Shown: positions 1 to 64,000 of the stretch, piece by piece | Layout: every line of letters starts with the position of its first letter | Numbering within the stretch: the first letter of the stretch is position 1 | Origin: Alkaliphilus metalliredigens QYMF | Lineage (GTDB): Bacteria; Bacillota; Clostridia; Peptostreptococcales; Natronincolaceae | Direction of reading: 5' to 3' | DNA: 64,000 bases | Assembly: GCF_000016985.1 (NCBI RefSeq) | Contig: NC_009633.1 | Span: 1,178,001-1,242,000 of the forward strand | Translations under genes and position numbers: made by a program | The notes under the pieces: generated by a model | The model's input: only the letters and a program-made list of their open reading frames with translations | Told to the model about the DNA's origin: nothing | Database searches by the model: none

Positions 1-124
1 CTTCATTTTTTTGATAACATTTTACATGATAAGTGATGGTAGAGAATAGAGGTTCTATCTCGTCAGTGGAAAGATGGTCAAATAGGATGCATTTATTCAA
101 ATATTTTAAACGACTATCCATCAT
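1..124 (-). CDS. Crp/Fnr-family regulator, N-terminal part only
   Basis: About 41 codons run off the left edge on the minus strand. The translation begins MMDSRLKYLNKCILF and continues with LFDHLSTDEIEPLF, the short helical lead-in typical of Crp/Fnr proteins just before the cyclic-nucleotide-binding beta barrel. Two adjacent ATG codons (124 and 121) follow a GGGGG ribosome site. It is divergent from the activase/ABC operon at 323, so it may regulate that operon. The family call rests on a short stretch only; effector and DNA-binding domain lie outside the window. Confidence 0.55.
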   Translation of the reverse strand, partial: MMDSRLKYLNKCILFDHLSTDEIEPLFSTITYHVKCYQKNE

Positions 125-193
125 CTTAACCCCCATAAAAATATAATAAAAAATTGTTAATATAAAAAAGTGTATCCTGAGATACTTCTTTCT

Positions 194-244
194 TTGAAGC
201 TTAACGTTATAATCTCTTTATAGTATAGCTGAAAATGATTATCA
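194..244 (+). promoter_or_regulatory. Promoter with Fur-like box
   Basis: Positions 230-244 read TGAAAATGATTATCA, matching 13 of the 14 specified bases of the Fur 7-1-7 consensus TGATAAT-N-ATTATCA. A TATAGT -10-like hexamer lies just upstream at about 219-224, with a weak TTGAAG at 194-199 as possible -35 (long 19-bp spacer). A repressor bound here would cover the transcription start of the activase/ABC operon. The box match is read directly; control by Fur is inferred. Confidence 0.6.
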
Positions 245-322
245 AAGTCAATAAATTCAAATAGGTATGATTTTCTATCAAGTTTTTTCACTGAATAAGA
301 ACTAGAAAAGGGAGGTTTCATT

Positions 323-3300
323 TTGTATAGCTTAGGAATTGATGTAGGCTATTCTGCCATTAAATTTGTATTAATCAATAAGGAACTTCAAATAATTGAT
401 CGCACCTACATTTTACACAAAGGGAGAATAAAGGAAGAAATAGGACAATACTTTACAAAAATAATCAGTCAATATGGATCTGAAAATATAAACTATGGGG
501 CCGCCACAGGTCAGGGAAGTAAATTCATCTCAGAAAAGCAAGGAATCACATGGATTAATGAAGTCACTTCATTGGTAGAGGGTAGCTGGCGTGTCCACCC
601 TGATGTGAATACTGTTATTGAAATTGGAGGACAAAGTTCAAAATATATTACAAACATGAATCAATCAGACAAATCCAATATGAAAATTTCCATCAATTCA
701 AATTGTTCAGCTGGTACCGGCTCCTTTATTGAGGAACAGGTATCCAGGTTAGATATTAAGTTAGAAGACTATTCAAAGTATACTGAAGAGGCTACCTTTA
801 TACCCAGGATAGCCGGTAGATGTAGCGTGTTTGCTAAAACCGATATCATACACCATCAGCAAGAGGGAACAGATGCAAAGGATATATTACTTGGTCTGGC
901 ATATGCCTTGGTAAAAAACTATCGAGCCAATGTCATTAAGAGAAGTTCAATTCAAAAACCAATATTGTTTACGGGAGGAGTTGCTTATAACAAAGCAATT
1001 ATAGAAGCCCTAAGAGAGACCCTTAAGCTTAATGAGGAAGATGTGGTTGTACCAGAGGACTGTGGAAATGTTGCGGCATTAGGAGCGGCGATTATTGCAA
1101 TGCGAGACAAAATATCTATTGATTTATCCAAAGTACAAATAATCATTGAAAACACTGAAAGTAAATTGAGTTTTATTGAGGATACTGTTACTTTTCCTCC
1201 CTTAAATCAATATGGTAAAAATGATAGTCTAAATAAACATGACTGTAAGAATGTGGGCTTAGAATCTGAGATTAGTGGTTATATTGGACTTGATATAGGT
1301 TCTACCAGTACCAATGTTCTTCTGATGGACCAAGCGAATCATGTGATTGCATTTAAGTACTTAAGGACCTTAGGAGATCCCATTGAAGCAGTTAGAAAAG
1401 GACTTTTGGAAATTAAAAAGGACATGGGAAAAGAAATTAAGGTTTTGGGAGTAGGAGCAACGGGCTCGGGGAGATATATGGCAGGTGATTTTGTAGGGGC
1501 CGATGTCATCATAGATGAAATCACTGCCCAAGCAAAGGCTGCCTATAGCATAGATAAAGAAGTGGATACAATAATCGAAATCGGAGGACAGGACTCTAAG
1601 TTTATTAAGCTAGAGAATGGAATTGTTTCAGATTTTGAGATGAATAAAATTTGTGCTGCTGGAACTGGATCATTTATTGAAGAACAAGCAAAAAAACTCA
1701 ATATTCCCATTAGCGAGTTCGGAGCCTTAGCCCTCAGCTCACAAAATCCTGTGGACTTAGGGGACCGATGTACAGTGTTTATTGAAACAAATGTCGCTGC
1801 CAGTATGAGTCAAGAAGCAAAAATTGAAGACATTGCAGCGGGATTATCCTACTCAATTGTAAAAAATTATTTAAATAAAGTAGTGGGTAAAAAAGAGATT
1901 GGTAAAAAGGTGTTTTTCCAGGGAGGGGTAGCCCATAATCAAGCTGTTGTGAATGCCTTTAGATCCATATTAGGTAAACAAGTAGAAGTACCGGATTTTT
2001 TTAGTGTGACAGGAGCCTATGGGGTTGCTATTTTAGCTAAGGAGCACATGGGAAATTCGGTTTCAGTCTTTAAGGGATTTGAATTAGAAGATGGGTTGAC
2101 CTTTAAAAGAACAGAAAAGAAACAGATTACCACAGAAAGCAAAATAACAAAGGTATTTGAAGAAATTGAAAAGCATTATTTGGAGGGATATGAAACCATA
2201 CTAGATCCCGCAAAGAGAACAGTTGGAATACCAAGGGTACTTTTCTTACACAAATTGTTTCCTCTATTCAATACTTTTTTTAAGGAATTAGGATTCAATG
2301 TCATTTTATCAGATAATAGTAATGAAGAAACCGTAGAATTAAGTCAAGAATTTTCAATGGAGGAAACCTGCTATCCGATCAAGCTGATTAATGGCCATGT
2401 GGCACAGTTACTTGAGAAGAAGGTTGACTATGTATTTTTACCTAGCCTCTATACCATGTCCCATCCAGTATCAACAACAAGGCAAAACTATGGATGTGTG
2501 TACATGCAGTGTTTTCCCAAGTTAATCAACCAAACCATGGAATTAGAAAGTAGGGGAGTTGAATTATTATCTCCGGCATTATCTTTTGAATTTGGTAAAA
2601 AGTATATGATGAAAACCCTTATGGAGCTTGGGAAAAAATTAAAAAAGAATTCAGTTCAGACAGCTCTAGCCCTAACAAAGGGGATGAAGCGGTTGAAGGA
2701 GTTTGAAATGAAGGTTGAAAAATTAGGTGAGAAAACGATACAAAGCTTAGGAAAAGATGAAAAAGCTTTTGTAATTATCACAAGAGCCTATGGGATTGCT
2801 GATCCTATCTTAAACATGGGTATTCCAGAGAAATTAGAAAAATTAGGCTATAAAGTGTTAAGTTTGTCGAATTTACCTGCCCATGACCAAGATACTTCAA
2901 AGGAACATCCGAATCTATATTGGCCCTTTGGTCAACACATATTGTCTGGAGCACAAATGATTAAACAGCATCCTAATTTATACCCAATCTATATCACAAA
3001 TCATGGTTGTGGTCCCGATACGGCATTAGCCCATTATTTCAAAGAAGAAATGAAAGGAAAGCCCTATTTAAACATAGAGGTGGATGAGCACTTTTCCAGT
3101 GTGGGTGTGTTAACTCGGGTTGAAGCCTTTGTCAATAGTTTGAAATCCGAACCAGTTCTAGAGGGTGAAGTCCTAGAGATTAAGCAATATGCTGATATGG
3201 TCGTTCATAAGCCTACAAACATTAAATCAAAATTGCATGAGATAGATAAAAAAACAGTACTGTATTTGCCACATCTATATCCATACGCTCAAATGCTAGC

Positions 3301-4375
3301 CACTTACTTGCAGGCCAAAGGACATGAGGCTTACGTGCTACCAATGACGAATAAGAAGACCTTAGATTTAGGACGAAAGCACACATTGTCTAAGGAATAC
3401 CTTTCCTTTACAGGCCTTGTTGGAGATGTGTTAAGACAGGCATTAAAGTGTGAGGAATCAAGTGAAAACTACGGATTTATCATTCCTACATCCGAGGGTT
3501 CAGAGGTGGGAGGGCAATACCATAGATTGCTTCGAGATAAATTAGATGGAGAAAAAAGACAAAAGGCAGAGATCATGGCTCCATTTATTGAAGATGTCAT
3601 AAAAGACAGCACAATTTCCCGGGATATATTCTTGATGCTCTTAGGAGGAGATTTAATCAATACTGTATCAAGAAATAAAAGAGAAAAATATCTTGATAAA
3701 ATTCAGAGTTTGATCCAAAAGAATGAATTGACTATTGATCACTTGAAAATCATGGCAAAAGAAATCTATAGCGGAATCAAAAGACCAGACCACTCAAAGA
3801 AAATTTTCGTTGTGGGGGAGGTAAATGTTTTATTCAATGATTTCATGAACAACAATACATTCAAAACCATGGAGGAGCAAGGGGTACAATTATTGTACGC
3901 TCCCCTCAGTGAATATATGTGGTTTGTCTGGAGAGATTATTTATCCCAACAAAACAATGGAAAAGAACTTGAAGCTCACAAAGAGCTAATTCGATTGTCG
4001 GGTTATATTCAAACGATATCCCGAATATTGATGGATGAAAGCACCTTTGAAAGGGATCTGGAAAGCCTTGTGCAAAGAGCAGATCAGCATTTAGGTCTTT
4101 ATTCCGGTGGAAATGGGAGATATAGACATGCTAAAGTCATGGGAGATTTAAATGATATAAAGGGAATCATAACCGTTTCTTCGATGTATGAAAATACCAA
4201 TACCATTTTAAATATATTATCCGAAGATAAAAACAACATTTCTAAAATACCGGTATTAAACATGACATTTGATGGAAATGAGAATGAAATAGATAAGTCT
4301 AAAATAGATTCCTTTACCTATTATGTACTGCAAGAGAATAATAGTGAGGAAGCAAGTAATGAAAGGGGGGCTTAA
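323..4375 (+). CDS. Fused double activase / DUF2229 / HgdB-like protein (1350 aa)
   Basis: A giant member of the 2-hydroxyacyl-CoA dehydratase activator (HgdC/BadF) superfamily. Domains in order: ASKHA ATPase 1 (about 1-265, GIDVGYSAIK phosphate loop), ASKHA ATPase 2 (about 318-580, GLDIGSTSTN), a DUF2229 module (about 635-850) and an HgdB-like C-terminal part (about 1060-1310). Each ATPase keeps the two cysteines that in HgdC bridge a [4Fe-4S] cluster; in domain 1 they are C128 and C167, within CSAGTGSF and AGRCSVF. Such activators use ATP to drive low-potential electron transfer. TTG start after AGGGAGG with 8-nt spacing. No dehydratase subunits sit beside it; an ABC importer follows 1 nt later. 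Electron acceptor and substrate are unknown. An unfused paralogous set is at 45355-48416. Confidence 0.85.
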   Translation: MYSLGIDVGYSAIKFVLINKELQIIDRTYILHKGRIKEEIGQYFTKIISQYGSENINYGAATGQGSKFISEKQGITWINEVTSLVEGSWRVHPDVNTVIEIGGQSSKYITNMNQSDKSNMKISINSNCSAGTGSFIEEQVSRLDIKLEDYSKYTEEATFIPRIAGRCSVFAKTDIIHHQQEGTDAKDILLGLAYALVKNYRANVIKRSSIQKPILFTGGVAYNKAIIEALRETLKLNEEDVVVPEDCGNVAALGAAIIAMRDKISIDLSKVQIIIENTESKLSFIEDTVTFPPLNQYGKNDSLNKHDCKNVGLESEISGYIGLDIGSTSTNVLLMDQANHVIAFKYLRTLGDPIEAVRKGLLEIKKDMGKEIKVLGVGATGSGRYMAGDFVGADVIIDEITAQAKAAYSIDKEVDTIIEIGGQDSKFIKLENGIVSDFEMNKICAAGTGSFIEEQAKKLNIPISEFGALALSSQNPVDLGDRCTVFIETNVAASMSQEAKIEDIAAGLSYSIVKNYLNKVVGKKEIGKKVFFQGGVAHNQAVVNAFRSILGKQVEVPDFFSVTGAYGVAILAKEHMGNSVSVFKGFELEDGLTFKRTEKKQITTESKITKVFEEIEKHYLEGYETILDPAKRTVGIPRVLFLHKLFPLFNTFFKELGFNVILSDNSNEETVELSQEFSMEETCYPIKLINGHVAQLLEKKVDYVFLPSLYTMSHPVSTTRQNYGCVYMQCFPKLINQTMELESRGVELLSPALSFEFGKKYMMKTLMELGKKLKKNSVQTALALTKGMKRLKEFEMKVEKLGEKTIQSLGKDEKAFVIITRAYGIADPILNMGIPEKLEKLGYKVLSLSNLPAHDQDTSKEHPNLYWPFGQHILSGAQMIKQHPNLYPIYITNHGCGPDTALAHYFKEEMKGKPYLNIEVDEHFSSVGVLTRVEAFVNSLKSEPVLEGEVLEIKQYADMVVHKPTNIKSKLHEIDKKTVLYLPHLYPYAQMLATYLQAKGHEAYVLPMTNKKTLDLGRKHTLSKEYLSFTGLVGDVLRQALKCEESSENYGFIIPTSEGSEVGGQYHRLLRDKLDGEKRQKAEIMAPFIEDVIKDSTISRDIFLMLLGGDLINTVSRNKREKYLDKIQSLIQKNELTIDHLKIMAKEIYSGIKRPDHSKKIFVVGEVNVLFNDFMNNNTFKTMEEQGVQLLYAPLSEYMWFVWRDYLSQQNNGKELEAHKELIRLSGYIQTISRILMDESTFERDLESLVQRADQHLGLYSGGNGRYRHAKVMGDLNDIKGIITVSSMYENTNTILNILSEDKNNISKIPVLNMTFDGNENEIDKSKIDSFTYYVLQENNSEEASNERGA

Positions 4376-4376
4376 A

Positions 4377-5093
4377 TTGAAACTGGAGGGGGTCTATAAA
4401 AATTTTGATGAAATAAAAGTATTACACAATTTTAATCTAGCAGTAGACGATAAGGAAATAACCTGTATTTTAGGACCCTCTGGATGCGGCAAATCGACTT
4501 TGTTGAATATCATGGCGGGAATTATAAAGCCCGATGTAGGTAGTGTAAAAGACAATAAAAAGAAAGTGGGATATGTGTTTCAAGAGGATCGATTACTTCC
4601 TTGGAAAACCGTATACGAAAACATAAAAATAGTCAATAAAAAAGCTTCGGATTTAAAGTTAAAGAATTTAATTAATCTTGTGGGGCTGACTGACTTTGAA
4701 AATAAATATCCGGGCCAATTAAGCGGTGGTATGAGGCAACGTTGTGCCATCGCAAGGGCCTTTAATTTTCAATCGGAACTGTTATTAATGGATGAGCCAT
4801 TTAAATCACTAGACTATGATCTTCGGATCAATATGGTAAAAAGCCTAATTGATATATGGCATAAATGGAATAATGCGATTGTGTTTGTCACCCATGAAAT
4901 CGATGAAGCCATATTACTGGGCAATAAAATTGTGGTCCTTTCTAAAAACCCCTGTACTGTAGAAACAATCATAAATGTAAATACACCTCAAAACCTGAGA
5001 AACCTTGAGGACAGAGAATTAGTAGCTGTAAGGACTAAGCTGATTAAGATTCTTTCAAATCAAAAGGATGCTAGTACCTATAAAAGTGCTTAG
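4377..5093 (+). CDS. NitT/TauT-type ABC importer, ATP-binding protein
   Basis: ABC ATPase of the SsuB/TauB/NrtD type. Walker A GPSGCGKST, Q-loop FQEDRLLPW, signature LSGGMRQR, Walker B LLMDEPF followed by SLD, and H-loop VTHEIDEA are all present, so it should be catalytically competent. The FQE-RLLPW-T-EN pattern is characteristic of the nitrate/sulfonate/thiamine-precursor importers. I place the start at TTG 4377, 6 nt after an AAAGGGGGG ribosome site; an in-frame ATG at 4359 would add six residues and overlap the preceding gene. It couples with the permease at 6179 and binding protein at 5179. Confidence 0.88.
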   Translation: MKLEGVYKNFDEIKVLHNFNLAVDDKEITCILGPSGCGKSTLLNIMAGIIKPDVGSVKDNKKKVGYVFQEDRLLPWKTVYENIKIVNKKASDLKLKNLINLVGLTDFENKYPGQLSGGMRQRCAIARAFNFQSELLLMDEPFKSLDYDLRINMVKSLIDIWHKWNNAIVFVTHEIDEAILLGNKIVVLSKNPCTVETIINVNTPQNLRNLEDRELVAVRTKLIKILSNQKDASTYKSA

Positions 5094-5178
5094 TCGGTGG
5101 CAAGAAAGAATATCGTAATTTAATGTGATCAAAAGTAACAATGAAGCTTTGAAAAATAGTAAACGAGGAGTGTTATGT

Positions 5179-6204
5179 ATGAAAAAAGTAATGAGTTTGA
5201 TTTTGATTTTAAGTTTAGCCCTAGCCATATTATCTGGATGCACGTCAAATGTTGACAATCAATCTGATGCAGCAGAGGTAGATGCATCAGAAGTGAATAC
5301 AGAAGAGGTGGAAAAAGTAAGTATCAAGGTAGCTGCTCCTGCAGGTGCCCCAACCTTGAGTATGATCAAAATGTTTAAGGAAAATCCATCCTTTGGAGAA
5401 CATGTAGAGGTAAGCTATGAATCTGTTAAATCTCCGGATTTAATGGCTTCTAGAATTATTTCAGGAGAAGTTGATATCGCAGTGGTACCGACTAATCTAG
5501 CAGCGACACTTTATAACCGAGGCGTGGACTATAAGCTGGCGGCATCAAGTGTATGGGGAATTCTTTATGTTGTTGGAAATGAAGAAATGACTAGCTGGGA
5601 AGACTTAAGAGGAAAAGAAATCTATACCATGGGAAGGGGAATGACTCCAGACATTGTTTTCAGATATCTTCTTTCTAATAATGGAATCGATCCAGATAAT
5701 GATGTCACATTAACCTACATGGGAGAAGCCACTGAGCTTGCTTCAGCATTTATTGCTGGCAAAAGTGCCATATCAATTATGCCAGAGCCTGTACTTTCTA
5801 ATGTCATGATGAAAAAGCAAGATACTAAAATAGTATTAGATTTACAAGAAGAATGGAGTAAATTAAATAATGGTGATTCAAGTTATCCTCAAGCCTCTCT
5901 GATGGTGAGAAATGATGTGGTTGAAAATAATCCAGAGCTTATCGAAATGTTTTTACAAGAATATGAAAGCAGTATTAGTTGGTTAGTCACAAATGCTGAA
6001 AAAGCAGGAGAATACAGTGAAGCGTTAGAAACTGGTCTATCTAAAGGCGTTGTTGTGGCAGGACTCCAAAGGTCTAATATTGAATACCGTAGCTCAAAAA
6101 CTGCGAGGGAAGCCATCGAAAAATATTTAAACGTGCTATTTGAATATTCACCAGAAGTAATTGGAGGGAAGCTTCCAGATGAAGGCTTCTATCTTGAAAA
6201 CTAA
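5179..6204 (+). CDS. NMT1/THI5-like ABC substrate-binding lipoprotein
   Basis: Periplasmic-type binding protein of the NitT/TauT importer class. A lipoprotein signal (LALAILSGC) is followed by an acidic linker and the domain beginning IKVAAPAGAPTLSMIK. The stretch GEVDIAVVPTNLAATLYNRG is typical of NMT1-like proteins. ATG 5179 follows GAGGAG with 8-nt spacing; an upstream in-frame start would give a non-secretory leader. Ligand cannot be read from sequence; relatives bind sulfonates, nitrate, bicarbonate or thiamine pyrimidine precursors. The Fur-like box upstream of the operon hints at a metal-related or redox-stress-related ligand, which is inference. Confidence 0.82.
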   Translation: MKKVMSLILILSLALAILSGCTSNVDNQSDAAEVDASEVNTEEVEKVSIKVAAPAGAPTLSMIKMFKENPSFGEHVEVSYESVKSPDLMASRIISGEVDIAVVPTNLAATLYNRGVDYKLAASSVWGILYVVGNEEMTSWEDLRGKEIYTMGRGMTPDIVFRYLLSNNGIDPDNDVTLTYMGEATELASAFIAGKSAISIMPEPVLSNVMMKKQDTKIVLDLQEEWSKLNNGDSSYPQASLMVRNDVVENNPELIEMFLQEYESSISWLVTNAEKAGEYSEALETGLSKGVVVAGLQRSNIEYRSSKTAREAIEKYLNVLFEYSPEVIGGKLPDEGFYLEN

Positions 6205-6931
6205 AAACAGTAAAGAACTATTATACACGGCACTATCCATCATAACCCTGCTAATCCTTTGGAAAGTCGTGTCTGTCATAGTGGATAAAGAAATATTGAT
6301 TCCTTCACCTGAAAAGACTTTTATTGAAATTATAAGCATTATAAGAGCACCCTATTTTATTGTAGCAGTAATGAATACATTAAAAAGAGCCCTAATCGGT
6401 TTTGTCATCGCATTGGGAGCAGGCATTGGTTTAGGTCTGATGGGAGGCTTTTTCAAGCCAATGTATTATTTACTAAGACCAATTGTATTAATTAATAAAG
6501 CAGTACCTACCATGGCTATGATCTTACTTGCTCTCATCTGGTTAGAGTCAGAAAAAGCCCCTATATTAGTTGGATTTGTGGTTATTTTTCCAATCATATA
6601 TGAAAATGTTGTCCAAGGAATCAGAAACGTTGATGTGAAATTGGTTGAAATGATGGACATGTACGATATTAATAAACTAGATAAGTTGAAAGATTTATAC
6701 ATGCCATCCATCAAATCTTATCTACATGGAGCCATGTCAGCAGCCATGGGCCTTAATCTTAAAATAATCATAGCAGCAGAAGTGCTGAGTCAACCAAGAT
6801 TATCAATGGGAACAAGTTTTCAAATCGAAAAAGCAAATTTGAATACTGCAGGGGTATTTGCATGGTCCCTGATAGCCATATGTATCGCAGGTATTTTAGA
6901 GCAGACACTTAAAGTGATGAAAAATAGGTAG
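6179..6931 (+). CDS. NitT/TauT-type ABC importer, permease
   Basis: Inner-membrane permease with about six hydrophobic segments and the BPD_transp_1 coupling region (GIRNVDVKLVEMMDMYDINKL). The ATG at 6179 follows GGAGGGA and overlaps the 3' end of the binding-protein gene by 26 bp, showing translational coupling. It completes the importer with the ATPase at 4377 and the lipoprotein at 5179. It is the last gene of the operon; a hairpin lies about 90 nt downstream. Confidence 0.85.
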   Translation: MKASILKTKNSKELLYTALSIITLLILWKVVSVIVDKEILIPSPEKTFIEIISIIRAPYFIVAVMNTLKRALIGFVIALGAGIGLGLMGGFFKPMYYLLRPIVLINKAVPTMAMILLALIWLESEKAPILVGFVVIFPIIYENVVQGIRNVDVKLVEMMDMYDINKLDKLKDLYMPSIKSYLHGAMSAAMGLNLKIIIAAEVLSQPRLSMGTSFQIEKANLNTAGVFAWSLIAICIAGILEQTLKVMKNR

Positions 6932-7238
6932 CGGAAATCTTAGTAATACTGGAAAATAAACTGTTTTAGAGCATCTGTTATAAAAATACAGTAAATAAAA
7001 TAGAAGAATGATTAATGGTCCCCTAGACGAGTGTTTAGGGGATTTTGCTTTGGAAAGAGCATTTTTTTCTTAAAAATACTAAAAAGTACAAAAAAAAACT
7101 TGATTGTGCATGGACCTTCATTATAAAGTTTTATATAATTGTAAAAGATGAAGATGATTATTGTTATCATTTGAAAAGTTTTACTGGTAATATCCTTTGT
7201 AGGGATATACTACATAATACAAGGAGGGATTATTTTAC
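6932..7238. other. Intergenic region before nikA
   Basis: About 307 bp with no convincing gene. It holds the terminator-like hairpin at 7019-7046 and a T/A-rich leader with a TATAAT at about 7132, a plausible -10 for the nik operon. A 66-codon open frame here has no recognisable features and its codons are AT-drift-like. I see no NikR-type GTATGA-N15-TCATAC operator and no recognisable riboswitch. Confidence 0.5.
7019..7046 (+). terminator. Hairpin terminator after the ABC operon
   Basis: A 7-bp stem TCCCCTA/TAGGGGA (7019-7025 with 7036-7042) is followed by TTTT. The T tract is short, so termination may be partial. Confidence 0.55.
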
Positions 7239-8876
7239 ATGTTAATTAAAAACAAAATCATGAAATTATTTATTATGAGTATTTTACTCATAACTTTGCT
7301 GGCGGGTTGTTCTTCAGGCGGGGCATCAAACACGACTTCTCAAGATAGTAACTCTAATGAAGGTAATACCACAGAGGAGGTTAACACGGATGAATTGCTC
7401 TATGTTAATTATAGAGACATAAGAGATTTAAATCCTCATCTTTATAGTGGAGAGCTTTTTGCACAAAATTTATTATTTGAAGGGTTAGTAATGATTACAG
7501 ATGAAGGGATTCAGCCATGGCTTGCAAAAGACTGGGATATATCTGAAGATGGACTGACATATACCTTTCACATAAGGCAGGGGGTCACTTTTTCCGATGG
7601 ATATCAATTTGATGCCCATGCGGTAGAAGCTAATATTCAGGCTATTTATGATAACTATGATAGACATGGTTGGCTAGAAAGCATTAGATTATTAGACGGG
7701 TTTGGTGCTATTGATGAGTATACCTTTGAGATGAAATTAAAGGAACCTTATTATCCCCTACTTACAGAGTTGGCGGTAACTAGACCCTTTAGATTCCTAT
7801 CCCCTAATAGCTTCATCGATGGAACCACTAAAGATGGCGTGGAGGGACTTATTGGTACAGGGAAATATGTCCTTACAGAAAATCATATTGATGAATATGC
7901 TATATTCGATGTAAATTCAAGTTATTGGGGCGAAAAGCCAGAAATTAATAGAATTACTGCAAAGGTTATTCCTGATAATCAAATCAGAACACTTGCTCTA
8001 GAAAAGGGTGAGATTGACATCATATTTGGAACAAATATGATTGATGCAGAAACCTATCTTAGGTTTTCGGAAATGGAAGGCTTTGGGGCGAGTTTATCAG
8101 ATCCTTTGGCTACGAGAATGCTTATTGTGAATTCAACTGATGAAATTCTATCTGATGTCAATGTAAGGCAGGCTGTTAATGCAGCGGTGAATAGAGAAGA
8201 AATATCTGATGGAATTTTTTATGGGTTAGAGGCTCCTGCTGATAGGATGTTGGCTAGTACCGTCCCCTATTGTGATGTTGACCTAGAGGGATATGTTTAT
8301 TCCCTAGATAAAGCAAATGGTCTTCTTGATGAATCAGGTTGGAAGATGAATGAAACTACAGGTGTACGTGAAAAAGATGGCATGTCTTTAGAGGTTGAAA
8401 TGCATTATAATGCTGATAGTGTAACAGAGAAAACAATTGCTGAATACTTGCAAGGTGAAATGACAGGAATTGGTCTTAGGCTTAATATTATTGGAGAAGA
8501 GGAACAAGCCTATAGAGACAGAATGAAGGCTGGAGACTTTGCTATTACTTTCAATATGTCATGGGGAACTCCCTATGATCCACATTCTTTCCTTGGTGGC
8601 ATGAGAATGCCTGCTGTTTATGGTGATTATGCAGCCCAGCAGGGTCTTGTGGAAGTTGACAAGCTTCATGATACAATCCTAAAGGCTTTTACAAGCACAG
8701 ATGAAATTCAAAGACAAGCGTATTATGATTATATTCTTACCTATTTACATGAAGAAGCCATCTATGTTCCATTGACCTTTGAAAGAAACAGAGCAATATA
8801 TAAAGACAAGGTGAAAAACGTAACATTTAATCCTTCTCAATTTGAAGTACCCCTTGAACGAATGTATATTAAATAA
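7239..8876 (+). CDS. nikA: NikA-type ABC substrate-binding lipoprotein
   Basis: Family 5 solute-binding protein of 545 residues closely resembling NikA along its length: LNPHLYSGELFAQNLLFEGL, PWLAKDWDISEDGLTYTF, RPFRFLSPN and WGTPYDPHSFLGGMRMP all have NikA counterparts. Lipoprotein signal ends in LLAGC. In E. coli NikA the nickel-site histidine (mature His416) follows MRVPS; here that loop reads MRMPAVYGDYAAQQ and has no histidine, so metal coordination must differ, or another metal or metallophore complex is bound. ATG 7239 follows AAGGAGGG, with ATG 7260 as alternative. First gene of a nikABCDE-like operon. Confidence 0.85.
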   Translation: MLIKNKIMKLFIMSILLITLLAGCSSGGASNTTSQDSNSNEGNTTEEVNTDELLYVNYRDIRDLNPHLYSGELFAQNLLFEGLVMITDEGIQPWLAKDWDISEDGLTYTFHIRQGVTFSDGYQFDAHAVEANIQAIYDNYDRHGWLESIRLLDGFGAIDEYTFEMKLKEPYYPLLTELAVTRPFRFLSPNSFIDGTTKDGVEGLIGTGKYVLTENHIDEYAIFDVNSSYWGEKPEINRITAKVIPDNQIRTLALEKGEIDIIFGTNMIDAETYLRFSEMEGFGASLSDPLATRMLIVNSTDEILSDVNVRQAVNAAVNREEISDGIFYGLEAPADRMLASTVPYCDVDLEGYVYSLDKANGLLDESGWKMNETTGVREKDGMSLEVEMHYNADSVTEKTIAEYLQGEMTGIGLRLNIIGEEEQAYRDRMKAGDFAITFNMSWGTPYDPHSFLGGMRMPAVYGDYAAQQGLVEVDKLHDTILKAFTSTDEIQRQAYYDYILTYLHEEAIYVPLTFERNRAIYKDKVKNVTFNPSQFEVPLERMYIK

Positions 8877-8883
8877 AATAATT

Positions 8884-8928
8884 GATGCAGATGGGTCATA
8901 GTAAATATACCTATGACTCATCTGCATC
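8884..8928 (+). promoter_or_regulatory. Long intercistronic hairpin between nikA and nikB
   Basis: Two 18-nt arms, 8884-8901 and 8911-8928, pair with one mismatch around a 9-nt loop. The hairpin starts just after the nikA stop and ends 15 nt before the nikB ribosome site. There is no long T tract (TTTATAAAA follows). It probably protects or partially terminates the nikA message so that binding protein is made in excess over the membrane subunits. Confidence 0.7.
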
Positions 8929-8954
8929 TTTATAAAACAATTAAGGAGGTAAAG

Positions 8955-9890
8955 ATGAAAAGATATATCATAAAAAGAATGCTGATAGCACTGCCTATGA
9001 TGTTGGCAGTATCCTTTATCGCCTTTGTTCTTATCAATCTCATTCCAGCTGATCCTGCTGAAGTAGCCCTAAGGGTGAATGATATCATACCTACTGAGGA
9101 AGCAATAGAAGGTATGAGGGAAGAATTGGGATTAAATAAATCCTACTTGCAACGGTATATTGATTGGCTACGGGATGTTCTCCGTCTTGATTTTGGGAAT
9201 TCCTATGTCAATAAAAACAGAACGGTTATAGGGGAGATTTCTAGGAGCTTACCCGCTACTTTAGAGCTGGCAGGGGCTTCTTTGTTTATTGTCATTTTTG
9301 TCAGTATACCTATTGGGGTGCTTTGTGCTACATTTAAAGACAGTGTTTTTGATAGAATCGTAAGATTATTTATATTTATCGGTACGGCGATGCCCAACTA
9401 TTGGATTGGCATTTTGTTGATATGGTTATTTGGAGTCAAATTAGATCTGCTACCAACGGGAGGAAATAAAGAAGAAGGTGCAATTATTCTGCCTGCCATT
9501 GCATTGAGCCTTACCTATATTTCCACCTATGTTAGATTGATAAGAACCAGCATGCTAGAAAATATGACAGAGAATTATGTTTTTTATGCAAAGGTTAGAG
9601 GACTTAATGACAAAACAATCATATTAAAACATGTTTTGAAAAATTCGCTTCAATCCTCTATCACTGCTTTAGGAATGAGTATTGTTAAGCTGATTTCTGG
9701 AACTGTTGTGATCGAAAATATCTTTTCCTGGCCGGGGATAGGTAGACTATGTATTTCTTCAATTTTTAATAGGGATTATCCAGTGATTCAGGCTTATATT
9801 CTTATGATGGGTATACTCTTTGTTTTATGTAATCTTATTGTGGATCTTGTACATTATAAATTGGATCCAAGACTACAAGAGGTGATGTAA
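8955..9890 (+). CDS. nikB: NikB-type ABC permease
   Basis: Dipeptide/nickel-family permease. The N-terminus MKRYIIKRMLIALPMMLAVSFIAF and the loop GLNKSYLQRYIDWLRDVLRLDFGNSY are family hallmarks, followed by about five membrane helices and the EAA-type coupling loop (YVFYAKVRGLNDKTIILKHVLKN). ATG 8955 follows AAGGAGG. It forms the heteromeric channel with the next gene, whose start overlaps this stop. Confidence 0.88.
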   Translation: MKRYIIKRMLIALPMMLAVSFIAFVLINLIPADPAEVALRVNDIIPTEEAIEGMREELGLNKSYLQRYIDWLRDVLRLDFGNSYVNKNRTVIGEISRSLPATLELAGASLFIVIFVSIPIGVLCATFKDSVFDRIVRLFIFIGTAMPNYWIGILLIWLFGVKLDLLPTGGNKEEGAIILPAIALSLTYISTYVRLIRTSMLENMTENYVFYAKVRGLNDKTIILKHVLKNSLQSSITALGMSIVKLISGTVVIENIFSWPGIGRLCISSIFNRDYPVIQAYILMMGILFVLCNLIVDLVHYKLDPRLQEVM

Positions 9891-10711
9891 TGATGATAAA
9901 GAAATTACTGAGGGACAAAATCGCGCTGATCACTTTAATCATTATATTATCTACGATGCTGATAGGGATTTTAGCCGAGGAGATTGCACCCAACGATCCA
10001 AATAAAACAAATATTACAAATAAATATACCCAGATTAGTGAGGAATTTCCACTAGGGACAGATCATCTTGGACGCTGTATACTATCAAGATTAATCTATG
10101 GTATAAGACCTACCATATTTTTATCCATGATTACAATGTTCTGCACAATTATCCTTGGGACAATTGTTGGTATGATATCAGGATACGCTAGAGGGATGAT
10201 TGATGAAGCGATTATGCGGATGGTGGATGTCATGTTATCCTTTCCTAGCGAAGTTATGATACTTGCAGTGGTTGGTATGATGGGGGTTGGGATACGAAAT
10301 ATCATTATAGCAAGCATCGCCATCAAGTGGGCTTGGTATGCTAGAATGATTAGGTCCAGTGTGATTAAATACAACAATAAAAATTATATTTTATATTCCA
10401 AAACCATCGGTACAAGTAAAGGTTTTATTATCACCAGACATTTACTTCCCAATATTCTATCGGAGATCATTGTGCTGGCTACATTGGATATGGGCTGGGT
10501 CATTCTTAGTATTTCTACGCTTTCATTCCTTGGACTTGGAATTCAAGCACCAACTGCAGAATGGGGAGCCATGCTCAGTGAAGCAAAGAATGTGATTACC
10601 TCTCATCCAACACAAATGCTTGCTCCAGGCTTTGCTATATTAATCCTTGTGTCGGCTTTTAATATGTTGGGAGATAGTTTAAGGGATGTGCTAGATCCAA
10701 AGGAGGTATAA
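9890..10711 (+). CDS. nikC: NikC-type ABC permease
   Basis: Second channel subunit. It shows the family start (one helix then NDPNKTNITNKYTQISEEFPLGTDHLGRCILSRL), the DHLGRD-like motif here as DHLGRC, and the coupling loop YILYSKTIGTSKGFIITRHLLPN. Start codons ATG 9890 and ATG 9893 are adjacent; GAGGTGA is better spaced for 9893. The start overlaps the nikB stop (ATGTAATGATG), implying coupled translation. Confidence 0.87.
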   Translation: MMIKKLLRDKIALITLIIILSTMLIGILAEEIAPNDPNKTNITNKYTQISEEFPLGTDHLGRCILSRLIYGIRPTIFLSMITMFCTIILGTIVGMISGYARGMIDEAIMRMVDVMLSFPSEVMILAVVGMMGVGIRNIIIASIAIKWAWYARMIRSSVIKYNNKNYILYSKTIGTSKGFIITRHLLPNILSEIIVLATLDMGWVILSISTLSFLGLGIQAPTAEWGAMLSEAKNVITSHPTQMLAPGFAILILVSAFNMLGDSLRDVLDPKEV

Positions 10712-10715
10712 GCTA

Positions 10716-11525
10716 GTGGAAGAAATATTAAAGGTCAATCATTTAAAAGTGAGTCATAGGGACCATAAAGTGTTTAAGAATATCATTTGGGATATTTCCT
10801 TTACTTTGAAAAAAAATCGTTGTCTTGGTATTGTTGGAGAAAGTGGCAGTGGCAAGAGTATTACCTGCAAAGCTATATTAGATCTGCTGGATAAAAGTTT
10901 TGATGTAAAGGGAGAAGTGATTTTAAATGATATACATCTGTTGAAGGCAGACAAAAGGAAGATTAGACAGATAAGGGGAAAGGAAATCTCCATGATATTA
11001 CAAAATCCTATGACTGCCTTCGATCCGCTGTACCCTATACAAGAACAAATGATGGAAACTTTTATTGAAAATCTTGATATTAGTAAAAAAGAAGCTTTGG
11101 TTCTTTCATTAAAGGCACTAGAGGATATGAATATCCTTTGTCCTAAAGATGTACTTAAAAAATATCCATATCAACTGAGTGGGGGGATGCTCCAGAGGAT
11201 TATGATAGGTATCACACTTACACTAAAGCCCAGTATTATTATTGCCGATGAACCAACTACTGCTGTGGACGCCATCAATGTAGGGAAGGTGATGGAGGAG
11301 TTTGAAAGGATTAAAGAAACCTATGATACATCTATGATCTTTATATCCCATGATCTAGGGGCGGTTGCTAGGATATCTGATGATATCCTAGTAATGAAGG
11401 AGGGTGAAGTTGTGGAAGAGGGTGAAACACAGTGCGTGCTAAGGACACCTAAAAGTGAGCATACAAAATATTTAATCAATACCAGAAAGGCATTGACGGA
11501 TAAGTTCCATCGGGTTATAGGATAG
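10716..11525 (+). CDS. nikD: NikD-type ABC ATP-binding protein
   Basis: DppD/NikD-class ATPase: Walker A GESGSGKSI, Q-loop LQNPMTAFDPLYPI, signature LSGGMLQR, Walker B IIIADEPTTAVD and switch ISHDLGAV. GTG start 10716 lies 9 nt after AGGAGG. The C-terminus lacks the Cys-containing oligopeptide-binding extension seen in many DppD proteins, as in NikD. Works as a heterodimer with the protein encoded at 11538. Confidence 0.87.
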   Translation: MEEILKVNHLKVSHRDHKVFKNIIWDISFTLKKNRCLGIVGESGSGKSITCKAILDLLDKSFDVKGEVILNDIHLLKADKRKIRQIRGKEISMILQNPMTAFDPLYPIQEQMMETFIENLDISKKEALVLSLKALEDMNILCPKDVLKKYPYQLSGGMLQRIMIGITLTLKPSIIIADEPTTAVDAINVGKVMEEFERIKETYDTSMIFISHDLGAVARISDDILVMKEGEVVEEGETQCVLRTPKSEHTKYLINTRKALTDKFHRVIG

Positions 11526-11537
11526 GAGGGGAGTTTA

Positions 11538-12341
11538 ATGTTACTTGAAATACAGAATGTCTATAAAAGCTATAAAAAATCTATTGGTATGATAAAAAAA
11601 GAAAGTGTTGAAATTGTAAAAGGTGTATCCCTGAGGCTTAAGGAGGGAGAATGCCTTGGCATCATTGGTGAAAGTGGCAGTGGGAAAAGTACTTTAGGAC
11701 GACTCATAATTGGTCTTGAAAAGGTAGATCGTGGTAATATACAGATTGAAGGTATCGACATCAGTAAGCTAAATAGTACGTTTCTAAAAAAGAAGGCAAG
11801 TGTTGTATTCCAAGACTATAGTTCTTCTGTTAACCCACGCTTTAGGGTTATAGATATTCTATCGGAACCCATAAAAACCTTTGAAAAATTAACAAAAAAA
11901 CATACAATCAAAAAGGCAATCAATCTATTAGAAAAAGTAGGTTTAGCTGAGGAATATTTATATCGTTATCCCCACCAGCTGAGTGGAGGACAATTACAAA
12001 GGGTGTGTATTGCTAGAGCGATTGCCACCAATCCTAAATTTATTGTTCTTGATGAAGCCATAAGTTCTTTAGATGTATCAGTTCAGGTTCAGGTGTTGGA
12101 TTTACTTATTGAGTTAAAAAAGCAAATGGCTATATCCTACATCTTTATCACCCATGATTTAACAGCCATTACCTATATATGCGATCGGGTTTTATTTTTT
12201 AAGGATGGCCTTGTCATCGAAGAGGTTAACGCTATGAGTGATTTAAGAAATGTAAAAGAGGAATATTCTAGGACATTATTACATGCCGCCATGATGATGA
12301 ATGAGAGGGAGGAGACCTATGAAATACAAAGAATATCTTAA
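11538..12341 (+). CDS. nikE: NikE-type ABC ATP-binding protein
   Basis: DppF/NikE-class ATPase: Walker A GESGSGKST, Q-loop FQDYSSSVNPRF, signature LSGGQLQR, Walker B FIVLDEAISSLD and switch ITHDLTAI. ATG 11538 follows GGAGGGG. The Walker B reads DEAISSLD rather than DEPTSALD, as in NikE. Its 3' end overlaps the MATE gene by 23 bp, tying the exporter to the importer operon. Confidence 0.87.
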   Translation: MLLEIQNVYKSYKKSIGMIKKESVEIVKGVSLRLKEGECLGIIGESGSGKSTLGRLIIGLEKVDRGNIQIEGIDISKLNSTFLKKKASVVFQDYSSSVNPRFRVIDILSEPIKTFEKLTKKHTIKKAINLLEKVGLAEEYLYRYPHQLSGGQLQRVCIARAIATNPKFIVLDEAISSLDVSVQVQVLDLLIELKKQMAISYIFITHDLTAITYICDRVLFFKDGLVIEEVNAMSDLRNVKEEYSRTLLHAAMMMNEREETYEIQRIS

Positions 12342-13653
12342 ACTTGCTATACCCTTTACCATATCAACAATAACACAGCCTTTACTAGGAGCAGTGGATA
12401 CCGCCGTTATAGGTAGACTTGGAGATCCTGCCTACATGGGTGGTGTAGCAGTAGGCACAGTGATTTTTAGTACCCTATATTGGCTATTTGGTTTTTTGAG
12501 GGTAAGCACATCGGGGTATTCTGCCCAAGCACTGGGAACAAATGATGAAAAGGATGGATTGTTTGCATTATATAGACCAAGTATAATTGCCATCATAATT
12601 AGTTTTATTTTTGTGGCGCTACAGGTTCCAATTTTTCATACTGCTATGAACCTTATTAATCCTGATATAGAGGTATACCGTCAAGCATCCACTTATTTTC
12701 ATATTTTGATTTGGGGTGCACCCTTTGTTTTGCTGAACTATGTAAACCTTGGATGGCTTATGGGTAGGAAGAAGGTAAAGGCTTCTATGTTTTTACAGAT
12801 TTTTACCAATGTGTTGAATATTGTTTTAGACATTGTTTTTGTCATGTATTTCAAGATGGGTGTAGCTGGGGTTGCCTATGCTACCTTGATCGCACAAATA
12901 ACAGCCTTTGCTATTGGATTCTACCTGATCAGTGTGAATCTCAACCTATCAGCAATAAAAAAGTATCTTTCTCAGTTGTTTGATCAAAGAGCCTTCAAGA
13001 AAATTATGGGTGTCAATAGAGACCTGATGATTAGAACGGTATGCTTACTTATCGTAACTAATATGTTTGTAGCAAAAGGGGCTTCTCTTGGGACGGAAAT
13101 GTTGGCAGCCAATGCAGTTTTATTCCAAATACAGTATATTATTGCATACTTTTTTGATGGCTTTGCCAATGCCTCCAGTGTCTTTGTAGGTACTGCTGTT
13201 GGAGAAAAGAATGCAAAGCTGTACAATGAAGTTTTGACTGTTTCTACCAAAACCACATTTATATTAGCGGCTATTATGTCACTTGTGATATACTTTTTTA
13301 GAGGTGAAATAATCAGTATTTTTACCGTTATTGAAGGCATAATTAACCTAAGTTTAGCCTACTCTATGTGGTTGGTTATTTACCCATTTGTTATAGGAAT
13401 TGGCTTAGTCTATTATGGCATTTTTACCGGTGCCACCTATACCGCTCCCATCAGAAATTCAATGATTTTATCCCTTGGGGTATTCCTGATCACTTATTTT
13501 GTGATGGTTCCTCTGTGGGGTAACCATGGTTTATGGCTTTCTTTTATTGTTTTTAGTTTAGGAAGAAGTGTTTTTCTTGCACCCTATATTACAACCTTTA
13601 AGAAAGAAGTCTTTATACTTGAGACTAGCCAAGTGATTGCTCATAGTGTCTAA
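12319..13653 (+). CDS. MATE-family efflux transporter
   Basis: About 445 residues with twelve hydrophobic segments. The start KYKEYLKLAIPFTISTITQPLLGAVDTAVIGRLGDPAYMGGVAVG is the MATE/DinF N-terminal repeat. ATG 12319 follows GGGAGGAG and lies inside the end of nikE. MATE proteins exchange Na+ or H+ for organic compounds. Linkage to a Nik-like importer suggests it could export a metal-chelating small molecule that the importer retrieves, but no metallophore synthase is nearby, so that is speculative. Confidence 0.85.
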   Translation: MKYKEYLKLAIPFTISTITQPLLGAVDTAVIGRLGDPAYMGGVAVGTVIFSTLYWLFGFLRVSTSGYSAQALGTNDEKDGLFALYRPSIIAIIISFIFVALQVPIFHTAMNLINPDIEVYRQASTYFHILIWGAPFVLLNYVNLGWLMGRKKVKASMFLQIFTNVLNIVLDIVFVMYFKMGVAGVAYATLIAQITAFAIGFYLISVNLNLSAIKKYLSQLFDQRAFKKIMGVNRDLMIRTVCLLIVTNMFVAKGASLGTEMLAANAVLFQIQYIIAYFFDGFANASSVFVGTAVGEKNAKLYNEVLTVSTKTTFILAAIMSLVIYFFRGEIISIFTVIEGIINLSLAYSMWLVIYPFVIGIGLVYYGIFTGATYTAPIRNSMILSLGVFLITYFVMVPLWGNHGLWLSFIVFSLGRSVFLAPYITTFKKEVFILETSQVIAHSV

Positions 13654-13691
13654 AGAATATTTGTAAGATTTTCATAGAAGAAGGAGGTATT

Positions 13692-15299
13692 ATGAGAACA
13701 TCCATTAAAGTAAAAATGATTGTAGCTATATGCATAACTTTTTTTATATTATTTGCCATATTTATTTATACGATGGATGGTAAAGTAAAAGAAAGCGTTA
13801 ATCTCCTTAATGTAAATCTTACAAACCAACTAATTGATGCCAGGGGAAATCAAATGTCCTACTGGTTGGAACAGAGGAAAATAGAACTAGAAATGATGTC
13901 ATCTTTTATTATAAACTTTGAGAAGGATGAAATAGAGGCCAGAGAGTATATTGAATCGATACATAAACAAAAAAGTGATAGTTATCTTGACATGGGGATT
14001 GTAAAGTTTGGTGGATATAAGGTTAGCTGTGATGGCACTGGCTACTATATTAATCAAGAAAAATATTATAAGAATGCACTAAAGGAAAATGCTAGTTTTA
14101 AACTAAGTGAGCCTATGGAAAAGAACGGAGAAAAGATTGCTGTCATGCTTTACAAAGTTGGGGGAGTAAATAGAGAGATTGAGTTTATTTATGCAGAGAT
14201 CTCCTTAGAGGGTTTAATGAGAATCGCCTCTAGAATTAATGTATATGGAGGCACTGGAGAGATATTAGTAAAAAATAATAGTATCCATAGGGATGGAAAG
14301 TTTTTTGATGCTAATTTCATACAAGAAAATCCAGTGGTTTTTGAAACAGACATAAAATCTGCCAGGGGCTGGTCTCTTAATTATTATATTCCTGAAGGGA
14401 ATATAAATGAGATTAATCAAGAGGTGCGTAAGTTCATTATAATTTTTCAAGTGATACTGCTGCTAACTGTCATTATGCTGTTAACAGTTAGCTTTACTTC
14501 AATTATCAGACCTATTGATCAGTTAAAAGGACTGATGAAAAAAGTCGAAGATGGGGATTTGTCAGTAAGGCTTAAAACCAATAGAAAGGACGAAATCGGT
14601 AGCCTGATTACTGGCTTCAATAATATGACAGAGAAACTTGAAAGACTTAGCTATCAAGAAAAGGAAATGAAGCTTAAAATCATGCAGGAGCAAATCAAAC
14701 CGCATTTTCTTTATAATACGTTAGACACCATCAAATGGGTAGCTATGGAGGATAATACAGAAGAAGTGATAAGCCTGATCGATTCCTTAAGTACGTACTT
14801 TAGAATTGGTCTCAGTAGCGGAAAAACCTTTATTAGTCTTGATGAAGAACTGGAACATATTGATAGTTATCTGAGGATTCAAAAAGCAAGGTACGAGGAA
14901 CGACTAACTTATAGCATTCATTATGATGAGAGTCTGATGGAATATATGGTAATGAGGGTCCTATTACAACCTATTGTAGAAAACGCTGTGGTACATGGGG
15001 TGAGCAAAATGGAAGGTGGAGGTAAAATTTCTATTTATATTACCCATAAAGATGAAACTATCCTTATAAAAATAATGAATAATTCAGAAATAGCTCTAAA
15101 TACCCTGGAGGAAATAAATCATGCTTTAAAGGCAAATAGAAAAACCGAGGTTTTGAAAGGTTATGGACTATATAGTGTAAATCATAGGATAAAGCTAGAG
15201 TATGGTGAAAAGTATGGTTTAGAGCTTCAAGCCAAAAGCGGGTGGACTACTGCCATCATTACAATACCAAAGATAAGAAGGGAGAATGACTATGTTTAA
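13692..15299 (+). CDS. YesM/LytS-type sensor histidine kinase
   Basis: 535 residues: membrane helix (about 7-27), extracellular sensor (about 30-243), second helix (about 244-268), HAMP (about 270-320), then the His_kinase/HATPase pair. The phosphoacceptor histidine is about residue 338 in QIKPHFLYNTLDTIKW; ATP-binding boxes are LLQPIVENAVVHG (N box) and KGYGLYSVNHRI (G box). ATG 13692 follows AAGGAGG. It overlaps its response regulator gene. The sensor domain ligand is unknown; operon position suggests it senses the nik/MATE substrate. Confidence 0.87.
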   Translation: MRTSIKVKMIVAICITFFILFAIFIYTMDGKVKESVNLLNVNLTNQLIDARGNQMSYWLEQRKIELEMMSSFIINFEKDEIEAREYIESIHKQKSDSYLDMGIVKFGGYKVSCDGTGYYINQEKYYKNALKENASFKLSEPMEKNGEKIAVMLYKVGGVNREIEFIYAEISLEGLMRIASRINVYGGTGEILVKNNSIHRDGKFFDANFIQENPVVFETDIKSARGWSLNYYIPEGNINEINQEVRKFIIIFQVILLLTVIMLLTVSFTSIIRPIDQLKGLMKKVEDGDLSVRLKTNRKDEIGSLITGFNNMTEKLERLSYQEKEMKLKIMQEQIKPHFLYNTLDTIKWVAMEDNTEEVISLIDSLSTYFRIGLSSGKTFISLDEELEHIDSYLRIQKARYEERLTYSIHYDESLMEYMVMRVLLQPIVENAVVHGVSKMEGGGKISIYITHKDETILIKIMNNSEIALNTLEEINHALKANRKTEVLKGYGLYSVNHRIKLEYGEKYGLELQAKSGWTTAIITIPKIRRENDYV

Positions 15300-16053
15300 A
15301 GTTCTTATTGCAGATGATGAGCCCAAAATTAGAAAAGGACTTAAACAGTGGATAGAGGAAAGTTCCTATAAATTTCAGGTGGTTGCTGAGGCGAAGAATG
15401 GCAAAGAAGCTTTAGAATATACGATAAAGGCTTCACCAGAATTGTTTTTAGTAGACATTAATATGCCAATGATGAATGGACTTGATTTTATTAGTCAGAT
15501 GAAAAAAATCTCTCCCAATAGTATTGTAGTGATTATTACTGGTTATGACGATTTTCAGTATGCCCATAAAGCCATAAAATTTAACGTTTTTGATTATTTA
15601 TTAAAACCTGTTTCTAAAAACGAGTTTAACAACCTTTTGAGAAAAGTGACGGAGACTCTTGGTAATCGTGCTGATGAAGCTGAGGTGATGGAAGTCACCA
15701 CAGAAAAAAATGCTGCGTATTCAAGCATGATTAGATCTGTCAAAGACTATATAGATGATCATTTTGATGATAGCCAACTGGATTTATCTCATATAGCTCA
15801 ATTGTTTGATACAAGTAAATCTTATATTAGTAAACGAATGAAACAGGAGCTAGGAAAGTCTTTTGTAGAGTATCTAACGGATATAAGATTAGAGAAGGCA
15901 AAAAAAATTTTAGAAAACCATCATGCTAGAATGACTATGTATCATGTCTCCACAAGGGTAGGCTATACGTCACAGCATTATTTTAGTAGAGTTTTTAAAA
16001 AGACCTATGGAATATCGCCTATGGAATATAGGAATAAGTTTAATAAGCTTTAA
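15292..16053 (+). CDS. YesN-type response regulator with AraC DNA-binding domain
   Basis: Receiver domain (1-120) with acidic pair DDE at about 8-10, phosphoacceptor D55 in FLVDINMPMMNG, and lysine in LLKPVS. C-terminal AraC helix-turn-helix (about 150-250) ends in YTSQHYFSRVFKKTYGISPMEYR. I chose ATG 15292, 8 nt after AAGGGAG, over ATG 15286. It overlaps the kinase stop. Likely target: the promoter of the nik operon at about 7130. Confidence 0.87.
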   Translation: MFKVLIADDEPKIRKGLKQWIEESSYKFQVVAEAKNGKEALEYTIKASPELFLVDINMPMMNGLDFISQMKKISPNSIVVIITGYDDFQYAHKAIKFNVFDYLLKPVSKNEFNNLLRKVTETLGNRADEAEVMEVTTEKNAAYSSMIRSVKDYIDDHFDDSQLDLSHIAQLFDTSKSYISKRMKQELGKSFVEYLTDIRLEKAKKILENHHARMTMYHVSTRVGYTSQHYFSRVFKKTYGISPMEYRNKFNKL

Positions 16054-16076
16054 AGTATTGAGATATCTATAAAAGT

Positions 16077-16131
16077 ACTCCTTTCTGACTTAGAATTATT
16101 TTTTAATTCTCCACAGAAAGGAGTTTTTATT
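16077..16131. terminator. Bidirectional terminator between convergent genes
   Basis: Arms ACTCCTTTCTG (16077-16087) and CAGAAAGGAGT (16114-16124) with a further AGAATT/AATTCT inner stem; TTTTTATTT follows on the plus strand. It separates the response regulator from the convergent P-type ATPase gene. Confidence 0.75.
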
Positions 16132-16141
16132 TATATCTTAA

Positions 16142-18061
16142 TTACGCGTCAACATGAGAGAACGCTGGTTTATATGAATCTAATGTTGAATCGTCTGTAT
16201 TACTTTTAAAATTTAGTAGAAATGCAGAATTTATAATAACGACAACAGATCCCACATTGTGTACTAAGGCACCAAGCACTGGTCCTAAAACACCTATCAT
16301 TGCTAGTATAATAGCGATAAAGTTGAGAAGCAGAGATAGCACTATGTTTAGTTTTATTGTTGTCATTGTTTTTTGTGATAGACTTAATAGGTGAGGAATG
16401 GATTTGATGTCATCACTTATAAGGACAATATCTGCTGCATCAACAGCAATGTCACTACCTATACCACCCATTGCAACGCCTACATAAGCTTTCTTAAGGG
16501 CAGGTGCATCATTAATACCATCACCAACCATGCACACCATCTCATTTTTATTCTGATAATGTTCAATTGCAGACATTTTATCTTCTGGCAAGCATTCAGA
16601 GTGAACAGTAAGAATGCCAACATTTCTTCCAATATGAGAAGCTGCTTGTCGGTTATCTCCAGTTAACAATATACTTTCTACATTAAGGGCATTAAGGTTT
16701 CTAATCATTTTTGGAGAATCTTTACGTAATGTATCAGACAAGGCTAAAAAACCAGCCTTACAGCCATTAATGGCGACATAGATAATTGTGCAACCGTCGT
16801 TTCTGTATGTAGATGCTTTATCCATCATATCTTTAGGGATGACGATACCGTTTTCAAGAAGTAGTTCAGCATTTCCTGCAAAAATGATATCATCTTCGAT
16901 CGTTGTTTTGACGCCGCGGCCTGCAATCATTGTGAATTCTTGTGGCTCAACTAAAGCTTTGTTTGAGGTGTTTTTAAAATGAGAAACAATGGCCTTACCC
17001 AACGGGTGCTCGGAACGTAGTTCAGCAGAAACTGTCAGTGTCAATAATTTTTCTGAACTTATATCAGAATTGAAGCTATGCACTGCTACAACAGCAGGTT
17101 TACCATAAGTAAGGGTACCAGTTTTATCAAATGCAATTTTAGTTACCTTTGATAGTCTTTCTAGGGCATCTCCTTCACGAACAAGGATGCCAAACTTGGT
17201 AGCATTACCAATACCAGCCATTATGGCAGTGGGAGTAGCAAGTACTAAGGCACAAGGACAGAACACAACAAGAATCGTAACCGCTCGAATCATTTCCCCT
17301 GTGATAATCCATGTACCAACTGCAGATACAAGCGCAATGACAACTATCCAAGTAGCCCATCTATCCGCCATGCCAACAATTTTAGCCTTGCTTGAATCAG
17401 CAGATTCTACGAGTTTAATCATTCTCTGTAGTGAGCTGTTTTCACCAACCTTAGTAGCCTTCATATCAAAGGCACCAAACTGATTTACAGTTCCACTGGA
17501 AACTTCATTGCCTACAGCTTTATCAACAGGCAGTGATTCACCTGTCATTACGGATTGATTAATGGAGGTTTGGCCAGAAATAATCACGCCATCAACGGCA
17601 ATGGTTTCTCCTGGAAGTACACGGAGCACATCATCTATTTGAACCTTTTCAGCAGGTACTATGTTTTCCACTCCATCACGAAGGACTCGAGCAGTGCGAG
17701 GGGTAAGATGTATCAAACTTTCAATACCGGCACGTGCTTTTGCAACGGTACGTTCCTCTAATAGAGCACCCAGTGCCATAATTAGTGCGACTTCACCTGC
17801 AGCAAAATTTTCACCAATGAAAACAGCTGCAACAAGTGCGATTGAAACTAAAACATCTGCCTTAATGTCAAAGTTTTGTATAAGTCCTTCCACTGCACCT
17901 TTTATAATAGGAAAACCGCAGAGAATAATCGCTATCCATGCTGCATTAATCTTGAAATTCCCAATATCAAAAAAACTAATCAACAATGATATAGCAGATA
18001 GTATTAGAAATAATATGGTACGCTTTTCTTCATTTTTTAAAAAATCTATGGCCACTTTCAT
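16142..18061 (-). CDS. P1B-type heavy-metal ATPase
   Basis: 639-residue metal exporter. TGES actuator at 173-176, CPC metal-site motif at 268-270, phosphorylation motif DKTGT with D312, SEHPLG in the nucleotide domain and GDGINDAP hinge are all present. There is no N-terminal HMA metal-binding domain. The last helices contain HNVGSVVVIINS, the pattern of Cd/Zn/Co-type rather than classical Cu+ pumps, but I cannot assign the metal. ATG 18061 follows AGGTGAT and lies 8 nt after the CsoR-family gene, so the two form an operon under the operator at 18369-18400. Confidence 0.88.
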   Translation of the reverse strand: MKVAIDFLKNEEKRTILFLILSAISLLISFFDIGNFKINAAWIAIILCGFPIIKGAVEGLIQNFDIKADVLVSIALVAAVFIGENFAAGEVALIMALGALLEERTVAKARAGIESLIHLTPRTARVLRDGVENIVPAEKVQIDDVLRVLPGETIAVDGVIISGQTSINQSVMTGESLPVDKAVGNEVSSGTVNQFGAFDMKATKVGENSSLQRMIKLVESADSSKAKIVGMADRWATWIVVIALVSAVGTWIITGEMIRAVTILVVFCPCALVLATPTAIMAGIGNATKFGILVREGDALERLSKVTKIAFDKTGTLTYGKPAVVAVHSFNSDISSEKLLTLTVSAELRSEHPLGKAIVSHFKNTSNKALVEPQEFTMIAGRGVKTTIEDDIIFAGNAELLLENGIVIPKDMMDKASTYRNDGCTIIYVAINGCKAGFLALSDTLRKDSPKMIRNLNALNVESILLTGDNRQAASHIGRNVGILTVHSECLPEDKMSAIEHYQNKNEMVCMVGDGINDAPALKKAYVGVAMGGIGSDIAVDAADIVLISDDIKSIPHLLSLSQKTMTTIKLNIVLSLLLNFIAIILAMIGVLGPVLGALVHNVGSVVVIINSAFLLNFKSNTDDSTLDSYKPAFSHVDA

Positions 18062-18069
18062 TTTATCAC

Positions 18070-18345
18070 CTACCCCATCCTAGAAAAATGCTCTACAGCT
18101 TTGGCAAATTGAGCAATGGTTCTGTCAGCATCACCATGCTCTATACCATCACGTACGCAATGATGTAAATGACCTTCTAAAACGGCCTGTCCGACTTTGT
18201 GAAGTGCACTTTTTGCTGCATTAATTTGTATTAAGATATCTTCGCAAGGAACATCCTTATCTACCATTCCAGAAATAGCTCTAAGCTGACCTTCGATTTT
18301 TTTAATCCTTGATTGAACTTTAGTAACATCCATGCATTGACGCAT
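18070..18345 (-). CDS. CsoR-family metal-sensing repressor
   Basis: 91-residue all-helical DUF156 repressor. It contains the C-x24-H-x3-C spacing that in CsoR gives the Cu(I) ligands C36, H61 and C65, within PCEDILIQ and GHLHHC. An additional His pair (LHHC) and an N-terminal MRQCMD cysteine leave room for other metals as in InrS or RcnR. ATG 18345 has AAGGAGG 9 nt upstream; a longer reading frame lacks a ribosome site. It is first in the operon with the P1B ATPase, which it presumably represses. Confidence 0.87.
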   Translation of the reverse strand: MRQCMDVTKVQSRIKKIEGQLRAISGMVDKDVPCEDILIQINAAKSALHKVGQAVLEGHLHHCVRDGIEHGDADRTIAQFAKAVEHFSRMG

Positions 18346-18368
18346 ATTTGTATCCTCCTTATAACTGT

Positions 18369-18400
18369 ATTGTATACCTATAGGGGTATGGGTATACAAT
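18369..18400 (-). promoter_or_regulatory. CsoR-family operator
   Basis: A perfect 10-bp inverted repeat ATTGTATACC (18369-18378) / GGTATACAAT (18391-18400) surrounds TATAGGGGTATG. The G-tract flanked by A/T inverted repeats is the architecture of CsoR/RcnR-family operators. It lies 24 bp upstream of the repressor start, over the expected promoter, so autoregulation is likely. Confidence 0.75.
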
Positions 18401-18652
18401 AGCACGCCATATATATTTTGTCAATCAGATGTTAAAGGCAACGGATTTAATGAACTGAACCTACGTCAAAGAGCAGAAACTCTAACAAAGCCCTAGCTTT
18501 GATTAGTAAATTGTTAATTCAGATTAGAAAAAAGTAATTTAATGATATAATAGGGTATGATTACTACTTTTGATACTATGAAACAGTCGATACAATAAAG
18601 ATGTACTTCTTGATTTTATAAAAATTAAATGTGTAGAAAGTGAAGTGTTTAG

Positions 18653-20980
18653 ATGAGTAAGTCATTATATATTGCTGAAAAGCCAAGTGTTGCGCTAGAA
18701 TTTGCAAAAACATTAAATATCAAGGGAAACAAAAAAGATGGATTTATCGAATCAAATGAGGCTGTTGTGACATGGTGTATCGGACATTTAGTAACCATGA
18801 GCTATCCTGATAAATATGACGACAAATATAAAAAATGGGTACTTAAGGACCTGCCATTTTTGCCAAACAAGTATAAATATGAAGTAATTAAAAATGTAAA
18901 AAAACAGTTTGATATAATCAAGACACTGATGAAGAGAACGGACATATCAACGATCTATGTATGTACAGACTCAGGACGTGAAGGTGAATATATCTATAGA
19001 CTGGTAGATGAGATGGTTAATGTTAAGGGTAAAACGAAAAAGAGAGTTTGGATTGACTCACAAACAGAAGAAGAAATAAAAAAGGGTGTTAAGAATGCAA
19101 AGCCATTAGATGAATATGATAATTTAGCAAATGCAGCCTATCTACGAGCTAAGGAAGATTATTTAATGGGAATAAACTTTTCAAGACTGTTGACGCTTAG
19201 TTATGGAAGTGCACTCAGTAAACGTTTAGGAAAAAAATATGTTGTCATCGCAGTTGGAAGAGTTATGACATGTGTTTTAGGAATGGTCGTTCAAAGAGAA
19301 AGAGAAATTAGAGAGTTTGTGAAAACACCATATTATAAAATTATATCCAATTTTCAATTGGATCAATCCATGGATTATGACGGAGAATGGAAGGCCATTG
19401 AAAGTTCTAATTATTACATGTCTGATTTGCTTTATAAAGATATCGGATTTAAGGAAGTGAAGTCTGCTGAAAAATTCATTAGGGAATTAAAAGAAGACAA
19501 TACAGAGTTAACAGCAGTTGTGGAGACCATTAAAAAGAAAAAAGAAACCAAGAATCCCCCATTACTATATAACTTAGCTGAATTACAAAATGAGCTTTCA
19601 AAAAAATTGAAAATAAATCCAGATGAAACATTGAAGGTCGCACAAAAGTTGTATGAGAAGAAGATGATCACCTATCCAAGAACTGATGCCAGGGTTTTGT
19701 CCAATGCTGTGGCCAAAGAGATACATTCAAATTTAAAGGGTCTTTTACGTGTTAAACAATCCTGTCAGTTAGAGCCTGGTGATGAAGGGATTAATGATTT
19801 TATTCAAAAAATAGTAAATGAAGGCTTATACAAAGAGTTGCAGAAAACAAAGTATGTAAATGATAAGGCAATTACGGATCACTATGCAATCATTCCAACA
19901 GGAGAAGGGTTAGGCAGCTTTAATAGATTAACAGATTATGAAAAAGAGACGTTTTTATTGATTGTACGACGCTTTTTAGCTATCTTTTATCCGCCTGCCA
20001 TTTTTAGTCAGTTATCGATTACGACGAAAATTAAGACGGAGAGCTTTTTCACCACCTCAAAGGTATGTATACAGGAAGGATACCTAGAGATATTAAATGA
20101 TGGTAAAAAGGATGGTGCTTCAAGTCTAGATAAAGAAGAAACATTGAAAAAGTTAAAAAAAGGACAGACGGTGAAAATTAATAAATTAGAAATCAAGGAA
20201 TCGGAGACCACACCACCTAAAAGATATAGTTCTGGTTCTATTATTTTGGCAATGGAGAGTGCGGGAAAATTAATTGAAGATGAGGAATTAAGAGAAAAAA
20301 TCAAAGGCAGTGGTATTGGCACCAGTGCCACCAGATCTGGGATACTCAATAAATTACAGCAAATCAGTTATATTGCGTTAAATAAAAAGACACAAATATT
20401 AACCCCTACGTCATTGGGAGAATCAATTTATGATGTGGTTGATGAGTCTATTCCATCGCTTTTGAAGCCAGAGCTTACTGCTAGCTGGGAAAAGGGTCTG
20501 GGTATGATTGCCAACGGAGAGATCCAGTGTGATGAATATATGATAAAGCTAGAAGCATATATAAGAAAGAATACGCAAAAGGTGCTCAAATTAAGCAATC
20601 AACCTAATTTACTAAATTCGCGCTCAATTAAGTCCACTACCAATAAAGGAAATCAGGACACAAAGGGAAAAAGAGTAGGAAGGCTTGCACTTGGGAAGTG
20701 TATCGCATGTGAAACCGGGGAAGTTTTAGAGAATAGCAAAGCATTCTATTGTAGTAATTGGAAGCAAAACTGTAAATTTACTGTATGGAAGGATAGTCTG
20801 AAGCGTTATGAACAAGAAATCGATGAAGAGATGATAAAAGCATTACTTGAAAAAGGGCAAATTGACAAAGTAAGTATCGTATTGCCACAGACAAATGAAA
20901 AATGTACAGCATCCTTAGAGTTTAAAGATAACAAAAAAGGTGAACTTCAGCTTAAAAATGTTACCCCAACTACCGAATAA
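18653..20980 (+). CDS. topB: DNA topoisomerase III
   Basis: 775-residue type IA topoisomerase. TOPRIM domain at the N-terminus (SLYIAEKPSVALEFAKTL, then CTDSGREGEYI), catalytic tyrosine Y341 in MITYPRTDARV, and IKGSGIGTSATRSGIL in the cleavage core. The C-terminus carries a CIAC...C...C zinc-ribbon-like module (about 683-705). ATG 18653 follows a weak GAAGTG site. It relaxes and decatenates DNA. It appears monocistronic; a possible -10 TATAAT is at about 18545. Confidence 0.93.
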   Translation: MSKSLYIAEKPSVALEFAKTLNIKGNKKDGFIESNEAVVTWCIGHLVTMSYPDKYDDKYKKWVLKDLPFLPNKYKYEVIKNVKKQFDIIKTLMKRTDISTIYVCTDSGREGEYIYRLVDEMVNVKGKTKKRVWIDSQTEEEIKKGVKNAKPLDEYDNLANAAYLRAKEDYLMGINFSRLLTLSYGSALSKRLGKKYVVIAVGRVMTCVLGMVVQREREIREFVKTPYYKIISNFQLDQSMDYDGEWKAIESSNYYMSDLLYKDIGFKEVKSAEKFIRELKEDNTELTAVVETIKKKKETKNPPLLYNLAELQNELSKKLKINPDETLKVAQKLYEKKMITYPRTDARVLSNAVAKEIHSNLKGLLRVKQSCQLEPGDEGINDFIQKIVNEGLYKELQKTKYVNDKAITDHYAIIPTGEGLGSFNRLTDYEKETFLLIVRRFLAIFYPPAIFSQLSITTKIKTESFFTTSKVCIQEGYLEILNDGKKDGASSLDKEETLKKLKKGQTVKINKLEIKESETTPPKRYSSGSIILAMESAGKLIEDEELREKIKGSGIGTSATRSGILNKLQQISYIALNKKTQILTPTSLGESIYDVVDESIPSLLKPELTASWEKGLGMIANGEIQCDEYMIKLEAYIRKNTQKVLKLSNQPNLLNSRSIKSTTNKGNQDTKGKRVGRLALGKCIACETGEVLENSKAFYCSNWKQNCKFTVWKDSLKRYEQEIDEEMIKALLEKGQIDKVSIVLPQTNEKCTASLEFKDNKKGELQLKNVTPTTE

Positions 20981-21013
20981 CAAGGACTTACTGGTTGTTT
21001 TAAATTCAGATAA

Positions 21014-21124
21014 AGTTATTATAGTTTAACAGCAGGAGAAATAGTAGCTCTTGAAGCAGATGTCAATTATGGTATTGAAGCTTTAGATGACACCAAATAC
21101 CTCAACATTCTCGTGAAAAATTAG
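21014..21124 (+). pseudogene. Cupin-domain C-terminal remnant
   Basis: After a stop at 21011 the frame reads LTAGEIVALEADVNYGIEAL then DDTKYLNILVKN and a stop. This resembles the last third of a small cupin protein (the G-x-VALEA-x-VPH segment), with the usual H replaced by Y. No start codon or upstream cupin half is present, so it is a dead fragment. Confidence 0.5.
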
Positions 21125-21175
21125 CAAAAAAAGATAACATCAATTGCTTATAAAGTTATACTCAATTAAAAATAT

Positions 21176-21223
21176 AAAAAGAGAGAATCAAAATTAGAAA
21201 CACTATTTGATTCTCTCTTTTTT
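21176..21223 (+). terminator. Rho-independent terminator
   Basis: 12-bp stem GAGAGAATCAAA (21181-21192) / TTTGATTCTCTC (21206-21217) flanked by A5 and T7. It probably belonged to the decayed cupin gene and may end topB transcription. Confidence 0.8.
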
Positions 21224-21458
21224 ATTTGGTGTTTTAGAATACAATGAATCATCAAGAAGCTTTGCTATGGTTACTAACACTCATCATTATACAATGATTG
21301 AGTAAAGCATAAGATATAATGGACAAAAAGAGTTCAATTAGTTAGAATATTATGGTAATATAGAGGTAATCTATCGACGGAGTTTGTTTTGTATACAAAG
21401 TACTGTATTAAGTTGGAAAGGATAGGAAAATTCAGGATAGAAGGAAGGTGTATCGGTA

Positions 21459-21989
21459 ATGGGAAAAAATATTTCCCCAACATCTTGCATTACCAAGATC
21501 ATAAAAAAGGTTAAACATTATTTTGTGATTATCCTATTTTCGTCAACTATATGGGTCATATTGAGTGAAGATCTATCGATCAAAAGCATATTGTTGGGCT
21601 GTATATTGGGATTAGGTTCAATTTTTTCTACGGAGCAATTTCTTATACAAGAGGAGCATAAAGTTCACTGGAGATTAAACCCTATTCTATTGGTAAAGTA
21701 TTTATTTTACTTAATTATTCAGGTATATACTGCTGGTTTTATCACTATTGGTAAAATAATCTCAGGAAAGATTAATCCAGATATTGTAGAAATCAGTACA
21801 GAATTGGAGGATGACTTATTAATCTGTGTCCTGGCTAATTCCATCACCTTAACACCAGGAACCATCACTGTAGATAAGGAAGGGCAAAACCTTAAAGTCC
21901 TATGGTTGGATTGTATTACGAAGGATTGTGACAAAGTAGGGGACATCATCAAGGGAGGTTTTGAGAAAATCCTCAAGAATAATAAATAG
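21459..21989 (+). CDS. mrpE: Mrp antiporter subunit E
   Basis: 176-residue membrane protein with the MrpE pattern: two or three N-terminal helices, then a cytosolic region with LVCVLANSITLTPGTITVD (here LICVLANSITLTPGT). ATG 21459 follows AAGGAAGGTG. First gene of an operon in the order E-F-G-(MrpA C-terminal pieces)-B-C-D, the order found in Mbh-like and thermotogal Mrp loci. The complex exchanges Na+ for H+. Confidence 0.88.
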   Translation: MGKNISPTSCITKIIKKVKHYFVIILFSSTIWVILSEDLSIKSILLGCILGLGSIFSTEQFLIQEEHKVHWRLNPILLVKYLFYLIIQVYTAGFITIGKIISGKINPDIVEISTELEDDLLICVLANSITLTPGTITVDKEGQNLKVLWLDCITKDCDKVGDIIKGGFEKILKNNK

Positions 21990-22033
21990 TAGAACCATGG
22001 GAAAAGTGGCATAGGAGGGGGTGGATAGGTTAA

Positions 22034-22291
22034 ATGTTTATCAAACATGTAATGTTTATCTTAATTTTGCTAGGACTGATAACTTCAATCAGAAGCATTT
22101 TAGGTCCTACCATATGGGATCGACTTTTAGGCCTAAGCCTTATTTCCTCAAAAATTACGATGCTTATTGTGTTATATGCAATCATAACGGAACAGAAATA
22201 TATTATCGACACTGCCATCGTATATGTTCTGTTAGGGTTTATAGGGATGATTTACACATCAAAATTTATTCAGGAGAAGGGCAGGGTGTAG
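22034..22291 (+). CDS. mrpF: Mrp antiporter subunit F
   Basis: 85 residues, three hydrophobic helices; contains RSILGPTIWDRLLGLSLISSK, the MrpF signature around the conserved D in the first loop. ATG 22034 lies 14 nt after GGAGGGGGTGG. It ends 3 bp before mrpG. Confidence 0.87.
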   Translation: MFIKHVMFILILLGLITSIRSILGPTIWDRLLGLSLISSKITMLIVLYAIITEQKYIIDTAIVYVLLGFIGMIYTSKFIQEKGRV

Positions 22292-22294
22292 TCT

Positions 22295-22594
22295 ATGATG
22301 ATTATTGGATACATTTTTATGGGCCTAGGTATTGTATGTATCGCCTTCGGTGTCTATGGCATATTTAGATTTAATGATTTTTATTCTAGGATATTGGTTG
22401 CATCAAAGGTAGATACCGTCGGTCTTGTTACACTACTGATTGGTGCGATGCTGGTAAATGGCAATATTTATTTCTCATTAAAAATAATGCTTATTATAGT
22501 AATAGCTATTATGACGAATCCATTAATTTCCCATTCCATTGCCCGTTCAGCTTACTTAAGTGGTTATAGGATAAAGAAGGGGGAGGAGGGATGA
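22295..22594 (+). CDS. mrpG: Mrp antiporter subunit G
   Basis: 99 residues, three helices, with the MrpG pattern FNDFYSRILVASKVDTVGL and TNPLISHSIARSAYLSG. ATG 22295 (ATG ATG pair). Its stop overlaps the next start (ATGA-type junction), indicating coupled translation. Confidence 0.87.
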   Translation: MMIIGYIFMGLGIVCIAFGVYGIFRFNDFYSRILVASKVDTVGLVTLLIGAMLVNGNIYFSLKIMLIIVIAIMTNPLISHSIARSAYLSGYRIKKGEEG

Positions 22595-23130
22595 TTTATG
22601 TTTTCTACACCCTCATAGTGGTGTTTGCCATATTAGCTGTTCAAACGAGCCAGGTCCGTAGAGCGGTCATCTATGTAGGGATTTTTGCACTGGCGATTTC
22701 ATTTTGTTATTTATTCTATAGTGCTCCTGATGTTGCTATAGCTCAAGCTGTAATTACCAGTACCCTTGGAACAATACTATATCTTATAGCCCTTCAGAAG
22801 AAAAATATGGTTTTGATCTATTATACCCATGGTGATGATGAAATGAGTAACGATGACAATCAATCAAAAGAAGGGGCAGGCATACTAAAGGAGATTAAGG
22901 GCTATTGTCTTCTTCATGGTTTAGATTCTCAAGTAATCTATACTGACCAACCTGTAGCGAGTATCGAAAAACAGCATAACTATGATTTAATCATCAGGCA
23001 AAAAGGAGCAGAAATTTATATATATGGTCTTGGACAACATGATCTTTTACATAAATGTAGGGTTTTAATGGAAGGGGATAAAGAAAGGAATATTACAATC
23101 TATCGATTGGCAGAGGGTGATGTGGAGTGA
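22591..23130 (+). CDS. DUF4040 protein (MrpA C-terminal part, MbhD-like)
   Basis: The first 75 residues form three helices with YSAPDVAIAQAVITSTLGTILYLIAL, the DUF4040 core that in Bacillus is the C-terminal part of MrpA and in Mbh hydrogenases is MbhD. Residues about 85-179 are a hydrophilic tail unusual for MbhD alone, reading GLDSQVIYTDQPVASIEK and RQKGAEIYIYGLGQHD; it looks like a small soluble domain, function unknown. Overlaps mrpG and the next gene by 4 bp each. Confidence 0.8.
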   Translation: MIYVFYTLIVVFAILAVQTSQVRRAVIYVGIFALAISFCYLFYSAPDVAIAQAVITSTLGTILYLIALQKKNMVLIYYTHGDDEMSNDDNQSKEGAGILKEIKGYCLLHGLDSQVIYTDQPVASIEKQHNYDLIIRQKGAEIYIYGLGQHDLLHKCRVLMEGDKERNITIYRLAEGDVE

Positions 23131-23390
23131 GGAAGTTACTGATATTTATATATATTTTTTGCCTATTTGTCCTGGTAATGTGGATACATCTTCAACATAA
23201 TGAAGTACTGTCTGATGGATTAATGCAATATTATGTAGGGAATTTCTACGAAGATACAAAGGCACAAAATGCTGTAGCTGGAATTGTTCTAAATTATCGA
23301 GTCTATGATACCCTTTTTGAAGCACTCACCCTTTTAATTAGTGTGGTGGCAGTCAGCCATTTCTATCATGGTAAGGAGGATGAGGCTTAG
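23127..23390 (+). CDS. MbhE-like Mrp subunit (MrpA C-terminal piece)
   Basis: 87 residues with two helices; the pattern YYVGNFYEDTKAQNAVAGIVLNYRVYDTLFEA matches the MbhE/MrpA C-terminal segment that precedes MrpB. GTG start overlapping the DUF4040 stop. With the previous gene it supplies the end of MrpA as separate subunits. Confidence 0.8.
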   Translation: MRKLLIFIYIFCLFVLVMWIHLQHNEVLSDGLMQYYVGNFYEDTKAQNAVAGIVLNYRVYDTLFEALTLLISVVAVSHFYHGKEDEA

Positions 23391-23473
23391 GGAAGGATTA
23401 AGTCCCTTACAAGGAGGATATAACTTTTTACTATATTCCTTGATAAATAGGGCAAAAGGAAAGGGTGTTACTT

Positions 23474-23860
23474 ATGAAGGAAAATTCTGAAATTATAGCT
23501 AGAGTGATCGGTATCATGCATCCATTTATTCTCCTCTTTGGTTTTTATATTATACTTAACGGACACAAGACACCCGGGGGAGGATTCCAAGGAGGTGCTA
23601 TTTTATCGGCTGTATTTATGAGTCGATATCTTGGATTATCTATACAGGATATCAGGATGAATATTCTACAGGTGTTAGAAAAAGCCTTTTTTATTCTCAT
23701 CATGATTGTTCCTATCGTATTCGTTCTGTGGGAATTTAAAACAAGGTTCCCTTTTCTAAATGAATTTTATCTCATTACAATGAATGTATTAATTGGACTC
23801 AAGGTAGGCTGTGGATTAAGTATTATATTTTTTACATTTGTTTTTGATGGAGGTAGGTGA
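23474..23860 (+). CDS. mrpB: Mrp antiporter subunit B
   Basis: 129 residues, four helices. HPFILLFGFYIILNGHKTPGG followed by GFQGGAILSAVFMSRYL is the MrpB signature. ATG 23474 is 8 nt after AAGGAAAGGG. The TGA stop at 23858 is in the same frame as the mrpC coding sequence that follows, so readthrough would fuse the two. Confidence 0.88.
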   Translation: MKENSEIIARVIGIMHPFILLFGFYIILNGHKTPGGGFQGGAILSAVFMSRYLGLSIQDIRMNILQVLEKAFFILIMIVPIVFVLWEFKTRFPFLNEFYLITMNVLIGLKVGCGLSIIFFTFVFDGGR

Positions 23861-24220
23861 TGGCTTATCCAACTAGTAAATGGTGAGAGTATAAGTGTAT
23901 TATTATTTTTTATAGGTCTTTATGGTTTATGTACACAACGTAGTATGATTAAGGCAATTATATCTATTGAGATCATGCAAAGTGCTATTGTATTATTCTT
24001 TGTTACCATTAATTTTCAAGTCGGAGCCCAACCTCCAATTGGTGTAGGGCACCAAACCAATGTTTCCGACCCATTACCTCAGGCGCTGATGCTGACGGCC
24101 ATTGTCATAGGTGTGGCGGTTACGGCTGTAAGTCTAGCTATGTTAATAGCCATCCAGCATAAATATGGCACAACAGATTGGCAGGAGTTAATTAAAAAAA
24201 GGAGAGAGCTAGGATCATGA
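23860..24220 (+). CDS. mrpC: Mrp antiporter subunit C, frameshifted at its start
   Basis: NuoK-like subunit with DPLPQALMLTAIVIGVAVTAV. Homology begins well before the first in-frame ATG (23945): in frame upstream one reads LIQLVNGESISVLLFFIGLYGL, the expected first helix, but that frame has no ATG, GTG or TTG. An ATG at 23860, well spaced from GGAGGT, is one base out of phase; removing one G after it gives MLIQLVNGES. So either the genome has a one-base insertion, the read has an error, or a rare start is used. Starting at 23945 would delete helix 1. Confidence 0.7.
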
Positions 24221-25815
24221 TAAAACTACATGTACTTGTGTTATTGCCTATATTTGTGGCGATACTTATGTATCTGTTTCCAAATAAACGTATGCGTATG
24301 CTTGCTATCTTTATTCAAACATTTTTTCTGCTGGGGGCAGTTTTAAACTTTGTAGCTATAAGACAACATGGTCCAATGACGGAGAACCTTGGAGGTTGGA
24401 GTAATTATGCTGGGATAATTTTGAAATGTGACCTTCTTTCTGCCGCCCTTATCATGCTTACAGCTATTTTGTTTTTATCCATGATGATCTTTAGTTACAG
24501 TAGTTCCTACTCTAATAAACATTTTCTGTTCTTATTCATGACGCTCCAGGGGTTAATCAATGGAATTTTTTTATCAAGTGATTTATTTAATATTTATGTC
24601 TTAATTGAAGTTGCTACCATTATTGTCAGTGTATTGATTATGTTTAAAAAAGATACCCGCTCTATCTATGATGGCATTGTATATTTACTGATGAACTTCG
24701 TAGCCATGACGATGTTTTTATTTGGTGTGGGATTTATCTATAAAACCTTTGGGGTCTTAGATTTTCAGGGTATTCAAGAAAATATAGGGCTTGTTACACA
24801 GCCCCGATCTCTTGTCATAGGATATGCATTAATCATCACCGCTGTAGGATTAAAATCAGCTTTAATACCGTTATTTAGTTGGTTACCTAAGGCCCATGGC
24901 ACCCCAAGTGCCCCATCGATTATATCGGCAATATTATCGGGGCTTTATGTTAAAATTGGTGTATATTTATTTATTAGGGTACAGCAGTTATTTGGAGGGG
25001 CTATTGATACATCCCAATATTTCTTGCTATTAGGTTTTTTAACAGGAGTAATAGGTTTCATCCTGGCATTATCCCAGAGTGATTTGAAGTTAATACTTGC
25101 TTATCATACGGTTTCCCAAATTGGTCTTATTATGATAGCACTTAACTATCCCAGTAGCTACGCCTATTGGGGTGGGAAATACCACATTATCAATCACGCA
25201 TTCTTTAAATCTACCCTCTTCCTAACGGCAGGCATGATTATGAAGGAATATAAAACAAGGAATATATGGGAAATCAAAGGGGTTTTTAAAAGAATGCCTG
25301 TAGTGGCCATTGCAACCATCATGGCAATCCTGGGGATTACCGGTGCACCCCTTTTTAACGGGAGTATTTCTAAATATCTGATCCAAAGCGCTGTGACAGG
25401 TAATATAACAGAGTATGGTATTCTGATTGTGAATTTGGGGACCATCATCTCCTTTGTGAAATACGCTTCAATATTATATGGTGATAGTAAAGTTGAACCA
25501 GTTCCCATAGATAAATATGAGGGGGGCATCGTTCTTTTCCTAGGATTTATTTGCCTGATAGGAGGTATTTATGGTGAGAAGTTTATTTATCTGTTATTCC
25601 AACAACAAGTAGCCATCGATTCAATAGCCTATTGGGAAAAAGCAGCCCTTTATGTTGTATCTCTAGGAATAGGCGGTCTGATTTATAAGCAGGTTATATT
25701 AAAATCTCAACTATTATATCGTGTTAAGGAATTGGAGCTAAGTTTTAATGATATATGTATTTGTATAACAACTTTCTTTAGCATGACAGTGCTGTATATG
25801 ATGTTAAAAATATAG
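24217..25815 (+). CDS. mrpD: Mrp antiporter subunit D
   Basis: 532-residue NuoN/NuoL-type ion-translocating subunit with about 14 helices. LIEVATIIVSVLI contains the conserved helix-5 glutamate, and LKSALIPLFSWLPKAHGTPS is the conserved lysine helix. ATG overlaps the mrpC stop. It is the only large antiporter-like subunit here; the NuoL-like N-terminal two-thirds of MrpA is absent from the operon. Confidence 0.9.
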   Translation: MIKLHVLVLLPIFVAILMYLFPNKRMRMLAIFIQTFFLLGAVLNFVAIRQHGPMTENLGGWSNYAGIILKCDLLSAALIMLTAILFLSMMIFSYSSSYSNKHFLFLFMTLQGLINGIFLSSDLFNIYVLIEVATIIVSVLIMFKKDTRSIYDGIVYLLMNFVAMTMFLFGVGFIYKTFGVLDFQGIQENIGLVTQPRSLVIGYALIITAVGLKSALIPLFSWLPKAHGTPSAPSIISAILSGLYVKIGVYLFIRVQQLFGGAIDTSQYFLLLGFLTGVIGFILALSQSDLKLILAYHTVSQIGLIMIALNYPSSYAYWGGKYHIINHAFFKSTLFLTAGMIMKEYKTRNIWEIKGVFKRMPVVAIATIMAILGITGAPLFNGSISKYLIQSAVTGNITEYGILIVNLGTIISFVKYASILYGDSKVEPVPIDKYEGGIVLFLGFICLIGGIYGEKFIYLLFQQQVAIDSIAYWEKAALYVVSLGIGGLIYKQVILKSQLLYRVKELELSFNDICICITTFFSMTVLYMMLKI

Positions 25816-25968
25816 CTTTTTAATCTTTTTTTAACATAAACTTTACCACTACATAACAAAGTAATTAATAGAAGGTGATATCCTGTAATAGGCAATGAAT
25901 TTAAAATTATTTACAAAATGACTCTATGACGATTACTATTTAGTTTTGTACAAGCTAAAATGTAGCAG

Positions 25969-26073
25969 GTGTTGTGGAATCGGGAATCTATTGGTATTAT
26001 GCTGTCTATTCTTGTGATTATCGTAACTATTATAGATTATATTGGTAGAAATATCAGAAAAGGCACTAGTTAA
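25969..26073 (+). pseudogene. PhnE C-terminal remnant
   Basis: 34 codons, LWNRESIGIMLSILVIIVTI then IDYIGRNIRKGTS, ending in TAA. This matches the last helix and tail of PhnE permeases, including those in this window (…IVEYITSKIREQLI at the end of the gene 35104-35973). An in-frame stop (TAG 25963) precedes it. It marks a lost phosphonate permease gene that once lay on the plus strand beside the regulator. A tiny membrane peptide is a less likely alternative. Confidence 0.65.
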
Positions 26074-26076
26074 GTT

Positions 26077-26118
26077 AAAAAAGAGTATCTTTCCTCCCCC
26101 TTTAGATGCTCTTTTTTA
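26077..26118 (+). terminator. Rho-independent terminator
   Basis: Stem AAGAGTATCT (26081-26090) with AGATGCTCTT (26104-26113), one G-U pair, flanked by A and T tracts. Probably the old terminator of the decayed phnE. Confidence 0.75.
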
Positions 26119-26146
26119 GTGTCTTTAATTATATATAGTTGTTATT

Positions 26147-26185
26147 TTAATGAGAAATTAACAGTAATTTAATACCCTATTAACC
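26147..26185 (+). promoter_or_regulatory. PhoP-type (PHO) box upstream of the GntR gene
   Basis: Four hexamers in exact 11-bp register: TTAATG (26147), TTAACA (26158), TTAATA (26169), TTAACC (26180). Firmicute PhoP binds direct repeats resembling TTAACA separated by about 5 bp. It lies 63-101 bp before the regulator start. Similar arrays precede phnG and phnD. Confidence 0.72.
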
Positions 26186-26247
26186 TAGACAAAGTACACT
26201 CATATCATATAGTTCATCTTGATATAAATTTGATTGGAGGAAGCCTT

Positions 26248-26958
26248 ATGGGAAGTGATATTGAATCAATTATTGTAGATCAACTGATGAATGATATATA
26301 TGATGGAAAGTATTTGGCTAAAGAAAAGCTTCCATCGGAATATGAATTGTCTAGTGCCTACAAAGTATCAAGAATGATCGTCAGAAAAGCCTATATAAAG
26401 TTACAGGAAATGGGATATATTTACTCGGTACAGGGTAAGGGAAGATATTTGAAGAATCGCAGTCAGTTAATAGAGTTGACTTTAAATGGGAGTGAGAGCT
26501 TTACAAAAAAGATGCTAGATAAAGGCTATAACCTAGAAACCAAGAATATTTTTTGCACTAAAATCAAGTATGAGGAGACGATTCATAAGGAATTAGGAGT
26601 AAAAAAAGAAGCTGAGGTTTATAAAATAGGAAGGTTAAGAATAGTAGACAGTAGGCCTATTGCCCTGCATGTATCTTATGTAGCTAAATCTCTGTTTAAG
26701 GATATTGAAGAAAGCGGAAAAGCAATTCAATCAATGTTTGATTATTATAGAGGACAAGGATATGAGAAATTTGAGTCTAATAAAAGTATATTAAGTATTC
26801 AATTTGCAACTTTAAAGGAGAGAGAATTACTATGTTGCCCTGACTTAGTCCCTTTATTAATTGTTGAAACCAACTGTATAGATAGCATTGATAATAGGAT
26901 GTTGGAATATACAAGGATCCTTTACCGAGGAGATTCCTTTAAGTATATTGTTGAATAA
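26248..26958 (+). CDS. GntR/HutC-family regulator with UTRA domain (PhnF-like)
   Basis: 236 residues. N-terminal winged helix (about 1-70): EKLPSEYELSSAYKVSRMIVRKAYIKLQEMG, then IYSVQGKGRYL wing. The rest is a UTRA ligand domain (about 90-235). ATG 26248 follows GGAGG; the longer frame begins inside the ribosome site. Next to C-P lyase genes this is most likely a PhnF-type regulator sensing a phosphonate or phosphate ester. It is preceded by a PHO box and followed 60 bp later by the HAD gene. Confidence 0.85.
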   Translation: MGSDIESIIVDQLMNDIYDGKYLAKEKLPSEYELSSAYKVSRMIVRKAYIKLQEMGYIYSVQGKGRYLKNRSQLIELTLNGSESFTKKMLDKGYNLETKNIFCTKIKYEETIHKELGVKKEAEVYKIGRLRIVDSRPIALHVSYVAKSLFKDIEESGKAIQSMFDYYRGQGYEKFESNKSILSIQFATLKERELLCCPDLVPLLIVETNCIDSIDNRMLEYTRILYRGDSFKYIVE

Positions 26959-27018
26959 GGTTACTGAGAGGATTTAGGTACAATCGAAAGTATAGAAAAT
27001 GACAAGGAGGAATAAGTG

Positions 27019-27618
27019 ATGAAGCGATTAAGCCTATGCATTGATATTGATGGAACTATCACAGAAGCCTATGACTGGATTCCAAGGGCTAATGACTGTT
27101 TTAATACCAAAATTACACCTAAGGAAGTAAAGGTTTATGATATTCATGAGGTACTAGGCGTTGAGATGGAAGCTTATTATAAGTTTTATGATTTATACAA
27201 AGAGACGTTCTGTGAAGAGGCAAGAGCAAGACTAGGTGTAAAGAAAGTTCTGGATAAGCTATATGAAAAACACCAAATTCACTTTGTGACAGCTCGAGAG
27301 GAAAAGCTGAAAAATATTACTGAAAAATGGTTATTCCATCATGAAATACCATTCGATACTTTATCACTATTAGGGACACATAATAAGGTTGTTAAGGCTC
27401 AAGAACTGGCCTGTGATATTTTTATTGAGGATCGATACGAAAATGCAGTGCAGCTTACATCATATGGATTCAATGTACTACTTATTGACTGTTATTATAA
27501 TCAAGGTCCCTTATCTACAGGGATGACTCGGGTGAGGAATTGGATGGAAATAAAGAATTTTATAGAAAGTTATGAACAAAAGACATATCAATACGCCAAG
27601 ATCGCCACATCGGGATAG
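27019..27618 (+). CDS. HAD-superfamily phosphatase (YqfW-like nucleotidase)
   Basis: About 199 residues. Catalytic motif LCIDIDGTIT near the N-terminus, motif II FVTAREEKL, and the acidic motif DIFIEDRYENA. This arrangement matches the small NIF/5'-nucleotidase C-type HAD proteins such as YqfW. ATG 27019 is 8 nt after AAGGAGG; GTG 27016 would be too close. Between a PhnF-like regulator and phnG, it could dephosphorylate a C-P lyase intermediate, replacing the missing PhnN/PhnP-type steps; this is inference. Confidence 0.75.
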   Translation: MKRLSLCIDIDGTITEAYDWIPRANDCFNTKITPKEVKVYDIHEVLGVEMEAYYKFYDLYKETFCEEARARLGVKKVLDKLYEKHQIHFVTAREEKLKNITEKWLFHHEIPFDTLSLLGTHNKVVKAQELACDIFIEDRYENAVQLTSYGFNVLLIDCYYNQGPLSTGMTRVRNWMEIKNFIESYEQKTYQYAKIATSG

Positions 27619-27691
27619 GTTTAAGTACCCCATAGAAAATAATCAATTAAATAGATCGGCATATTGACCAGTTATTTTCTTGGAGATGCCT

Positions 27692-27741
27692 AGAGGAAAA
27701 GCATATATTTTGGTATATTCTGCTTTTTCTCTATTTTTTTG
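27692..27741 (+). terminator. Terminator after the HAD gene
   Basis: Arms AGAGGAAAAGCATATA (from 27692) and TATATTCTGCTTTTTCTCT (ending 27732) pair with two bulges, followed by ATTTTTTTG. It separates the regulator/HAD transcript from the phnG promoter. Confidence 0.65.
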
Positions 27742-27804
27742 ATTAAATTATTAAAATTTTTTAATGGGGAAGTAAGATTTTCAAAATCAATAAAAAATAA
27801 TTTG

Positions 27805-27841
27805 TTAACAGAAGCTTTACAGACAGTAACTTGTTAACAAG
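27805..27841 (+). promoter_or_regulatory. PhoP-type (PHO) box upstream of phnG
   Basis: TTAACA (27805), TTTACA (27816) and a weaker TAACTT (27827) stand in 11-bp register, with another TTAACA at 27834. A perfect palindrome CTTGTTAACAAG covers 27830-27841 and could be a separate regulator site. The array ends about 35-45 bp before the phnG start. Confidence 0.68.
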
Positions 27842-27873
27842 ATACACTTAAAAATAAGAGGAGGTGTTCAGTT

Positions 27874-28299
27874 TTGAACAGAAGAAAGAGAACGGAAATT
27901 CTAATTAAAAGTCCAATTGAAGTAGCGAGAAGCTTTGCAAAGGAAATAGAGAATCATTATGACATGACAATTATTGAAAAGCCTCATCAAACCTTGACCA
28001 TGATAAAAATAAAAGAAGAGGCTAGAAAGTCGCAATTTTTTATTGGGGAGGTTTTGGTTACAGAGGCAAAGGTGAAAGTAAAAGATCAGCTCGGGTTAGG
28101 TATCGTTACAGGCATCAATGAAAGCTTAGCTCTTACATTAGCAATTATAGATGCAGCATACAACCTAGAGTTAATTGAAACAAAGAAATGGAATGAAAAA
28201 TTATTTTATGAAGAAAAAAAGCTTCAAAAGCAAAGAGCACTAGAAGTTGAAAGAATATTAAAAACCAAGGTCAGTTTTGAAACTATGCAAGAATATTGA
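27874..28299 (+). CDS. phnG: C-P lyase subunit PhnG
   Basis: 141 residues. The segment IGEVLVTEAKVKVKDQLGLGIVTG and the following helix match PhnG, a core subunit of the PhnGHIJ complex that couples phosphonate to the ribose C1 of ATP with PhnI. TTG start 27874, 7 nt after GAGGAGGTG. It opens the operon phnG-H-I-J-K-M-L. Confidence 0.88.
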   Translation: MNRRKRTEILIKSPIEVARSFAKEIENHYDMTIIEKPHQTLTMIKIKEEARKSQFFIGEVLVTEAKVKVKDQLGLGIVTGINESLALTLAIIDAAYNLELIETKKWNEKLFYEEKKLQKQRALEVERILKTKVSFETMQEY

Positions 28300-28331
28300 A
28301 AAAAGAAAATATAACAAGGGAGGAAAAAAGG

Positions 28332-28928
28332 ATGGGATTTGACCGTATACATGATGTGCAGATGATTTATAGAAAAGTATTAGATGCCATGTCAAGGCCA
28401 GGAAAAATAAATAACATCAAAAAAGAAACCGAGGCATTAGATCAGTATCAAGATTTATATCTAGGAACCTTTGGGATTCTCCATTTACTATTAGATACAG
28501 AAGTTACCTATAACGTAATCTCTAATAATGAAAAAGTAGTTTCACAGCTGATTAATTTGCATACCTACTCAAAGAGAGCAGATATAAAAAAAGCAGATTA
28601 CATTTTTATTTTAAAAAATGCAAATAAAGAAGAAGTAGAAGTGTCTTTAAATGATTCTAAAATTGGAGATTTAAGAGATCCTCAGAAATCAGCCACCGTT
28701 ATTTTAGAAGTAGAAGAAATTTCAAATGAAAAAGGTTTGATCTTAAGAGGTCCAGGAATAAAAAAAGAATCTTATTTAAAAATAAACACACCTTTTTCAT
28801 GGATTGAAAATAGAAATCAAAAGAATATCGAGTTTCCCTTGGGGATTGATATGATTTTTATTGATAAAGATGCCAATATTACGTGCTTGCCTAGGACCAC
28901 AGAGATCCATAAAAAGGATGTGAGTTAA
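28332..28928 (+). CDS. phnH: C-P lyase subunit PhnH
   Basis: 198 residues with the PhnH start GFDRIHDVQMIYRKVLDAMSRPGKI, then LLDTEVTYNVI and the C-terminal PLGIDMIFID. ATG 28332 is 8 nt after AAGGGAGG; a longer frame opening at 28296 overlaps phnG but lacks a ribosome site. Structural partner in PhnGHIJ. Confidence 0.88.
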   Translation: MGFDRIHDVQMIYRKVLDAMSRPGKINNIKKETEALDQYQDLYLGTFGILHLLLDTEVTYNVISNNEKVVSQLINLHTYSKRADIKKADYIFILKNANKEEVEVSLNDSKIGDLRDPQKSATVILEVEEISNEKGLILRGPGIKKESYLKINTPFSWIENRNQKNIEFPLGIDMIFIDKDANITCLPRTTEIHKKDVS

Positions 28929-28929
28929 G

Positions 28930-30135
28930 ATGGCGTATGTTGCAGTTAAAGGAGGGACAAAAGCCATTGAAGCCTCCATTGAGGCCTTAACCTATGAAAG
29001 ACTAAAAAACCAAGACACCATAGAAATTCAAAGTATATTATCTGGTATGAGGGTCTTTATTGATCAGGTCATGTCCGAGAGTAGTATTTACTCAAAAGAG
29101 CTTGCAGCAATTGCAATAAAACAAACCGAGGGTAATTTAGAAGAAGCGGTTTTTCTACTTCGAGCCTATCGGTCCACACTTTCTAGAACACACTATACAA
29201 AGGCAGTAGAGTCAAAGGATATGTTGATAGAGAGAAGGATTTCAGCAAGTTTTAAAGATATACCAGGGGGACAAATATTAGGAGCCACCTGTGACTATAC
29301 ACATCGTTTACTTGACTTTAACTTAATGAATGAATCAAGAGAGGATACCAAAGCCTGGTTAGTAGAATATGCTAAAAAATTAAAAAAACAAAAAGAATCT
29401 GTCCCAGATATTAAAGAAGAAAGGAACCAGGGACATATACCCATTAAAATCAATGAAAAACCTTTAGAATTTAAAGATCCATTAAGGGATATGTCAAAAG
29501 TCATTTCGATTTTAAGAAAAGAGAATCTACTAAGAGATTTTAAAGAATCAATGGAAGAACCAAAGGATATTACAAAGGAAAATATTGAGTTCCCAACTAA
29601 AAGATCGGAAAGACTCCAAATTTTAACCCGAGGGCAGACTGGTGCAGTTACTTCATTAGGTTATGCAGCAATCAGAGGATATGGTGCTACACACCCCACC
29701 GTGGGAGAATTAAGAGTAGGAAAGCTACCTCTTTATATTGGAAACCCTATTGAAAATGGAGAAAATCAAGTGATAGAAGATGATTTTTATATCGGAGAGA
29801 TTAAAGTAACGGAAGTTGAGAGTTTATTCCCTAGAAACATTAAAAGACCCAATGGGAAAAATGAAATTGAATTTGATGTAGGCTATGGAATCTGCTATGG
29901 ACAAAATGAAAGCAAGGCCATTGCCATGAGCGTATTAGATAATTGTTTAGAAATGAAAAATAAAGAGTTTCCAACCTATGACGAAGAATTTGTTCTTTAT
30001 CATATCGATTCCGTAGAATCCACTGGATTTATTTCTCATCTTAAGCTACCTCATTATGTAACGTTTCAATCAAAGTTAGAGCAAGCAAGAAAAACTAGGA
30101 AAAAGGATGTGAAAAATCATGATAACCTCTTATAA
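28930..30135 (+). CDS. phnI: C-P lyase subunit PhnI
   Basis: 401 residues, longer than the roughly 350 of E. coli PhnI. Recognisable are AYVAVKGGTKAIEASIEAL at the start, SRTHYTKAVESKDM, and RGQTGAVTSLGYAAIRGYGATHPTVGELR followed by LPLYIGNP. PhnI attaches phosphonate to ATP's ribose with loss of adenine. Starts 1 bp after phnH ends and overlaps phnJ by 17 bp. Confidence 0.9.
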   Translation: MAYVAVKGGTKAIEASIEALTYERLKNQDTIEIQSILSGMRVFIDQVMSESSIYSKELAAIAIKQTEGNLEEAVFLLRAYRSTLSRTHYTKAVESKDMLIERRISASFKDIPGGQILGATCDYTHRLLDFNLMNESREDTKAWLVEYAKKLKKQKESVPDIKEERNQGHIPIKINEKPLEFKDPLRDMSKVISILRKENLLRDFKESMEEPKDITKENIEFPTKRSERLQILTRGQTGAVTSLGYAAIRGYGATHPTVGELRVGKLPLYIGNPIENGENQVIEDDFYIGEIKVTEVESLFPRNIKRPNGKNEIEFDVGYGICYGQNESKAIAMSVLDNCLEMKNKEFPTYDEEFVLYHIDSVESTGFISHLKLPHYVTFQSKLEQARKTRKKDVKNHDNLL

Positions 30136-30988
30136 TTTTGCTTTCTTAGATGAAAATTCTAAAAAGGAAATTCGAAGAAAGACATTAAAGGCAGTTGCGA
30201 TTCCAGGATATCAAGTCCCTTTTGCATCAAGAGAAATGCCAATTGGAAGAGGATGGGGAACGGGAGGATTACAGCTCACTTTATCCCTAATCGGAAAAAA
30301 AGATATCTTAAAAGTCATTGACCAAGGTTCAGATGAATCCGTCAATGCTGTTAATATAAAAAAGCTCATTCAAAGGACAACTGGAATTTCATCTACAGAT
30401 GAAACGAAAAATGCAAGTATTATTCAATCAAGACACAGAATACCAGAGGTGAAATTGAAAGAAGATCAGATTTTGGTCTTACAAGTGCCCATACCAGAGC
30501 CCCTTCGTTTTGTAGAGCCTAGTGAATTTAAAACAAAGGGACTACATGCAGATGAAGAATACACAGGAGCTTGGTTAGGATTGTTTGAACAAATTGTAAA
30601 ATACAATAATGTGACAACGGGTGCAAATTATCCAGTCCTTGTAAATGACCGTTATGTGATGTCACCAAGCCCCATTCCAAGATGGGATAACCCTAAAATG
30701 GACTCAGCTGATGCACTTATATTATTAGGGGCAGGTAGAGAAAAAAAGATTTATGCTGTACCACCCTATACAACGGTTCGGTCTTTAGCCTTTACGGATT
30801 ATCCATTTAAAGTAGAAGACTTTACAGGGAAATTCTGTGGTTTATGTGGTGAAAATCATGCCTTTTTAGATGAAATGATTGATGAAAAAACAGAAAAAAC
30901 CACTTATCAATGTAATGATTCTAGCTATTGCTTAGAAAATATGAATCAAAAAATAAATGATGAGGATGAGGTGAGAAAGGTTGAATAA
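30119..30988 (+). CDS. phnJ: C-P lyase PhnJ (radical SAM)
   Basis: 289 residues. Cluster cysteines C240, C243 and C265 and the radical cysteine C271 form C-x2-C-x21-C-x5-C, the same spacing as E. coli C241/C244/C266/C272. Gly30 in AVAIPGYQVPF corresponds to E. coli Gly32. PIPEPLRFVEP and DPSPIP-like (here SPSPIPRWDNPKMD) are also conserved. It cleaves the C-P bond of the ribosyl phosphonate. All catalytic residues are intact. Confidence 0.93.
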   Translation: MITSYNFAFLDENSKKEIRRKTLKAVAIPGYQVPFASREMPIGRGWGTGGLQLTLSLIGKKDILKVIDQGSDESVNAVNIKKLIQRTTGISSTDETKNASIIQSRHRIPEVKLKEDQILVLQVPIPEPLRFVEPSEFKTKGLHADEEYTGAWLGLFEQIVKYNNVTTGANYPVLVNDRYVMSPSPIPRWDNPKMDSADALILLGAGREKKIYAVPPYTTVRSLAFTDYPFKVEDFTGKFCGLCGENHAFLDEMIDEKTEKTTYQCNDSSYCLENMNQKINDEDEVRKVE

Positions 30989-31826
30989 TTTTGAAAAACC
31001 AATGATTAAAATTGATCATTTAACAAAGCAATATGGAAATGGGTGTGAGTTTTGTAGGGATTTTAAAAATACAAGTTTACAAAAAAACTATTGTCCAAAA
31101 TGTGAAACGGTTTATGCCTGTCAAGATATTTCTTTAGAAGTTTTTGAAGGAGAGATTTTAGGGGTGGTGGGGGAGAGTGGAAGTGGTAAGTCTACATTAT
31201 TATCTTGTTTATATTTTGATCAAGAGGTTTCAAGGGGGGAAGCTTATATTAACCACTATGAAAATGGAAATATAAATATACTGGCGTTATCCTCTCAAAA
31301 GAAAAGATTTGTTAGAAATCATGTTTTAGGCATGGTTTATCAAAATCCAACGAAAGGACTTAAAATGAAGGTATCATCTATCGGTAATATTGCAGAAAAG
31401 TTGATCGCAGCAGGAAACCGAAGGGTAGATACCATGGAAAAAAGAGGTTACGAGCTCCTAGAGCATGTCAATATTCCTTTAGTCAGAATAAAAGAGTTTC
31501 CTGAAAATTTTTCCGGGGGAATGCAGCAAAGAGTCCAAATTGCAAAAGCACTATCAAATAATCCGCCAATACTTCTTTTGGATGAAGTCACTACTGGACT
31601 AGATTTATCAGTTCAGGCCAATGTATTGGATTTGATTAAAAAAATTCAAAGAGAGTTAAAAATTACAATGATTGTGGTATCTCATGATTTAGCAGTCATT
31701 AGAATGTTAGCTGATAGAAGTATTGTGATGTTAAATGGAAAAATCATTGAAAGTGGGATCACAGATCAAATATTAGAAGATCCACAGCACCAATACACGC
31801 AAGAGCTGGTTCATTCTTTATTATAA
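30981..31826 (+). CDS. phnK: C-P lyase ABC protein PhnK, Cys-rich variant
   Basis: 281 residues; ABC-type ATPase with Walker A GESGSGKST, signature FSGGMQQR and Walker B LLLDEVT (V replaces the usual P). PhnK docks on PhnJ rather than moving a transport substrate. Residues 22-47 insert C22-x2-C25 and C38-x2-C41 plus C47 before the Walker A, a probable zinc or Fe-S knuckle not present in E. coli PhnK but which I recall in other bacterial PhnKs. TTG start 30981 overlaps phnJ. Confidence 0.88.
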   Translation: MNNFEKPMIKIDHLTKQYGNGCEFCRDFKNTSLQKNYCPKCETVYACQDISLEVFEGEILGVVGESGSGKSTLLSCLYFDQEVSRGEAYINHYENGNINILALSSQKKRFVRNHVLGMVYQNPTKGLKMKVSSIGNIAEKLIAAGNRRVDTMEKRGYELLEHVNIPLVRIKEFPENFSGGMQQRVQIAKALSNNPPILLLDEVTTGLDLSVQANVLDLIKKIQRELKITMIVVSHDLAVIRMLADRSIVMLNGKIIESGITDQILEDPQHQYTQELVHSLL

Positions 31827-31870
31827 AAAGGATAAAGAACTATAAATCAAAATCAAAGGGAGGTTTTCTT

Positions 31871-33064
31871 ATGATCGTCATTAAAAATGGAAAAATTATA
31901 ACGGAAAACGAAATTTTACAAGGGTATGATTTGTATATTAAAAATGATCGAATCGAAAAAATTCAACAGAGCAATCTGCCACCCCTAGTGGGGGTTAGTG
32001 AAACAGTGGATGCCCAAGGTGCTTTTATTACACCAGGATTTGTAGATATCCATGCAGACTATATAGAACATATGACGTCACCAAGACCAACCAGCTTGAT
32101 GGACTTTACTATGAGTATTAGAGAAACGGAAAAGGTTTTAATCAATAATGGCATTACAACGATGTTTCATTCGCTGTCTCTTAACAAGAAAGATGATCGT
32201 CTTAGCATTAAGCCTGTTAGATATTTAGAAAATGTAAAAAAGTTTGTTGAGACCATTCATAAAACCCATTTAAGTGAGCATTTAATCCGTCATCGCTTTC
32301 ATGCAAGATTAGAGATTGATAATTTCGATGCAGTGGAAGATTTGAAAAAATATATTCATGAAAAAAAAGTGCATTTAATTTCTTTTATGGACCATTCGCC
32401 AGGACAAGGACAGTATCGTGATTTAGAGATGTATAGAAATCATTTAAAGGGATATAGAGATTTTTCAGAGGAAGAATTAGATAATAGAATTGAAAAAAGC
32501 ATAAAAAATGAAAAACTTACGATTGATATGATTAAAGAAATTGCGGAGATAGGACTTAAAAATAAGATTACAATAGCCTCCCATGACGATGATTCTTTAG
32601 ACAAATTAGATTTAGTAAGAAGTTTTGGCACTCAAATTAGCGAATTTCCTATTGATTTGCAAGTGGCAAAGTATGCAAAGAAATTAGGTATGGATGTTTT
32701 AGTAGGAGCTCCAAATATCTTGTTAGGGGGTTCTCATTCAGGTAATTTGTCTGCAGTAGAAGCAATTTTAAATAATTGTGTTAACATTTTATGTAGCGAC
32801 TATTATCCTGCTGCAATCCTGCATGCAATTTTTATATTAGAAGAAAAGCACAATCAAGATATTGTTGAAATGTTTAAACTTGCTACCATCAATCCTGCAA
32901 AAGCAGTCAATATGGACAATGAAATTGGTTCGATAAAAGAGAATAAAAAAGCAGACTTGCTCTTGATCGAAAAATTAAATAATGAATTCCCAAAAATTAC
33001 AAAAGTATTTGTAGATGGAGAAATGGTATCTACTGTTCATTATAGAAATGTTGTGAATAAATAA
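31871..33064 (+). CDS. phnM: Ribosyl-phosphonate triphosphate hydrolase PhnM
   Basis: 397-residue amidohydrolase. GAFITPGFVDIHADYIEHMTSPR holds the metal-binding His pair; ASHDDDSLDKL and the late CSDYYPAAILHAIF are PhnM hallmarks. It removes pyrophosphate from alpha-D-ribose-1-phosphonate triphosphate. ATG 31871 follows AGGGAGG. Here phnM precedes phnL, reversed from E. coli. Confidence 0.9.
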   Translation: MIVIKNGKIITENEILQGYDLYIKNDRIEKIQQSNLPPLVGVSETVDAQGAFITPGFVDIHADYIEHMTSPRPTSLMDFTMSIRETEKVLINNGITTMFHSLSLNKKDDRLSIKPVRYLENVKKFVETIHKTHLSEHLIRHRFHARLEIDNFDAVEDLKKYIHEKKVHLISFMDHSPGQGQYRDLEMYRNHLKGYRDFSEEELDNRIEKSIKNEKLTIDMIKEIAEIGLKNKITIASHDDDSLDKLDLVRSFGTQISEFPIDLQVAKYAKKLGMDVLVGAPNILLGGSHSGNLSAVEAILNNCVNILCSDYYPAAILHAIFILEEKHNQDIVEMFKLATINPAKAVNMDNEIGSIKENKKADLLLIEKLNNEFPKITKVFVDGEMVSTVHYRNVVNK

Positions 33065-33103
33065 AGGTGCAGTTTATTAAAAAAAAAGGATGTGTGATGA
33101 TCG

Positions 33104-33811
33104 GTGAGTATATTATTAGAGATAAAAAATTTAGTCAAAGATTTTAATATATATCAACTTCATAAGGAAATTAGAGCGTTGAAAAATGTCGACTTAAAGC
33201 TTGAAGAAGGAAAATTTATAGGCATTACAGGAAGAAGTGGAAGTGGAAAATCAACCATTCTAAAATGTATATATGGAACGTATCTTCCACAACAAGGAGA
33301 AATTTTTTATGATTCAAATAAATTTGGAAAAATTAATTTAGCCAAAGCATCGAAAAGAGAGATTATTTATTTAAGACAGTATGAAATAGGATATGTGTCG
33401 CAATTTTTAAAAAGCATGCCAAGGGTTAAAGCCAGTGAACTTGTAGAAGAAGCGCTAATTGAAATGGGAAGTGAGAAAAGTTATGCAAAGGAAGAGGCAA
33501 TGAAAATATTATCTCACTTTGAAATCGATAAGGCGTTGTGGGATAGCTATCCAAATACCTTCTCAGGTGGTGAAAAGCTGCGGTTAAATATTGCAAGAGC
33601 AATGGTGAAAAAACCAAGGCTCTTGCTTTTAGATGAACCAACTGCAAGTCTAGATCAAGGATCTAAAGAGAAAGTGAAAGAACTGATAATACAATTAAAA
33701 GCCCAGGGGACCACAATGCTTGGCATTTTTCACGATTTAGATTTTATGAAAGGAGTTTGCGATCAAGAATTACAGATGAAAGATGGCATGCTGTCTACTA
33801 TGAAAGGATGA
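33104..33811 (+). CDS. phnL: C-P lyase ABC protein PhnL
   Basis: 235 residues. Walker A GRSGSGKST, Q-loop VSQFLKSMPRVKA, signature FSGGEKLRL and Walker B LLLLDEPTASLD are all present; VSQFL and FSGGE are PhnL-like. GTG start 33104; the ribosome site is weak (AAAGGATG about 14 nt upstream), so start position is uncertain. Last intact gene of the C-P lyase operon. Confidence 0.88.
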   Translation: MSILLEIKNLVKDFNIYQLHKEIRALKNVDLKLEEGKFIGITGRSGSGKSTILKCIYGTYLPQQGEIFYDSNKFGKINLAKASKREIIYLRQYEIGYVSQFLKSMPRVKASELVEEALIEMGSEKSYAKEEAMKILSHFEIDKALWDSYPNTFSGGEKLRLNIARAMVKKPRLLLLDEPTASLDQGSKEKVKELIIQLKAQGTTMLGIFHDLDFMKGVCDQELQMKDGMLSTMKG

Positions 33812-33833
33812 GAAAATACTCATTTAAAAAGGG

Positions 33834-34207
33834 GTGATTGAAAAAATATTTAAAAATAATGGGGTTTGTGATATCCCCATAGATTTTGAAAACCCAATTA
33901 AAGCAATTAAAGCAATCAAGAAAGATGGTGGGATCGCTATCCTAGCCCATCTAATGCTTATGATTTAGTAGATGAACTTGTAGGTGTAGGTCTGGATGGT
34001 ATAGAATTAAACTATCCGCTTCATAAAAAAGAGGACATTGAAAGAATTCAAAAGTTAAAGGAGCAATACAATTTACACTTAACTGGTGGCAGTGACTGCC
34101 ATGGAGTCTATTCAAATTCTTCCTTTGATATTGGTGAGAGACTAAGTCCAACAGAAGTGATAAAAGTACTAGATCCTTCCATTAGGAAAATCAATATTAG
34201 CTTATAG
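33834..34207 (+). pseudogene. PHP-domain phosphoesterase remnant (PhnPP-like)
   Basis: The C-terminal half of a PHP-family protein. Frame one reads ENPIKAIKAIKKDGGIAILAH, then a one-base deletion at about 33951 shifts to frame two: NAYDLVDELVGVGLDGIELNY … LHLTGGSDCHGVYS. GIAILAHP and GGSDCHG are PHP metal-binding motifs. The N-terminal half is absent. PHP proteins in C-P lyase operons (PhnPP) open the ribose 1,2-cyclic phosphate product, so this locus seems to have lost that step. Confidence 0.75.
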
Positions 34208-34210
34208 TGC

Positions 34211-34240
34211 AAAAAAACACTCAAAGGTGAGTGTTTTTTT
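34211..34240. terminator. Bidirectional terminator
   Basis: AAAAACACTCA and TGAGTGTTTTT arms around a 5-nt loop, A7 and T7 flanks. It lies between the convergent C-P lyase and phnE ends. Confidence 0.85.
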
Positions 34241-34264
34241 ATGTTATAAGAGTAAATTTTTAGT

Positions 34265-35107
34265 TCACTCATCTTCTCCTTCAACTAAAGCAGTTGTTGG
34301 CAGATCAAGTTGCTGCTTAATATACGTCGTGATTTTCTCAACGAAAATAACCATTAGAAAAATAATAATGGTAACACCTAAGGCTTGATCATAATTAGAA
34401 GCCCTGGTGTAACGATCAAGCTCTGCACCAATTCCACCAGCCCCCACAACACCTAAAATGGCAGCATAACGAATATTAATATCAAGGCGAAAAACCGACC
34501 ACGAAATCAAAATACTCATCACTGCAGGTAAGATACCTTGCATAGCAACTTGAAAAGGAGAAGCACCTGTTGCACGAAGGGCTTCAATTACTCCTTTGTC
34601 CATTTCCTCTATGGATTCAGCATATACCTTTACTAGCATACCGATGCTATTGATGGCAAGGGCCATAATACCGGCACTAGGGCCAAAACCAACTGCTACA
34701 ATAAACATAATTGCCCAAATTAAAGCAGGAATTGATCGAACAAATACAGCAAAGCCTTTGATAAGATAAGAAATAATTTGATGTGGGGTGGTGTTATTAG
34801 CTGCAAATATAGCCAAAATAGCTGAAAAAGCTACACCCAAAATGGTACTGACAACTGCTACCTGGATGGATTCAAGTGCCGCAGCGATGAGTGCATTCAA
34901 ATCTGTGACAACTGGTGGTAGCATTCGTTCAAGCATATATTGTCCCCGTTCAAATCCATTTAAGAGCTTTTTAATGGTAAAATCAAGCTGTGAAAAACTA
35001 AATAAAAAGAGCGCACTCATCACAATGAAAGATGTTTTTTTAGCAAAGCGCTTATTTGTAAAAAATTTTCCATATGAATTTTTGTTTTTCCCTAATGAAG
35101 TACTCAT
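34265..35107 (-). CDS. phnE: Phosphonate ABC permease PhnE (second copy)
   Basis: 280 residues, about six helices. The PhnE coupling loop reads EEMDKGVIEALRATGASPFQVAMQGILP, and SWSVFRLDINIRYAAILGVVG followed by AGGIGAEL is diagnostic. The ATG overlaps the stop of the first phnE (34265 side is the 3' end; operon runs leftward). The C-terminus has a 10-residue acidic tail (ALVEGEDE). Partner of the permease at 35104-35973. Confidence 0.88.
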   Translation of the reverse strand: MSTSLGKNKNSYGKFFTNKRFAKKTSFIVMSALFLFSFSQLDFTIKKLLNGFERGQYMLERMLPPVVTDLNALIAAALESIQVAVVSTILGVAFSAILAIFAANNTTPHQIISYLIKGFAVFVRSIPALIWAIMFIVAVGFGPSAGIMALAINSIGMLVKVYAESIEEMDKGVIEALRATGASPFQVAMQGILPAVMSILISWSVFRLDINIRYAAILGVVGAGGIGAELDRYTRASNYDQALGVTIIIFLMVIFVEKITTYIKQQLDLPTTALVEGEDE

Positions 35108-35973
35108 ATTAACTGCTCCCTTATTTTAGAAGTAATGTATTCTACGATTATAATTAAAATGAAAATCAATAAAATCGCAGTTGCTGCTTGGCTATATTGA
35201 AAAAGTCGTATCCTTCCTATTAAAACCATTCCTAATCCACCAGCACCAATCATACCTAGAATGGCAGAATCTCTAATATTATAATCAACTTGGTGAAGAG
35301 ACCAAGCGATAAAAGAAGGTTTAAACTGTGGCATGATAGCTTGACCAATAATTTGGAACCAACTGGCTCCAACGGATTTTAAGGCTTCTACTTGACCGGG
35401 GTCAATTTGTTCAAGAGATTCAGTATATGCTTTTCCTAGCATACCAATCCCTCCTACACCTAGGGCTAAAGCACCGGTAAAAGTACCTAAACCAAAAGTA
35501 GCCACAAGAAAAATACCGAAAATAATAGTGGGAAAAGATCTTATCATACTGACGATATTTTTTAAAATTTCACCAATAAAAACATTTGGTGCCGTTGTCT
35601 TTGCAGATAAAATTGCAAATATAAGGGATAAGACGATGGAAATAGCAACTCCAACAATGCTCATATAAAGGGTATCCATTGTTGCAGAAATCATAGACCT
35701 TGCAACCGATAAATCTGGTGGCAGTAAATCTTTAAAAATAAATTCAAACATACTTCCCAGACTTGAAATAATAGAATACATTTTAAATTCAGTACCCCAC
35801 CATGACCATAGGGTAATAAAGATTCCAAATCCCCAAATAGTAGAAAGATGATAGAATTTTGACTTTCTATTTTTTTGATATTTTCGGTATAGTTTATGGG
35901 ATAGGCTAAATTCCTTTTTAGAATCCAGCCTATCTATAGTTTTACTCTTAGTAAATACATCAGCATTTCCCAT
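35104..35973 (-). CDS. phnE: Phosphonate ABC permease PhnE (first copy)
   Basis: About 289 residues with a long polar N-terminus (about 1-45), then PhnE helices and coupling loop ESLEQIDPGQVEALKSVGAS, followed by WSLHQVDYNIRDSAILGMIG. ATG 35973 is preceded by AAAGGA; a longer frame extends into phnC but lacks a ribosome site. Two permease genes suggest a heterodimeric channel with PhnC ATPase. Confidence 0.88.
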   Translation of the reverse strand: MGNADVFTKSKTIDRLDSKKEFSLSHKLYRKYQKNRKSKFYHLSTIWGFGIFITLWSWWGTEFKMYSIISSLGSMFEFIFKDLLPPDLSVARSMISATMDTLYMSIVGVAISIVLSLIFAILSAKTTAPNVFIGEILKNIVSMIRSFPTIIFGIFLVATFGLGTFTGALALGVGGIGMLGKAYTESLEQIDPGQVEALKSVGASWFQIIGQAIMPQFKPSFIAWSLHQVDYNIRDSAILGMIGAGGLGMVLIGRIRLFQYSQAATAILLIFILIIIVEYITSKIREQLI

Positions 35974-35992
35974 GAGAACACGTCCTTTGTAG

Positions 35993-36736
35993 TTAATTAT
36001 AGATGTGGTGGGCCATACGATCATTTAGATCCGATGGTTTACCATCAAACACAATATGACCCTTTCTAACACCAATGATACGATCTGAAAATTCCTTTGC
36101 AAAATCAACTTGATGTAGATTGACAAGGGCAGTAATGCCATCCTCATTACAAACTTTTTTTAGATAACGCATAACATCCTCTGAGGATTTTGGGTCGAGG
36201 CTTGCAATGGGTTCATCTGCCATAATAATTGATGGATTTTGTGCCATGGCTCTGGCGATTCCCACTCTTTGTTGTTGGCCCCCACTGAGTTCATCGGCCC
36301 TTTTAAAGGCTTGGTCTCGAAGACCAACTCTTTCTAAAATGCCAATGGCATCCTCAATGGATTCTTTTGTAAATAATCCAAGGCCGCCTTTAATACTATT
36401 CATATAACCAAGATTTCCATGGAGCACATTTCTGATGGTTTCGGAACGTTTAACAAGGTTATGACCTTGAAAAATCATTCCGATTTGTCTTCTGATCATT
36501 CGAAGTTCTTTTCCTCTTGCCTTTACAATGTCCTTTTCTTTAAAAATGATTTTGCCCCCACTTGGTTCTACCAGTCGATTAATGCAACGAATTAAAGTAC
36601 TTTTTCCAGCACCACTAGGACCGATAATGGAGACAAATTCTCCTTTTTTAAAATCAAGTTCCACATTATTTAAAGCAACTGTTCCATCGGGATAGACTTT
36701 GCTAAGCTCAGTAATTTGTAAAATAGGTTGAGTCAT
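35993..36736 (-). CDS. phnC: Phosphonate ABC ATP-binding protein PhnC
   Basis: 247 residues: Walker A GPSGAGKSTLIRCINRL, Q-loop IFQGHNLVKRSE (PhnC-type FQ-x-NL), signature LSGGQQQRVGIARA, Walker B IIMADEPIASLD, switch VNLHQVDFA. ATG 36736 follows GGGAGGATAAC. A longer frame upstream runs into the insertion sequence and is not genuine. The IS lies 20 bp behind the start region, cutting the gene off from phnD and its promoter. Confidence 0.9.
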   Translation of the reverse strand: MTQPILQITELSKVYPDGTVALNNVELDFKKGEFVSIIGPSGAGKSTLIRCINRLVEPSGGKIIFKEKDIVKARGKELRMIRRQIGMIFQGHNLVKRSETIRNVLHGNLGYMNSIKGGLGLFTKESIEDAIGILERVGLRDQAFKRADELSGGQQQRVGIARAMAQNPSIIMADEPIASLDPKSSEDVMRYLKKVCNEDGITALVNLHQVDFAKEFSDRIIGVRKGHIVFDGKPSDLNDRMAHHIYN

Positions 36737-36755
36737 TGTTATCCTCCCTTCAATT

Positions 36756-36765
36756 GTATATTTAG
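36756..36765 (+). repeat. Direct repeat at IS left boundary (target duplication)
   Basis: GTATATTTAG occurs here and again at 38454-38463, exactly outside the two inverted-repeat ends. This is what a 10-bp target-site duplication looks like. Confidence 0.7.
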
Positions 36766-36767
36766 TA

Positions 36768-36812
36768 GGCGTTTGCCAAACGCCGCAACCCGCACTATTG
36801 CGGGACTTTTTT
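36768..36812 (+). terminator. Two hairpins in the IS left end, one a terminator
   Basis: GGCGTTTG/CAAACGCC (36768-36784) is followed by CCCGCA/TGCGGG (36789-36804) and T6. Reading toward the transposase it would stop transcription entering from outside, a known way insertion sequences keep transposase expression low. Confidence 0.65.
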
Positions 36813-36898
36813 AAGCATAAAAAAATATAACTCCTCACCAGATTGTGGTAAAATTGAATTGACAGAAACAAATTCACCCAACCTGAAAGGAGTTATAT

Positions 36899-38359
36899 AT
36901 GGCTATTTTACCACACAAACAGCTTTCTTTGGCTGAAATTTATTCCGATTGTGCCAATTATTTTGAAAATGATAAGCATCACTTTCTTTCTCTTTTAAAA
37001 GAAAACCTTAATCTTGATGAGTTAATCCCTCTTTCTTTTCATCGTAATTACTATGCATCTACTGGCAGACCTAGAAAACATCATCTTACATCAATGGTTT
37101 GGGCTTTGCTTCTGCAGCGGATTTTCTCCATTCCAAACGATACATTGTTGCTGACTTTTCTTCAGTTTTCTAAGGAACTTAGAAATTTTTGTGGTTTCAC
37201 CAATGTTCCTGATGCTTCTAGATTTACTAGATTCAAACAAGATTTTCTGCCAGACTTACAATCATTTTTTGAATATCTTGTGGATGTCACTGAACCTATT
37301 TGCCAGGCTATTGATCCTCATAAGGCTTCTATGACTATCTTTGATACTTCTGGCATTGAAGCTTTTGTTACTGAAAACAATCCTAAATACGCTAATAAAA
37401 TTATTAAACAACTTAAAGCTTTTAAAAAGACTCATAACCTTGATGATTCCTATGATCCATATAAAGCAGCCTATGGTTCCATGCCTTCTCATGCAGCTGC
37501 TAATCCAGAGATCAAGCAACTTTACATCAATGGTCATTTTTGTTATGTCTATAAATTTGGGATGATCACCAATGGTCTTGGTATTATTCGTGATATTACT
37601 TTTTATGACCAAGATTTTATGAATGCTCATCCTAACATCGTTGTTGACAAAAAGTCGGATTCTCCTGATGAGGATAAGTCCCTTGGTGATGCAAAAGCTC
37701 TTTTACCAGTGTTATCTGACTTTTTTAATAAACATCCACTCATTCAACCTAATATCTTTATCGGAGATGCTGCTTTTGATACCATTTCTATCTACAAAGG
37801 AATTTTTTCGGATTTAAAGTTCAATAAAGCTTATATTCCCTTAAATCCTCGTTCTTCCCTTAGCAGCTCTGAATACACTCTTACTGAAGATGGGATTCCC
37901 TGTTGTCCTCATGATCCAAAACTACCTATGAAGCCTGAAGGCAATACTTCTCATCTTCGCTGTGGTATTCCTACTTTCAAGTTTGTCTGTCCGAAAATGT
38001 CTTGGACTAAATGTGAAGACGGCAAGTACCGACGCCGGCATAATTGCGATAATCCCTGTACTTCATCACCTTGTGGTAGAATGATTTATGTGTATCCTGA
38101 AAAAGACTTACGGGCATATCCAGGCGCCATTCGTGGTACCGATGATTGGGATAAAACCTATAAAGCCCGAGGTGTCGTTGAGCAAACCATTAACCATTTC
38201 AAAGATAGCTTTTGTATTGCTAACCGAAGAACACAGAATGCTAAAACATTGCATGCCGACCTGATTATTGCTGGTATAACGCAGCTTGTTACAGTTATCC
38301 TTGCTGACAAAATACATCAACACAAATATATCAGAAGTTTAAAACCACTTATTGCATAG
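36899..38359 (+). CDS. DDE transposase (DUF772-type N-terminus)
   Basis: 486 residues. N-terminal DUF772-like region GRPRKHHLTSMVWALLLQRI then SKELRNFCGF; DDE core with D in TIFDTSGIEAF, D in FIGDAAFDT and E in RGVVEQTINHFK. A Cys-rich stretch (about 340-400) sits between second D and E, as in IS1182-like enzymes. ATG 36899 follows AAAGGAG. Codon use (more C- and T-ending) differs slightly from neighbours, consistent with mobile origin. Appears intact. Confidence 0.88.
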   Translation: MAILPHKQLSLAEIYSDCANYFENDKHHFLSLLKENLNLDELIPLSFHRNYYASTGRPRKHHLTSMVWALLLQRIFSIPNDTLLLTFLQFSKELRNFCGFTNVPDASRFTRFKQDFLPDLQSFFEYLVDVTEPICQAIDPHKASMTIFDTSGIEAFVTENNPKYANKIIKQLKAFKKTHNLDDSYDPYKAAYGSMPSHAAANPEIKQLYINGHFCYVYKFGMITNGLGIIRDITFYDQDFMNAHPNIVVDKKSDSPDEDKSLGDAKALLPVLSDFFNKHPLIQPNIFIGDAAFDTISIYKGIFSDLKFNKAYIPLNPRSSLSSSEYTLTEDGIPCCPHDPKLPMKPEGNTSHLRCGIPTFKFVCPKMSWTKCEDGKYRRRHNCDNPCTSSPCGRMIYVYPEKDLRAYPGAIRGTDDWDKTYKARGVVEQTINHFKDSFCIANRRTQNAKTLHADLIIAGITQLVTVILADKIHQHKYIRSLKPLIA

Positions 38360-38453
38360 TTAACCGGTACGCCTTGTCTCTTTAGAAAATTTAATCAGCA
38401 CTCAATTTTCTGCCCTTCTAATTACTTTTCAAATTTAGTTTCGCAATTACCTA

Positions 38454-38463
38454 GTATATTTAG
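38454..38463 (+). repeat. Direct repeat at IS right boundary
   Basis: Second copy of GTATATTTAG (see 36756-36765). It lies 26 bp beyond the end of phnD, in its old 3' flank. Confidence 0.7.
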
Positions 38464-38488
38464 CATTTTATCTATCTAAAATTGAGAA

Positions 38489-39499
38489 TTAATCCATTTC
38501 TAAAAGTGTTGCAGTATCTCGTACAATTTGATACGTGCTCATATCTGCTAAAAAGTATCCACCCATAGCATCGGTTTCTTGTAGGAATGCTAAAATTTCA
38601 GGATCATCTTGATGATTAATCAGGTCAATCATAGCATCTTGCAATTCTTTTTTGAAAGATTCAGGAAGATCACCTCTTACGGTAAAGGGAGAGTTTGGAA
38701 TCGGTTTTGTTTTGTCAATAACAATCATCTCATCGATATTTGGATGGTTTGAATTTCGTTCATAAAATCGAGTCCAAGCACGATCATAAATCGCTGCTGC
38801 ATCCACATCACCATTTAATACCGATAAGAAGGAAGCTTCATGTGAACCAGAAAACACTGTATTTGCAAAAAAATCACTATCAACTTCACTAAGAGATAAA
38901 TTCATTTGCTCCATGATATGAGCCTTTGGAAACAAATGCCCAGAAGTAGATGCAGGATCCGCATAAGCAAAATTTTTGTCTTTTAAATCTGCCACTGTTT
39001 CTATGCCAGTGCTCTTTCTTGTAATGATAAAAGACTCATAGGTTGGTTCATCTTCCGGTGTTGTTAGACGAATAGCAACAGGCTCAGCATTTGCACGGTC
39101 ATGTGCTAATACAAAAGAAAATGGTCCGAAAGTAGATATTTCCACATGTCCACCTCGCATGGCTTCAACGGTGGCTGTATAGTCTGTAGGAAAATGAAGT
39201 TCAATTGTGACATCAAGACGTTCTTCTAAATATTTGATAAAGGGTTCATAGGTTTTTCCTAAAAACTCCATATCTTCAGTAGGCAAAAGTGCAAAACCGA
39301 TGGTTTTTGGCCAGTCAGATCTAGGGTCTGCTTCAGTGGTACTGGTTGACGTGTTAGGGCTTGAAGAATCATCAGGAGCAGGTTCACCGGTTGAACAACC
39401 TGTCAAAATACTTAAAGTCACTAGTAATACTGAAATCAAACCAAATAATACGACATTTTTCTTGAAGTGGGATACTTTGTTCACGCTTATTGCTTTCAT
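38489..39499 (-). CDS. phnD: Phosphonate-binding lipoprotein PhnD
   Basis: 336 residues. Signal LVTLSILTGC lipobox, a Ser/Thr/Asp-rich linker, then the PhnD domain: GFALLPTEDMEFLGKTYEPF, FGPFSFVLAH and DPASTSGHLFPKAH, the loops that hold the phosphonate. ATG 39499 follows AGGAGG. First gene of phnD-C-E-E, now separated from phnC by the insertion sequence. A PHO box and an 18-bp palindrome lie upstream. Confidence 0.9.
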   Translation of the reverse strand: MKAISVNKVSHFKKNVVLFGLISVLLVTLSILTGCSTGEPAPDDSSSPNTSTSTTEADPRSDWPKTIGFALLPTEDMEFLGKTYEPFIKYLEERLDVTIELHFPTDYTATVEAMRGGHVEISTFGPFSFVLAHDRANAEPVAIRLTTPEDEPTYESFIITRKSTGIETVADLKDKNFAYADPASTSGHLFPKAHIMEQMNLSLSEVDSDFFANTVFSGSHEASFLSVLNGDVDAAAIYDRAWTRFYERNSNHPNIDEMIVIDKTKPIPNSPFTVRGDLPESFKKELQDAMIDLINHQDDPEILAFLQETDAMGGYFLADMSTYQIVRDTATLLEMD

Positions 39500-39550
39500 T
39501 TTTAAAAACCTCCTTGGATTTTGTTTTATTTTTTTATTACAGTTAAAGCA

Positions 39551-39568
39551 TAACTTGGCGCCAAGTTA
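39551..39568. promoter_or_regulatory. Perfect 18-bp palindrome upstream of phnD
   Basis: TAACTTGGCGCCAAGTTA is fully self-complementary and lies 52-69 bp before the phnD start. Its AACTTG/CAAG half-sites recur in CTTGTTAACAAG before phnG (27830-27841). It may be the operator of the PhnF-like regulator. Confidence 0.55.
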
Positions 39569-39572
39569 GGTT

Positions 39573-39611
39573 GTTTAACGGAAGGTTAATAAGACGTTAG
39601 GATTGTGTAAA
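39573..39611 (-). promoter_or_regulatory. PhoP-type (PHO) box upstream of phnD
   Basis: Read on the minus strand: TTTACA (39611-39606), CTAACG (39600-39595), TTAACC (39589-39584), TTAAAC (39578-39573), in perfect 11-bp register. This matches the PhoP direct-repeat layout found before the GntR gene and phnG. Confidence 0.7.
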
Positions 39612-39766
39612 CTCTAAAACAACAAAAAAGTAAGTGCTTAAGTTTAAAACGAAATGTAGGGAGGCCACTGAAAATATCGTATTATCCTCATCTAAAAATA
39701 CTGCAATAACAAGATTACGAGATAGATAAATCATTTAATGAAAACTAAAAAAATGTATGAATAATA
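39612..39766. other. Intergenic, no gene seen
   Basis: AT-rich stretch between the phnD promoter and the orphan promoter at 39767. I find no open frame with a ribosome site and no repeat. Confidence 0.4.
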
Positions 39767-39795
39767 TTGACAAGAGTGCAAGACAATGGTAATAT
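39767..39795 (+). promoter_or_regulatory. Strong sigma-A-type promoter
   Basis: TTGACA (39767-39772), 17-bp spacer, TAATAT (39790-39795). One of the best -35/-10 pairs in the window, yet no intact gene starts soon after it. Confidence 0.65.
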
Positions 39796-39801
39796 ATTAA
39801 C

Positions 39802-39966
39802 AAATTCCATAATAATGATTATTGATATCAGTTACTTCGAGACAAGTTTAAAAGGCATTTTAGTAAATGCATAAGTTATTTTATCTGTATGTATTTGCAG
39901 ACTACTTCTCAAAGGAGACACACATTTATAGGATGACTCCTGGGCGCTTCAAGGCGCCTTTTTCTT
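39802..39966 (+). ncRNA. Possible Fur-controlled small RNA
   Basis: Between the promoter at 39767-39795 and a GC-rich hairpin GGCGC/GCGCC with TTTTTCTTT (39943-39966) lie about 160 nt without a credible gene. A Fur-like palindrome TAATAATGATTATTG (39810-39824) covers the first transcribed bases. That layout is what iron-responsive small RNAs have. A short frame with AAGGAG near 39912 (ATG 39933) encodes only about 19 residues. Alternatively this is the leader of a lost gene, since a chemoreceptor tail follows. Confidence 0.35.
39810..39824. promoter_or_regulatory. Fur-like palindrome
   Basis: TAATAATGATTATTG matches 11 of the 14 specified bases of TGATAAT-N-ATTATCA. Placed about 15 bp after the -10 hexamer, where a repressor would block initiation. 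Confidence 0.45.
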
Positions 39967-40015
39967 TACCTGATTTCTGTCCTGTGTTTTGAACGAGAGC
40001 AGCAAGATATACATA

Positions 40016-40156
40016 AACTCAGCTGCATCCTCCGAAGAAGTCTCGGTCTCTTTAGAAGAACAAACTATCTCTATTGAAAAAATAGCTAAGTATTCCCATG
40101 AGCTACAGGAAATGCCATCGGGTTTAGAAATTATCATTAATAAATTTAAACTTTAA
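40016..40156 (+). pseudogene. Methyl-accepting chemotaxis protein C-terminal remnant
   Basis: 46 codons reading NSAASSEEVSVSLEEQ then IEKIAKYSHELQEM and ending NKFKL stop. NSAASSEEV-LEEQT-I is the end of the MCP signalling domain and its C-terminal coiled coil. Everything upstream of it is gone. Confidence 0.7.
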
Positions 40157-40283
40157 GAGGACAAGTGGTTGGGGGGCGTTTAATATTCTATACGTAGGAA
40201 CGCAGCAACAAGAAATACATATATTACAGAGTCGAGTTCAAGAACTGGAAAACAAATTAAGAGAACAGTCTTTTTTAGTAGAT

Positions 40284-41330
40284 ATGACAAATATATTAAT
40301 TAAAAATCATGATCTAGACACTACGATTAAAAGCACCTTACAGCTAGCTATGGAAATGACCCACAGTGAGGCTGGATGCCTATATATAACAAATTTTAGT
40401 ATGCGTAAGTTAACGGCAGTAGAAGTAAATGGACAGATATCTAAGAATTTGGTGAAGGCTTTTAGTAAAGCAAATAAAATTTTATCTAAAGAGCAACTAC
40501 ATAGGATCGTAGAATTTAATAAAAAAGATAAAATATTTCAACAGTTTCAGCAATTAGATGAAAAGCTGGAATCATTTATAATCGTTCCTCTTATTGTGGG
40601 AGACGATACGATTGGATATGCAGTTGTGATGCATCGACATGATCATTGCGATCATCATTCTGGCTCCTATTCCCTTCAGGATCTCAGAAACCTCAAAATC
40701 TATTCTCGACAAGCAGCATTATTGTTGGATCATATTAGAATGAATATTGAACGGGGAAAAAAAGATTTCTATCTTAAAACAATAGCAAGTTTAGTCGCAG
40801 CTATTGATGCAAAGGACATTTATACTCAAAATCATTCTTCAAGAGTAGCTAAAGTTACCGTGGAATTTTCTAAGGATCTTGGTTTGGCTGAGGATTTGAT
40901 AGAATCTATGCATTATGGTGCTCTTCTGCATGATATCGGAAAGATAGGTGTGCTAGATGAAATTTTAAATAAGCCAGGAGCTTTAACAAGGGAAGAGTTT
41001 GCCATAATTAAGGAACATCCAGTTAAAGGCATAAACATATTAGCGCCAATGGAACTGGAGAAGGATGTTCTAAACATAATTAGATATCATCATGAGAGAT
41101 ACGATGGTATGGGGTATCCGGAAAAACTGAGAGGAAATGAAATACCCCTCACAGCTAGGATTGTTAGCATCGTAGATGCCTGGGATGCTATGACCAGCAA
41201 TAGAGCCTATAGAAAGAAATTATCTTCAGAGGAGGTTACACAAGAGCTTAAAAAAGGTAAGGGTTCACAGTTTGATCCATACTTAGTGGAAAAATTTATA
41301 GCACTAATTGACAAATTTAGTTATAGATAA
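40284..41330 (+). CDS. GAF / HD-GYP domain protein
   Basis: 348 residues. GAF sensor (about 15-150) with AGCLYITNFSMRKLTAVEV, then HD-GYP (about 165-345): LLHDIGKIGV, HHERYDGMGYPEKLRGNEIP and DAWDAMTSNRAYR. These motifs hydrolyse c-di-GMP. ATG 40284 has no good ribosome site; the frame is open upstream and coding-like (GTQQQEIHILQSRVQELENK, a coiled coil) back to about 40195, but has no ATG/GTG/TTG. The original start may have been lost by mutation at about 40192 (now TTTAATATTCTA). Confidence 0.83.
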   Translation: MTNILIKNHDLDTTIKSTLQLAMEMTHSEAGCLYITNFSMRKLTAVEVNGQISKNLVKAFSKANKILSKEQLHRIVEFNKKDKIFQQFQQLDEKLESFIIVPLIVGDDTIGYAVVMHRHDHCDHHSGSYSLQDLRNLKIYSRQAALLLDHIRMNIERGKKDFYLKTIASLVAAIDAKDIYTQNHSSRVAKVTVEFSKDLGLAEDLIESMHYGALLHDIGKIGVLDEILNKPGALTREEFAIIKEHPVKGINILAPMELEKDVLNIIRYHHERYDGMGYPEKLRGNEIPLTARIVSIVDAWDAMTSNRAYRKKLSSEEVTQELKKGKGSQFDPYLVEKFIALIDKFSYR

Positions 41331-41444
41331 AAATAATATAATACTAAAAATTTCAAAGAAAAAATCTTTCAATAAGGACCAAGGGATAAAAGTATTTTAG
41401 TGAAAACGCATCTCTTGGTCTTTCGATATTTAAATTGAAAATTT
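41331..41444. other. Short intergenic gap
   Basis: No gene. A/T-rich with an imperfect repeat TCTTTCAATAAGGACCAAGGGAT… and TCTTGGTCTTTCGA that can pair weakly; possible terminator of the HD-GYP gene. Confidence 0.35.
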
Positions 41445-41877
41445 GTGAAATCAGTGTCGGAAGGAGGAACCACAGGATTAGCAGCAACCCTTGAGGCTGC
41501 TGAAGAGGGTGTATCTGTAACTTTAATAGAAAAGCCATCTATGTTAGGTGGAAGTACACTTTTATCAGGTGAAATTGATGAAGAATTAATCAATTATATA
41601 GCTGAACACTCCGGAGAAACCTTTGAATGGTTAGAAGCGCAAGGTGTTGAATTCACTGAGAACTTGTCAAGCGAAGGCATAATGAGCTGGCTGAAAAAGT
41701 ATAGACGAAGACTTTGGAAACGGAGCAATCGCCACCATTAAAGGATTATATGCAGTAGGGGAGGTAATTAATGGACAATTAGACAAGACTATTTATCCTG
41801 CAAGTGGTACTTCTATTACAATGGTTTTTATATTAGGCAGAGTAACGGGAAAAGAAGCTGCTCAAGCAGCCAAATAA
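41445..41877 (+). pseudogene. FAD-binding (fumarate reductase/flavocytochrome c-type) remnant
   Basis: An N-terminal fragment reads GGTTGLAATLEAAEEGVSVT then LIEKPSMLGGSTLLSG, the FAD dinucleotide-binding start of the family. At about 41700 the sequence jumps to the C-terminal end in another frame: IKGLYAVGEVINGQLDKTIY … GRVTGKEAAQAAK stop. The 350-400 residues between are deleted. No intact copy is in the window. Confidence 0.8.
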
Positions 41878-41887
41878 TTTCAAAAAT

Positions 41888-41924
41888 CAAAAACCTAGTA
41901 GTGAATTCACTACTAGCTTTTTGA
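41888..41924. terminator. Long palindromic terminator
   Basis: A perfect 22-bp palindrome at 41895-41916, centred on GAATTC, is flanked by TCAAAAAC and CTTTTTGA, extending the stem. It follows the flavoprotein remnant and was presumably its terminator. Confidence 0.8.
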
Positions 41925-42113
41925 TGCGAAAATGTATTTCTGAAAGTTTGTTAAAAGCGTTGAAAATGTAATATAATAAGTATAGATAAGCAACTTCATT
42001 ATTTATTGAAACTCGAAATTGCTCATCTTGCTGAAATTTCAAATTATACTGAGTATAATAATAAATACAGTGTATTTTTTGCATTTTGAGGTGTAAGCTG
42101 AGGAGGAGTGCAT

Positions 42114-43652
42114 ATGGTAGACAAGCACAATGAGGGTGCGATACTGGCGCAATTACAGGATCAAACAAAGTTGATGCTATTAGGACTATTTCGGGGACTT
42201 AATAGACAATCTGAAAAAGAAAAGTCGCTTCAACTGATTGGTCGTTTTGTTCAAAAGAAACTAGGATATCAAAGCATCTACCTTGACGTTAATGAAGGAC
42301 AAAGAACCATTGGGATTGAATATCTTTCTGAAGAAGAAAAACTGAATGATGAGCATGAAATTTTTCGTTTTTCTCAACCAATAGATTTTTATAAGGAAAT
42401 TGTAATGCTTTCAGAGGAAGTTGAGATTGAAAGTATTTTTCCTCGCTTTGCTCAAATATTTTCGCCCAAATCAATTTACTCAGCACCAGTTTTTAGTCAA
42501 AATAGACTCACTGGATTATTTATTGTATATCATTGCCACAAGAAACATACGTCTATGGAGATGCACTATACATTAAAACAGATTAGTAGAGAAATGACTG
42601 CAGTATTTGCTCGGATCGAAAGATACAATACTTCTTTAGAAAGAATGCTTCGATTAACTGCCTTAGAAAATATTTTAATGTACGATGTGAAGGAAGAAAT
42701 GGATGGAGCTGAAATGATCCAATGCATCGTGAAGGCAATCCCTGAAGCCACTGGAATGGAAAGATGTACATTGGCCCTACTCACTGAGGACGGTCAACAT
42801 TTGCTCCCACACTATTCAACCTTTCTTGAGTATGAGGTCAGCAAGGACCAAAGCTATCCCATGGATCCTGCAAAAACAAAAGATCATACTGGTATTTTAG
42901 CCATAGAGAATAAAGAACCTATTGTTGTTTATGACGCAAGAACAGATGAAAGATGCGATGCTGAGCTAGCAAAACAATTGGGCGTATACTCCAACATCAC
43001 ACTACCGGTTTTAGATATCCATGGAAGACCCTTGGGTGTGCTTTATTTAGATAATGCTGCATATGAGATTTTTTCCGGTGAACAAATTAGATTTTTGCAA
43101 ATCATTGCTAGGCACCTAGGACTTGTGATTTCTAAGATTGATTATATAGCAAATTTACGGATCAGAGCTAAATATGATGGATTAACAGGATTATTTAATC
43201 GACATACCTTTGACACAATTTATGAGGCATTTTATAACGGGATCAAACATGAAAAAATGGATTTTGCCATTTTAATGGTTGATATTGATAATTTTAAAGA
43301 GGTAAATGATCAATATGGGCACCCGGTAGGGGACGAAGTATTAAGGAAGATGGCTAGGGCTATGCAGCAAAGTCTAAGAGATCATGATGTTATTGCCAGG
43401 TATGGTGGAGAAGAGATGATCATTATTTTAAAAGGTTCCAATCCTCCTGAGGCCAAAGGGATTGCAGAAAGAATCAGAAAATCAATTGAATCTCTTGAAA
43501 TTCAAGGAATAAGGATAACGGTCTCAATTGGAATGGCAAACTTTCGATATGATAGTTATGAAAAAGATGAGTTGATTACCATTGCAGATAAATGTCTATA
43601 TGAGGCTAAAAGAAAAGGCAAGAATCAATTCCTATCAACAGAATCAAAATAA
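42114..43652 (+). CDS. GAF-GAF-GGDEF diguanylate cyclase
   Basis: 512 residues. Two GAF-like regions (about 30-165 and 190-345; the second with ERCTLALLTEDGQHLLP and PLGVLYLDNAAY), then GGDEF (about 355-510): DGLTGLFNRHTFD, DIDNFKEVNDQYGHPVGDEVL, active-site GGEEM at about 431. An inhibitory RxxD site (RDHD) stands five residues before it, so c-di-GMP feedback is likely. ATG 42114 is 7 nt after GAGGAGG. Opposes the HD-GYP enzyme encoded nearby. Confidence 0.88.
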   Translation: MVDKHNEGAILAQLQDQTKLMLLGLFRGLNRQSEKEKSLQLIGRFVQKKLGYQSIYLDVNEGQRTIGIEYLSEEEKLNDEHEIFRFSQPIDFYKEIVMLSEEVEIESIFPRFAQIFSPKSIYSAPVFSQNRLTGLFIVYHCHKKHTSMEMHYTLKQISREMTAVFARIERYNTSLERMLRLTALENILMYDVKEEMDGAEMIQCIVKAIPEATGMERCTLALLTEDGQHLLPHYSTFLEYEVSKDQSYPMDPAKTKDHTGILAIENKEPIVVYDARTDERCDAELAKQLGVYSNITLPVLDIHGRPLGVLYLDNAAYEIFSGEQIRFLQIIARHLGLVISKIDYIANLRIRAKYDGLTGLFNRHTFDTIYEAFYNGIKHEKMDFAILMVDIDNFKEVNDQYGHPVGDEVLRKMARAMQQSLRDHDVIARYGGEEMIIILKGSNPPEAKGIAERIRKSIESLEIQGIRITVSIGMANFRYDSYEKDELITIADKCLYEAKRKGKNQFLSTESK

Positions 43653-43700
43653 GCATAAAAGAGGTTGTGAAACTTAGTTTCACAACTTTTTTTATGCTTA
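43651..43700 (+). terminator. Rho-independent terminator
   Basis: GTTGTGAAAC (43664-43673) / GTTTCACAAC (43677-43686), T7, and an outer AAGCATAAAA/TTTTATGCTT stem. Confidence 0.85.
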
Positions 43701-43782
43701 TTTTCTAGAGGTGAGTCGCATATAATTGATTACTTCAGGAGATGATTAATAAATACACAATTTTCCTAAAGGATGTGACACG

Positions 43783-45285
43783 GTGGTTGAGTTTTTTAGA
43801 ATTGTAACATGGATTCTTCTCATTACATTAGCTTATTTTAATCTATTCAACGTTGCGCCAAAGGCTGTTGTCATAGGAACATATCCCTATTTAGTAGGAA
43901 TTACAATAATACTAGGGTTGTCAATGATTATGCTTCGTTTTACCCATAATCGCTTTGGAATTATCATCATTCAAACGCTATTGGTCAGTACCTTAGTTTT
44001 TGGACTTTTTACTTTTGTTCAAGTATGGAGGAATTCACAATTATTCAATGACTACCAGAAAAATCGAAGTGGTTATATGGATGAGTTGATGCAGATCACC
44101 CGAAAGGGATCCCAGGAGCAGGATCTGCTAAACTCCTTCCAAAAAGGAATCGCAAATCTAATTGAAAAAAATATTGGAATTCCTCTTACTTATCATAATA
44201 AAGCTACATTGTTTTTCCAAGAAGAAGAAATTTTCGATGAAATGATTGAATCTATCTCTCAAGCAAAGCATCATATACATATTGAGTTTTTTATCATAAG
44301 AGATGATGAAATAGGAAAAAAATTTAGAAACATACTAATAGGGAAGGCCAAAGAAGGGGTAGAAGTTAGGATTGTTTATGATGGACTCGGAAGTCATGGG
44401 ATTAAGAGAAGTTATGTAAGGGAACTGAGGGAAGTTGGTGTAGAAATCGTTGCTTATGATACGGTCATACAGTCAATTTTAAAGGGAAAGCTTAATCATC
44501 GGAATCATAGAAAGCTTGTAATTATTGATGGTAAAGTAGGATTTACTGGTGGCGTTAATATCGGAGATGAATATTTAGGACGAGATGATCAAATTGGAAA
44601 ATGGAAGGATATGCAGGTGAAAATTGAAGGTGAAGCGGTCAACTGGATGCAGAAAATTTTTTTAGGGGACTGGTACTATGTCACAGATGAACAATTAGAA
44701 GATGAGCGATATTTTCCTAAACAAGATCGATATGATCAATTGCCAATCCAATTGGTAACCAGTGGCTATGATACCCATTGGAATGAGATCAGCCAATTGT
44801 ATTTTACAATGGCCACTGGTGCCCAGGAAAGTCTGTATATTGCAACACCCTACCTTATTTTAAATGATAGTATGATCAAGGCACTAGAAACTGCTGCTTT
44901 AAGGGGTGTTGACGTAAAAATAGTACTACCTAAAAAGGCGGATTTCTTTTTAGTTGGCTGGGCCAATGAATCTTATTTTGAAAGGCTTTTAAAGGCTAGT
45001 GTAGAGATTTACCAATATGATGAAGGGTTCCTACATTCGAAGGTATTTGTAGCAGATCGTGATGTGCTTTCAGTGGGGTCTGCCAACTTAAATACAAGAA
45101 GTCTATTTTTAGACTATGAGGTGAATGCAGTTATATTTGATGAGGAGTTAGTTGGGAAAATGGTTGGAGAGCTAAGCCATAACATAGCTGATAGCAAACA
45201 GCTTACCTTAAAAGAGCATCAGAGGAGATCCTTTTTACAAAAGGTGAAAGAGTTCATTGGCAGGCTAATTGTTCCAATAGCTTAA
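43783..45285 (+). CDS. cls: Cardiolipin synthase
   Basis: 500-residue phospholipase D-family enzyme. Two N-terminal helices, then two HKD motifs: NHRKLVIIDGKVGFTGGVNIG at about 245 and HSKVFVADRDVLSVGSANLN at about 420. Condenses two phosphatidylglycerols to cardiolipin in the membrane. GTG start 43783 after AAAGGATGTGA. Monocistronic; GC content like neighbours. Confidence 0.9.
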   Translation: MVEFFRIVTWILLITLAYFNLFNVAPKAVVIGTYPYLVGITIILGLSMIMLRFTHNRFGIIIIQTLLVSTLVFGLFTFVQVWRNSQLFNDYQKNRSGYMDELMQITRKGSQEQDLLNSFQKGIANLIEKNIGIPLTYHNKATLFFQEEEIFDEMIESISQAKHHIHIEFFIIRDDEIGKKFRNILIGKAKEGVEVRIVYDGLGSHGIKRSYVRELREVGVEIVAYDTVIQSILKGKLNHRNHRKLVIIDGKVGFTGGVNIGDEYLGRDDQIGKWKDMQVKIEGEAVNWMQKIFLGDWYYVTDEQLEDERYFPKQDRYDQLPIQLVTSGYDTHWNEISQLYFTMATGAQESLYIATPYLILNDSMIKALETAALRGVDVKIVLPKKADFFLVGWANESYFERLLKASVEIYQYDEGFLHSKVFVADRDVLSVGSANLNTRSLFLDYEVNAVIFDEELVGKMVGELSHNIADSKQLTLKEHQRRSFLQKVKEFIGRLIVPIA

Positions 45286-45354
45286 TCATACCCGGAAAGG
45301 TATAAGGGATTGTCCTTTTGTCTATAATATTGAAATGATGGAAGGAGGCACAAA

Positions 45355-46368
45355 ATGACAATCAAAATTGGTATCCCTAGAGGACTATGGGTGTATGATT
45401 ATTACCCACTATGGAAGACCTTCTATGAAGCATTAGGGGCAGAAGTCATCTTATCCAACCCTACTAATAAGAGCATTTTAGATCAAGGAGTAAAAAATAC
45501 CGTTGATGAGGCCTGCTTGCCGGTTAAAATTTTTAATGGACATGTATTAGATTTAAAGGATAAAGTGGATTATATATTTGTTCCTAAGATCATGAGTGTC
45601 TATCGCAAAGAATACATTTGTCCAAAGTTTTGTGGATTGCCAGAAATGGTAAAACACTCAATTCCTGATCTTCCCCCGATGATCGATACAGAGATTAACT
45701 TTAACCGCTCTAGAAAACATCTCATGAGGACAGTTTATGAATTTGGAAGTTATGTGACAACAAATAAAAAACAGATTAAAAAGGCATACGAAGAAGCCCT
45801 ACAAGAGTATGAAAAATTTAAAAAACAGCTCAAACAAGGTGCACTACCATTAGATGGAATTGTTAAGCCCTATGTCATCACTGACAGCCAAGAGCAAAAG
45901 GAGATTAAAAAGAGTGGGAATGCAAAAAGAATTGCCATCATGGGACACTCCTATAATTTATATGATACCTATGGCTCTATGAATTTAGTTAAGAAGCTAC
46001 AGGATCAAAATATAGAGATTATCACAGCGGAGATGATAGACTACAAAGTGATTAACCAATATGCTGAAACATTAGAGAAAAAGATGTTTTGGAGTTTTGG
46101 AAGGAAATTATTAGGTACTGCTATGTATTTAGCAGTGGAAAAAAATGTAGACGGGATTATTTACTTGTCGTCTTTTGGATGTGGAATTGATTCTATCATT
46201 GAAGACTTATTTGAAAGAAAGATTAGAAAAGAAGGTGGCATTCCTTTTCTATTGATTACGGTGGATGAACATACAGGAGAAGCAGGCGTCAATACAAGGT
46301 TAGAAGCCTTTATGGATATGATTGATTGGAGGAAGCGTGATGAAGGTAACCTTTCCGCACATGGGTAA
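45355..46368 (+). CDS. DUF2229 activase-associated protein
   Basis: 337 residues: IKIGIPRGLWVYDYYPLWKT, DEACLPVKIFNGHVLDLKDK, and VDEHTGEAGVNTRLEAFMDM at the C-terminus. Same module as residues about 635-850 of the fused protein at 323, where it reads VGIPRVLFLHKLFPLF and EETCYPIKLINGHV. The conserved Cys (DEACLP) and the CPKFCGLP pair may bind a cluster. First of three overlapping genes that together equal the fused protein. Biochemical function unknown. Confidence 0.8.
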   Translation: MTIKIGIPRGLWVYDYYPLWKTFYEALGAEVILSNPTNKSILDQGVKNTVDEACLPVKIFNGHVLDLKDKVDYIFVPKIMSVYRKEYICPKFCGLPEMVKHSIPDLPPMIDTEINFNRSRKHLMRTVYEFGSYVTTNKKQIKKAYEEALQEYEKFKKQLKQGALPLDGIVKPYVITDSQEQKEIKKSGNAKRIAIMGHSYNLYDTYGSMNLVKKLQDQNIEIITAEMIDYKVINQYAETLEKKMFWSFGRKLLGTAMYLAVEKNVDGIIYLSSFGCGIDSIIEDLFERKIRKEGGIPFLLITVDEHTGEAGVNTRLEAFMDMIDWRKRDEGNLSAHG

Positions 46369-47452
46369 CCAATATGTGGCCACAAAGATATTATTAGAAG
46401 AATTAGGGGTAGATATAGTTGTGCCGGCAGAATGTAACCAGGAGGCATTGAACATTGGGACGCAACATTCCCCAGAGTCCATTTGTCTTCCACTAAAGGT
46501 AAATATAGGGAATTATATGAAGGGATTCAAAGAAGGAGCCGATACCATCGTTTTGACAGGAAGCTGTGGACCTTGTCGTTTCGGGTACTACTCCATTCTC
46601 CAAAAAGAAATACTGAAGGATATGGGATATGATGATATTAAGGTCATTCTTTTGGATCCTCCCCAAGGAGATTATAAAAATTTTATTGATAGTGTAACAG
46701 AATTAGCACAAACAAAAAATCCCTACAAGATATTAAGGGCATTGAAGAAAGCCATTCAAATTCTGTATGAAGTAGATGCATTAGAGGAGGCAACCCATTA
46801 TAAAAGACCTCGGCAAAAGCAAAAAGGACTAGTGGATCGATATTATGATCAATTTCACAAAGATGTTCGAAAGGTCTATGGTTATAAGGAAACTTCACGG
46901 GTGATTGAGAAGGCCAGACAAGATATATTAAATATTGAAGAAGAGCCCAATCGAGAAATATTAAAGATCGGAATCATTGGTGAAATTTATACGGTCATTG
47001 AACCATTCGTTAATTTGAATATAGAGAAAAAGCTTGGAGATATGGGGATTGAGGTTCATCGGTCGCTTAAAATTAGTCATTGGTTAACGGAGCATTTGTT
47101 TTTATCTCCATTGAATTTAACAATGGAAGGAAAGACCAGGAAGGCAGCGGAACCTTATATTAAAACAATGATTGGTGGACATGCTCGAGAAACCGTGGGG
47201 CATGGGGTTCGATATGCCCAAGAGGGGTTTGATGGCATCATTCAAATTTACCCCTTTACATGTATGCCTGAAATTGTGGCCCAAAGTATTTTACCTAAGG
47301 TGGAAACGGATTATAATACACCTTATTTATGTTTAATTGTAGATGAGATGACAGGTGAGGCGGGGTTTAACACACGAATAGAAGCTTTTACTGATCTTTT
47401 ACAACGGAGAAAGGAGCTAAGGCATAATGAAAAACTGTTATCTGGGAATTGA
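46340..47452 (+). CDS. HgdB-like activase-associated protein
   Basis: 370 residues: KVTFPHMGNQYVATKILLEEL, HSPESICLPLKVNIGNYMKG, GSCGPCRFGYYS and VDEMTGEAGFNTRIEAFTDLL. Related to the HgdB/DUF2229 fold and to the C-terminal part of the 323 protein (VLYLPHLYPYAQML). The Cys triad (ICLP, CGPC) could hold an Fe-S cluster. ATG 46340 is 7 nt after GGAGG and lies inside the previous gene; the longer frame is not needed. Confidence 0.8.
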   Translation: MKVTFPHMGNQYVATKILLEELGVDIVVPAECNQEALNIGTQHSPESICLPLKVNIGNYMKGFKEGADTIVLTGSCGPCRFGYYSILQKEILKDMGYDDIKVILLDPPQGDYKNFIDSVTELAQTKNPYKILRALKKAIQILYEVDALEEATHYKRPRQKQKGLVDRYYDQFHKDVRKVYGYKETSRVIEKARQDILNIEEEPNREILKIGIIGEIYTVIEPFVNLNIEKKLGDMGIEVHRSLKISHWLTEHLFLSPLNLTMEGKTRKAAEPYIKTMIGGHARETVGHGVRYAQEGFDGIIQIYPFTCMPEIVAQSILPKVETDYNTPYLCLIVDEMTGEAGFNTRIEAFTDLLQRRKELRHNEKLLSGN

Positions 47453-48416
47453 TGTTGGTTCTGTTAGTACAAATATTGTACTAATGGGTGAAGATAAAAA
47501 GATATTAGTCAAGGCATATACACGAACCCAGGGAAAACCCATAGAGGCCATTCAAAGAGGCTTCAAGGAGATTCAAACGAAGCTAAAGGAAAAGGTAATT
47601 GTAAAGGGTGTAGGGTCAACGGGCAGCGGTAGACATCTTGCTTCAATGATTGTTGGGGCAGATATTGTGAAAAACGAAATCACTGCCCACGGTATTGCTG
47701 CTTTGAGTTTTGTAGATGGAGTGCGAACCATATTAGAAATTGGTGGACAGGACTCCAAAATTATTTTATTGAGAGACGGTGTCATCAGTGACTTTGCAAT
47801 GAATACAGTCTGTGCAGCAGGTACTGGATCTTTTTTAGATAGACAAGCCGCACGGCTAGGCATTGAAATTGAAGACTTTGGGGACGAAGCCCTCAAATCC
47901 GCAAATGCAGTGCGAATTGCAGGAAGGTGTGCGGTATTTGCAGAGTCAGATATGATCCATAAGCAGCAATTAGGACATAATCAGGAGGATATTATTAAGG
48001 GACTTTGTGATGCCCTTGTTAGAAACTTCTTAAATAATCTGGGGAAGGGAAAAGAGATTCTGGGACCCGTTGTGTTTCAAGGAGGGGTAGCAGCCAATAT
48101 TGGCATCAAAAAATCCTTTGAAGAAGCCCTAGGTTTTGAGGTTTATGTGCCGCCTCACCACGAAGTCATGGGGGCAATTGGCTGCTGTCTATTAGCACAG
48201 GAGCATCACATAAAGGGAAATAAAACAAAGTTTGAAGGATTTGAGCTGGCGAACTCAGGATACCAAGTCAAGGGTATCGAGTGTGAAGATTGTGCCAATC
48301 TATGTGAAGTCATTGAAATATTTAAGGATGATAACCTTATGGCCAGATGGGGAGATAAATGTGGTAAATGGAGTGATTTAGTAAAAGAGAATAATGAAAA
48401 TGAAAAGTTAGCGTAA
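47427..48416 (+). CDS. 2-hydroxyacyl-CoA dehydratase activator-type ATPase
   Basis: 329-residue HgdC-like ASKHA ATPase. GIDVGSVSTNIVLM phosphate 1, GVGSTGSGRHLAS, EIGGQDSK phosphate 2, and cluster cysteines C129 (CAAGTGSF) and C168 (AGRCAVFAESD), matching the Cys pair that bridges [4Fe-4S] between HgdC monomers. A C-terminal CEDCANLCEV extension adds Cys residues beyond the usual length. Overlaps the previous gene by 26 bp. Likely transfers electrons, with ATP hydrolysis, to the two preceding gene products. Confidence 0.87.
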   Translation: MKNCYLGIDVGSVSTNIVLMGEDKKILVKAYTRTQGKPIEAIQRGFKEIQTKLKEKVIVKGVGSTGSGRHLASMIVGADIVKNEITAHGIAALSFVDGVRTILEIGGQDSKIILLRDGVISDFAMNTVCAAGTGSFLDRQAARLGIEIEDFGDEALKSANAVRIAGRCAVFAESDMIHKQQLGHNQEDIIKGLCDALVRNFLNNLGKGKEILGPVVFQGGVAANIGIKKSFEEALGFEVYVPPHHEVMGAIGCCLLAQEHHIKGNKTKFEGFELANSGYQVKGIECEDCANLCEVIEIFKDDNLMARWGDKCGKWSDLVKENNENEKLA

Positions 48417-48440
48417 AACCCCAATTTGGGGTTTTTTTTA
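48415..48440 (+). terminator. Rho-independent terminator
   Basis: AAAACCCC/GGGGTTTT stem directly after the activator stop, T8 tail. Confidence 0.85.
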
Positions 48441-48489
48441 CTTAATTAGTTTGAAGTTGCAAAAAGATGGATATAATATATAATGGTAT

Positions 48490-48504
48490 TGCAAAGAATT
48501 TGCA
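48490..48504. promoter_or_regulatory. Inverted repeat upstream of znuA
   Basis: TGCAAA-gaa-TTTGCA, 31 bp before the znuA start and just after a TATAAT (about 48475). It does not match the Zur or AdcR consensus I know. A looser TGCAAAC…GTTTGCA occurs at 55259-55287. Confidence 0.4.
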
Positions 48505-48534
48505 TTTAGAAAAATAATGGAGGTGTTTACTACA

Positions 48535-49684
48535 ATGAAAAAAAGAATTTTCACAGTGATTTCACTACTGATGATGGTTATGTTAATACTGGGGGGTTGT
48601 GCCCAAGAGAGTGAAGTGAGTGATCAAAACACAGAAGAAATACAAGAAGCGCAGAAAATAAAAGTATTTGCTAGTTTTTACCCTCTTTATGACTTTGCAG
48701 GTAAAATTGGAGGAGACAGAATTGATCTTCAAACAATTGTTCCTGCAGGAACTGAGCCCCATAGTATTCGAAATACCCACAAGAACATTAGCCCATCTTG
48801 AGGCGGCAGATGTATTTATTTATAATGGAGCGGAAATGGAACCCTGGATTGACCAGGTATTAGAATTGTTAAAGGATAAAGACATCATAATTGTTAATGC
48901 AAGTGAATCAGTAGAACTATTGGCATTTAACGACGGTCATGGACACAGCCATGACGAAGATGATCATCATGATGATGACCACGGACATAGCCATGACGAA
49001 GATGAGCACCATGATGACGACCACGGACATAGCCATGACGAAGATGATCATCATGATGGTGACCATGGACATAGCCATGACGAAGATGATCATCACGATG
49101 ATGACCATGGACATAGCCATGATGAAGATGATCATCATGATGATGACCACGACCACGGAGAATATGACCCACATATTTGGGTAGATCCAATTAACGCAAT
49201 CAAAATTTCTGAACAAATAAAGCTTGCCTTTGTTGCAAGAGATCCTGAGCATCATGCAGTATATGAAGAAAACTTTGAAGTATTTAAAACGCAATTAGAA
49301 AAACTAGATGAAGATTTTAGAGCAGGACTACAAGATATCAAACAAAGAAAAATCATTGTGTCCCATTCAGCCTTTGGATACTTAGCACATCGTTATGGGT
49401 TAGAAGAAATTTCTGTGTCAGGTATTTCTCCCCATGCTGAGCCGAGCCCTGGACGATTGGCGGAATTAACAAAGGTAGCTAGAGAAGAAAACATTAACTA
49501 TATTTTCTTTGAAGAATTGGCAAATCCAAGAACCGCAGAAACATTAGCCAATGAAGCCAACTTAGAGGCATTAATCCTAAATAATATAGAAGGGCTGACA
49601 GAGGCTCAACTAAATGCAGGAGAAGATTTTATTTCTCTGATGTACAAAAATATAGAGACCTTACAAAGGGCGTTGATGGAATAG
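48535..49684 (+). pseudogene. znuA: Zinc ABC binding lipoprotein ZnuA, one-base frameshift
   Basis: Lipoprotein signal MLILGGC, then FASFYPLYDFAGKIGGDRI and IVPAGTEPHS in frame one. At about 48765 an extra A shifts the frame; frame two continues FEIPTRTLAHLEAADVFIYN, the His-rich loop, DPHIWVDP, and ends QRALME. Metal ligands (PHS, DPHIW, HSAFGY, EE) are all there. Five 14-residue His/Asp repeats form the loop. If the shift is real the importer lacks its receptor; a sequencing error is equally possible. ATG 48535 follows GGAGG. Confidence 0.8.
48938..49147 (+). repeat. Five tandem 42-bp repeats in the znuA His loop
   Basis: Each 42-bp unit encodes H-G-H-S-H-D-E-D-D/E-H-H-D-D/G-D. Third positions vary slightly (GAC/GAT, CAC/CAT) between copies, so the array is not brand new. 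Copy number probably varies by slippage. His-rich loops buffer or sense zinc. Confidence 0.9.
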
Positions 49685-50431
49685 ATGGAAAAGGTAGTAG
49701 AAGTTAAAAATATTGAATTCGCATACGATAGGGCACCTGTATTAAAGGATGCCAGCTTAGAGATCTATCAAGGAGACTTTATGGGGATTGTTGGTCCTAA
49801 TGGTTCAGCAAAAAGTACCCTATTGAAACTGCTGCTGGGGTTAATGAAACCCCAGCAGGGAACAGTTTCTTTGTTTGGGACGCCGATTCATCGATTTAAT
49901 CAGTGGAATCGAATTGGTTATATTTCACAAAAAGTAAGGGACTTTAATATTGGATTTCCTGCTACAGTGGAAGAAGTCGTAGGGGCAAATCTATACAGTC
50001 AGATGGGCTTCTTAAAATTCATAGGGAAAAAGCATAAAGAAAAAATTCGTGAGGCATTAGAAATTGTTAATATGACAGATTATCAAAAACGACTGATCGG
50101 AAACCTATCCGGTGGACAGCAACAGCGGGTTTTTATTGCCCGTACGTTGATTAATAATCCAGAAATTATCTTTATGGATGAGCCCTTAGTGGGTGTGGAT
50201 GTGGATTCTCAAGATAAATTTTATGAATTGATGGAAAAACTCAATAAAGAGCTGGGAATTACATTGGTAATGGTGTCTCATGATATTGGTGTGATTACCA
50301 ATCGAGCAAATCGTGTGGCGTGCTTGGGAAACCAGCAGGTTTTCGTCCATGATTCAAAGCATTTTAATGAGGAAAAATACATTAGAGATGTTTATGGGAA
50401 GAAGGCAGTGCTGCTACATCATAAACATTAA
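49685..50431 (+). CDS. znuC: Zinc ABC ATP-binding protein
   Basis: 248 residues. Walker A is GPNGSAKST, with Ala for the second Gly, as is usual in Gram-positive ZnuC/AdcC proteins. Signature LSGGQQQRVFIAR, Walker B IIFMDEPLVGVD, switch VSHDIGV. Starts 1 bp after the znuA stop, with its own weak site, so coupled translation is expected. Confidence 0.9.
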   Translation: MEKVVEVKNIEFAYDRAPVLKDASLEIYQGDFMGIVGPNGSAKSTLLKLLLGLMKPQQGTVSLFGTPIHRFNQWNRIGYISQKVRDFNIGFPATVEEVVGANLYSQMGFLKFIGKKHKEKIREALEIVNMTDYQKRLIGNLSGGQQQRVFIARTLINNPEIIFMDEPLVGVDVDSQDKFYELMEKLNKELGITLVMVSHDIGVITNRANRVACLGNQQVFVHDSKHFNEEKYIRDVYGKKAVLLHHKH

Positions 50432-50446
50432 TAGAGGGGAATTGTT

Positions 50447-51277
50447 ATGCCAGAAATACTAACCTATGGTTTTATGCAAAGGGCTTTTATGGCAGGAATT
50501 ATGATTGCTGTTATTTGTCCTGCTATTGGAATCTTTCTTGTTTTAAGAAGATTATCTATGATCGGAGATACACTTTCTCATGTTGCCTTGGCTGGAGTTG
50601 CTGGGGGAATGCTTTGGGGAATCTATCCTATTTATTCGGCCTTAGGCTTTTCTGTCCTTGCGGCTTTAGCTATTGAAAGATTACGGAAGGAATATGCACA
50701 ATATGCAGAGCTATCCATTGCCATTATCCTCTCTGCAGGGATTGGATTAGCTACGATTTTAATTAGCATGGGCAATGCAAATGCTGCTATTTTTAGTTAC
50801 TTATTTGGAAGCATTGCACTGGTTTCTAGTCAAGATATTATGACGGTTATGGGACTTGGGGTCTTTATCCTATTATCTGTTTTAGTTTTTTATAGGGGGC
50901 TCTTTTATATTGCATTTGACGAGGAAGCGGCGAAACTAGCCGGGGTACCGGTTAAATTTATCAACCTATACTTTACAATTTTAATAGCCATGACCATTGC
51001 GATTTCCATGAGAATTGTAGGCATTTTGCTGGTATCTTCTATGATGATTATCCCCGTTGCCACCAGTCTGCAGCTGGCAAAAAGCTTTAAAGGTGCATTT
51101 TCTTATTCCATACTATTTGGACTCATATCTGTCTTAATTGGACTGACACTTTCATTTTATGGAGATTTAGCACCGGGAGGAGCCATTGTTGTGACAGCTG
51201 TTATGATATTGATGGTTGTTCTGGTGACAAAGACCGCAAGGGGAAACTATTTAAGGAAGCTCGCAAGGGAAATATAA
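50447..51277 (+). CDS. znuB: Zinc ABC permease
   Basis: 276 residues, about eight helices, ABC-3 family: YGFMQRAFMAGIMIAVICPA, LSHVALAGVAGG, and DEEAAKLAGVPVKFINLYFT coupling loop. ATG 50447 after AGAGGGG. Forms ZnuBC with the gene before it. Confidence 0.9.
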   Translation: MPEILTYGFMQRAFMAGIMIAVICPAIGIFLVLRRLSMIGDTLSHVALAGVAGGMLWGIYPIYSALGFSVLAALAIERLRKEYAQYAELSIAIILSAGIGLATILISMGNANAAIFSYLFGSIALVSSQDIMTVMGLGVFILLSVLVFYRGLFYIAFDEEAAKLAGVPVKFINLYFTILIAMTIAISMRIVGILLVSSMMIIPVATSLQLAKSFKGAFSYSILFGLISVLIGLTLSFYGDLAPGGAIVVTAVMILMVVLVTKTARGNYLRKLAREI

Positions 51278-51362
51278 TTCCACTATTAATTCTGTACCTC
51301 TTATTTGACCATATATTCTCCTTCAAGTTATGTGTTAAAGGACAGTGCTCCCTCTCATTAAG

Positions 51363-51384
51363 TTTTCATTAACTGTAATGAAAA
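51363..51384. promoter_or_regulatory. Inverted repeat upstream of a hypothetical gene
   Basis: TTTTCATTA-actg-TAATGAAAA, a perfect 9-bp inverted repeat 67 bp before the start at 51452. Possible operator; no known regulator assigned. Confidence 0.4.
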
Positions 51385-51451
51385 TTAATCTGTCACAATA
51401 GTATATACAAAGTGGCGGTATTTTTATGTAATAAGAGGGGTGAAGAAAGTA

Positions 51452-51910
51452 ATGGATAGGAATTGGAAAAATGAAGTGGGTCAAGTGCTTGAAAACACAC
51501 TGATATATGTAGATCAAGATCAACGGTTAATTCAATTGCTTTATGAGAGTGATGTGATATCACAAAAAGAATTTGATCAAATCACTGGAAGCATGGAAGG
51601 CATCAGGCCCTCTCTTCAAACAATGAGTAAAAGGATAGAAAAAATACAAAGTCGAAACGGATTACTGCCAGATCTTTATCAATTGATGAATGTACTTTTA
51701 GAATGCAAGGATTATGAAGAGCGATTAGTGGAAGGTGCAGAAAGTAAAATTCAATTCCCACAAAGCACATTTCATAAACGATTGTTAGAATACTGTATAT
51801 GTCAGCTTGATTTACAATTGCTTAATAATGCGGTATTTCGAAAAATGATCTATACCTATATATTTAGAATCATTGAATATCAAAAGGTAGTACAAAAATA
51901 TAAAAGCTAA
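51452..51910 (+). CDS. Hypothetical protein, helical
   Basis: 152 residues, not recognised. Predominantly charged and helical; contains RIEKIQSRNGLLPDLYQLM and CICQLDLQLLNNAVFRKMIY. No signal peptide or membrane segment. I use ATG 51452, about 9 nt after GAGGGGTGA; GTG 51440 sits in the ribosome site. Monocistronic, with own operator-like repeat and terminator. Codon pattern supports a real gene. Confidence 0.65.
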   Translation: MDRNWKNEVGQVLENTLIYVDQDQRLIQLLYESDVISQKEFDQITGSMEGIRPSLQTMSKRIEKIQSRNGLLPDLYQLMNVLLECKDYEERLVEGAESKIQFPQSTFHKRLLEYCICQLDLQLLNNAVFRKMIYTYIFRIIEYQKVVQKYKS

Positions 51911-51951
51911 AAAAGTGATAAACCTAAGTATTAGGTTTATCACTTTTTTTG
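51909..51951. terminator. Bidirectional terminator
   Basis: AAAAAGTGATAAACCTA pairs with TAGGTTTATCACTTTTT; serves the hypothetical gene and the convergent DUF1858 gene. Confidence 0.88.
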
Positions 51952-51952
51952 T

Positions 51953-52141
51953 TTAGGCGTTTAATTTTTCAAGTAATGCCTCGGCGTCAATTCCATGCAC
52001 CGCAGCTGCTTGCTCTATTGTCTCCATTTGAGATGAAGGACAACCCAAGCATCCCATACCAAAGGACATTAAAATGGATGCTGAATTAGGATTGATTTTT
52101 AAAGCGTTACCGATTAATGTATCTTTTGTAATTTTTTCCAT
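51953..52141 (-). CDS. DUF1858 small Cys protein
   Basis: 62 residues: ITKDTLIGNALKINPNSASIL then MSFGMGCLGCPSSQMETIEQAA. The GMGCLGC-P core is the DUF1858 hallmark, related to the N-terminus of ScdA/RIC iron-repair proteins. The Cys pair may handle nitrosative or Fe-S chemistry. ATG 52141 follows AGGGAATATA. Divergent from cooS, sharing its promoter region. An inverted repeat TGACA-N4-TGTCA (52174-52187) is upstream. Confidence 0.82.
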   Translation of the reverse strand: MEKITKDTLIGNALKINPNSASILMSFGMGCLGCPSSQMETIEQAAAVHGIDAEALLEKLNA

Positions 52142-52309
52142 TATATTCCCTCCAAAGTTAATTATTTTTAAAATGACACTTCTGTCAATTCAGACTAGAA
52201 ACGATGATTATAAAATGTACTGTCTTGTTAGATGGATTTACTATGTTTAGTACTAACTATAGTATAGGGGAAAAATAGATTAAAAAAGATGATCTGCGTC
52301 ACTAAAAAG

Positions 52310-52325
52310 TGTGATGATTGTCACA
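52310..52325. promoter_or_regulatory. Perfect CRP-type operator upstream of cooS
   Basis: TGTGA-tgattg-TCACA matches the CRP consensus exactly and lies 80-95 bp before the cooS start, a usual activator distance. A CRP-like protein with a CRP-type recognition helix is encoded at 56186. Confidence 0.7.
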
Positions 52326-52404
52326 AATAGAATAATTTTTCAAAGTATTGGAAGACTAATAGGGATAGTAGCAAATATTGATATTTTTAGAAGGAGGGAA
52401 AACT

Positions 52405-54537
52405 GTGTCAGATAAAGATGTACAAAATTCTTATCAAAGAAGTGCTGAACGGATGAGAGGGGATCAAAAGACATTTTCAGCAGATTTGACAGATGCAGAC
52501 TATAATGATCCTAGTTTGCATAAGGACGCTCATGATAAGGCTCAGGTTGATTATGAAGGAATTGAAAAATCACCATCAATGGAAGAGGTCCACAAGTGGC
52601 AAAGAGAGCATATTAAAAAGGATGATCAGTCAAAGGAAGGCTACCCTTTAAACACCATCATTGATCCTGCCATGAGAGAGATGTATCAAGTTGTACATAA
52701 TGCTGGAATGAGTAATGTATTCGATCGTTTCAGTGAGCAACAGCCAACCCAATGTAAGTTTTGTATTGAAGGCCTGTCCTGTCAGCTCTGTGCCAATGGC
52801 CCTTGTCGGATTAGTAAAAAGGCCCCTAGGGGTGTCTGTGGCGTGGATGCTCACACAATGGTGGCGAGAAACTTTGTATACCGTCATGTAACCATTGGTA
52901 CATCAGCAAATATTTTTCATTGCCATCAAGCTGCCCGTACATTAAAGGCTGCAGGAGAGCATCCAGAGAGTGGGTTAAAGATTCGTGACCCAGAAAAATT
53001 GAAAAAGTATGCTGATATGGCTGGACTCGATGCGAATCAACCAATTGATAAGCTGGCAGTTACATTTGCACAGTGGGTAATGGATGACATCCACTTGCCT
53101 CATCATGTGGAATCTAAGGCAGTTGAAGCCTTTGCACCTACGAAGCGAAAGAAACTTTGGAGAGAACTGGGGTTATTCCCAGGAGGCGGATATAGTGAGG
53201 TTGCCTATGCCCAAACCCAATGTATGACCAACTTTAACTCAGACCCTGTGGAGTTTCTACTGAGAAGTGTACGTTTGGGTGTTGCCAATGAGTACCAAGG
53301 ATTATTCCTACTAAATATTGTGCAGGAAATATTAATGGGAACCCAGGAGATTGCAATGAAGAAACAGAATATGGGATTATTAAAGAAAAATCAAATTAAT
53401 GTTGTGACCAATGGGCATATGCCTTTACTTGCCCATGTGGCCATCGACATCGCCTCAACCGATGAATGGCAACAGAAGGCAAAGGATGCTGGTGCGGATG
53501 GCATCAAAATATTTGGACATGTATGTGAAGGGCAACAGCTCATCAATTATGAAGGAATGCATAACCAAAGCGCCTATGGGGGACAAGAAGGAGAATGGCT
53601 ATCCCAAGAATACCTATTGGCTACTGGTGTGGTAGATCTGTTTATGTTTGATTATAATTGTACTGTACCGACGATGCCTATATTTGCGAAAAAGTTTGGG
53701 ACAAAGCTATTGAGTACACATCCTGTTATAAAATTGCAAGGAACCGAGACTTTGGACTTTGTGCCTGAAAAGATGAAGGAACAAGCTGTGAAGGCACTGG
53801 ATATGGCAATCGAATCCTTTAAAGAAAGAAAGCAGGCTAATCGTAAAACCTATATTCCGCCCCATGTGTCAGATTGTATGGTTGGATTTAGTACGGAGTC
53901 AGTACGAAATGCCCTTGGCGGAAGCTTTGACCCATTAATTGAACAGATTGCAAACGGAAATATAAGAGGTATTGCCACCATTGTAGGTTGTACCACAGCG
54001 AGATATGGCCAGGGTGGAAGTAATATTTTTAAGATTACCAAGGGCTTAATTGAAAACAATATTTTAGTCCTCTCTGGTGGATGTACTTCTAGTGTAATGG
54101 AGTATACGGGATTAACAAACCCCAAGGCATCTGAAGAGTGTGGAGAGGGATTGAAGGCTGTTTGCGAGAAACTAGGCATTCCACCGGTATTAACCTATGG
54201 AGCCTGTGTGGATATTGGAAAGATGACTCAAACTGCAGTTGAATTAGCTGATGCACTTGATGTTGATACCAATATGCTTCCTCTTGTTATTGGGGCACCT
54301 GAATATTTAGAGCAAAAAGCTGTGGCTGATGCATGTACTGCTGTTGCCTTAGGATGGTTAGTTCATGTGGCGCCTGTTCCTTCTATTACAGGTAGTGATC
54401 TAGTAGTGAAAACATTAACCGAAACAACTGAGACCCTAGGACTTGGAAAAGTAGTGGTGGAAATGGATGCAGAGAAAACAATACAGATTTATGTGGATCA
54501 TATTGAAAAGAAACGAAAGGAATTAGGGTTAAATTAA
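52405..54537 (+). CDS. cooS: Anaerobic CO dehydrogenase, catalytic subunit
   Basis: 710 residues. CKFCIEGLSCQLCANGPCRI (C117 onward) holds the D- and B-cluster cysteines; GHVCEGQQL, VGCTTARYGQGGSN, LSGGCTSSVM and YGACVDIGKM carry C-cluster ligands. Oxidises CO to CO2 at a Ni-Fe-S site. GTG 52405 lies 7 nt after AGGAGGG. No cooF, cooC, hydrogenase or acetyl-CoA synthase genes adjoin it, so its electron partner and nickel-insertion factor lie elsewhere. Regulated probably by the CRP-type site upstream. Confidence 0.94.
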   Translation: MSDKDVQNSYQRSAERMRGDQKTFSADLTDADYNDPSLHKDAHDKAQVDYEGIEKSPSMEEVHKWQREHIKKDDQSKEGYPLNTIIDPAMREMYQVVHNAGMSNVFDRFSEQQPTQCKFCIEGLSCQLCANGPCRISKKAPRGVCGVDAHTMVARNFVYRHVTIGTSANIFHCHQAARTLKAAGEHPESGLKIRDPEKLKKYADMAGLDANQPIDKLAVTFAQWVMDDIHLPHHVESKAVEAFAPTKRKKLWRELGLFPGGGYSEVAYAQTQCMTNFNSDPVEFLLRSVRLGVANEYQGLFLLNIVQEILMGTQEIAMKKQNMGLLKKNQINVVTNGHMPLLAHVAIDIASTDEWQQKAKDAGADGIKIFGHVCEGQQLINYEGMHNQSAYGGQEGEWLSQEYLLATGVVDLFMFDYNCTVPTMPIFAKKFGTKLLSTHPVIKLQGTETLDFVPEKMKEQAVKALDMAIESFKERKQANRKTYIPPHVSDCMVGFSTESVRNALGGSFDPLIEQIANGNIRGIATIVGCTTARYGQGGSNIFKITKGLIENNILVLSGGCTSSVMEYTGLTNPKASEECGEGLKAVCEKLGIPPVLTYGACVDIGKMTQTAVELADALDVDTNMLPLVIGAPEYLEQKAVADACTAVALGWLVHVAPVPSITGSDLVVKTLTETTETLGLGKVVVEMDAEKTIQIYVDHIEKKRKELGLN

Positions 54538-54552
54538 ATAGGATTGTCTATG

Positions 54553-54592
54553 CAAAGAAAGGATTCCATAGTGAATCCTTTCTTTTTTTGAC
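54553..54592 (+). terminator. cooS terminator
   Basis: AAAGAAAGGATTC/GAATCCTTTCTTT stem with T7. Confidence 0.88.
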
Positions 54593-54635
54593 AATAGAAT
54601 TCGTATGATGCTCTCTCATCGACTCATAAGTGCAC

Positions 54636-54668
54636 TAAAAAAAGAAGTCCTCCATGGGCTTCTTTGAT
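54636..54668 (-). terminator. Terminator of the DUF1622 gene
   Basis: Read on the minus strand, AAAGAAGCCC pairs with GGACTTCTTT (one mismatch) and is followed by T4-7. Confidence 0.65.
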
Positions 54669-54698
54669 AATCATCTATTATTAATTATGTTATCATAA

Positions 54699-55106
54699 TC
54701 AATGTTGATTAACGCGTCCCTTTAAGAGACGAAAGGTTTTCTTTGGGTCTTGAGATTCCTTTAAATTCTTAAACTCATTACAATGCTTGATGTCAGACTC
54801 GATCTCCCAGTGGATGACAAAGGTTAAAATGACCCTAAGGGCGATAATTGCAGCTAAGACATAGACTTCGCTTAGGTCTCTAATGGTGACTGTCTTTAGG
54901 ATCTCACCGGCTAGCTTAAATTCTAAACCCAAGGCTAAGGACTTGGCTAATTCAATCTTTATTGTATCATCGGTAAAGTTAAAGGTTTGTACTGCATATT
55001 GGGCAAAGGCCTTTAAAGCTGTAAATAGAATAACAAAGATGCCCATTGCTTCTAATAAATGAATTGCGTAAGGAACGGCAATTTCCATAAAGTGCTCCAA
55101 GATCAT
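54699..55106 (-). CDS. DUF1622 membrane protein
   Basis: 135 residues, three or four helices: IHLLEAMGIFVILFTALKAF, IKIELAKSLALGLEFKLAGE, TIRDLSEVYVLAAIIALRVI and a C-terminal HWEIESDIKHC. This is the DUF1622 family, function unknown. ATG 55106 follows GGAGGCGC. Own terminator; monocistronic. Confidence 0.82.
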   Translation of the reverse strand: MILEHFMEIAVPYAIHLLEAMGIFVILFTALKAFAQYAVQTFNFTDDTIKIELAKSLALGLEFKLAGEILKTVTIRDLSEVYVLAAIIALRVILTFVIHWEIESDIKHCNEFKNLKESQDPKKTFRLLKGRVNQH

Positions 55107-55425
55107 TTGACATGCGCCTCCTAAAATTGATAATCAGAAATAATCGTTTGTGTCTTGCACTAGTCTTATTCCATATATCATTATGCTCCTCTAAAATTAC
55201 TTTGTCAAACATATTATTTAAAAAAAATAAAGTTTGAATTTTCTTGAAAAAGAAAGGTTGCAAACCATCTGATTGGTAGCGTTTGCATAAAAATGTTGTG
55301 TTAATTTGGTTATCACTGAAATGCATAGATGATTGATTAAAAGGGTATATAACATAGAATTATATGACTATTGCTTTTAACATGATTGCTTTTCATTTAT
55401 AATAAGAATGAGAGGAGAGGAAGAC
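55107..55425. other. Divergent promoter region with inverted repeat
   Basis: 319 bp between the divergent DUF1622 and methyltransferase genes. Contains TGCAAACCA (55259-55267) and TGGTAgcGTTTGCA (55274-55287), a bulged inverted repeat possibly bound by a regulator. No gene. Confidence 0.45.
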
Positions 55426-56166
55426 ATGACCTTTTATGAAGAGTTTAGCAAATACTATGATTTTATTTTTCCCACTGGAGAAGCGCAGGTAAATCTGATT
55501 ATAAAGCATATACCTGAAAATAAAAGAAATGTATTGGACGTAGCCTGTGGTACAGGAAACTATGCAATTGCCTTGGCTAAAAAGAATATAGAGGTATCAG
55601 CTGTTGACTTAGATGAGAAAATGATTCAGGAGACCATAAGCAAATCTCATGAAAACAATGTGCATGTAGATGCAAATACTGGGGATATGACTGCATTAAA
55701 TGAAGTCTTTCCACATGAAAAATTTGGTTCGATTTTTTGTATTGGGAATTCATTAGTACATTTAACCAAGCTTGTGGATATGGAGGAAGCTCTGAGACAA
55801 ATGTATCATTTGTTAGAGGAAGAAGGGAGTCTGATTCTACAAATTATTAACTATGACCGCATTCTAAAATATGATATTAATGGTCTACCCACCATTGACA
55901 ATAAGGAAGCTGGGGTCAAATTTATTAGAAGGTATGAGCCGAATCAACGTGTAGGACTCATTAATTTTAATACGGAATTAATCATCAATGATGGAGAGGC
56001 ACAACGAGTCTATCGGAACTCAGTACCATTATATCTATTACAACAAGAACAGCTTGAAGGACTTTTAAGAGTCGTAGGCTTTCGGGATATGAATTTCTTT
56101 GGAAGTTTTAAGGAAGAACCCTACAGTCAAGAAGCCTATGCAACAGTTGTCGTTGCAAAAAAATAA
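55426..56166 (+). CDS. SAM-dependent methyltransferase
   Basis: 246 residues, class I fold: motif I NVLDVACGTGNYAIALAKK, motif II VSAVDLDEKMI, then GSIFCIGNSLVHL and the C-terminal beta strands. Starts TFYEEFSKYYDFIFP, the usual class-I lead. ATG 55426 follows GAGAGGAGAGG. Substrate not deducible. 20 bp before the CRP-like gene, probably cotranscribed. Confidence 0.85.
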   Translation: MTFYEEFSKYYDFIFPTGEAQVNLIIKHIPENKRNVLDVACGTGNYAIALAKKNIEVSAVDLDEKMIQETISKSHENNVHVDANTGDMTALNEVFPHEKFGSIFCIGNSLVHLTKLVDMEEALRQMYHLLEEEGSLILQIINYDRILKYDINGLPTIDNKEAGVKFIRRYEPNQRVGLINFNTELIINDGEAQRVYRNSVPLYLLQQEQLEGLLRVVGFRDMNFFGSFKEEPYSQEAYATVVVAKK

Positions 56167-56185
56167 GCAAAAAAGGATTGAGCCT

Positions 56186-56872
56186 ATGAAAGACACCACG
56201 ATAGATATATTGAGAAAAGTGCCTGCTTTTTCTAAATTAAAAGAAGAGGCTTTAAAAAAGATTGCAAATATGACCATTGAAAGAAATGTTAGAAAGGGAT
56301 CCATTATTTTTATGGATGGAGATCCAGGTGAGGCATTTTACTTTGTTAAATCAGGAAAGATAAAGGTATATAAAACCACTGCGGATGGAAGAGAATTAAT
56401 CTTTACGATTTTATCCCAGGGAGATGTATTTGCTGAAGTTACCTTATTTAATGACATACCCTACCCTGCCTCTACGGAAGTATTGGAAGATGCTAGTATA
56501 GGAATGATTCGAAACCAAGACCTTGAAGAACTGATTCGAGGAGATGCAGATATTGCGCTTCAGATCATTAAAGTTTTTAGTAAGAAACTGTTTGCTTCCC
56601 AACAAAAGGTGAAGGAATTGGCTTTAGGAGATACCTATATGCGAACTGCTCTAACCATATTAAAGCTAGGGGAGGAGCATGGTGTAGAAAGCGCGGCGGG
56701 AATTGAAATTGAATTGAATATTTCCCGTCAGGAACTGGCAAATATGATTGGCACAGCAAGAGAAACAGTGAGTAGAGCATTGAGTCAATTTAAAAAGGAA
56801 GGGGCTCTGGAAGTTCAAGGTAAGAAGATTATTATACAGGATATTAAAAAGTTAAGGAGCTGGGTTCAGTAA
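56186..56872 (+). CDS. Crp/Fnr-family regulator
   Basis: 228 residues. cNMP-binding barrel (about 15-125, DGDPGEAFYFVKSGKIKVY), dimerisation helix, HTH (about 165-220). The recognition helix reads ARETVSRAL: R-E-T-V-x-R is that of E. coli CRP, not FNR (E-T-V-S-R after V). There are no cysteines at all, so no Fe-S cluster, and no His/Cys pair like CooA's heme ligands. ATG 56186 is 8 nt after AAAGGA. Plausible binder of the TGTGA-N6-TCACA site before cooS. Effector unknown. Confidence 0.87.
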   Translation: MKDTTIDILRKVPAFSKLKEEALKKIANMTIERNVRKGSIIFMDGDPGEAFYFVKSGKIKVYKTTADGRELIFTILSQGDVFAEVTLFNDIPYPASTEVLEDASIGMIRNQDLEELIRGDADIALQIIKVFSKKLFASQQKVKELALGDTYMRTALTILKLGEEHGVESAAGIEIELNISRQELANMIGTARETVSRALSQFKKEGALEVQGKKIIIQDIKKLRSWVQ

Positions 56873-56921
56873 ATGGTAAGTGCAAGTTTAATTGCAAAAT
56901 AAACAAAGGGAAGTGGCGCAA

Positions 56922-57182
56922 TTGGAAGAAAAGGAAGTAAAGAAGGATATCGTTAATCGATTAAGAACCATTAAAGGTCATATACAAGGGATTGAAAAGA
57001 TGATTGAAGAAGACAAGGAATGTGAAGACATACTGTTACAAATTACAGCGGTAAAGTCCTCCGTCGATCGGGTAGGACAACTGATCATTGAAAATCACTC
57101 CAAAGAATGCTTGTTAAAGGATAACATTAGCTCTGATGAAATTGATAAAGTATTAAAGACGATTTTAAAGTTTATGAAATAA
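56922..57182 (+). CDS. CsoR-family metal-sensing repressor
   Basis: 86 residues. C-x24-H-x3-C again (CEDILLQI … ENHSKEC), the CsoR Cu(I) ligand pattern. TTG 56922, 8 nt after AAAGGGAAG; earlier in-frame starts lie inside that site. Unlike the repressor at 18070 it has no exporter beside it; it follows the CRP-like gene by 50 bp and ends in a terminator. Target unknown; may act in trans. It could also sense persulfides, but the central His argues for a metal. Confidence 0.83.
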   Translation: MEEKEVKKDIVNRLRTIKGHIQGIEKMIEEDKECEDILLQITAVKSSVDRVGQLIIENHSKECLLKDNISSDEIDKVLKTILKFMK

Positions 57183-57183
57183 A

Positions 57184-57217
57184 AAAGCGATGTGAGCCTA
57201 ATCACATCGTTTTTTTT
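57184..57217. terminator. Bidirectional terminator
   Basis: GCGATGTGA/TCACATCG stem between convergent csoR-like and folT genes, flanked by A6 and T8. Confidence 0.88.
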
Positions 57218-57220
57218 GAG

Positions 57221-57790
57221 CTATTTTGATTTCACATAGTCAAAGATATTGGTTTTGTTACTTATGATCCAAATGACCCATGAGAAAATGGGAATACTGA
57301 TTAGTTGTGTAATGGTCCGTGGAATGATTGTTAACTCATAAGGAATACTAAATAAAGCACTTAAAAAATAAGGAATAAGTAAGAGAGATATAGTCACTTG
57401 TCCAATTAATATGGATATAAAAATCAACCAAAATGAAGGTCGCGACACTTGGAGCTTTGATGAAAAATGAATATTGGATTTGGGTCTAAAAGTAAAATAA
57501 TAAATCGATCCAGGTATGAAACCCGATAAACCTGCTGACAATGTAAAATGAGGCATATAAGCTCCCATGGGATTTAAAAAGTATCCAATCAGATCTCCTA
57601 ATGCTCCCACAATGAATCCGCTTATAGGACCAAATAGTATTCCAGCTAGTAAAATCGGTAGGGACCCGAAGCCCACACGGACTCCTTCAACACCACCGAA
57701 GGGGATTCTAATACTTGCAATACGAGTAAAAACAATTGTTAAAGCCATTAACAAAGAAAGGGTAACGAGTTTCCTTGTGTTAAATTTCAT
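57221..57790 (-). CDS. folT: ECF transporter S component, folate type
   Basis: 189 residues, six helices. ASIRIPFGGVEGVRVGFGSL, AGILFGPISGFIVGALGDLI and YFLNPMGAYMPHFTLSAGL are FolT signatures. It captures folate for the shared EcfAAT module (not in this window). ATG 57790 follows AAGGAGTGAATTC. I looked upstream for a tetrahydrofolate riboswitch and did not recognise one. Confidence 0.86.
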   Translation of the reverse strand: MKFNTRKLVTLSLLMALTIVFTRIASIRIPFGGVEGVRVGFGSLPILLAGILFGPISGFIVGALGDLIGYFLNPMGAYMPHFTLSAGLSGFIPGSIYYFTFRPKSNIHFSSKLQVSRPSFWLIFISILIGQVTISLLLIPYFLSALFSIPYELTIIPRTITQLISIPIFSWVIWIISNKTNIFDYVKSK

Positions 57791-57955
57791 GAATTCACTC
57801 CTTATGGTGGTTAGATTTTACCAAAAAAACAATCAATCTAGTGTAAAAAGAGCGCTTAATACAGTGGTATTGTGACTCACACTGAATGTTAACTGGGTAC
57901 TAATGCATTTCATTATTGTAACATTTTTTCAATAAAAATACAAAGGAGGTTCATT

Positions 57956-58168
57956 ATGAAAACACATACTGACAAAAGTATAATGGTATTTCTACAAGAA
58001 ATAGATCGGAAGAAGGATTTTTTTCATTCCGTTGACGAAGTGAATAAGTATAACTTAAATGCAATTATTGAGTTAATACAATATGACAATATTAAGAATT
58101 ATGGAGACCCCTTGTATACGAGACATGAATTGAGAAAAGGAATCAAACAATATCTACAAGATAACTGA
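57956..58168 (+). CDS. Hypothetical protein, 70 aa
   Basis: KTHTDKSIMVFLQEIDRKKD … GDPLYTRHELRKGIKQYLQDN; not recognised. ATG 57956 with AAAGGAGG 7 nt upstream. 15 bp before the HAD gene, likely one transcript. Soluble and helical. Confidence 0.65.
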   Translation: MKTHTDKSIMVFLQEIDRKKDFFHSVDEVNKYNLNAIIELIQYDNIKNYGDPLYTRHELRKGIKQYLQDN

Positions 58169-58183
58169 AAGGGTGTGTAAATA

Positions 58184-58720
58184 ATGAGGAAAGCAATTTT
58201 TTTTGATCGGGACGGCGTCTTAAATGACAATGAAACACATGTTAATCAGCCAAAGGATTTAATACTATATGATGGTGTAAAGGAAGGGTTACGAAAAGCC
58301 TATGAGGCAGGATATGATTTGTTTGTTGTAACAAATCAAGGGGGAATTGAATTAGGGCATCTCACTGATGAAGACTTAAAGAAGATACATACTCATCTAG
58401 AGGAAGAGGTCAAAGACTACTGTCACTTTAAAGAGATCATGTATTGTCCTTATTTCAAAACGGATAGTGAAGATCGGAAGCCGAGACCAGGAATGATCTT
58501 GAAGTTAGCGGATAAATATGATATCGATTTGAAAAAGAGCTGGATGGTGGGAGATCGTGATACCGATATAACCGCAGGACTCGAGGCTGGATGTCGAACA
58601 GCGAAAATTGGCAGAGTAGATCCACGAGCACAGATCAATGAAGCTAATTTATCGGATCGAAATAAAAAGAGAAAAGTTGATTTAGAGGCGGTAGTGAAAG
58701 AAATATTAAAAGAATGTTAA
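58184..58720 (+). CDS. HAD-IIIA phosphatase (GmhB/HisB-like)
   Basis: 178 residues. IFFDRDGVLNDN motif I, VTNQGGI motif II, RKPRPGMI motif III and MVGDRDTDITAG motif IV. Resembles D,D-heptose 1,7-bisphosphate phosphatases but the family is broad; the Zn-loop Cys pattern of GmhB is incomplete (CHFKEIMYCPYF). Substrate uncertain. Confidence 0.83.
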   Translation: MRKAIFFDRDGVLNDNETHVNQPKDLILYDGVKEGLRKAYEAGYDLFVVTNQGGIELGHLTDEDLKKIHTHLEEEVKDYCHFKEIMYCPYFKTDSEDRKPRPGMILKLADKYDIDLKKSWMVGDRDTDITAGLEAGCRTAKIGRVDPRAQINEANLSDRNKKRKVDLEAVVKEILKEC

Positions 58721-58864
58721 AAATACGACAATATTTGGCTTGGCAAGAAATATATGTTAAAATACATATAAGTATTAGTATATACCAGTGTTATTTTAAA
58801 GGGAAATAGAATTTTTCTATCAAAATTACGAAAACTATAGATAAACAAAAAAGGAGGAGTTAAA

Positions 58865-59092
58865 ATGGCAAAGGAAATTATTGTTTATACCAGCAACACA
58901 TGACCGCACTGTCATACAGCGAAGGAGTTTCTTTCGGAAAAAGGTGTTGAATTTACTGAAAAAAATGTTCAAGAGGATCCATCTGCAAGAAAAGAATTAA
59001 TGAAGCATAAAATTATGGCTGTTCCCGTGATCCAAATTGATGGAGAAATGATTGTTGGTTTCGACCCAGATAAAATTGAAGGTATGCTATAA
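58865..59092 (+). CDS. Selenoprotein glutaredoxin (Sec at residue 13)
   Basis: 75 residues if UGA at 58901-58903 is read as selenocysteine: [18 protein letters not shown]. The frame continues without interruption to a glutaredoxin/NrdH-like C-terminus ([18 protein letters not shown]) and TAA at 59090. U-P-H-C replaces the glutaredoxin C-P-x-C, Sec taking the nucleophilic position. A bacterial SECIS-type hairpin is at 58920-58936. GGAGGAG precedes ATG 58865. Selenoprotein glutaredoxins are known from Alkaliphilus relatives. A standard gene caller would miss this gene. A terminator follows. Confidence 0.9.
58920..58936 (+). promoter_or_regulatory. SECIS element in the glutaredoxin message
   Basis: CGAAGGA pairs with TTCTTTCG-type arm TTCTTTCG's last seven bases (58930-58936) leaving loop GTT. 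The loop begins with G at 58927, 24 nt after the UGA. Bacterial SECIS elements need a short stem with a G at the loop start 16-37 nt after UGA, so this fits. Confidence 0.75.
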
Positions 59093-59098
59093 TAAAAA

Positions 59099-59127
59099 TT
59101 CCCTGGTACCTACCAGGGAACTTTTTA
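59099..59127 (+). terminator. Glutaredoxin terminator
   Basis: TTCCCTGGTA/TACCAGGGAA stem with a 2-nt loop (longer in practice), then CTTTTTATTT. Confidence 0.85.
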
Positions 59128-59180
59128 TTTAATTTAATAGGAAAGTTCTTCTTTCCTATTAAATTAAAAAGGGGTTGAAA
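59128..59180. repeat. Repeat hairpin, copy A
   Basis: An 18-bp stem ending in AATAGGAAAG/CTTTCCTATT around a 5-nt loop, followed by AAAAAGGGGTTGAAAGGGG. Copy B is at 62630-62690. Lower-stem bases differ between copies but remain paired. Confidence 0.65.
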
Positions 59181-59188
59181 GGGGAATT

Positions 59189-59929
59189 TTATCGTCCCAC
59201 AAACATTTGTGTGAACATTTTACCATAGGGACCTCCTTCTCTGATGCCGATACCAACATTTGTGAAATTAGGATTTAATATATTTTCCCTATGGGTAGGT
59301 GAATCCATTAAGGATGTATGAGCTGTTTCTACAGAATGATTGCCAGCTAAATTTTCCCCAGCATAAATGTACTGTACTCCAAACTTTTCTAGCATCTCAA
59401 AGGGACTGCCATAACTGGGTGAATAATGATTAAAGTAGTTATCATCAATCATATCCTGAGATTTCAATCGTGCCACACGGGTAAGCTCTAAATCTAGTTC
59501 TAGGGGTGATAGATTGTGCTTAATACGTTCTTGGTTAACTAAGTCAAACATTCTTTGTTCGTTAGGTGCAATTTTTTCCCTTAAAGATGAATTCATTGAA
59601 GTATCAGGAGCTTCAATATAAGGAGATACATGTATTTGTGAAACACAACCAACTTGTCCACTATCTAGTATGACAATATACCAATCGTCTGATTTGCCAA
59701 TCACACTTAGGACTGTATCTTGGGATACTTCTTTGATCATTGGGAAATCAGTACTGTTTCCAGAATGGACAATTAATGAGTTGGATTGAACAATCACTCT
59801 ACTCACTTCAGCTTCTTTAAAAATAGAAGATTGCTTAGTGGCCATGGGTTCCTCAGATGTCCCTCTACAGCTACTGATTAAGAATAAAAGTACAAAAAAA
59901 ACAATGGATATAGAAAACTTATTTTTCAA
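59189..59929 (-). CDS. CAP-domain (SCP/PR1) lipoprotein with SH3-like domain
   Basis: About 246 residues. Signal LLFLISSC lipobox; SH3-like region (about 45-100, VQSNSLIVHSGNSTDFPMI, DDWYIVILDSGQVG); CAP domain (about 120-246): NQERIKHNLSPLELD, KSQDMIDDNYFNHYSP, GENLAGNHS and SPTHRENILNPNFTNVGIG. CAP proteins of bacteria are secreted and of unclear enzymatic role. I place the start at a TTG about 6 nt after GAGGTGAT; ATG and GTG a few codons earlier fall in that ribosome site. Confidence 0.85.
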   Translation of the reverse strand: MKNKFSISIVFFVLLFLISSCRGTSEEPMATKQSSIFKEAEVSRVIVQSNSLIVHSGNSTDFPMIKEVSQDTVLSVIGKSDDWYIVILDSGQVGCVSQIHVSPYIEAPDTSMNSSLREKIAPNEQRMFDLVNQERIKHNLSPLELDLELTRVARLKSQDMIDDNYFNHYSPSYGSPFEMLEKFGVQYIYAGENLAGNHSVETAHTSLMDSPTHRENILNPNFTNVGIGIREGGPYGKMFTQMFVGR

Positions 59930-59960
59930 AACCATCACCTCAGGATTAGTATGTTCATAA

Positions 59961-60018
59961 AATGAGACTTAATTCAGTGGGAGTTAAAACCTTCCCTTAA
60001 ATTAAGTCTCATTTTTAT
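59961..60018. terminator. Terminator after the H-NOX chemoreceptor gene
   Basis: TGAGACTTAATT and AATTAAGTCTCA arms about 25 nt apart, with a T-rich side in both directions. On the minus strand it follows the chemoreceptor stop directly. Confidence 0.7.
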
Positions 60019-60024
60019 TTGGTC

Positions 60025-61836
60025 TTAGATCTCGTATTTTTTCAGTTCACTTTTAAAGTTCCCAGTGAGTATTTCAAGTAGTTGAATGTTATCTGATAGA
60101 TCCTTAACTTTTTCAGAATACTGGGTGACATTGGCATTCATTTCCTCTGATGCAGCTGAATTTTCTTCAGCAATGGCCGCTAAGGCATGAATGTTTTCAA
60201 CAACAGCTGATAAGCGATTGGTCTCAGAGGATAACTCATCAATGAGTTTTACGATCATATCTGAAACAGAAACAATTTCCTCGGTTGAAGTATGGTTTTC
60301 CGCAGTTACTTTTTCTAGGGTTTCATTACTAGAAGCCAATTGACCATATTGATTCTGAATGTCCCCTACAAACCCTTCGATCTGTTGAATGAAGAATGCT
60401 AGGTTTTCATTGATTTCACCAACCGCCTGCTTAGAATTTTCAGCTAGTTTACGAATCTCTTCAGCCACAACGGAAAATCCACGACCGGCTTCTCCAGCAC
60501 GTGCAGCTTCAATGGCGGCATTTAATGCCAACAGGTTTGTTTGATCGGCAATGAATTCTACAGTACTACTAATTTCTAGAATTTTAGATACCTGAGTAGA
60601 TAATTCCTGTCCCTTCTCATTAACAGTACTAAAGTTATTCCTGACTTGATTAATGTCCTTTGTGACAGTTTGAATATCATTAAAAGAGCTTTGAAGCTTA
60701 TAGGTGGATTGCTTTAACTGGTCTTTGCCTTCGGTCTCCTTAGTGACGATCTGATTTAGTGCTGTAATGTATTGGTCTAAGACGAATACCGAACTCTCAG
60801 TCTCTTCTGCTTGATTGGTAGCGCCTAAGGCAACTTCATTGACGACATCAGATATGGAATCAGAAAGCTGTTTCATGTTTTGAGAGATGACTGAAAATTC
60901 TTGAACAAAGTTGCTCATATCGTCATTGCCACCCTTTAAAAACAAGAAATCCTTCTTTAAAACCAGTTTGGTATGATTGAGTGCGTCCACAAGGTTTTCG
61001 ATTGTATCTCCAGTTTTCACGGTTGTTTTGCTTGCAAAGTCATGATTTTGAAGTTTCTCTAATTCAGCCTGTAAAATGTTGAGAGGTCCTGTAACTAAGG
61101 AGGCTACTAACAAGCTTGAAAAGAATGTAATGCCTGTAACAAATAACGTAGTAAACCATGTTATCTGGGGTAGCAAAGCCAAGGTAATCAACAAAGTTAA
61201 TGACGGGAAAAGACTGAGCTTTAGAGGTAAACTCTGGATCACTCCAAAACCCATCAGCTTTGTAAATCTTGGTCGAATAATTTGATCAGGTGATTTCTCA
61301 AGTTGAATCCTTACCTTCATAAATTGTCGTCCATCATCGGTAGTGCCTGAATCTAATTTTTGATGTGTGAGTTTTTCGTTGAAATAAGCAGCGCTACCTT
61401 CTAATAGCCCTAGGAAGTAATCAAAGAGTCCACGATGGGATATGTAAGTGATCTCAATTTCTTTTCCACTTATTTCTTCGGCGATTAGGCGAGGCGGATT
61501 GGCACCTTTGATCATTTTTGTTAATTGTGCATGGACATCGTCCATCATTAGAAGAAATCCCTTTAAACTATGTCGTTCAAAATAAGAAGGAAACCATTTC
61601 TGGAAGGAATAAATATTTTGTTTACCTACTTTACGCCAGATTGTATCAACTGGTTCGTTGGTCTCCTTGGAAATATAATCGAAAATCGAAAAAATTTCCT
61701 CATCCTTAATATCCTCAAGAGGTGTAATCATTCGCTCCTTACTCCAGCCGATGGACTCCACTGCGCGGTCAACTACATCATGATCAAATAAATCCCGTAG
61801 GCTTTGGAGCCAAGTGGAAACAACTGTACCTTTCAT
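60025..61836 (-). CDS. H-NOX chemoreceptor (heme gas sensor fused to MCP)
   Basis: 603 residues. H-NOX domain (1-185): heme ligand H102 in [21 protein letters not shown]131-S133-R135 (YISHR) heme-propionate motif, P115. The distal-pocket residues W9, N74 and Y140 sit at exactly the numbers known for the O2-binding H-NOX of Caldanaerobacter (Thermoanaerobacter) tengcongensis. Two helices (about 205-255), HAMP-like region, then MCP signalling tip [20 protein letters not shown]. Predicted to sense O2 (also NO/CO) and steer swimming. ATG 61836 with AAGGAAGTG. Monocistronic. Confidence 0.93.
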
Positions 61837-62109
61837 CAGAACACTTCCTTTCGTTTGTTGTATTGCTATATATGAACGGTCTTATGATACCGGTGAATCG
61901 TAGGAATACACCGAAATTAATCCTAATAATAATAATACCACAAATAAAGGAACTCAATCTATCATTTAATAAAATTTATAAGCTTAGGTGACGGACAAAC
62001 AATGATGATATATCAAACACAATCAGGTGAAGCTATTTTGCTTAGGGAAAAAAATCAAAGAATATTCATGAAATAAAGTGGGAATACATTATAAAGAGGA
62101 TGAGCTTAA
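61837..62109. other. Intergenic, decayed sequence
   Basis: No intact gene. A short frame (about 61978-62076) reads SLGDGQTMMIYQTQSGEAIL then LREKNQRIFMK stop, without start site; I do not recognise it, and it may be another remnant. Confidence 0.35.
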
Positions 62110-62250
62110 ATAAAATATGATGTGATAGATTCAATTAAAGATAAGATTGAAAAGATTTCCATGGAAGTTTATGGAGCTGATGCCCCGAGCTTACTGGGAC
62201 GTTCAAGTGGATTTAGAATCTCTGTAAAAGAAAGTAGACTAAAAGCCTGA
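62110..62250 (+). pseudogene. Formate-tetrahydrofolate ligase remnant
   Basis: 46 codons: DSIKDKIEKISMEVYGAD resembles the KDKIEKIATEIYGADGV helix of formate-THF ligase, and PSLLGRSSGFRISVKESRL resembles its LLGRPTGF-I-VR segment about 40 residues later. The intervening part is deleted. No other part of the gene is present here. A terminator follows at once. Confidence 0.6.
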
Positions 62251-62271
62251 TCATTGTCAGGCCTTTAGTCT
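62236..62271 (+). terminator. Terminator after the remnant
   Basis: AGACTAAA-a-GCCTGA pairs with TCAGGC-c-TTTAGTCT around a 6-nt loop; it lacks a long T tract. Confidence 0.6.
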
Positions 62272-62327
62272 CTTATGATATAATATAGATGAGATTCCAG
62301 TGAAGAAAGGAGCAATCTATAGAGACC

Positions 62328-62510
62328 ATGGGAATATTATATCAGTTGTTAAGTTTAGTATTGATTGTATTAATGCTTGGTGTTCCAATTGTGATTACGG
62401 TGTTGGTGATTAGGCACTTTGGGAAAAAAGAAAGTCATAACGAGTTGGTTTTAAACAAAATTATTGAGCTTGAAAAACGAATTGAGGAATTGGAAAGTGG
62501 AGGAGATTGA
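62328..62510 (+). CDS. Small membrane protein with coiled-coil tail
   Basis: 60 residues: one helix (about 7-30, LSLVLIVLMLGVPIVITVLV) then charged coiled coil NKIIELEKRIEELESGGD. Not a named family to me. GAAAGGAG lies about 17 nt upstream of ATG 62328, too far, so the true start may be a few codons earlier. Followed 1 nt later by a micro-ORF. Confidence 0.6.
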   Translation: MGILYQLLSLVLIVLMLGVPIVITVLVIRHFGKKESHNELVLNKIIELEKRIEELESGGD

Positions 62511-62511
62511 A

Positions 62512-62565
62512 ATGAATACCGATGAGGCTGGAAATTTAATTAGAGCTGCTTTGAGAACAATCTAA
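62512..62565 (+). CDS. 17-residue micro-ORF
   Basis: MNTDEAGNLIRAALRTI, preceded by GGAGGAG with good spacing and directly following the small membrane protein. It may be a short peptide or the truncated start of a lost downstream gene. A strong terminator follows at 62588. Confidence 0.35.
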   Translation: MNTDEAGNLIRAALRTI

Positions 62566-62587
62566 AGCTAAAAATACAGATAGTGAT

Positions 62588-62630
62588 GATCACCTAAGGT
62601 TTTTGAAATAAAAAACCTTAGGTGATTTTT
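62588..62630 (+). terminator. Strong terminator
   Basis: ATCACCTAAGGTTTTT/AAAAACCTTAGGTGAT, 16-bp perfect stem, 6-nt loop, T7. Confidence 0.88.
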
Positions 62631-62690
62631 TTATATAATAGGAAAGTTTTCTTTCCTATTATATAAAAAAGAGGGGTTGTAGGGGATGAA
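62630..62690. repeat. Repeat hairpin, copy B
   Basis: 17-bp stem with AATAGGAAAG/CTTTCCTATT top around TTTT, then AAAAAAGAGGGGTTGTAGGGG. Shares core and 3' tail with copy A (59128-59180). Confidence 0.65.
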
Positions 62691-62852
62691 ATCCCCTGCC
62701 TGTACTCAGGAAGGTGCTCAGACAGCTTGGCTGTCGTCGAAGGAAACCTAGGGTTTCCTATAAGTAGGCAACCAGTTTAGCTTGCTAAATTGTGTTGATC
62801 ACTTAGTTGTTTCATCTAGCGAAAGCGTCGTAGACGCTTTTTTTATCAAGAA
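62691..62852. other. Structured non-coding stretch with serial hairpins
   Basis: Consecutive small hairpins: GGGGAtgaaaTCCCC (about 62682-62697), GACAGC/GCTGTC (about 62720), GGAAACC/GGTTTCC (about 62741-62760), TTTAGC/GCTAAA (about 62776), and a terminal AAAGCGTC-gta-GACGCTTTTTTT (about 62822-62846). This looks like a folded RNA or the relic end of a transposon of the IS200/IS605 type. No gene. Confidence 0.45.
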
Positions 62853-63235
62853 TGTAGTAGAACAATATATTAGTATTTAGAATTTTTTCGGAATGATTTT
62901 GTAAAAGTAAAATATAATTTAAGGATAGTGTATAGATAACGATTCTAATGGATTTCTTATTACTAAAAAAAACAGGGTATTTCACCGAATGTAAGAGTGC
63001 TTAAAGCTACAATAATGAATAGAATTATGAAAAATTAAAATATTAAAAATAATTAATTTTTTTTCGCAAAATAAGAAGGAGTTTGATGATGTATGAAGAA
63101 ATATAAAAATAGAACAACATTCTAAAATGTGAAAAATACATAACAGATTAGAAAAGCTAAACAAGTCAAACAAATTTAGAAGTAATTATTATTTACTTTA
63201 ATTAAATTAAAAATAGTAGAAGGGAAGGGATTAAA
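62853..63235. other. Intergenic before panB
   Basis: 383 bp, very AT-rich, no credible gene or repeat. The panB promoter should be here; TATAAT-like hexamers are too frequent to choose one. Confidence 0.4.
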
Positions 63236-64000
63236 ATGGCAAAAAAGAAGAGTATATTGGACTTAATGAAGATGAAAAAGGCGGAGGAGCAGGTTGCATG
63301 GGTCACTGCATATGATTTTCCCACGGCATCCTTTGCAGAGCAAGCAGGCATGGAAATGATATTAGTGGGAGATTCACTAGGTATGGTTGTTTTAGGATAC
63401 CAAGGAACGATTCCAGTAACAATGGAAGACTGTATTTCCCATTGTCAAGCTGTACGAAGAGGAGCTCCCAATACTTGGGTAATTGGAGATATGCCTTTTG
63501 GATCCTACCAAGTATCCGATGAAGACGCCGTAAGAAATGCAGTTCGTTTTATGAAGGAAGCGGATGTAGATTGTATTAAGCTAGAGGGGGGAGACCGAGT
63601 TAAAAGTCGTATTAGGGCAATTACTGATGCAGGGATTCCAGTAATGGGACATATTGGACTCACACCTCAAAGTTCTGGTCAACTAGGTGGATTTAAAGCC
63701 CAGGGTAGACGAGTCGACAATGCCAGGGTTTTAATCCAAGATGCTTTGGTTGTTCAGGAGGCAGGTGCTTTTTCATTATTAGTAGAAGCCGTACCGCCAG
63801 AGGTAACCAAGTTTATAGCTGATAAATTAGACATCCCTGTTTACTCCATAGGTGCAGGACCCTGTGATGGACAGCTGGTCATTAGTGGAGATATGCTAGG
63901 AAAGTTCCAAGCATTTACACCAAAGTTTATCAAAAAATATGCTAATGTAGCAGAAGTAGAAACAAATGCATTTAAAGAGTACGTAGCAGAAGTAAAAGCT
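63236..64000 (+). CDS. panB: 3-methyl-2-oxobutanoate hydroxymethyltransferase, N-terminal 255 codons
   Basis: The frame is open from ATG 63236 (after AGGGAAGGGA) to the window end. VTAYDFPTASFAEQAGMEMI, LVGDSLGMVVLGY, CIKLEGG, GHIGLTPQSSGQLGG and YSIGAGPCDGQLVI are the PanB signatures, including metal-binding D and the catalytic E. First step of pantothenate synthesis, using methylene-THF and 2-oxoisovalerate. Probably followed by panC and panD. 3' end lies outside. Confidence 0.95.
   Translation, partial: MAKKKSILDLMKMKKAEEQVAWVTAYDFPTASFAEQAGMEMILVGDSLGMVVLGYQGTIPVTMEDCISHCQAVRRGAPNTWVIGDMPFGSYQVSDEDAVRNAVRFMKEADVDCIKLEGGDRVKSRIRAITDAGIPVMGHIGLTPQSSGQLGGFKAQGRRVDNARVLIQDALVVQEAGAFSLLVEAVPPEVTKFIADKLDIPVYSIGAGPCDGQLVISGDMLGKFQAFTPKFIKKYANVAEVETNAFKEYVAEVKA

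Follow-up and report, generated by a model that had tools for sequence, protein, structure and literature searches.

A giant activase-reductase behind a Fur-type promoter in Alkaliphilus metalliredigens has exchanged iron-sulfur cysteines for a conserved Tyr/Glu/Glu set

What does a protein of 1350 residues do that joins two activases to further modules, is followed by importer genes and is preceded by a Fur box? The locus lies in a stretch of 64,000 nucleotides of A. metalliredigens QYMF (contig NC_009633.1, positions 1,178,001 to 1,242,000), referred to as the window. An earlier note on this DNA proposed an ATP-driven, low-potential reduction linked to uptake of a compound under iron limitation and saw no dehydratase-type partner for the activase. 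The giant protein is termed ACT, and the relevant features are as follows.

1..136, minus strand: 5' end of the divergent Crp/FNR-type regulator gene (L104:11441-12136), whose 231-residue ORF runs on beyond the left edge of the window; HTH_Crp_2 and cNMP_binding exceed their Pfam cut-offs
172..185, no strand: exact palindrome GTATCCTGAGATAC, putative site of the divergent regulator at a class II activator position
208..213, plus strand: -10 hexamer TATAAT
230..244, no strand: Fur box TGAAAATGATTATCA, 13/14 specified bases
323..4375, plus strand: ACT, giant fused activase-reductase, 1350 residues, TTG start
323..1270 (approximate bounds), plus strand: ACT activase (ASKHA) domain 1, cluster cysteines C128 and C167
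1277..2092 (approximate bounds), plus strand: ACT activase (ASKHA) domain 2, cluster cysteines C444 and C483
2189..3148, plus strand: ACT alpha module, residues 623-942, DUF2229 and HGD-D-like, with C683, C725 and C896; predicted HadC/DCCP fold
3245..4357, plus strand: ACT beta module, residues about 975-1345, COG3581-like, with Y1026, E1061 and E1290 at the cluster-cysteine positions of relatives
4377..5093, plus strand: NitT/TauT-type importer ATPase, PF00005; start picked by eye, longest ORF from 4323
5179..6204, plus strand: NMT1/SsuA-like substrate-binding lipoprotein, from profile matches and a structure model
6179..6931, plus strand: importer permease, PF00528
45355..48416, plus strand: split triad, a related system within the window; three genes, cysteine sites kept
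45355-46368, plus strand: split triad gene 1, DUF2229/HgdB-like
46322-47452, plus strand: split triad gene 2, COG3581-like
47427-48416, plus strand: split triad gene 3, activase

The fusion of two complete activases with DUF2229 and HgdB-like modules, as described before, is confirmed by Pfam and NCBIfam for the ORF at 323-4375. Two stretches match both BcrAD_BadFG (Pfam, 235 bits, cut-off 31.5) and TIGR00241 (NCBIfam, 300.6 bits, cut-off 125.4), and the activase sequence matches 4eht with an E-value of 1.2e-39. DUF2229 covers residues 633-848 (216.8 bits, Pfam/NCBIfam) and is followed by a sub-threshold HGD-D match at residues 889-940 (22.9 bits vs a cut-off of 28.4). The activase cysteines C128/C167 and C444/C483 are invariant in all 32 full-length orthologs, and so are C683, C725 and C896 of the alpha module. 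Seven of the 39 ACT loci have ORFs shorter than 1200 residues and stand outside this 32-row alignment (L048, L052, L053, L064, L066, L068 and L069). Alignments A1 and A2 were made without L054, L061, L063 and L070; L114, L116, L119 and L120 were dropped before counting as the same loci as L055, L056, L058 and L051, and L121 did not enter the analysis.

By profile search, the C-terminal half matches no PDB sequence at E <= 1. Its best folds are those of 2-hydroxyisocaproyl-CoA dehydratase, DCCP and benzoyl-CoA reductase. In VIA, the model predicted for the alpha module reaches Z 15.9 against HadC (3o3n_B, 273 residues aligned) and Z 15.6 against DCCP (7yzm_A); HadC, DCCP, BzdN and MbdN lie clearly above every other row. 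According to this model, the C-terminal half is the predicted catalytic partner of the activase, with the HadBC/DCCP/BCR fold. Since this fold is accompanied by the conserved three-cysteine site, the chain looks self-sufficient. An orphan activase with an external partner is ruled out because the C-terminal half carries the reductase fold. The supposed lack of a dehydratase-type partner is thus contradicted by ACT itself, and the split triad lies in the same window. The two-cysteine ASKHA domains and the modelled HgdB/DCCP-fold three-cysteine module agree with the BCR/HAD radical-enzyme family, while the sequence predicts no Fe-S cluster for the second catalytic module.

This difference resides in the beta module. 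VIA rows hardly cover it, so its kinship rests on hhalign (beta modules E 1.3e-30) and no fold is claimed. At the three positions where relatives carry cluster cysteines, ACT has Y1026, E1061 and E1290, the columns being paired independently by hhalign. Cysteine occurs at these positions in none of the 32 orthologs, and 28 of them have all three ACT residues; the exceptions show D (L054), T (L113), M (L063) and S (L070). Five new full-length orthologs, out of sample, have Y/E/E in four cases and H/E/E in one. Furthermore, the four-cysteine linker is lost in 31 of the 32 orthologs. All relatives reaching the linker and beta-module columns keep their cysteines, and the 18 complete giants keep all 14. 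The ACT rows are set apart by a branch with an SH-aLRT of 100. The exchange of the beta-module cysteines for Tyr/Glu/Glu, together with the loss of the linker cysteines, is a newly noticed feature of the ACT clade. Tyr/Glu/Glu would form an oxygen-ligand site that binds metal and adjoins the alpha cluster. Loss of Fe-S sites and gain of a conserved oxygen-ligand site suggest an unrecognised way to cope with or to scavenge scarce iron.

The relatives, giants and split triads alike, are presumably the uncharacterised COG1924-COG3580-COG3581 proteins. Giant-type proteins in the wider sense are matched at E <= 1e-60 in 137 of 148 genomes of relatives, the own genome included, and among the open-licence PMC papers listed in literature searches, none assigns a role to the fused protein or its wider kind. 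Besides ACT, the genome encodes the split triad and a 1434-residue paralog (giant-2). There is also a separate HGD-D/activase pair (L185:5089-7089), which may be read from its sequence as DCCP-like.

The presence of triad and giant-2 in one genome with ACT raises the main rival to the best reading. When iron is short, ACT might take the place of either system and perform its reaction with two fewer Fe-S clusters, as flavodoxin stands in for ferredoxin. Such an iron-sparing isozyme is possible, if rather unlikely. The cysteine losses of ACT, set against their retention in relatives, are what it would leave behind, but the lost residues were replaced by a conserved Y/E/E set and not by random residues.

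The promoter bears on the same question. The Fur box TGAAAATGATTATCA, noticed earlier as a 13/14 match, is indeed the sole site in the window with at most one mismatch. The 4.93-Mb genome has 12 such sites, this one included, and two of the other 11 have FeoB and FecB/FecCD genes as neighbours. Only a near-perfect match counts, because at up to three mismatches the window holds 15 matches vs 14.97 in shuffles. Comparison of upstream regions, the check proposed at the outset, bears the box out: at least 12/14 bases are matched in 25 of 38 orthologous regions (L061 has too little upstream DNA) and in none of the 21 loci of the control paralog giant-2 (20 fetched and the own genome). The ACT-vs-control comparisons all refer to the 30 of 39 ACT loci that span 15 kb or more. 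Of these, 22 have the box vs 0/21 matched giant-2 loci (Fisher p 4e-8, with rows that are not phylogenetically independent). A chance match is ruled out by the small number of genomic sites, the conservation in orthologs and the absence from the control paralog. A box before ACT and before none of the giant-2 genes would also suit the iron-sparing isozyme.

Three Fur-family genes (PF01475 over cut-off) are present in the genome. Importer operons that lack ACT have a site of at least 12/14 in only 3 of 19 cases, so Fur control goes with ACT (L061 and L049 have too little upstream DNA for this comparison and L181 was excluded from the importer-only set). Conversely, Fur-like boxes occur in Pelosinus (12/14) and the C. 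beijerinckii relatives (11/14), where no importer stands beside ACT. In a phylum-wide sample, only two of six new loci (L219 and L221) have a site of at least 12/14 directly upstream of ACT. L220, L223, L224 and L225 score 8 or 9; at some of them ACT may be an internal gene of its operon, which could explain the low score. The six exclude L217, L218 and L222, whose lineages are already represented by L047 and L053. As the box recurs in orthologs and is less frequent in matched controls, ACT is predicted to belong to the Fur regulon.

A second element, which the earlier note does not mention, lies upstream. The palindrome GTATCN4GATAC is exact in 24 of the 38 orthologous regions, with one more at a single mismatch, and in 0/21 control loci; its spacing to the Fur site is kept across orthologs. 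TATAAT follows at an offset of 28-30 in 25/38 loci. Since the hexamer of the window begins 29 bp past the palindrome centre, transcription probably starts near 220, which puts the centre near -41.5. Class II Crp/FNR activator sites obey a -41.5 rule. With the divergent Crp/FNR-type gene adjoining, a promoter activated in this manner is predicted. Crp-type neighbours are found in 24/30 ACT loci vs 1/21 control loci. The regulator family has no well-conserved cysteine (best two columns 15/27 and 11/27 rows), so an FNR-type cluster is not indicated. A search of the own genome with an over-long palindrome pattern was too strict to yield a regulon.

The importer genes reported behind ACT are complete: ATPase, permease and NMT1-like lipoprotein were all found by Pfam, as in NitT/TauT-type systems. 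Of the 30 long loci, 21 have a NitT binding protein near ACT (control loci 0/21); over all 39 loci the number is likewise 21. The expected link of the fused architecture with the importer is therefore common but not universal. Several lineages, including Pelosinus and C. beijerinckii relatives, lack the importer next to ACT, and many genomes have the importer and no ACT. The earlier note would have been countered by most homologs lacking importer or Fur site; this is not seen in the main set, although the phylum-wide sample is poor in Fur sites. Curated cut-offs of named equivalogs are missed by SaoA (171/360 bits), SaoP (99/295), SaoX (19/300), the SsuA family (55/163.5) and the taurine ATPase model (166/357), and by these scores the importer would not be SsuABC, TauABC or SAO. 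The model of the binding protein (pLDDT 88.0; alignment A3 omits the short ORF of L069) is closest to 3hn0, with TauA, PqqT, SsuA and Thi5 also among the fold matches listed. It resembles taurine/sulfonate/HMP/PQQ binders and no specific ligand is indicated; its best 50 fold matches include no siderophore binder.

The closeness to TauA and SsuA allows another explanation, in which a sulfonate-like anion is imported under iron stress and cleaved reductively to give sulfide for Fe-S cluster repair. In C. difficile (PMC6311696), low iron and loss of fur both induce an ssuA2B2C2 operon that contains an iron-hydrogenase-like gene, with no Fur box detected; Suf genes occur in two ACT loci, L110 and L219. 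NitT-type binders, however, have many ligands, the named equivalogs stay far under cut-off, and some importer-less ACT loci contain FecBCD-type importers instead (L062, L066, L110 and L221). We consider such sulfur or sulfonate assimilation doubtful.

Other neighbours of ACT include FeoB (L105), FecC/FecB-type importers (L062, L066, L106, L110 and L221), Fur-family genes (L219, L221 and L224), flavodoxin (L048, L056, L105 and L220) and DUF3793 (L220). Most, not all, of these assignments come from Pfam; Suf is a SufB Pfam match in L110 and, in L219, a gene matching SufC of L110 at 74%, plus reading. FeoB, FecBCD, flavodoxin or DUF3793 is found in 7/30 ACT loci vs 1/21 controls, which is not significant (Fisher p 0.12). 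A SufC probe (12/30 vs 3/21) was discarded as evidence because it also matches other ABC ATPases. For the iron-sparing isozyme the flavodoxin in some loci is favourable, whereas the Fec, Feo, Suf or Fur-family genes in others are not. Neither is the company of importer, cupin and regulator, which accompany ACT and are found in 0, 0 and 1 of 21 giant-2 loci (the neighbourhood of the triad was seen within the window).

Kinship with HadBC, BzdNO and MbdON in fold and activase would also suit a catabolic enzyme, acyl-CoA dehydratase or aryl-CoA reductase, that works on a carbon source brought in by the importer and is under Fur control only incidentally. No CoA-ligase or CoA-transferase was noticed on reading the recurrent neighbour families, and this, like the conserved Fur box and the lost second cluster site, speaks against such an enzyme. 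Reading likewise revealed no aromatic pathway genes. We rate this explanation as very improbable.

Most plausibly, yet still tentatively, ACT is predicted to be a low-potential reductase in a single chain, driven by ATP and induced by iron starvation, whose substrate is imported and may be a ferric complex. This reading is weakened by the sulfonate-type kinship of the binding protein, the patchy association of importer and ACT, the non-significant excess of iron-type neighbours, the Y/E/E exceptions and the scarcity of Fur sites in the phylum-wide sample. The initial proposal of such a reduction survives as an inference from Fur box and importer association; an activase without its enzyme does not. 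From the computed architecture, promoter sites, Cys-to-Y/E/E exchange, predicted alpha fold and neighbourhood, we infer regulation, domain pairing, cluster types, electron path, the role of Tyr/Glu/Glu and the substrate as follows. Under iron limitation, Fur would leave its box at about +11 to +25, and the divergent Crp/FNR-type regulator, given its own signal, would activate from the site centred at -41.5. The importer would take in a small ligand. The two activase domains may form an internal pseudo-dimer around one [4Fe-4S] cluster, probably supplied with electrons by flavodoxin or ferredoxin. ATP hydrolysis by these domains would drive a low-potential electron to the three-cysteine [4Fe-4S] cluster of the alpha module. 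Near this cluster, where relatives have a second cluster site, the beta module would offer its oxygen ligands. The substrate could be an imported ferric complex or another ligand connected with iron, whose reduction would release the iron or put it to use. A narrower proposal is unlikely: that ACT is a ferric-complex reductase of the BCR/2-hydroxyacyl-CoA dehydratase family, single-chain and powered by ATP, in which Tyr/Glu/Glu replaces one catalytic cluster and holds the ferric substrate beside the remaining low-potential one.

Like HadBC with its activase, ACT combines an ATP-driven [4Fe-4S] activase with a two-module reductase. It differs by its single chain, two activase copies, Tyr/Glu/Glu in place of beta cysteines, Fur-type promoter and importer in the operon. 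In the DCCP:DCCPR system, each reductase module of the double-cubane cluster protein DCCP has the ligand set of a double cubane. The ACT alpha module has the predicted fold of DCCP, but with only three conserved cysteines there and none in the beta module, ACT lacks such a set. Module order is shared with the COG1924-COG3580-COG3581 giants and split triads, which keep the cysteines that ACT has lost. The importer is NitT-type like SAO and SsuABC/TauABC, with SaoA and SaoP as the named models closest to its ATPase and permease, but scores far under the curated cut-offs; the SAO system (SaoA/SaoP/SaoX) is named in PMC13188914. The class I benzoyl-CoA reductases BzdNO and MbdON belong to the same family and fold, yet in ACT a whole cluster site is swapped for oxygen ligands. 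For this family, loss of a sub-cluster has been proposed to have created new functions (PMC11971306).

Should the ligand swap give rise to a site for metal or substrate, this published idea of cluster loss (PMC11971306) would be extended. A Fur-type promoter, an importer in most loci and a defined ligand exchange provide a handle on the function of the giant proteins. If the predicted role is true, ATP-driven electron transfer would join the means by which iron is acquired or spared. Should the ferric-complex reading hold, ACT would be a new kind of iron-assimilation enzyme, with which anaerobes may extract iron bound in complexes too firmly for ordinary reductants to reach.

The activase-reductase ACT lies divergent from a Crp/FNR-type regulator gene and is followed by importer genes. 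Coordinates are counted within the window.

Features of the ACT locus and of the split triad
Window start (5' end only, bulk outside the window), minus strand: Crp/FNR-type regulator gene, divergent from ACT
230–244: Fur box
323–4375: ACT, 1350 residues; two activase domains, DUF2229 and a weak HGD-D match
3' of ACT, permease end at 6931: genes for an ATPase, an NMT1/SsuA-type lipoprotein and a permease (NitT importer)
45355–48416: split triad of DUF2229/HgdB-like, COG3581-like and activase genes; Cys sites kept

The fused architecture described in the earlier note (two activases, DUF2229 and an HgdB-like module, then an importer) was thus recovered in full, with the HGD-D match being weak. 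A cupin gene is located just past the regulator. The same genome encodes a 1434-residue paralog (giant-2, L184:4264–8568) and, elsewhere, an HGD-D/activase pair that we read from its sequence as DCCP-like.

A 28-row alignment served to model residues 605–1350 of ACT (pLDDT 84.4, pTM 0.86). Foldseek returned nine matches below 1e-3 for this model, all of them HadBC, DCCP, MbdON or BzdNO chains. With VIA-align, residues 623–942 (alpha module) superpose on HadC with Z 15.9 (r.m.s. deviation 3.8, 273 residues) and on DCCP with Z 15.6; among the rows listed, ten family rows have Z of at least 11.2 and all others 7.6 or less. Because its C-terminal half is predicted to adopt this fold, ACT is an activase and a modelled reductase in a single polypeptide. 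The idea of an activase without an enzyme is overturned by this predicted fold. The window does not lack a dehydratase-type partner either, as had been claimed, since it contains the split triad. No Fur-like site with up to 3 mismatches is among the matches listed for the 1.5 kb upstream of the triad. A zinc-type importer is encoded 3' of it, and a ZnuA-family zinc-binding protein (48668–49684) has a tandem His/Asp-rich stretch.

From 39 ACT loci, 32 full-length orthologs were aligned. Seven Cys residues are invariant: two per activase domain and C683, C725 and C896 of the alpha module. A four-Cys linker motif follows the second activase in 22/22 other giants and is absent from 31/32 ACT rows. 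In the beta module of these 22 giants three further Cys are found in 20/20, 19/19 and 18/18 of the rows reaching the respective columns. The split triad also has these three residues and the linker Cys. None of the three is retained in any of the 32 ACT rows. The first is replaced by Tyr in 31 rows (Thr in one), the second by Glu in 31 (Asp in one) and the third by Glu in 30 (one Met, one Ser); Tyr, Glu and Glu (Y1026, E1061 and E1290 of ACT) occur together in 28/32. The linker survives in a single row, L054 (metagenome bin, labelled Lokiarchaeota), where the three beta positions are already Y/D/E. A separate profile-profile alignment finds the beta modules of ACT and its relatives akin (E = 1.3e-30), with the same columns paired on reading. 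In a quick tree with flagged long branches, a branch with SH-aLRT 100 sets the 32 ACT rows on one side. Five later full-length ACT proteins from a phylum-wide sample, outside the lineage of locus L047, have Y/E/E in four cases and H/E/E in one, and the linker motif in 0/5. As ACT has lost two cluster sites, the closest rival to the mechanism favoured here reads ACT as an isozyme of the uncharacterised giants that spares iron.

The 13/14 match to the Fur consensus reported for the promoter was found at 230–244 and is kept in orthologs. Within 250 bp upstream of ACT, a Fur-like site of at least 12/14 is present in 23/37 loci and of at least 11/14 in 32/37. Widening the span to 320 bp gave at least 12/14 in 25/38 loci. 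Upstream of the Fur box lies a palindrome, GTATC-N4-GATAC, exact in 24/38 loci. In 25/38 loci, measured from the best palindrome-like site's centre, TATAAT begins at 28–30 bp; the spacing from palindrome to Fur-like site is 44 bp in 16 loci, 37–51 bp in a further 13 and some other value in the last 9. This geometry would centre the palindrome near −41.5 and place the Fur box just 3' of the putative start site. Position −41.5 is that of the site in class II activation by Crp/FNR proteins. As a matched control, the giant-2 gene was used in 21 genomes. A Fur box of at least 12/14 occurs in 22/30 ACT loci versus 0/21 control loci (Fisher p = 4e-8; the loci are related, so the p-values of all ACT-versus-control tests overstate independence), and the exact palindrome in 19/30 versus 0/21.

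Fur-like sites of 11–12/14 persist at ~45% protein identity (loci L062, L065 and L067). NitT importer operons without ACT have a site of at least 12/14 in 3/19 cases. In the own genome (single contig, 4,929,566 bases), 12 Fur-like sites with at most one mismatch face none for the reversed pattern; the motif is therefore credible there. At two of them the neighbours are a FeoB gene and a FecB/FecCD pair, and another stands before an SBP_bac_5 binding-protein gene; no iron gene was recognised alongside the remaining sites. Three Fur-family genes are present. The phylum-wide sample (ACT in 10/398 genomes, own included) added six independent loci, of which only L219 and L221 have a site of at least 12/14 upstream of ACT. 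ACT is preceded by same-strand genes in L220, L223 and L225 and may there be transcribed from a promoter at another position.

Further sites of both kinds were observed. A second exact palindrome (59715–59728, within the ORF 59189–59938) is probably due to chance. The 12/14 Fur-like site TGATTATTGTTATCA (7155–7169) precedes a nickel/metallophore-type importer operon with a MATE exporter (7155–13653); its NikA scores 590 bits (cut-off 393), the permeases exceed the nickel/cobalt Opp1B and Opp1C cut-offs, and the two ATPases stay below theirs. Another 12/14 site, TGATAATGAGAATCA (L104 1309, own genome), lies between genes for a DUF3793 protein and a flavodoxin (648–1928), ~10 kb to the left of ACT.

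BLAST probes were used to survey the neighbours within 8 kb, both in the 21 control loci and in those 30 ACT loci that span 15 kb or more.

Genes near ACT versus near the control gene
Crp/FNR-type regulator: 24/30 versus 1/21 (Fisher p = 6e-8)
NitT binding protein: 21/30 versus 0/21 (p = 2e-7)
Cupin: 20/30 versus 0/21 (p = 7e-7)
Hcp: 5/30 versus 0/21
FecC: 4/30 versus 1/21
Flavodoxin: 3/30 versus 0/21
FeoB: 1/30 versus 0/21

Pooled iron-type neighbours do not differ significantly (7/30 versus 1/21, p = 0.12). Of all 39 ACT loci, 21 have the NitT binding protein; beyond these, the contigs of L049 and L058 end after the importer ATPase gene. Three loci that lack the NitT importer have FecBCD-type genes upstream of ACT: L062 (C. 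beijerinckii), L066 (Faecalimicrobium dakarense) and L110. SufB is also encoded in L110, as are, by reading, ABC proteins resembling IrtAB. In L065 (C. puniceum), ACT has neither the NitT importer nor FecBCD-type genes upstream. In Pelosinus, ACT and Fur-like boxes occur with neither importer nor Crp/FNR regulator adjoining. Among the new loci, the NitT importer occurs in L219, L220, L223 and L225, and L219, L221 and L224 each have a gene of the Fur family. L219 also has Suf genes, L221 FecC, FecB and two proteins of the ABC exporter type, L220 flavodoxin and DUF3793, and L224 a ZIP transporter. A UbiE-type SAM methyltransferase (198–224 residues) stands beside ACT in L110, L219, L221 and L224 (Pfam for L219 and L224, the rest by eye), all of which carry Fur-family, Suf or Fec genes. 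The giant gene is interrupted in Alkaliphilus peptidifermentans (in-frame TAG, L048 10302–10304) and A. transvaalensis (frame change around L052 9161–9179).

The structure nearest to the binding protein is 3hn0 (structural genomics), followed by TauA, PqqT, SsuA and Thi5; named equivalogs for the importer proteins score far below cut-off. ACT loci contain two NitT subfamilies, with binding proteins 28% identical. Importer homologs occur in 81/148 relatives, own included, many without ACT; the importer thus leads a life of its own. In two such loci, L171 and L179, it lies directly 3' of [FeFe]-hydrogenase-type genes (by Pfam and by eye, respectively). This is comparable to the C. difficile ssu operon, in which NitT-type genes are joined by one resembling an iron hydrogenase; the study describing it reports that low iron and fur loss both induce it and that no Fur box was detected (PMC6311696). 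In L177 a DUF3793 gene adjoins a NitT importer. Elsewhere in the window, a short ORF (41445–41741) resembles by eye a truncated fumarate reductase-type flavoprotein, perhaps a gene remnant, and the region 52378–56872 encodes a member of the carbon monoxide dehydrogenase/prismane family (PF03063, 482.8 bits), followed 1.6 kb further 3' by a gene for a Crp-family regulator (56099–56872).

Parts, order, conserved promoter sites and residue swaps were established by computation. In the favoured mechanism, the two activase domains would form one pseudo-dimer around one cluster, and ATP hydrolysis would push an electron onto the alpha-module cluster bound by three Cys. Near this cluster, a metal or the substrate may be held by the beta module's Y/E/E site, with the substrate presumably provided by the importer. 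Given the iron context, a ferric complex is our first guess for this substrate. Among the titles listed in literature searches combining activase, iron limitation and Fur, none concerned ACT. Under both this mechanism and the isozyme reading, ACT would be an iron-starvation reductase. In a 2025 study, sub-cluster loss is proposed to have created new functions in this reductase family (PMC11971306). The exchange of a whole cluster site for oxygen ligands in ACT would go a step beyond the loss described there.
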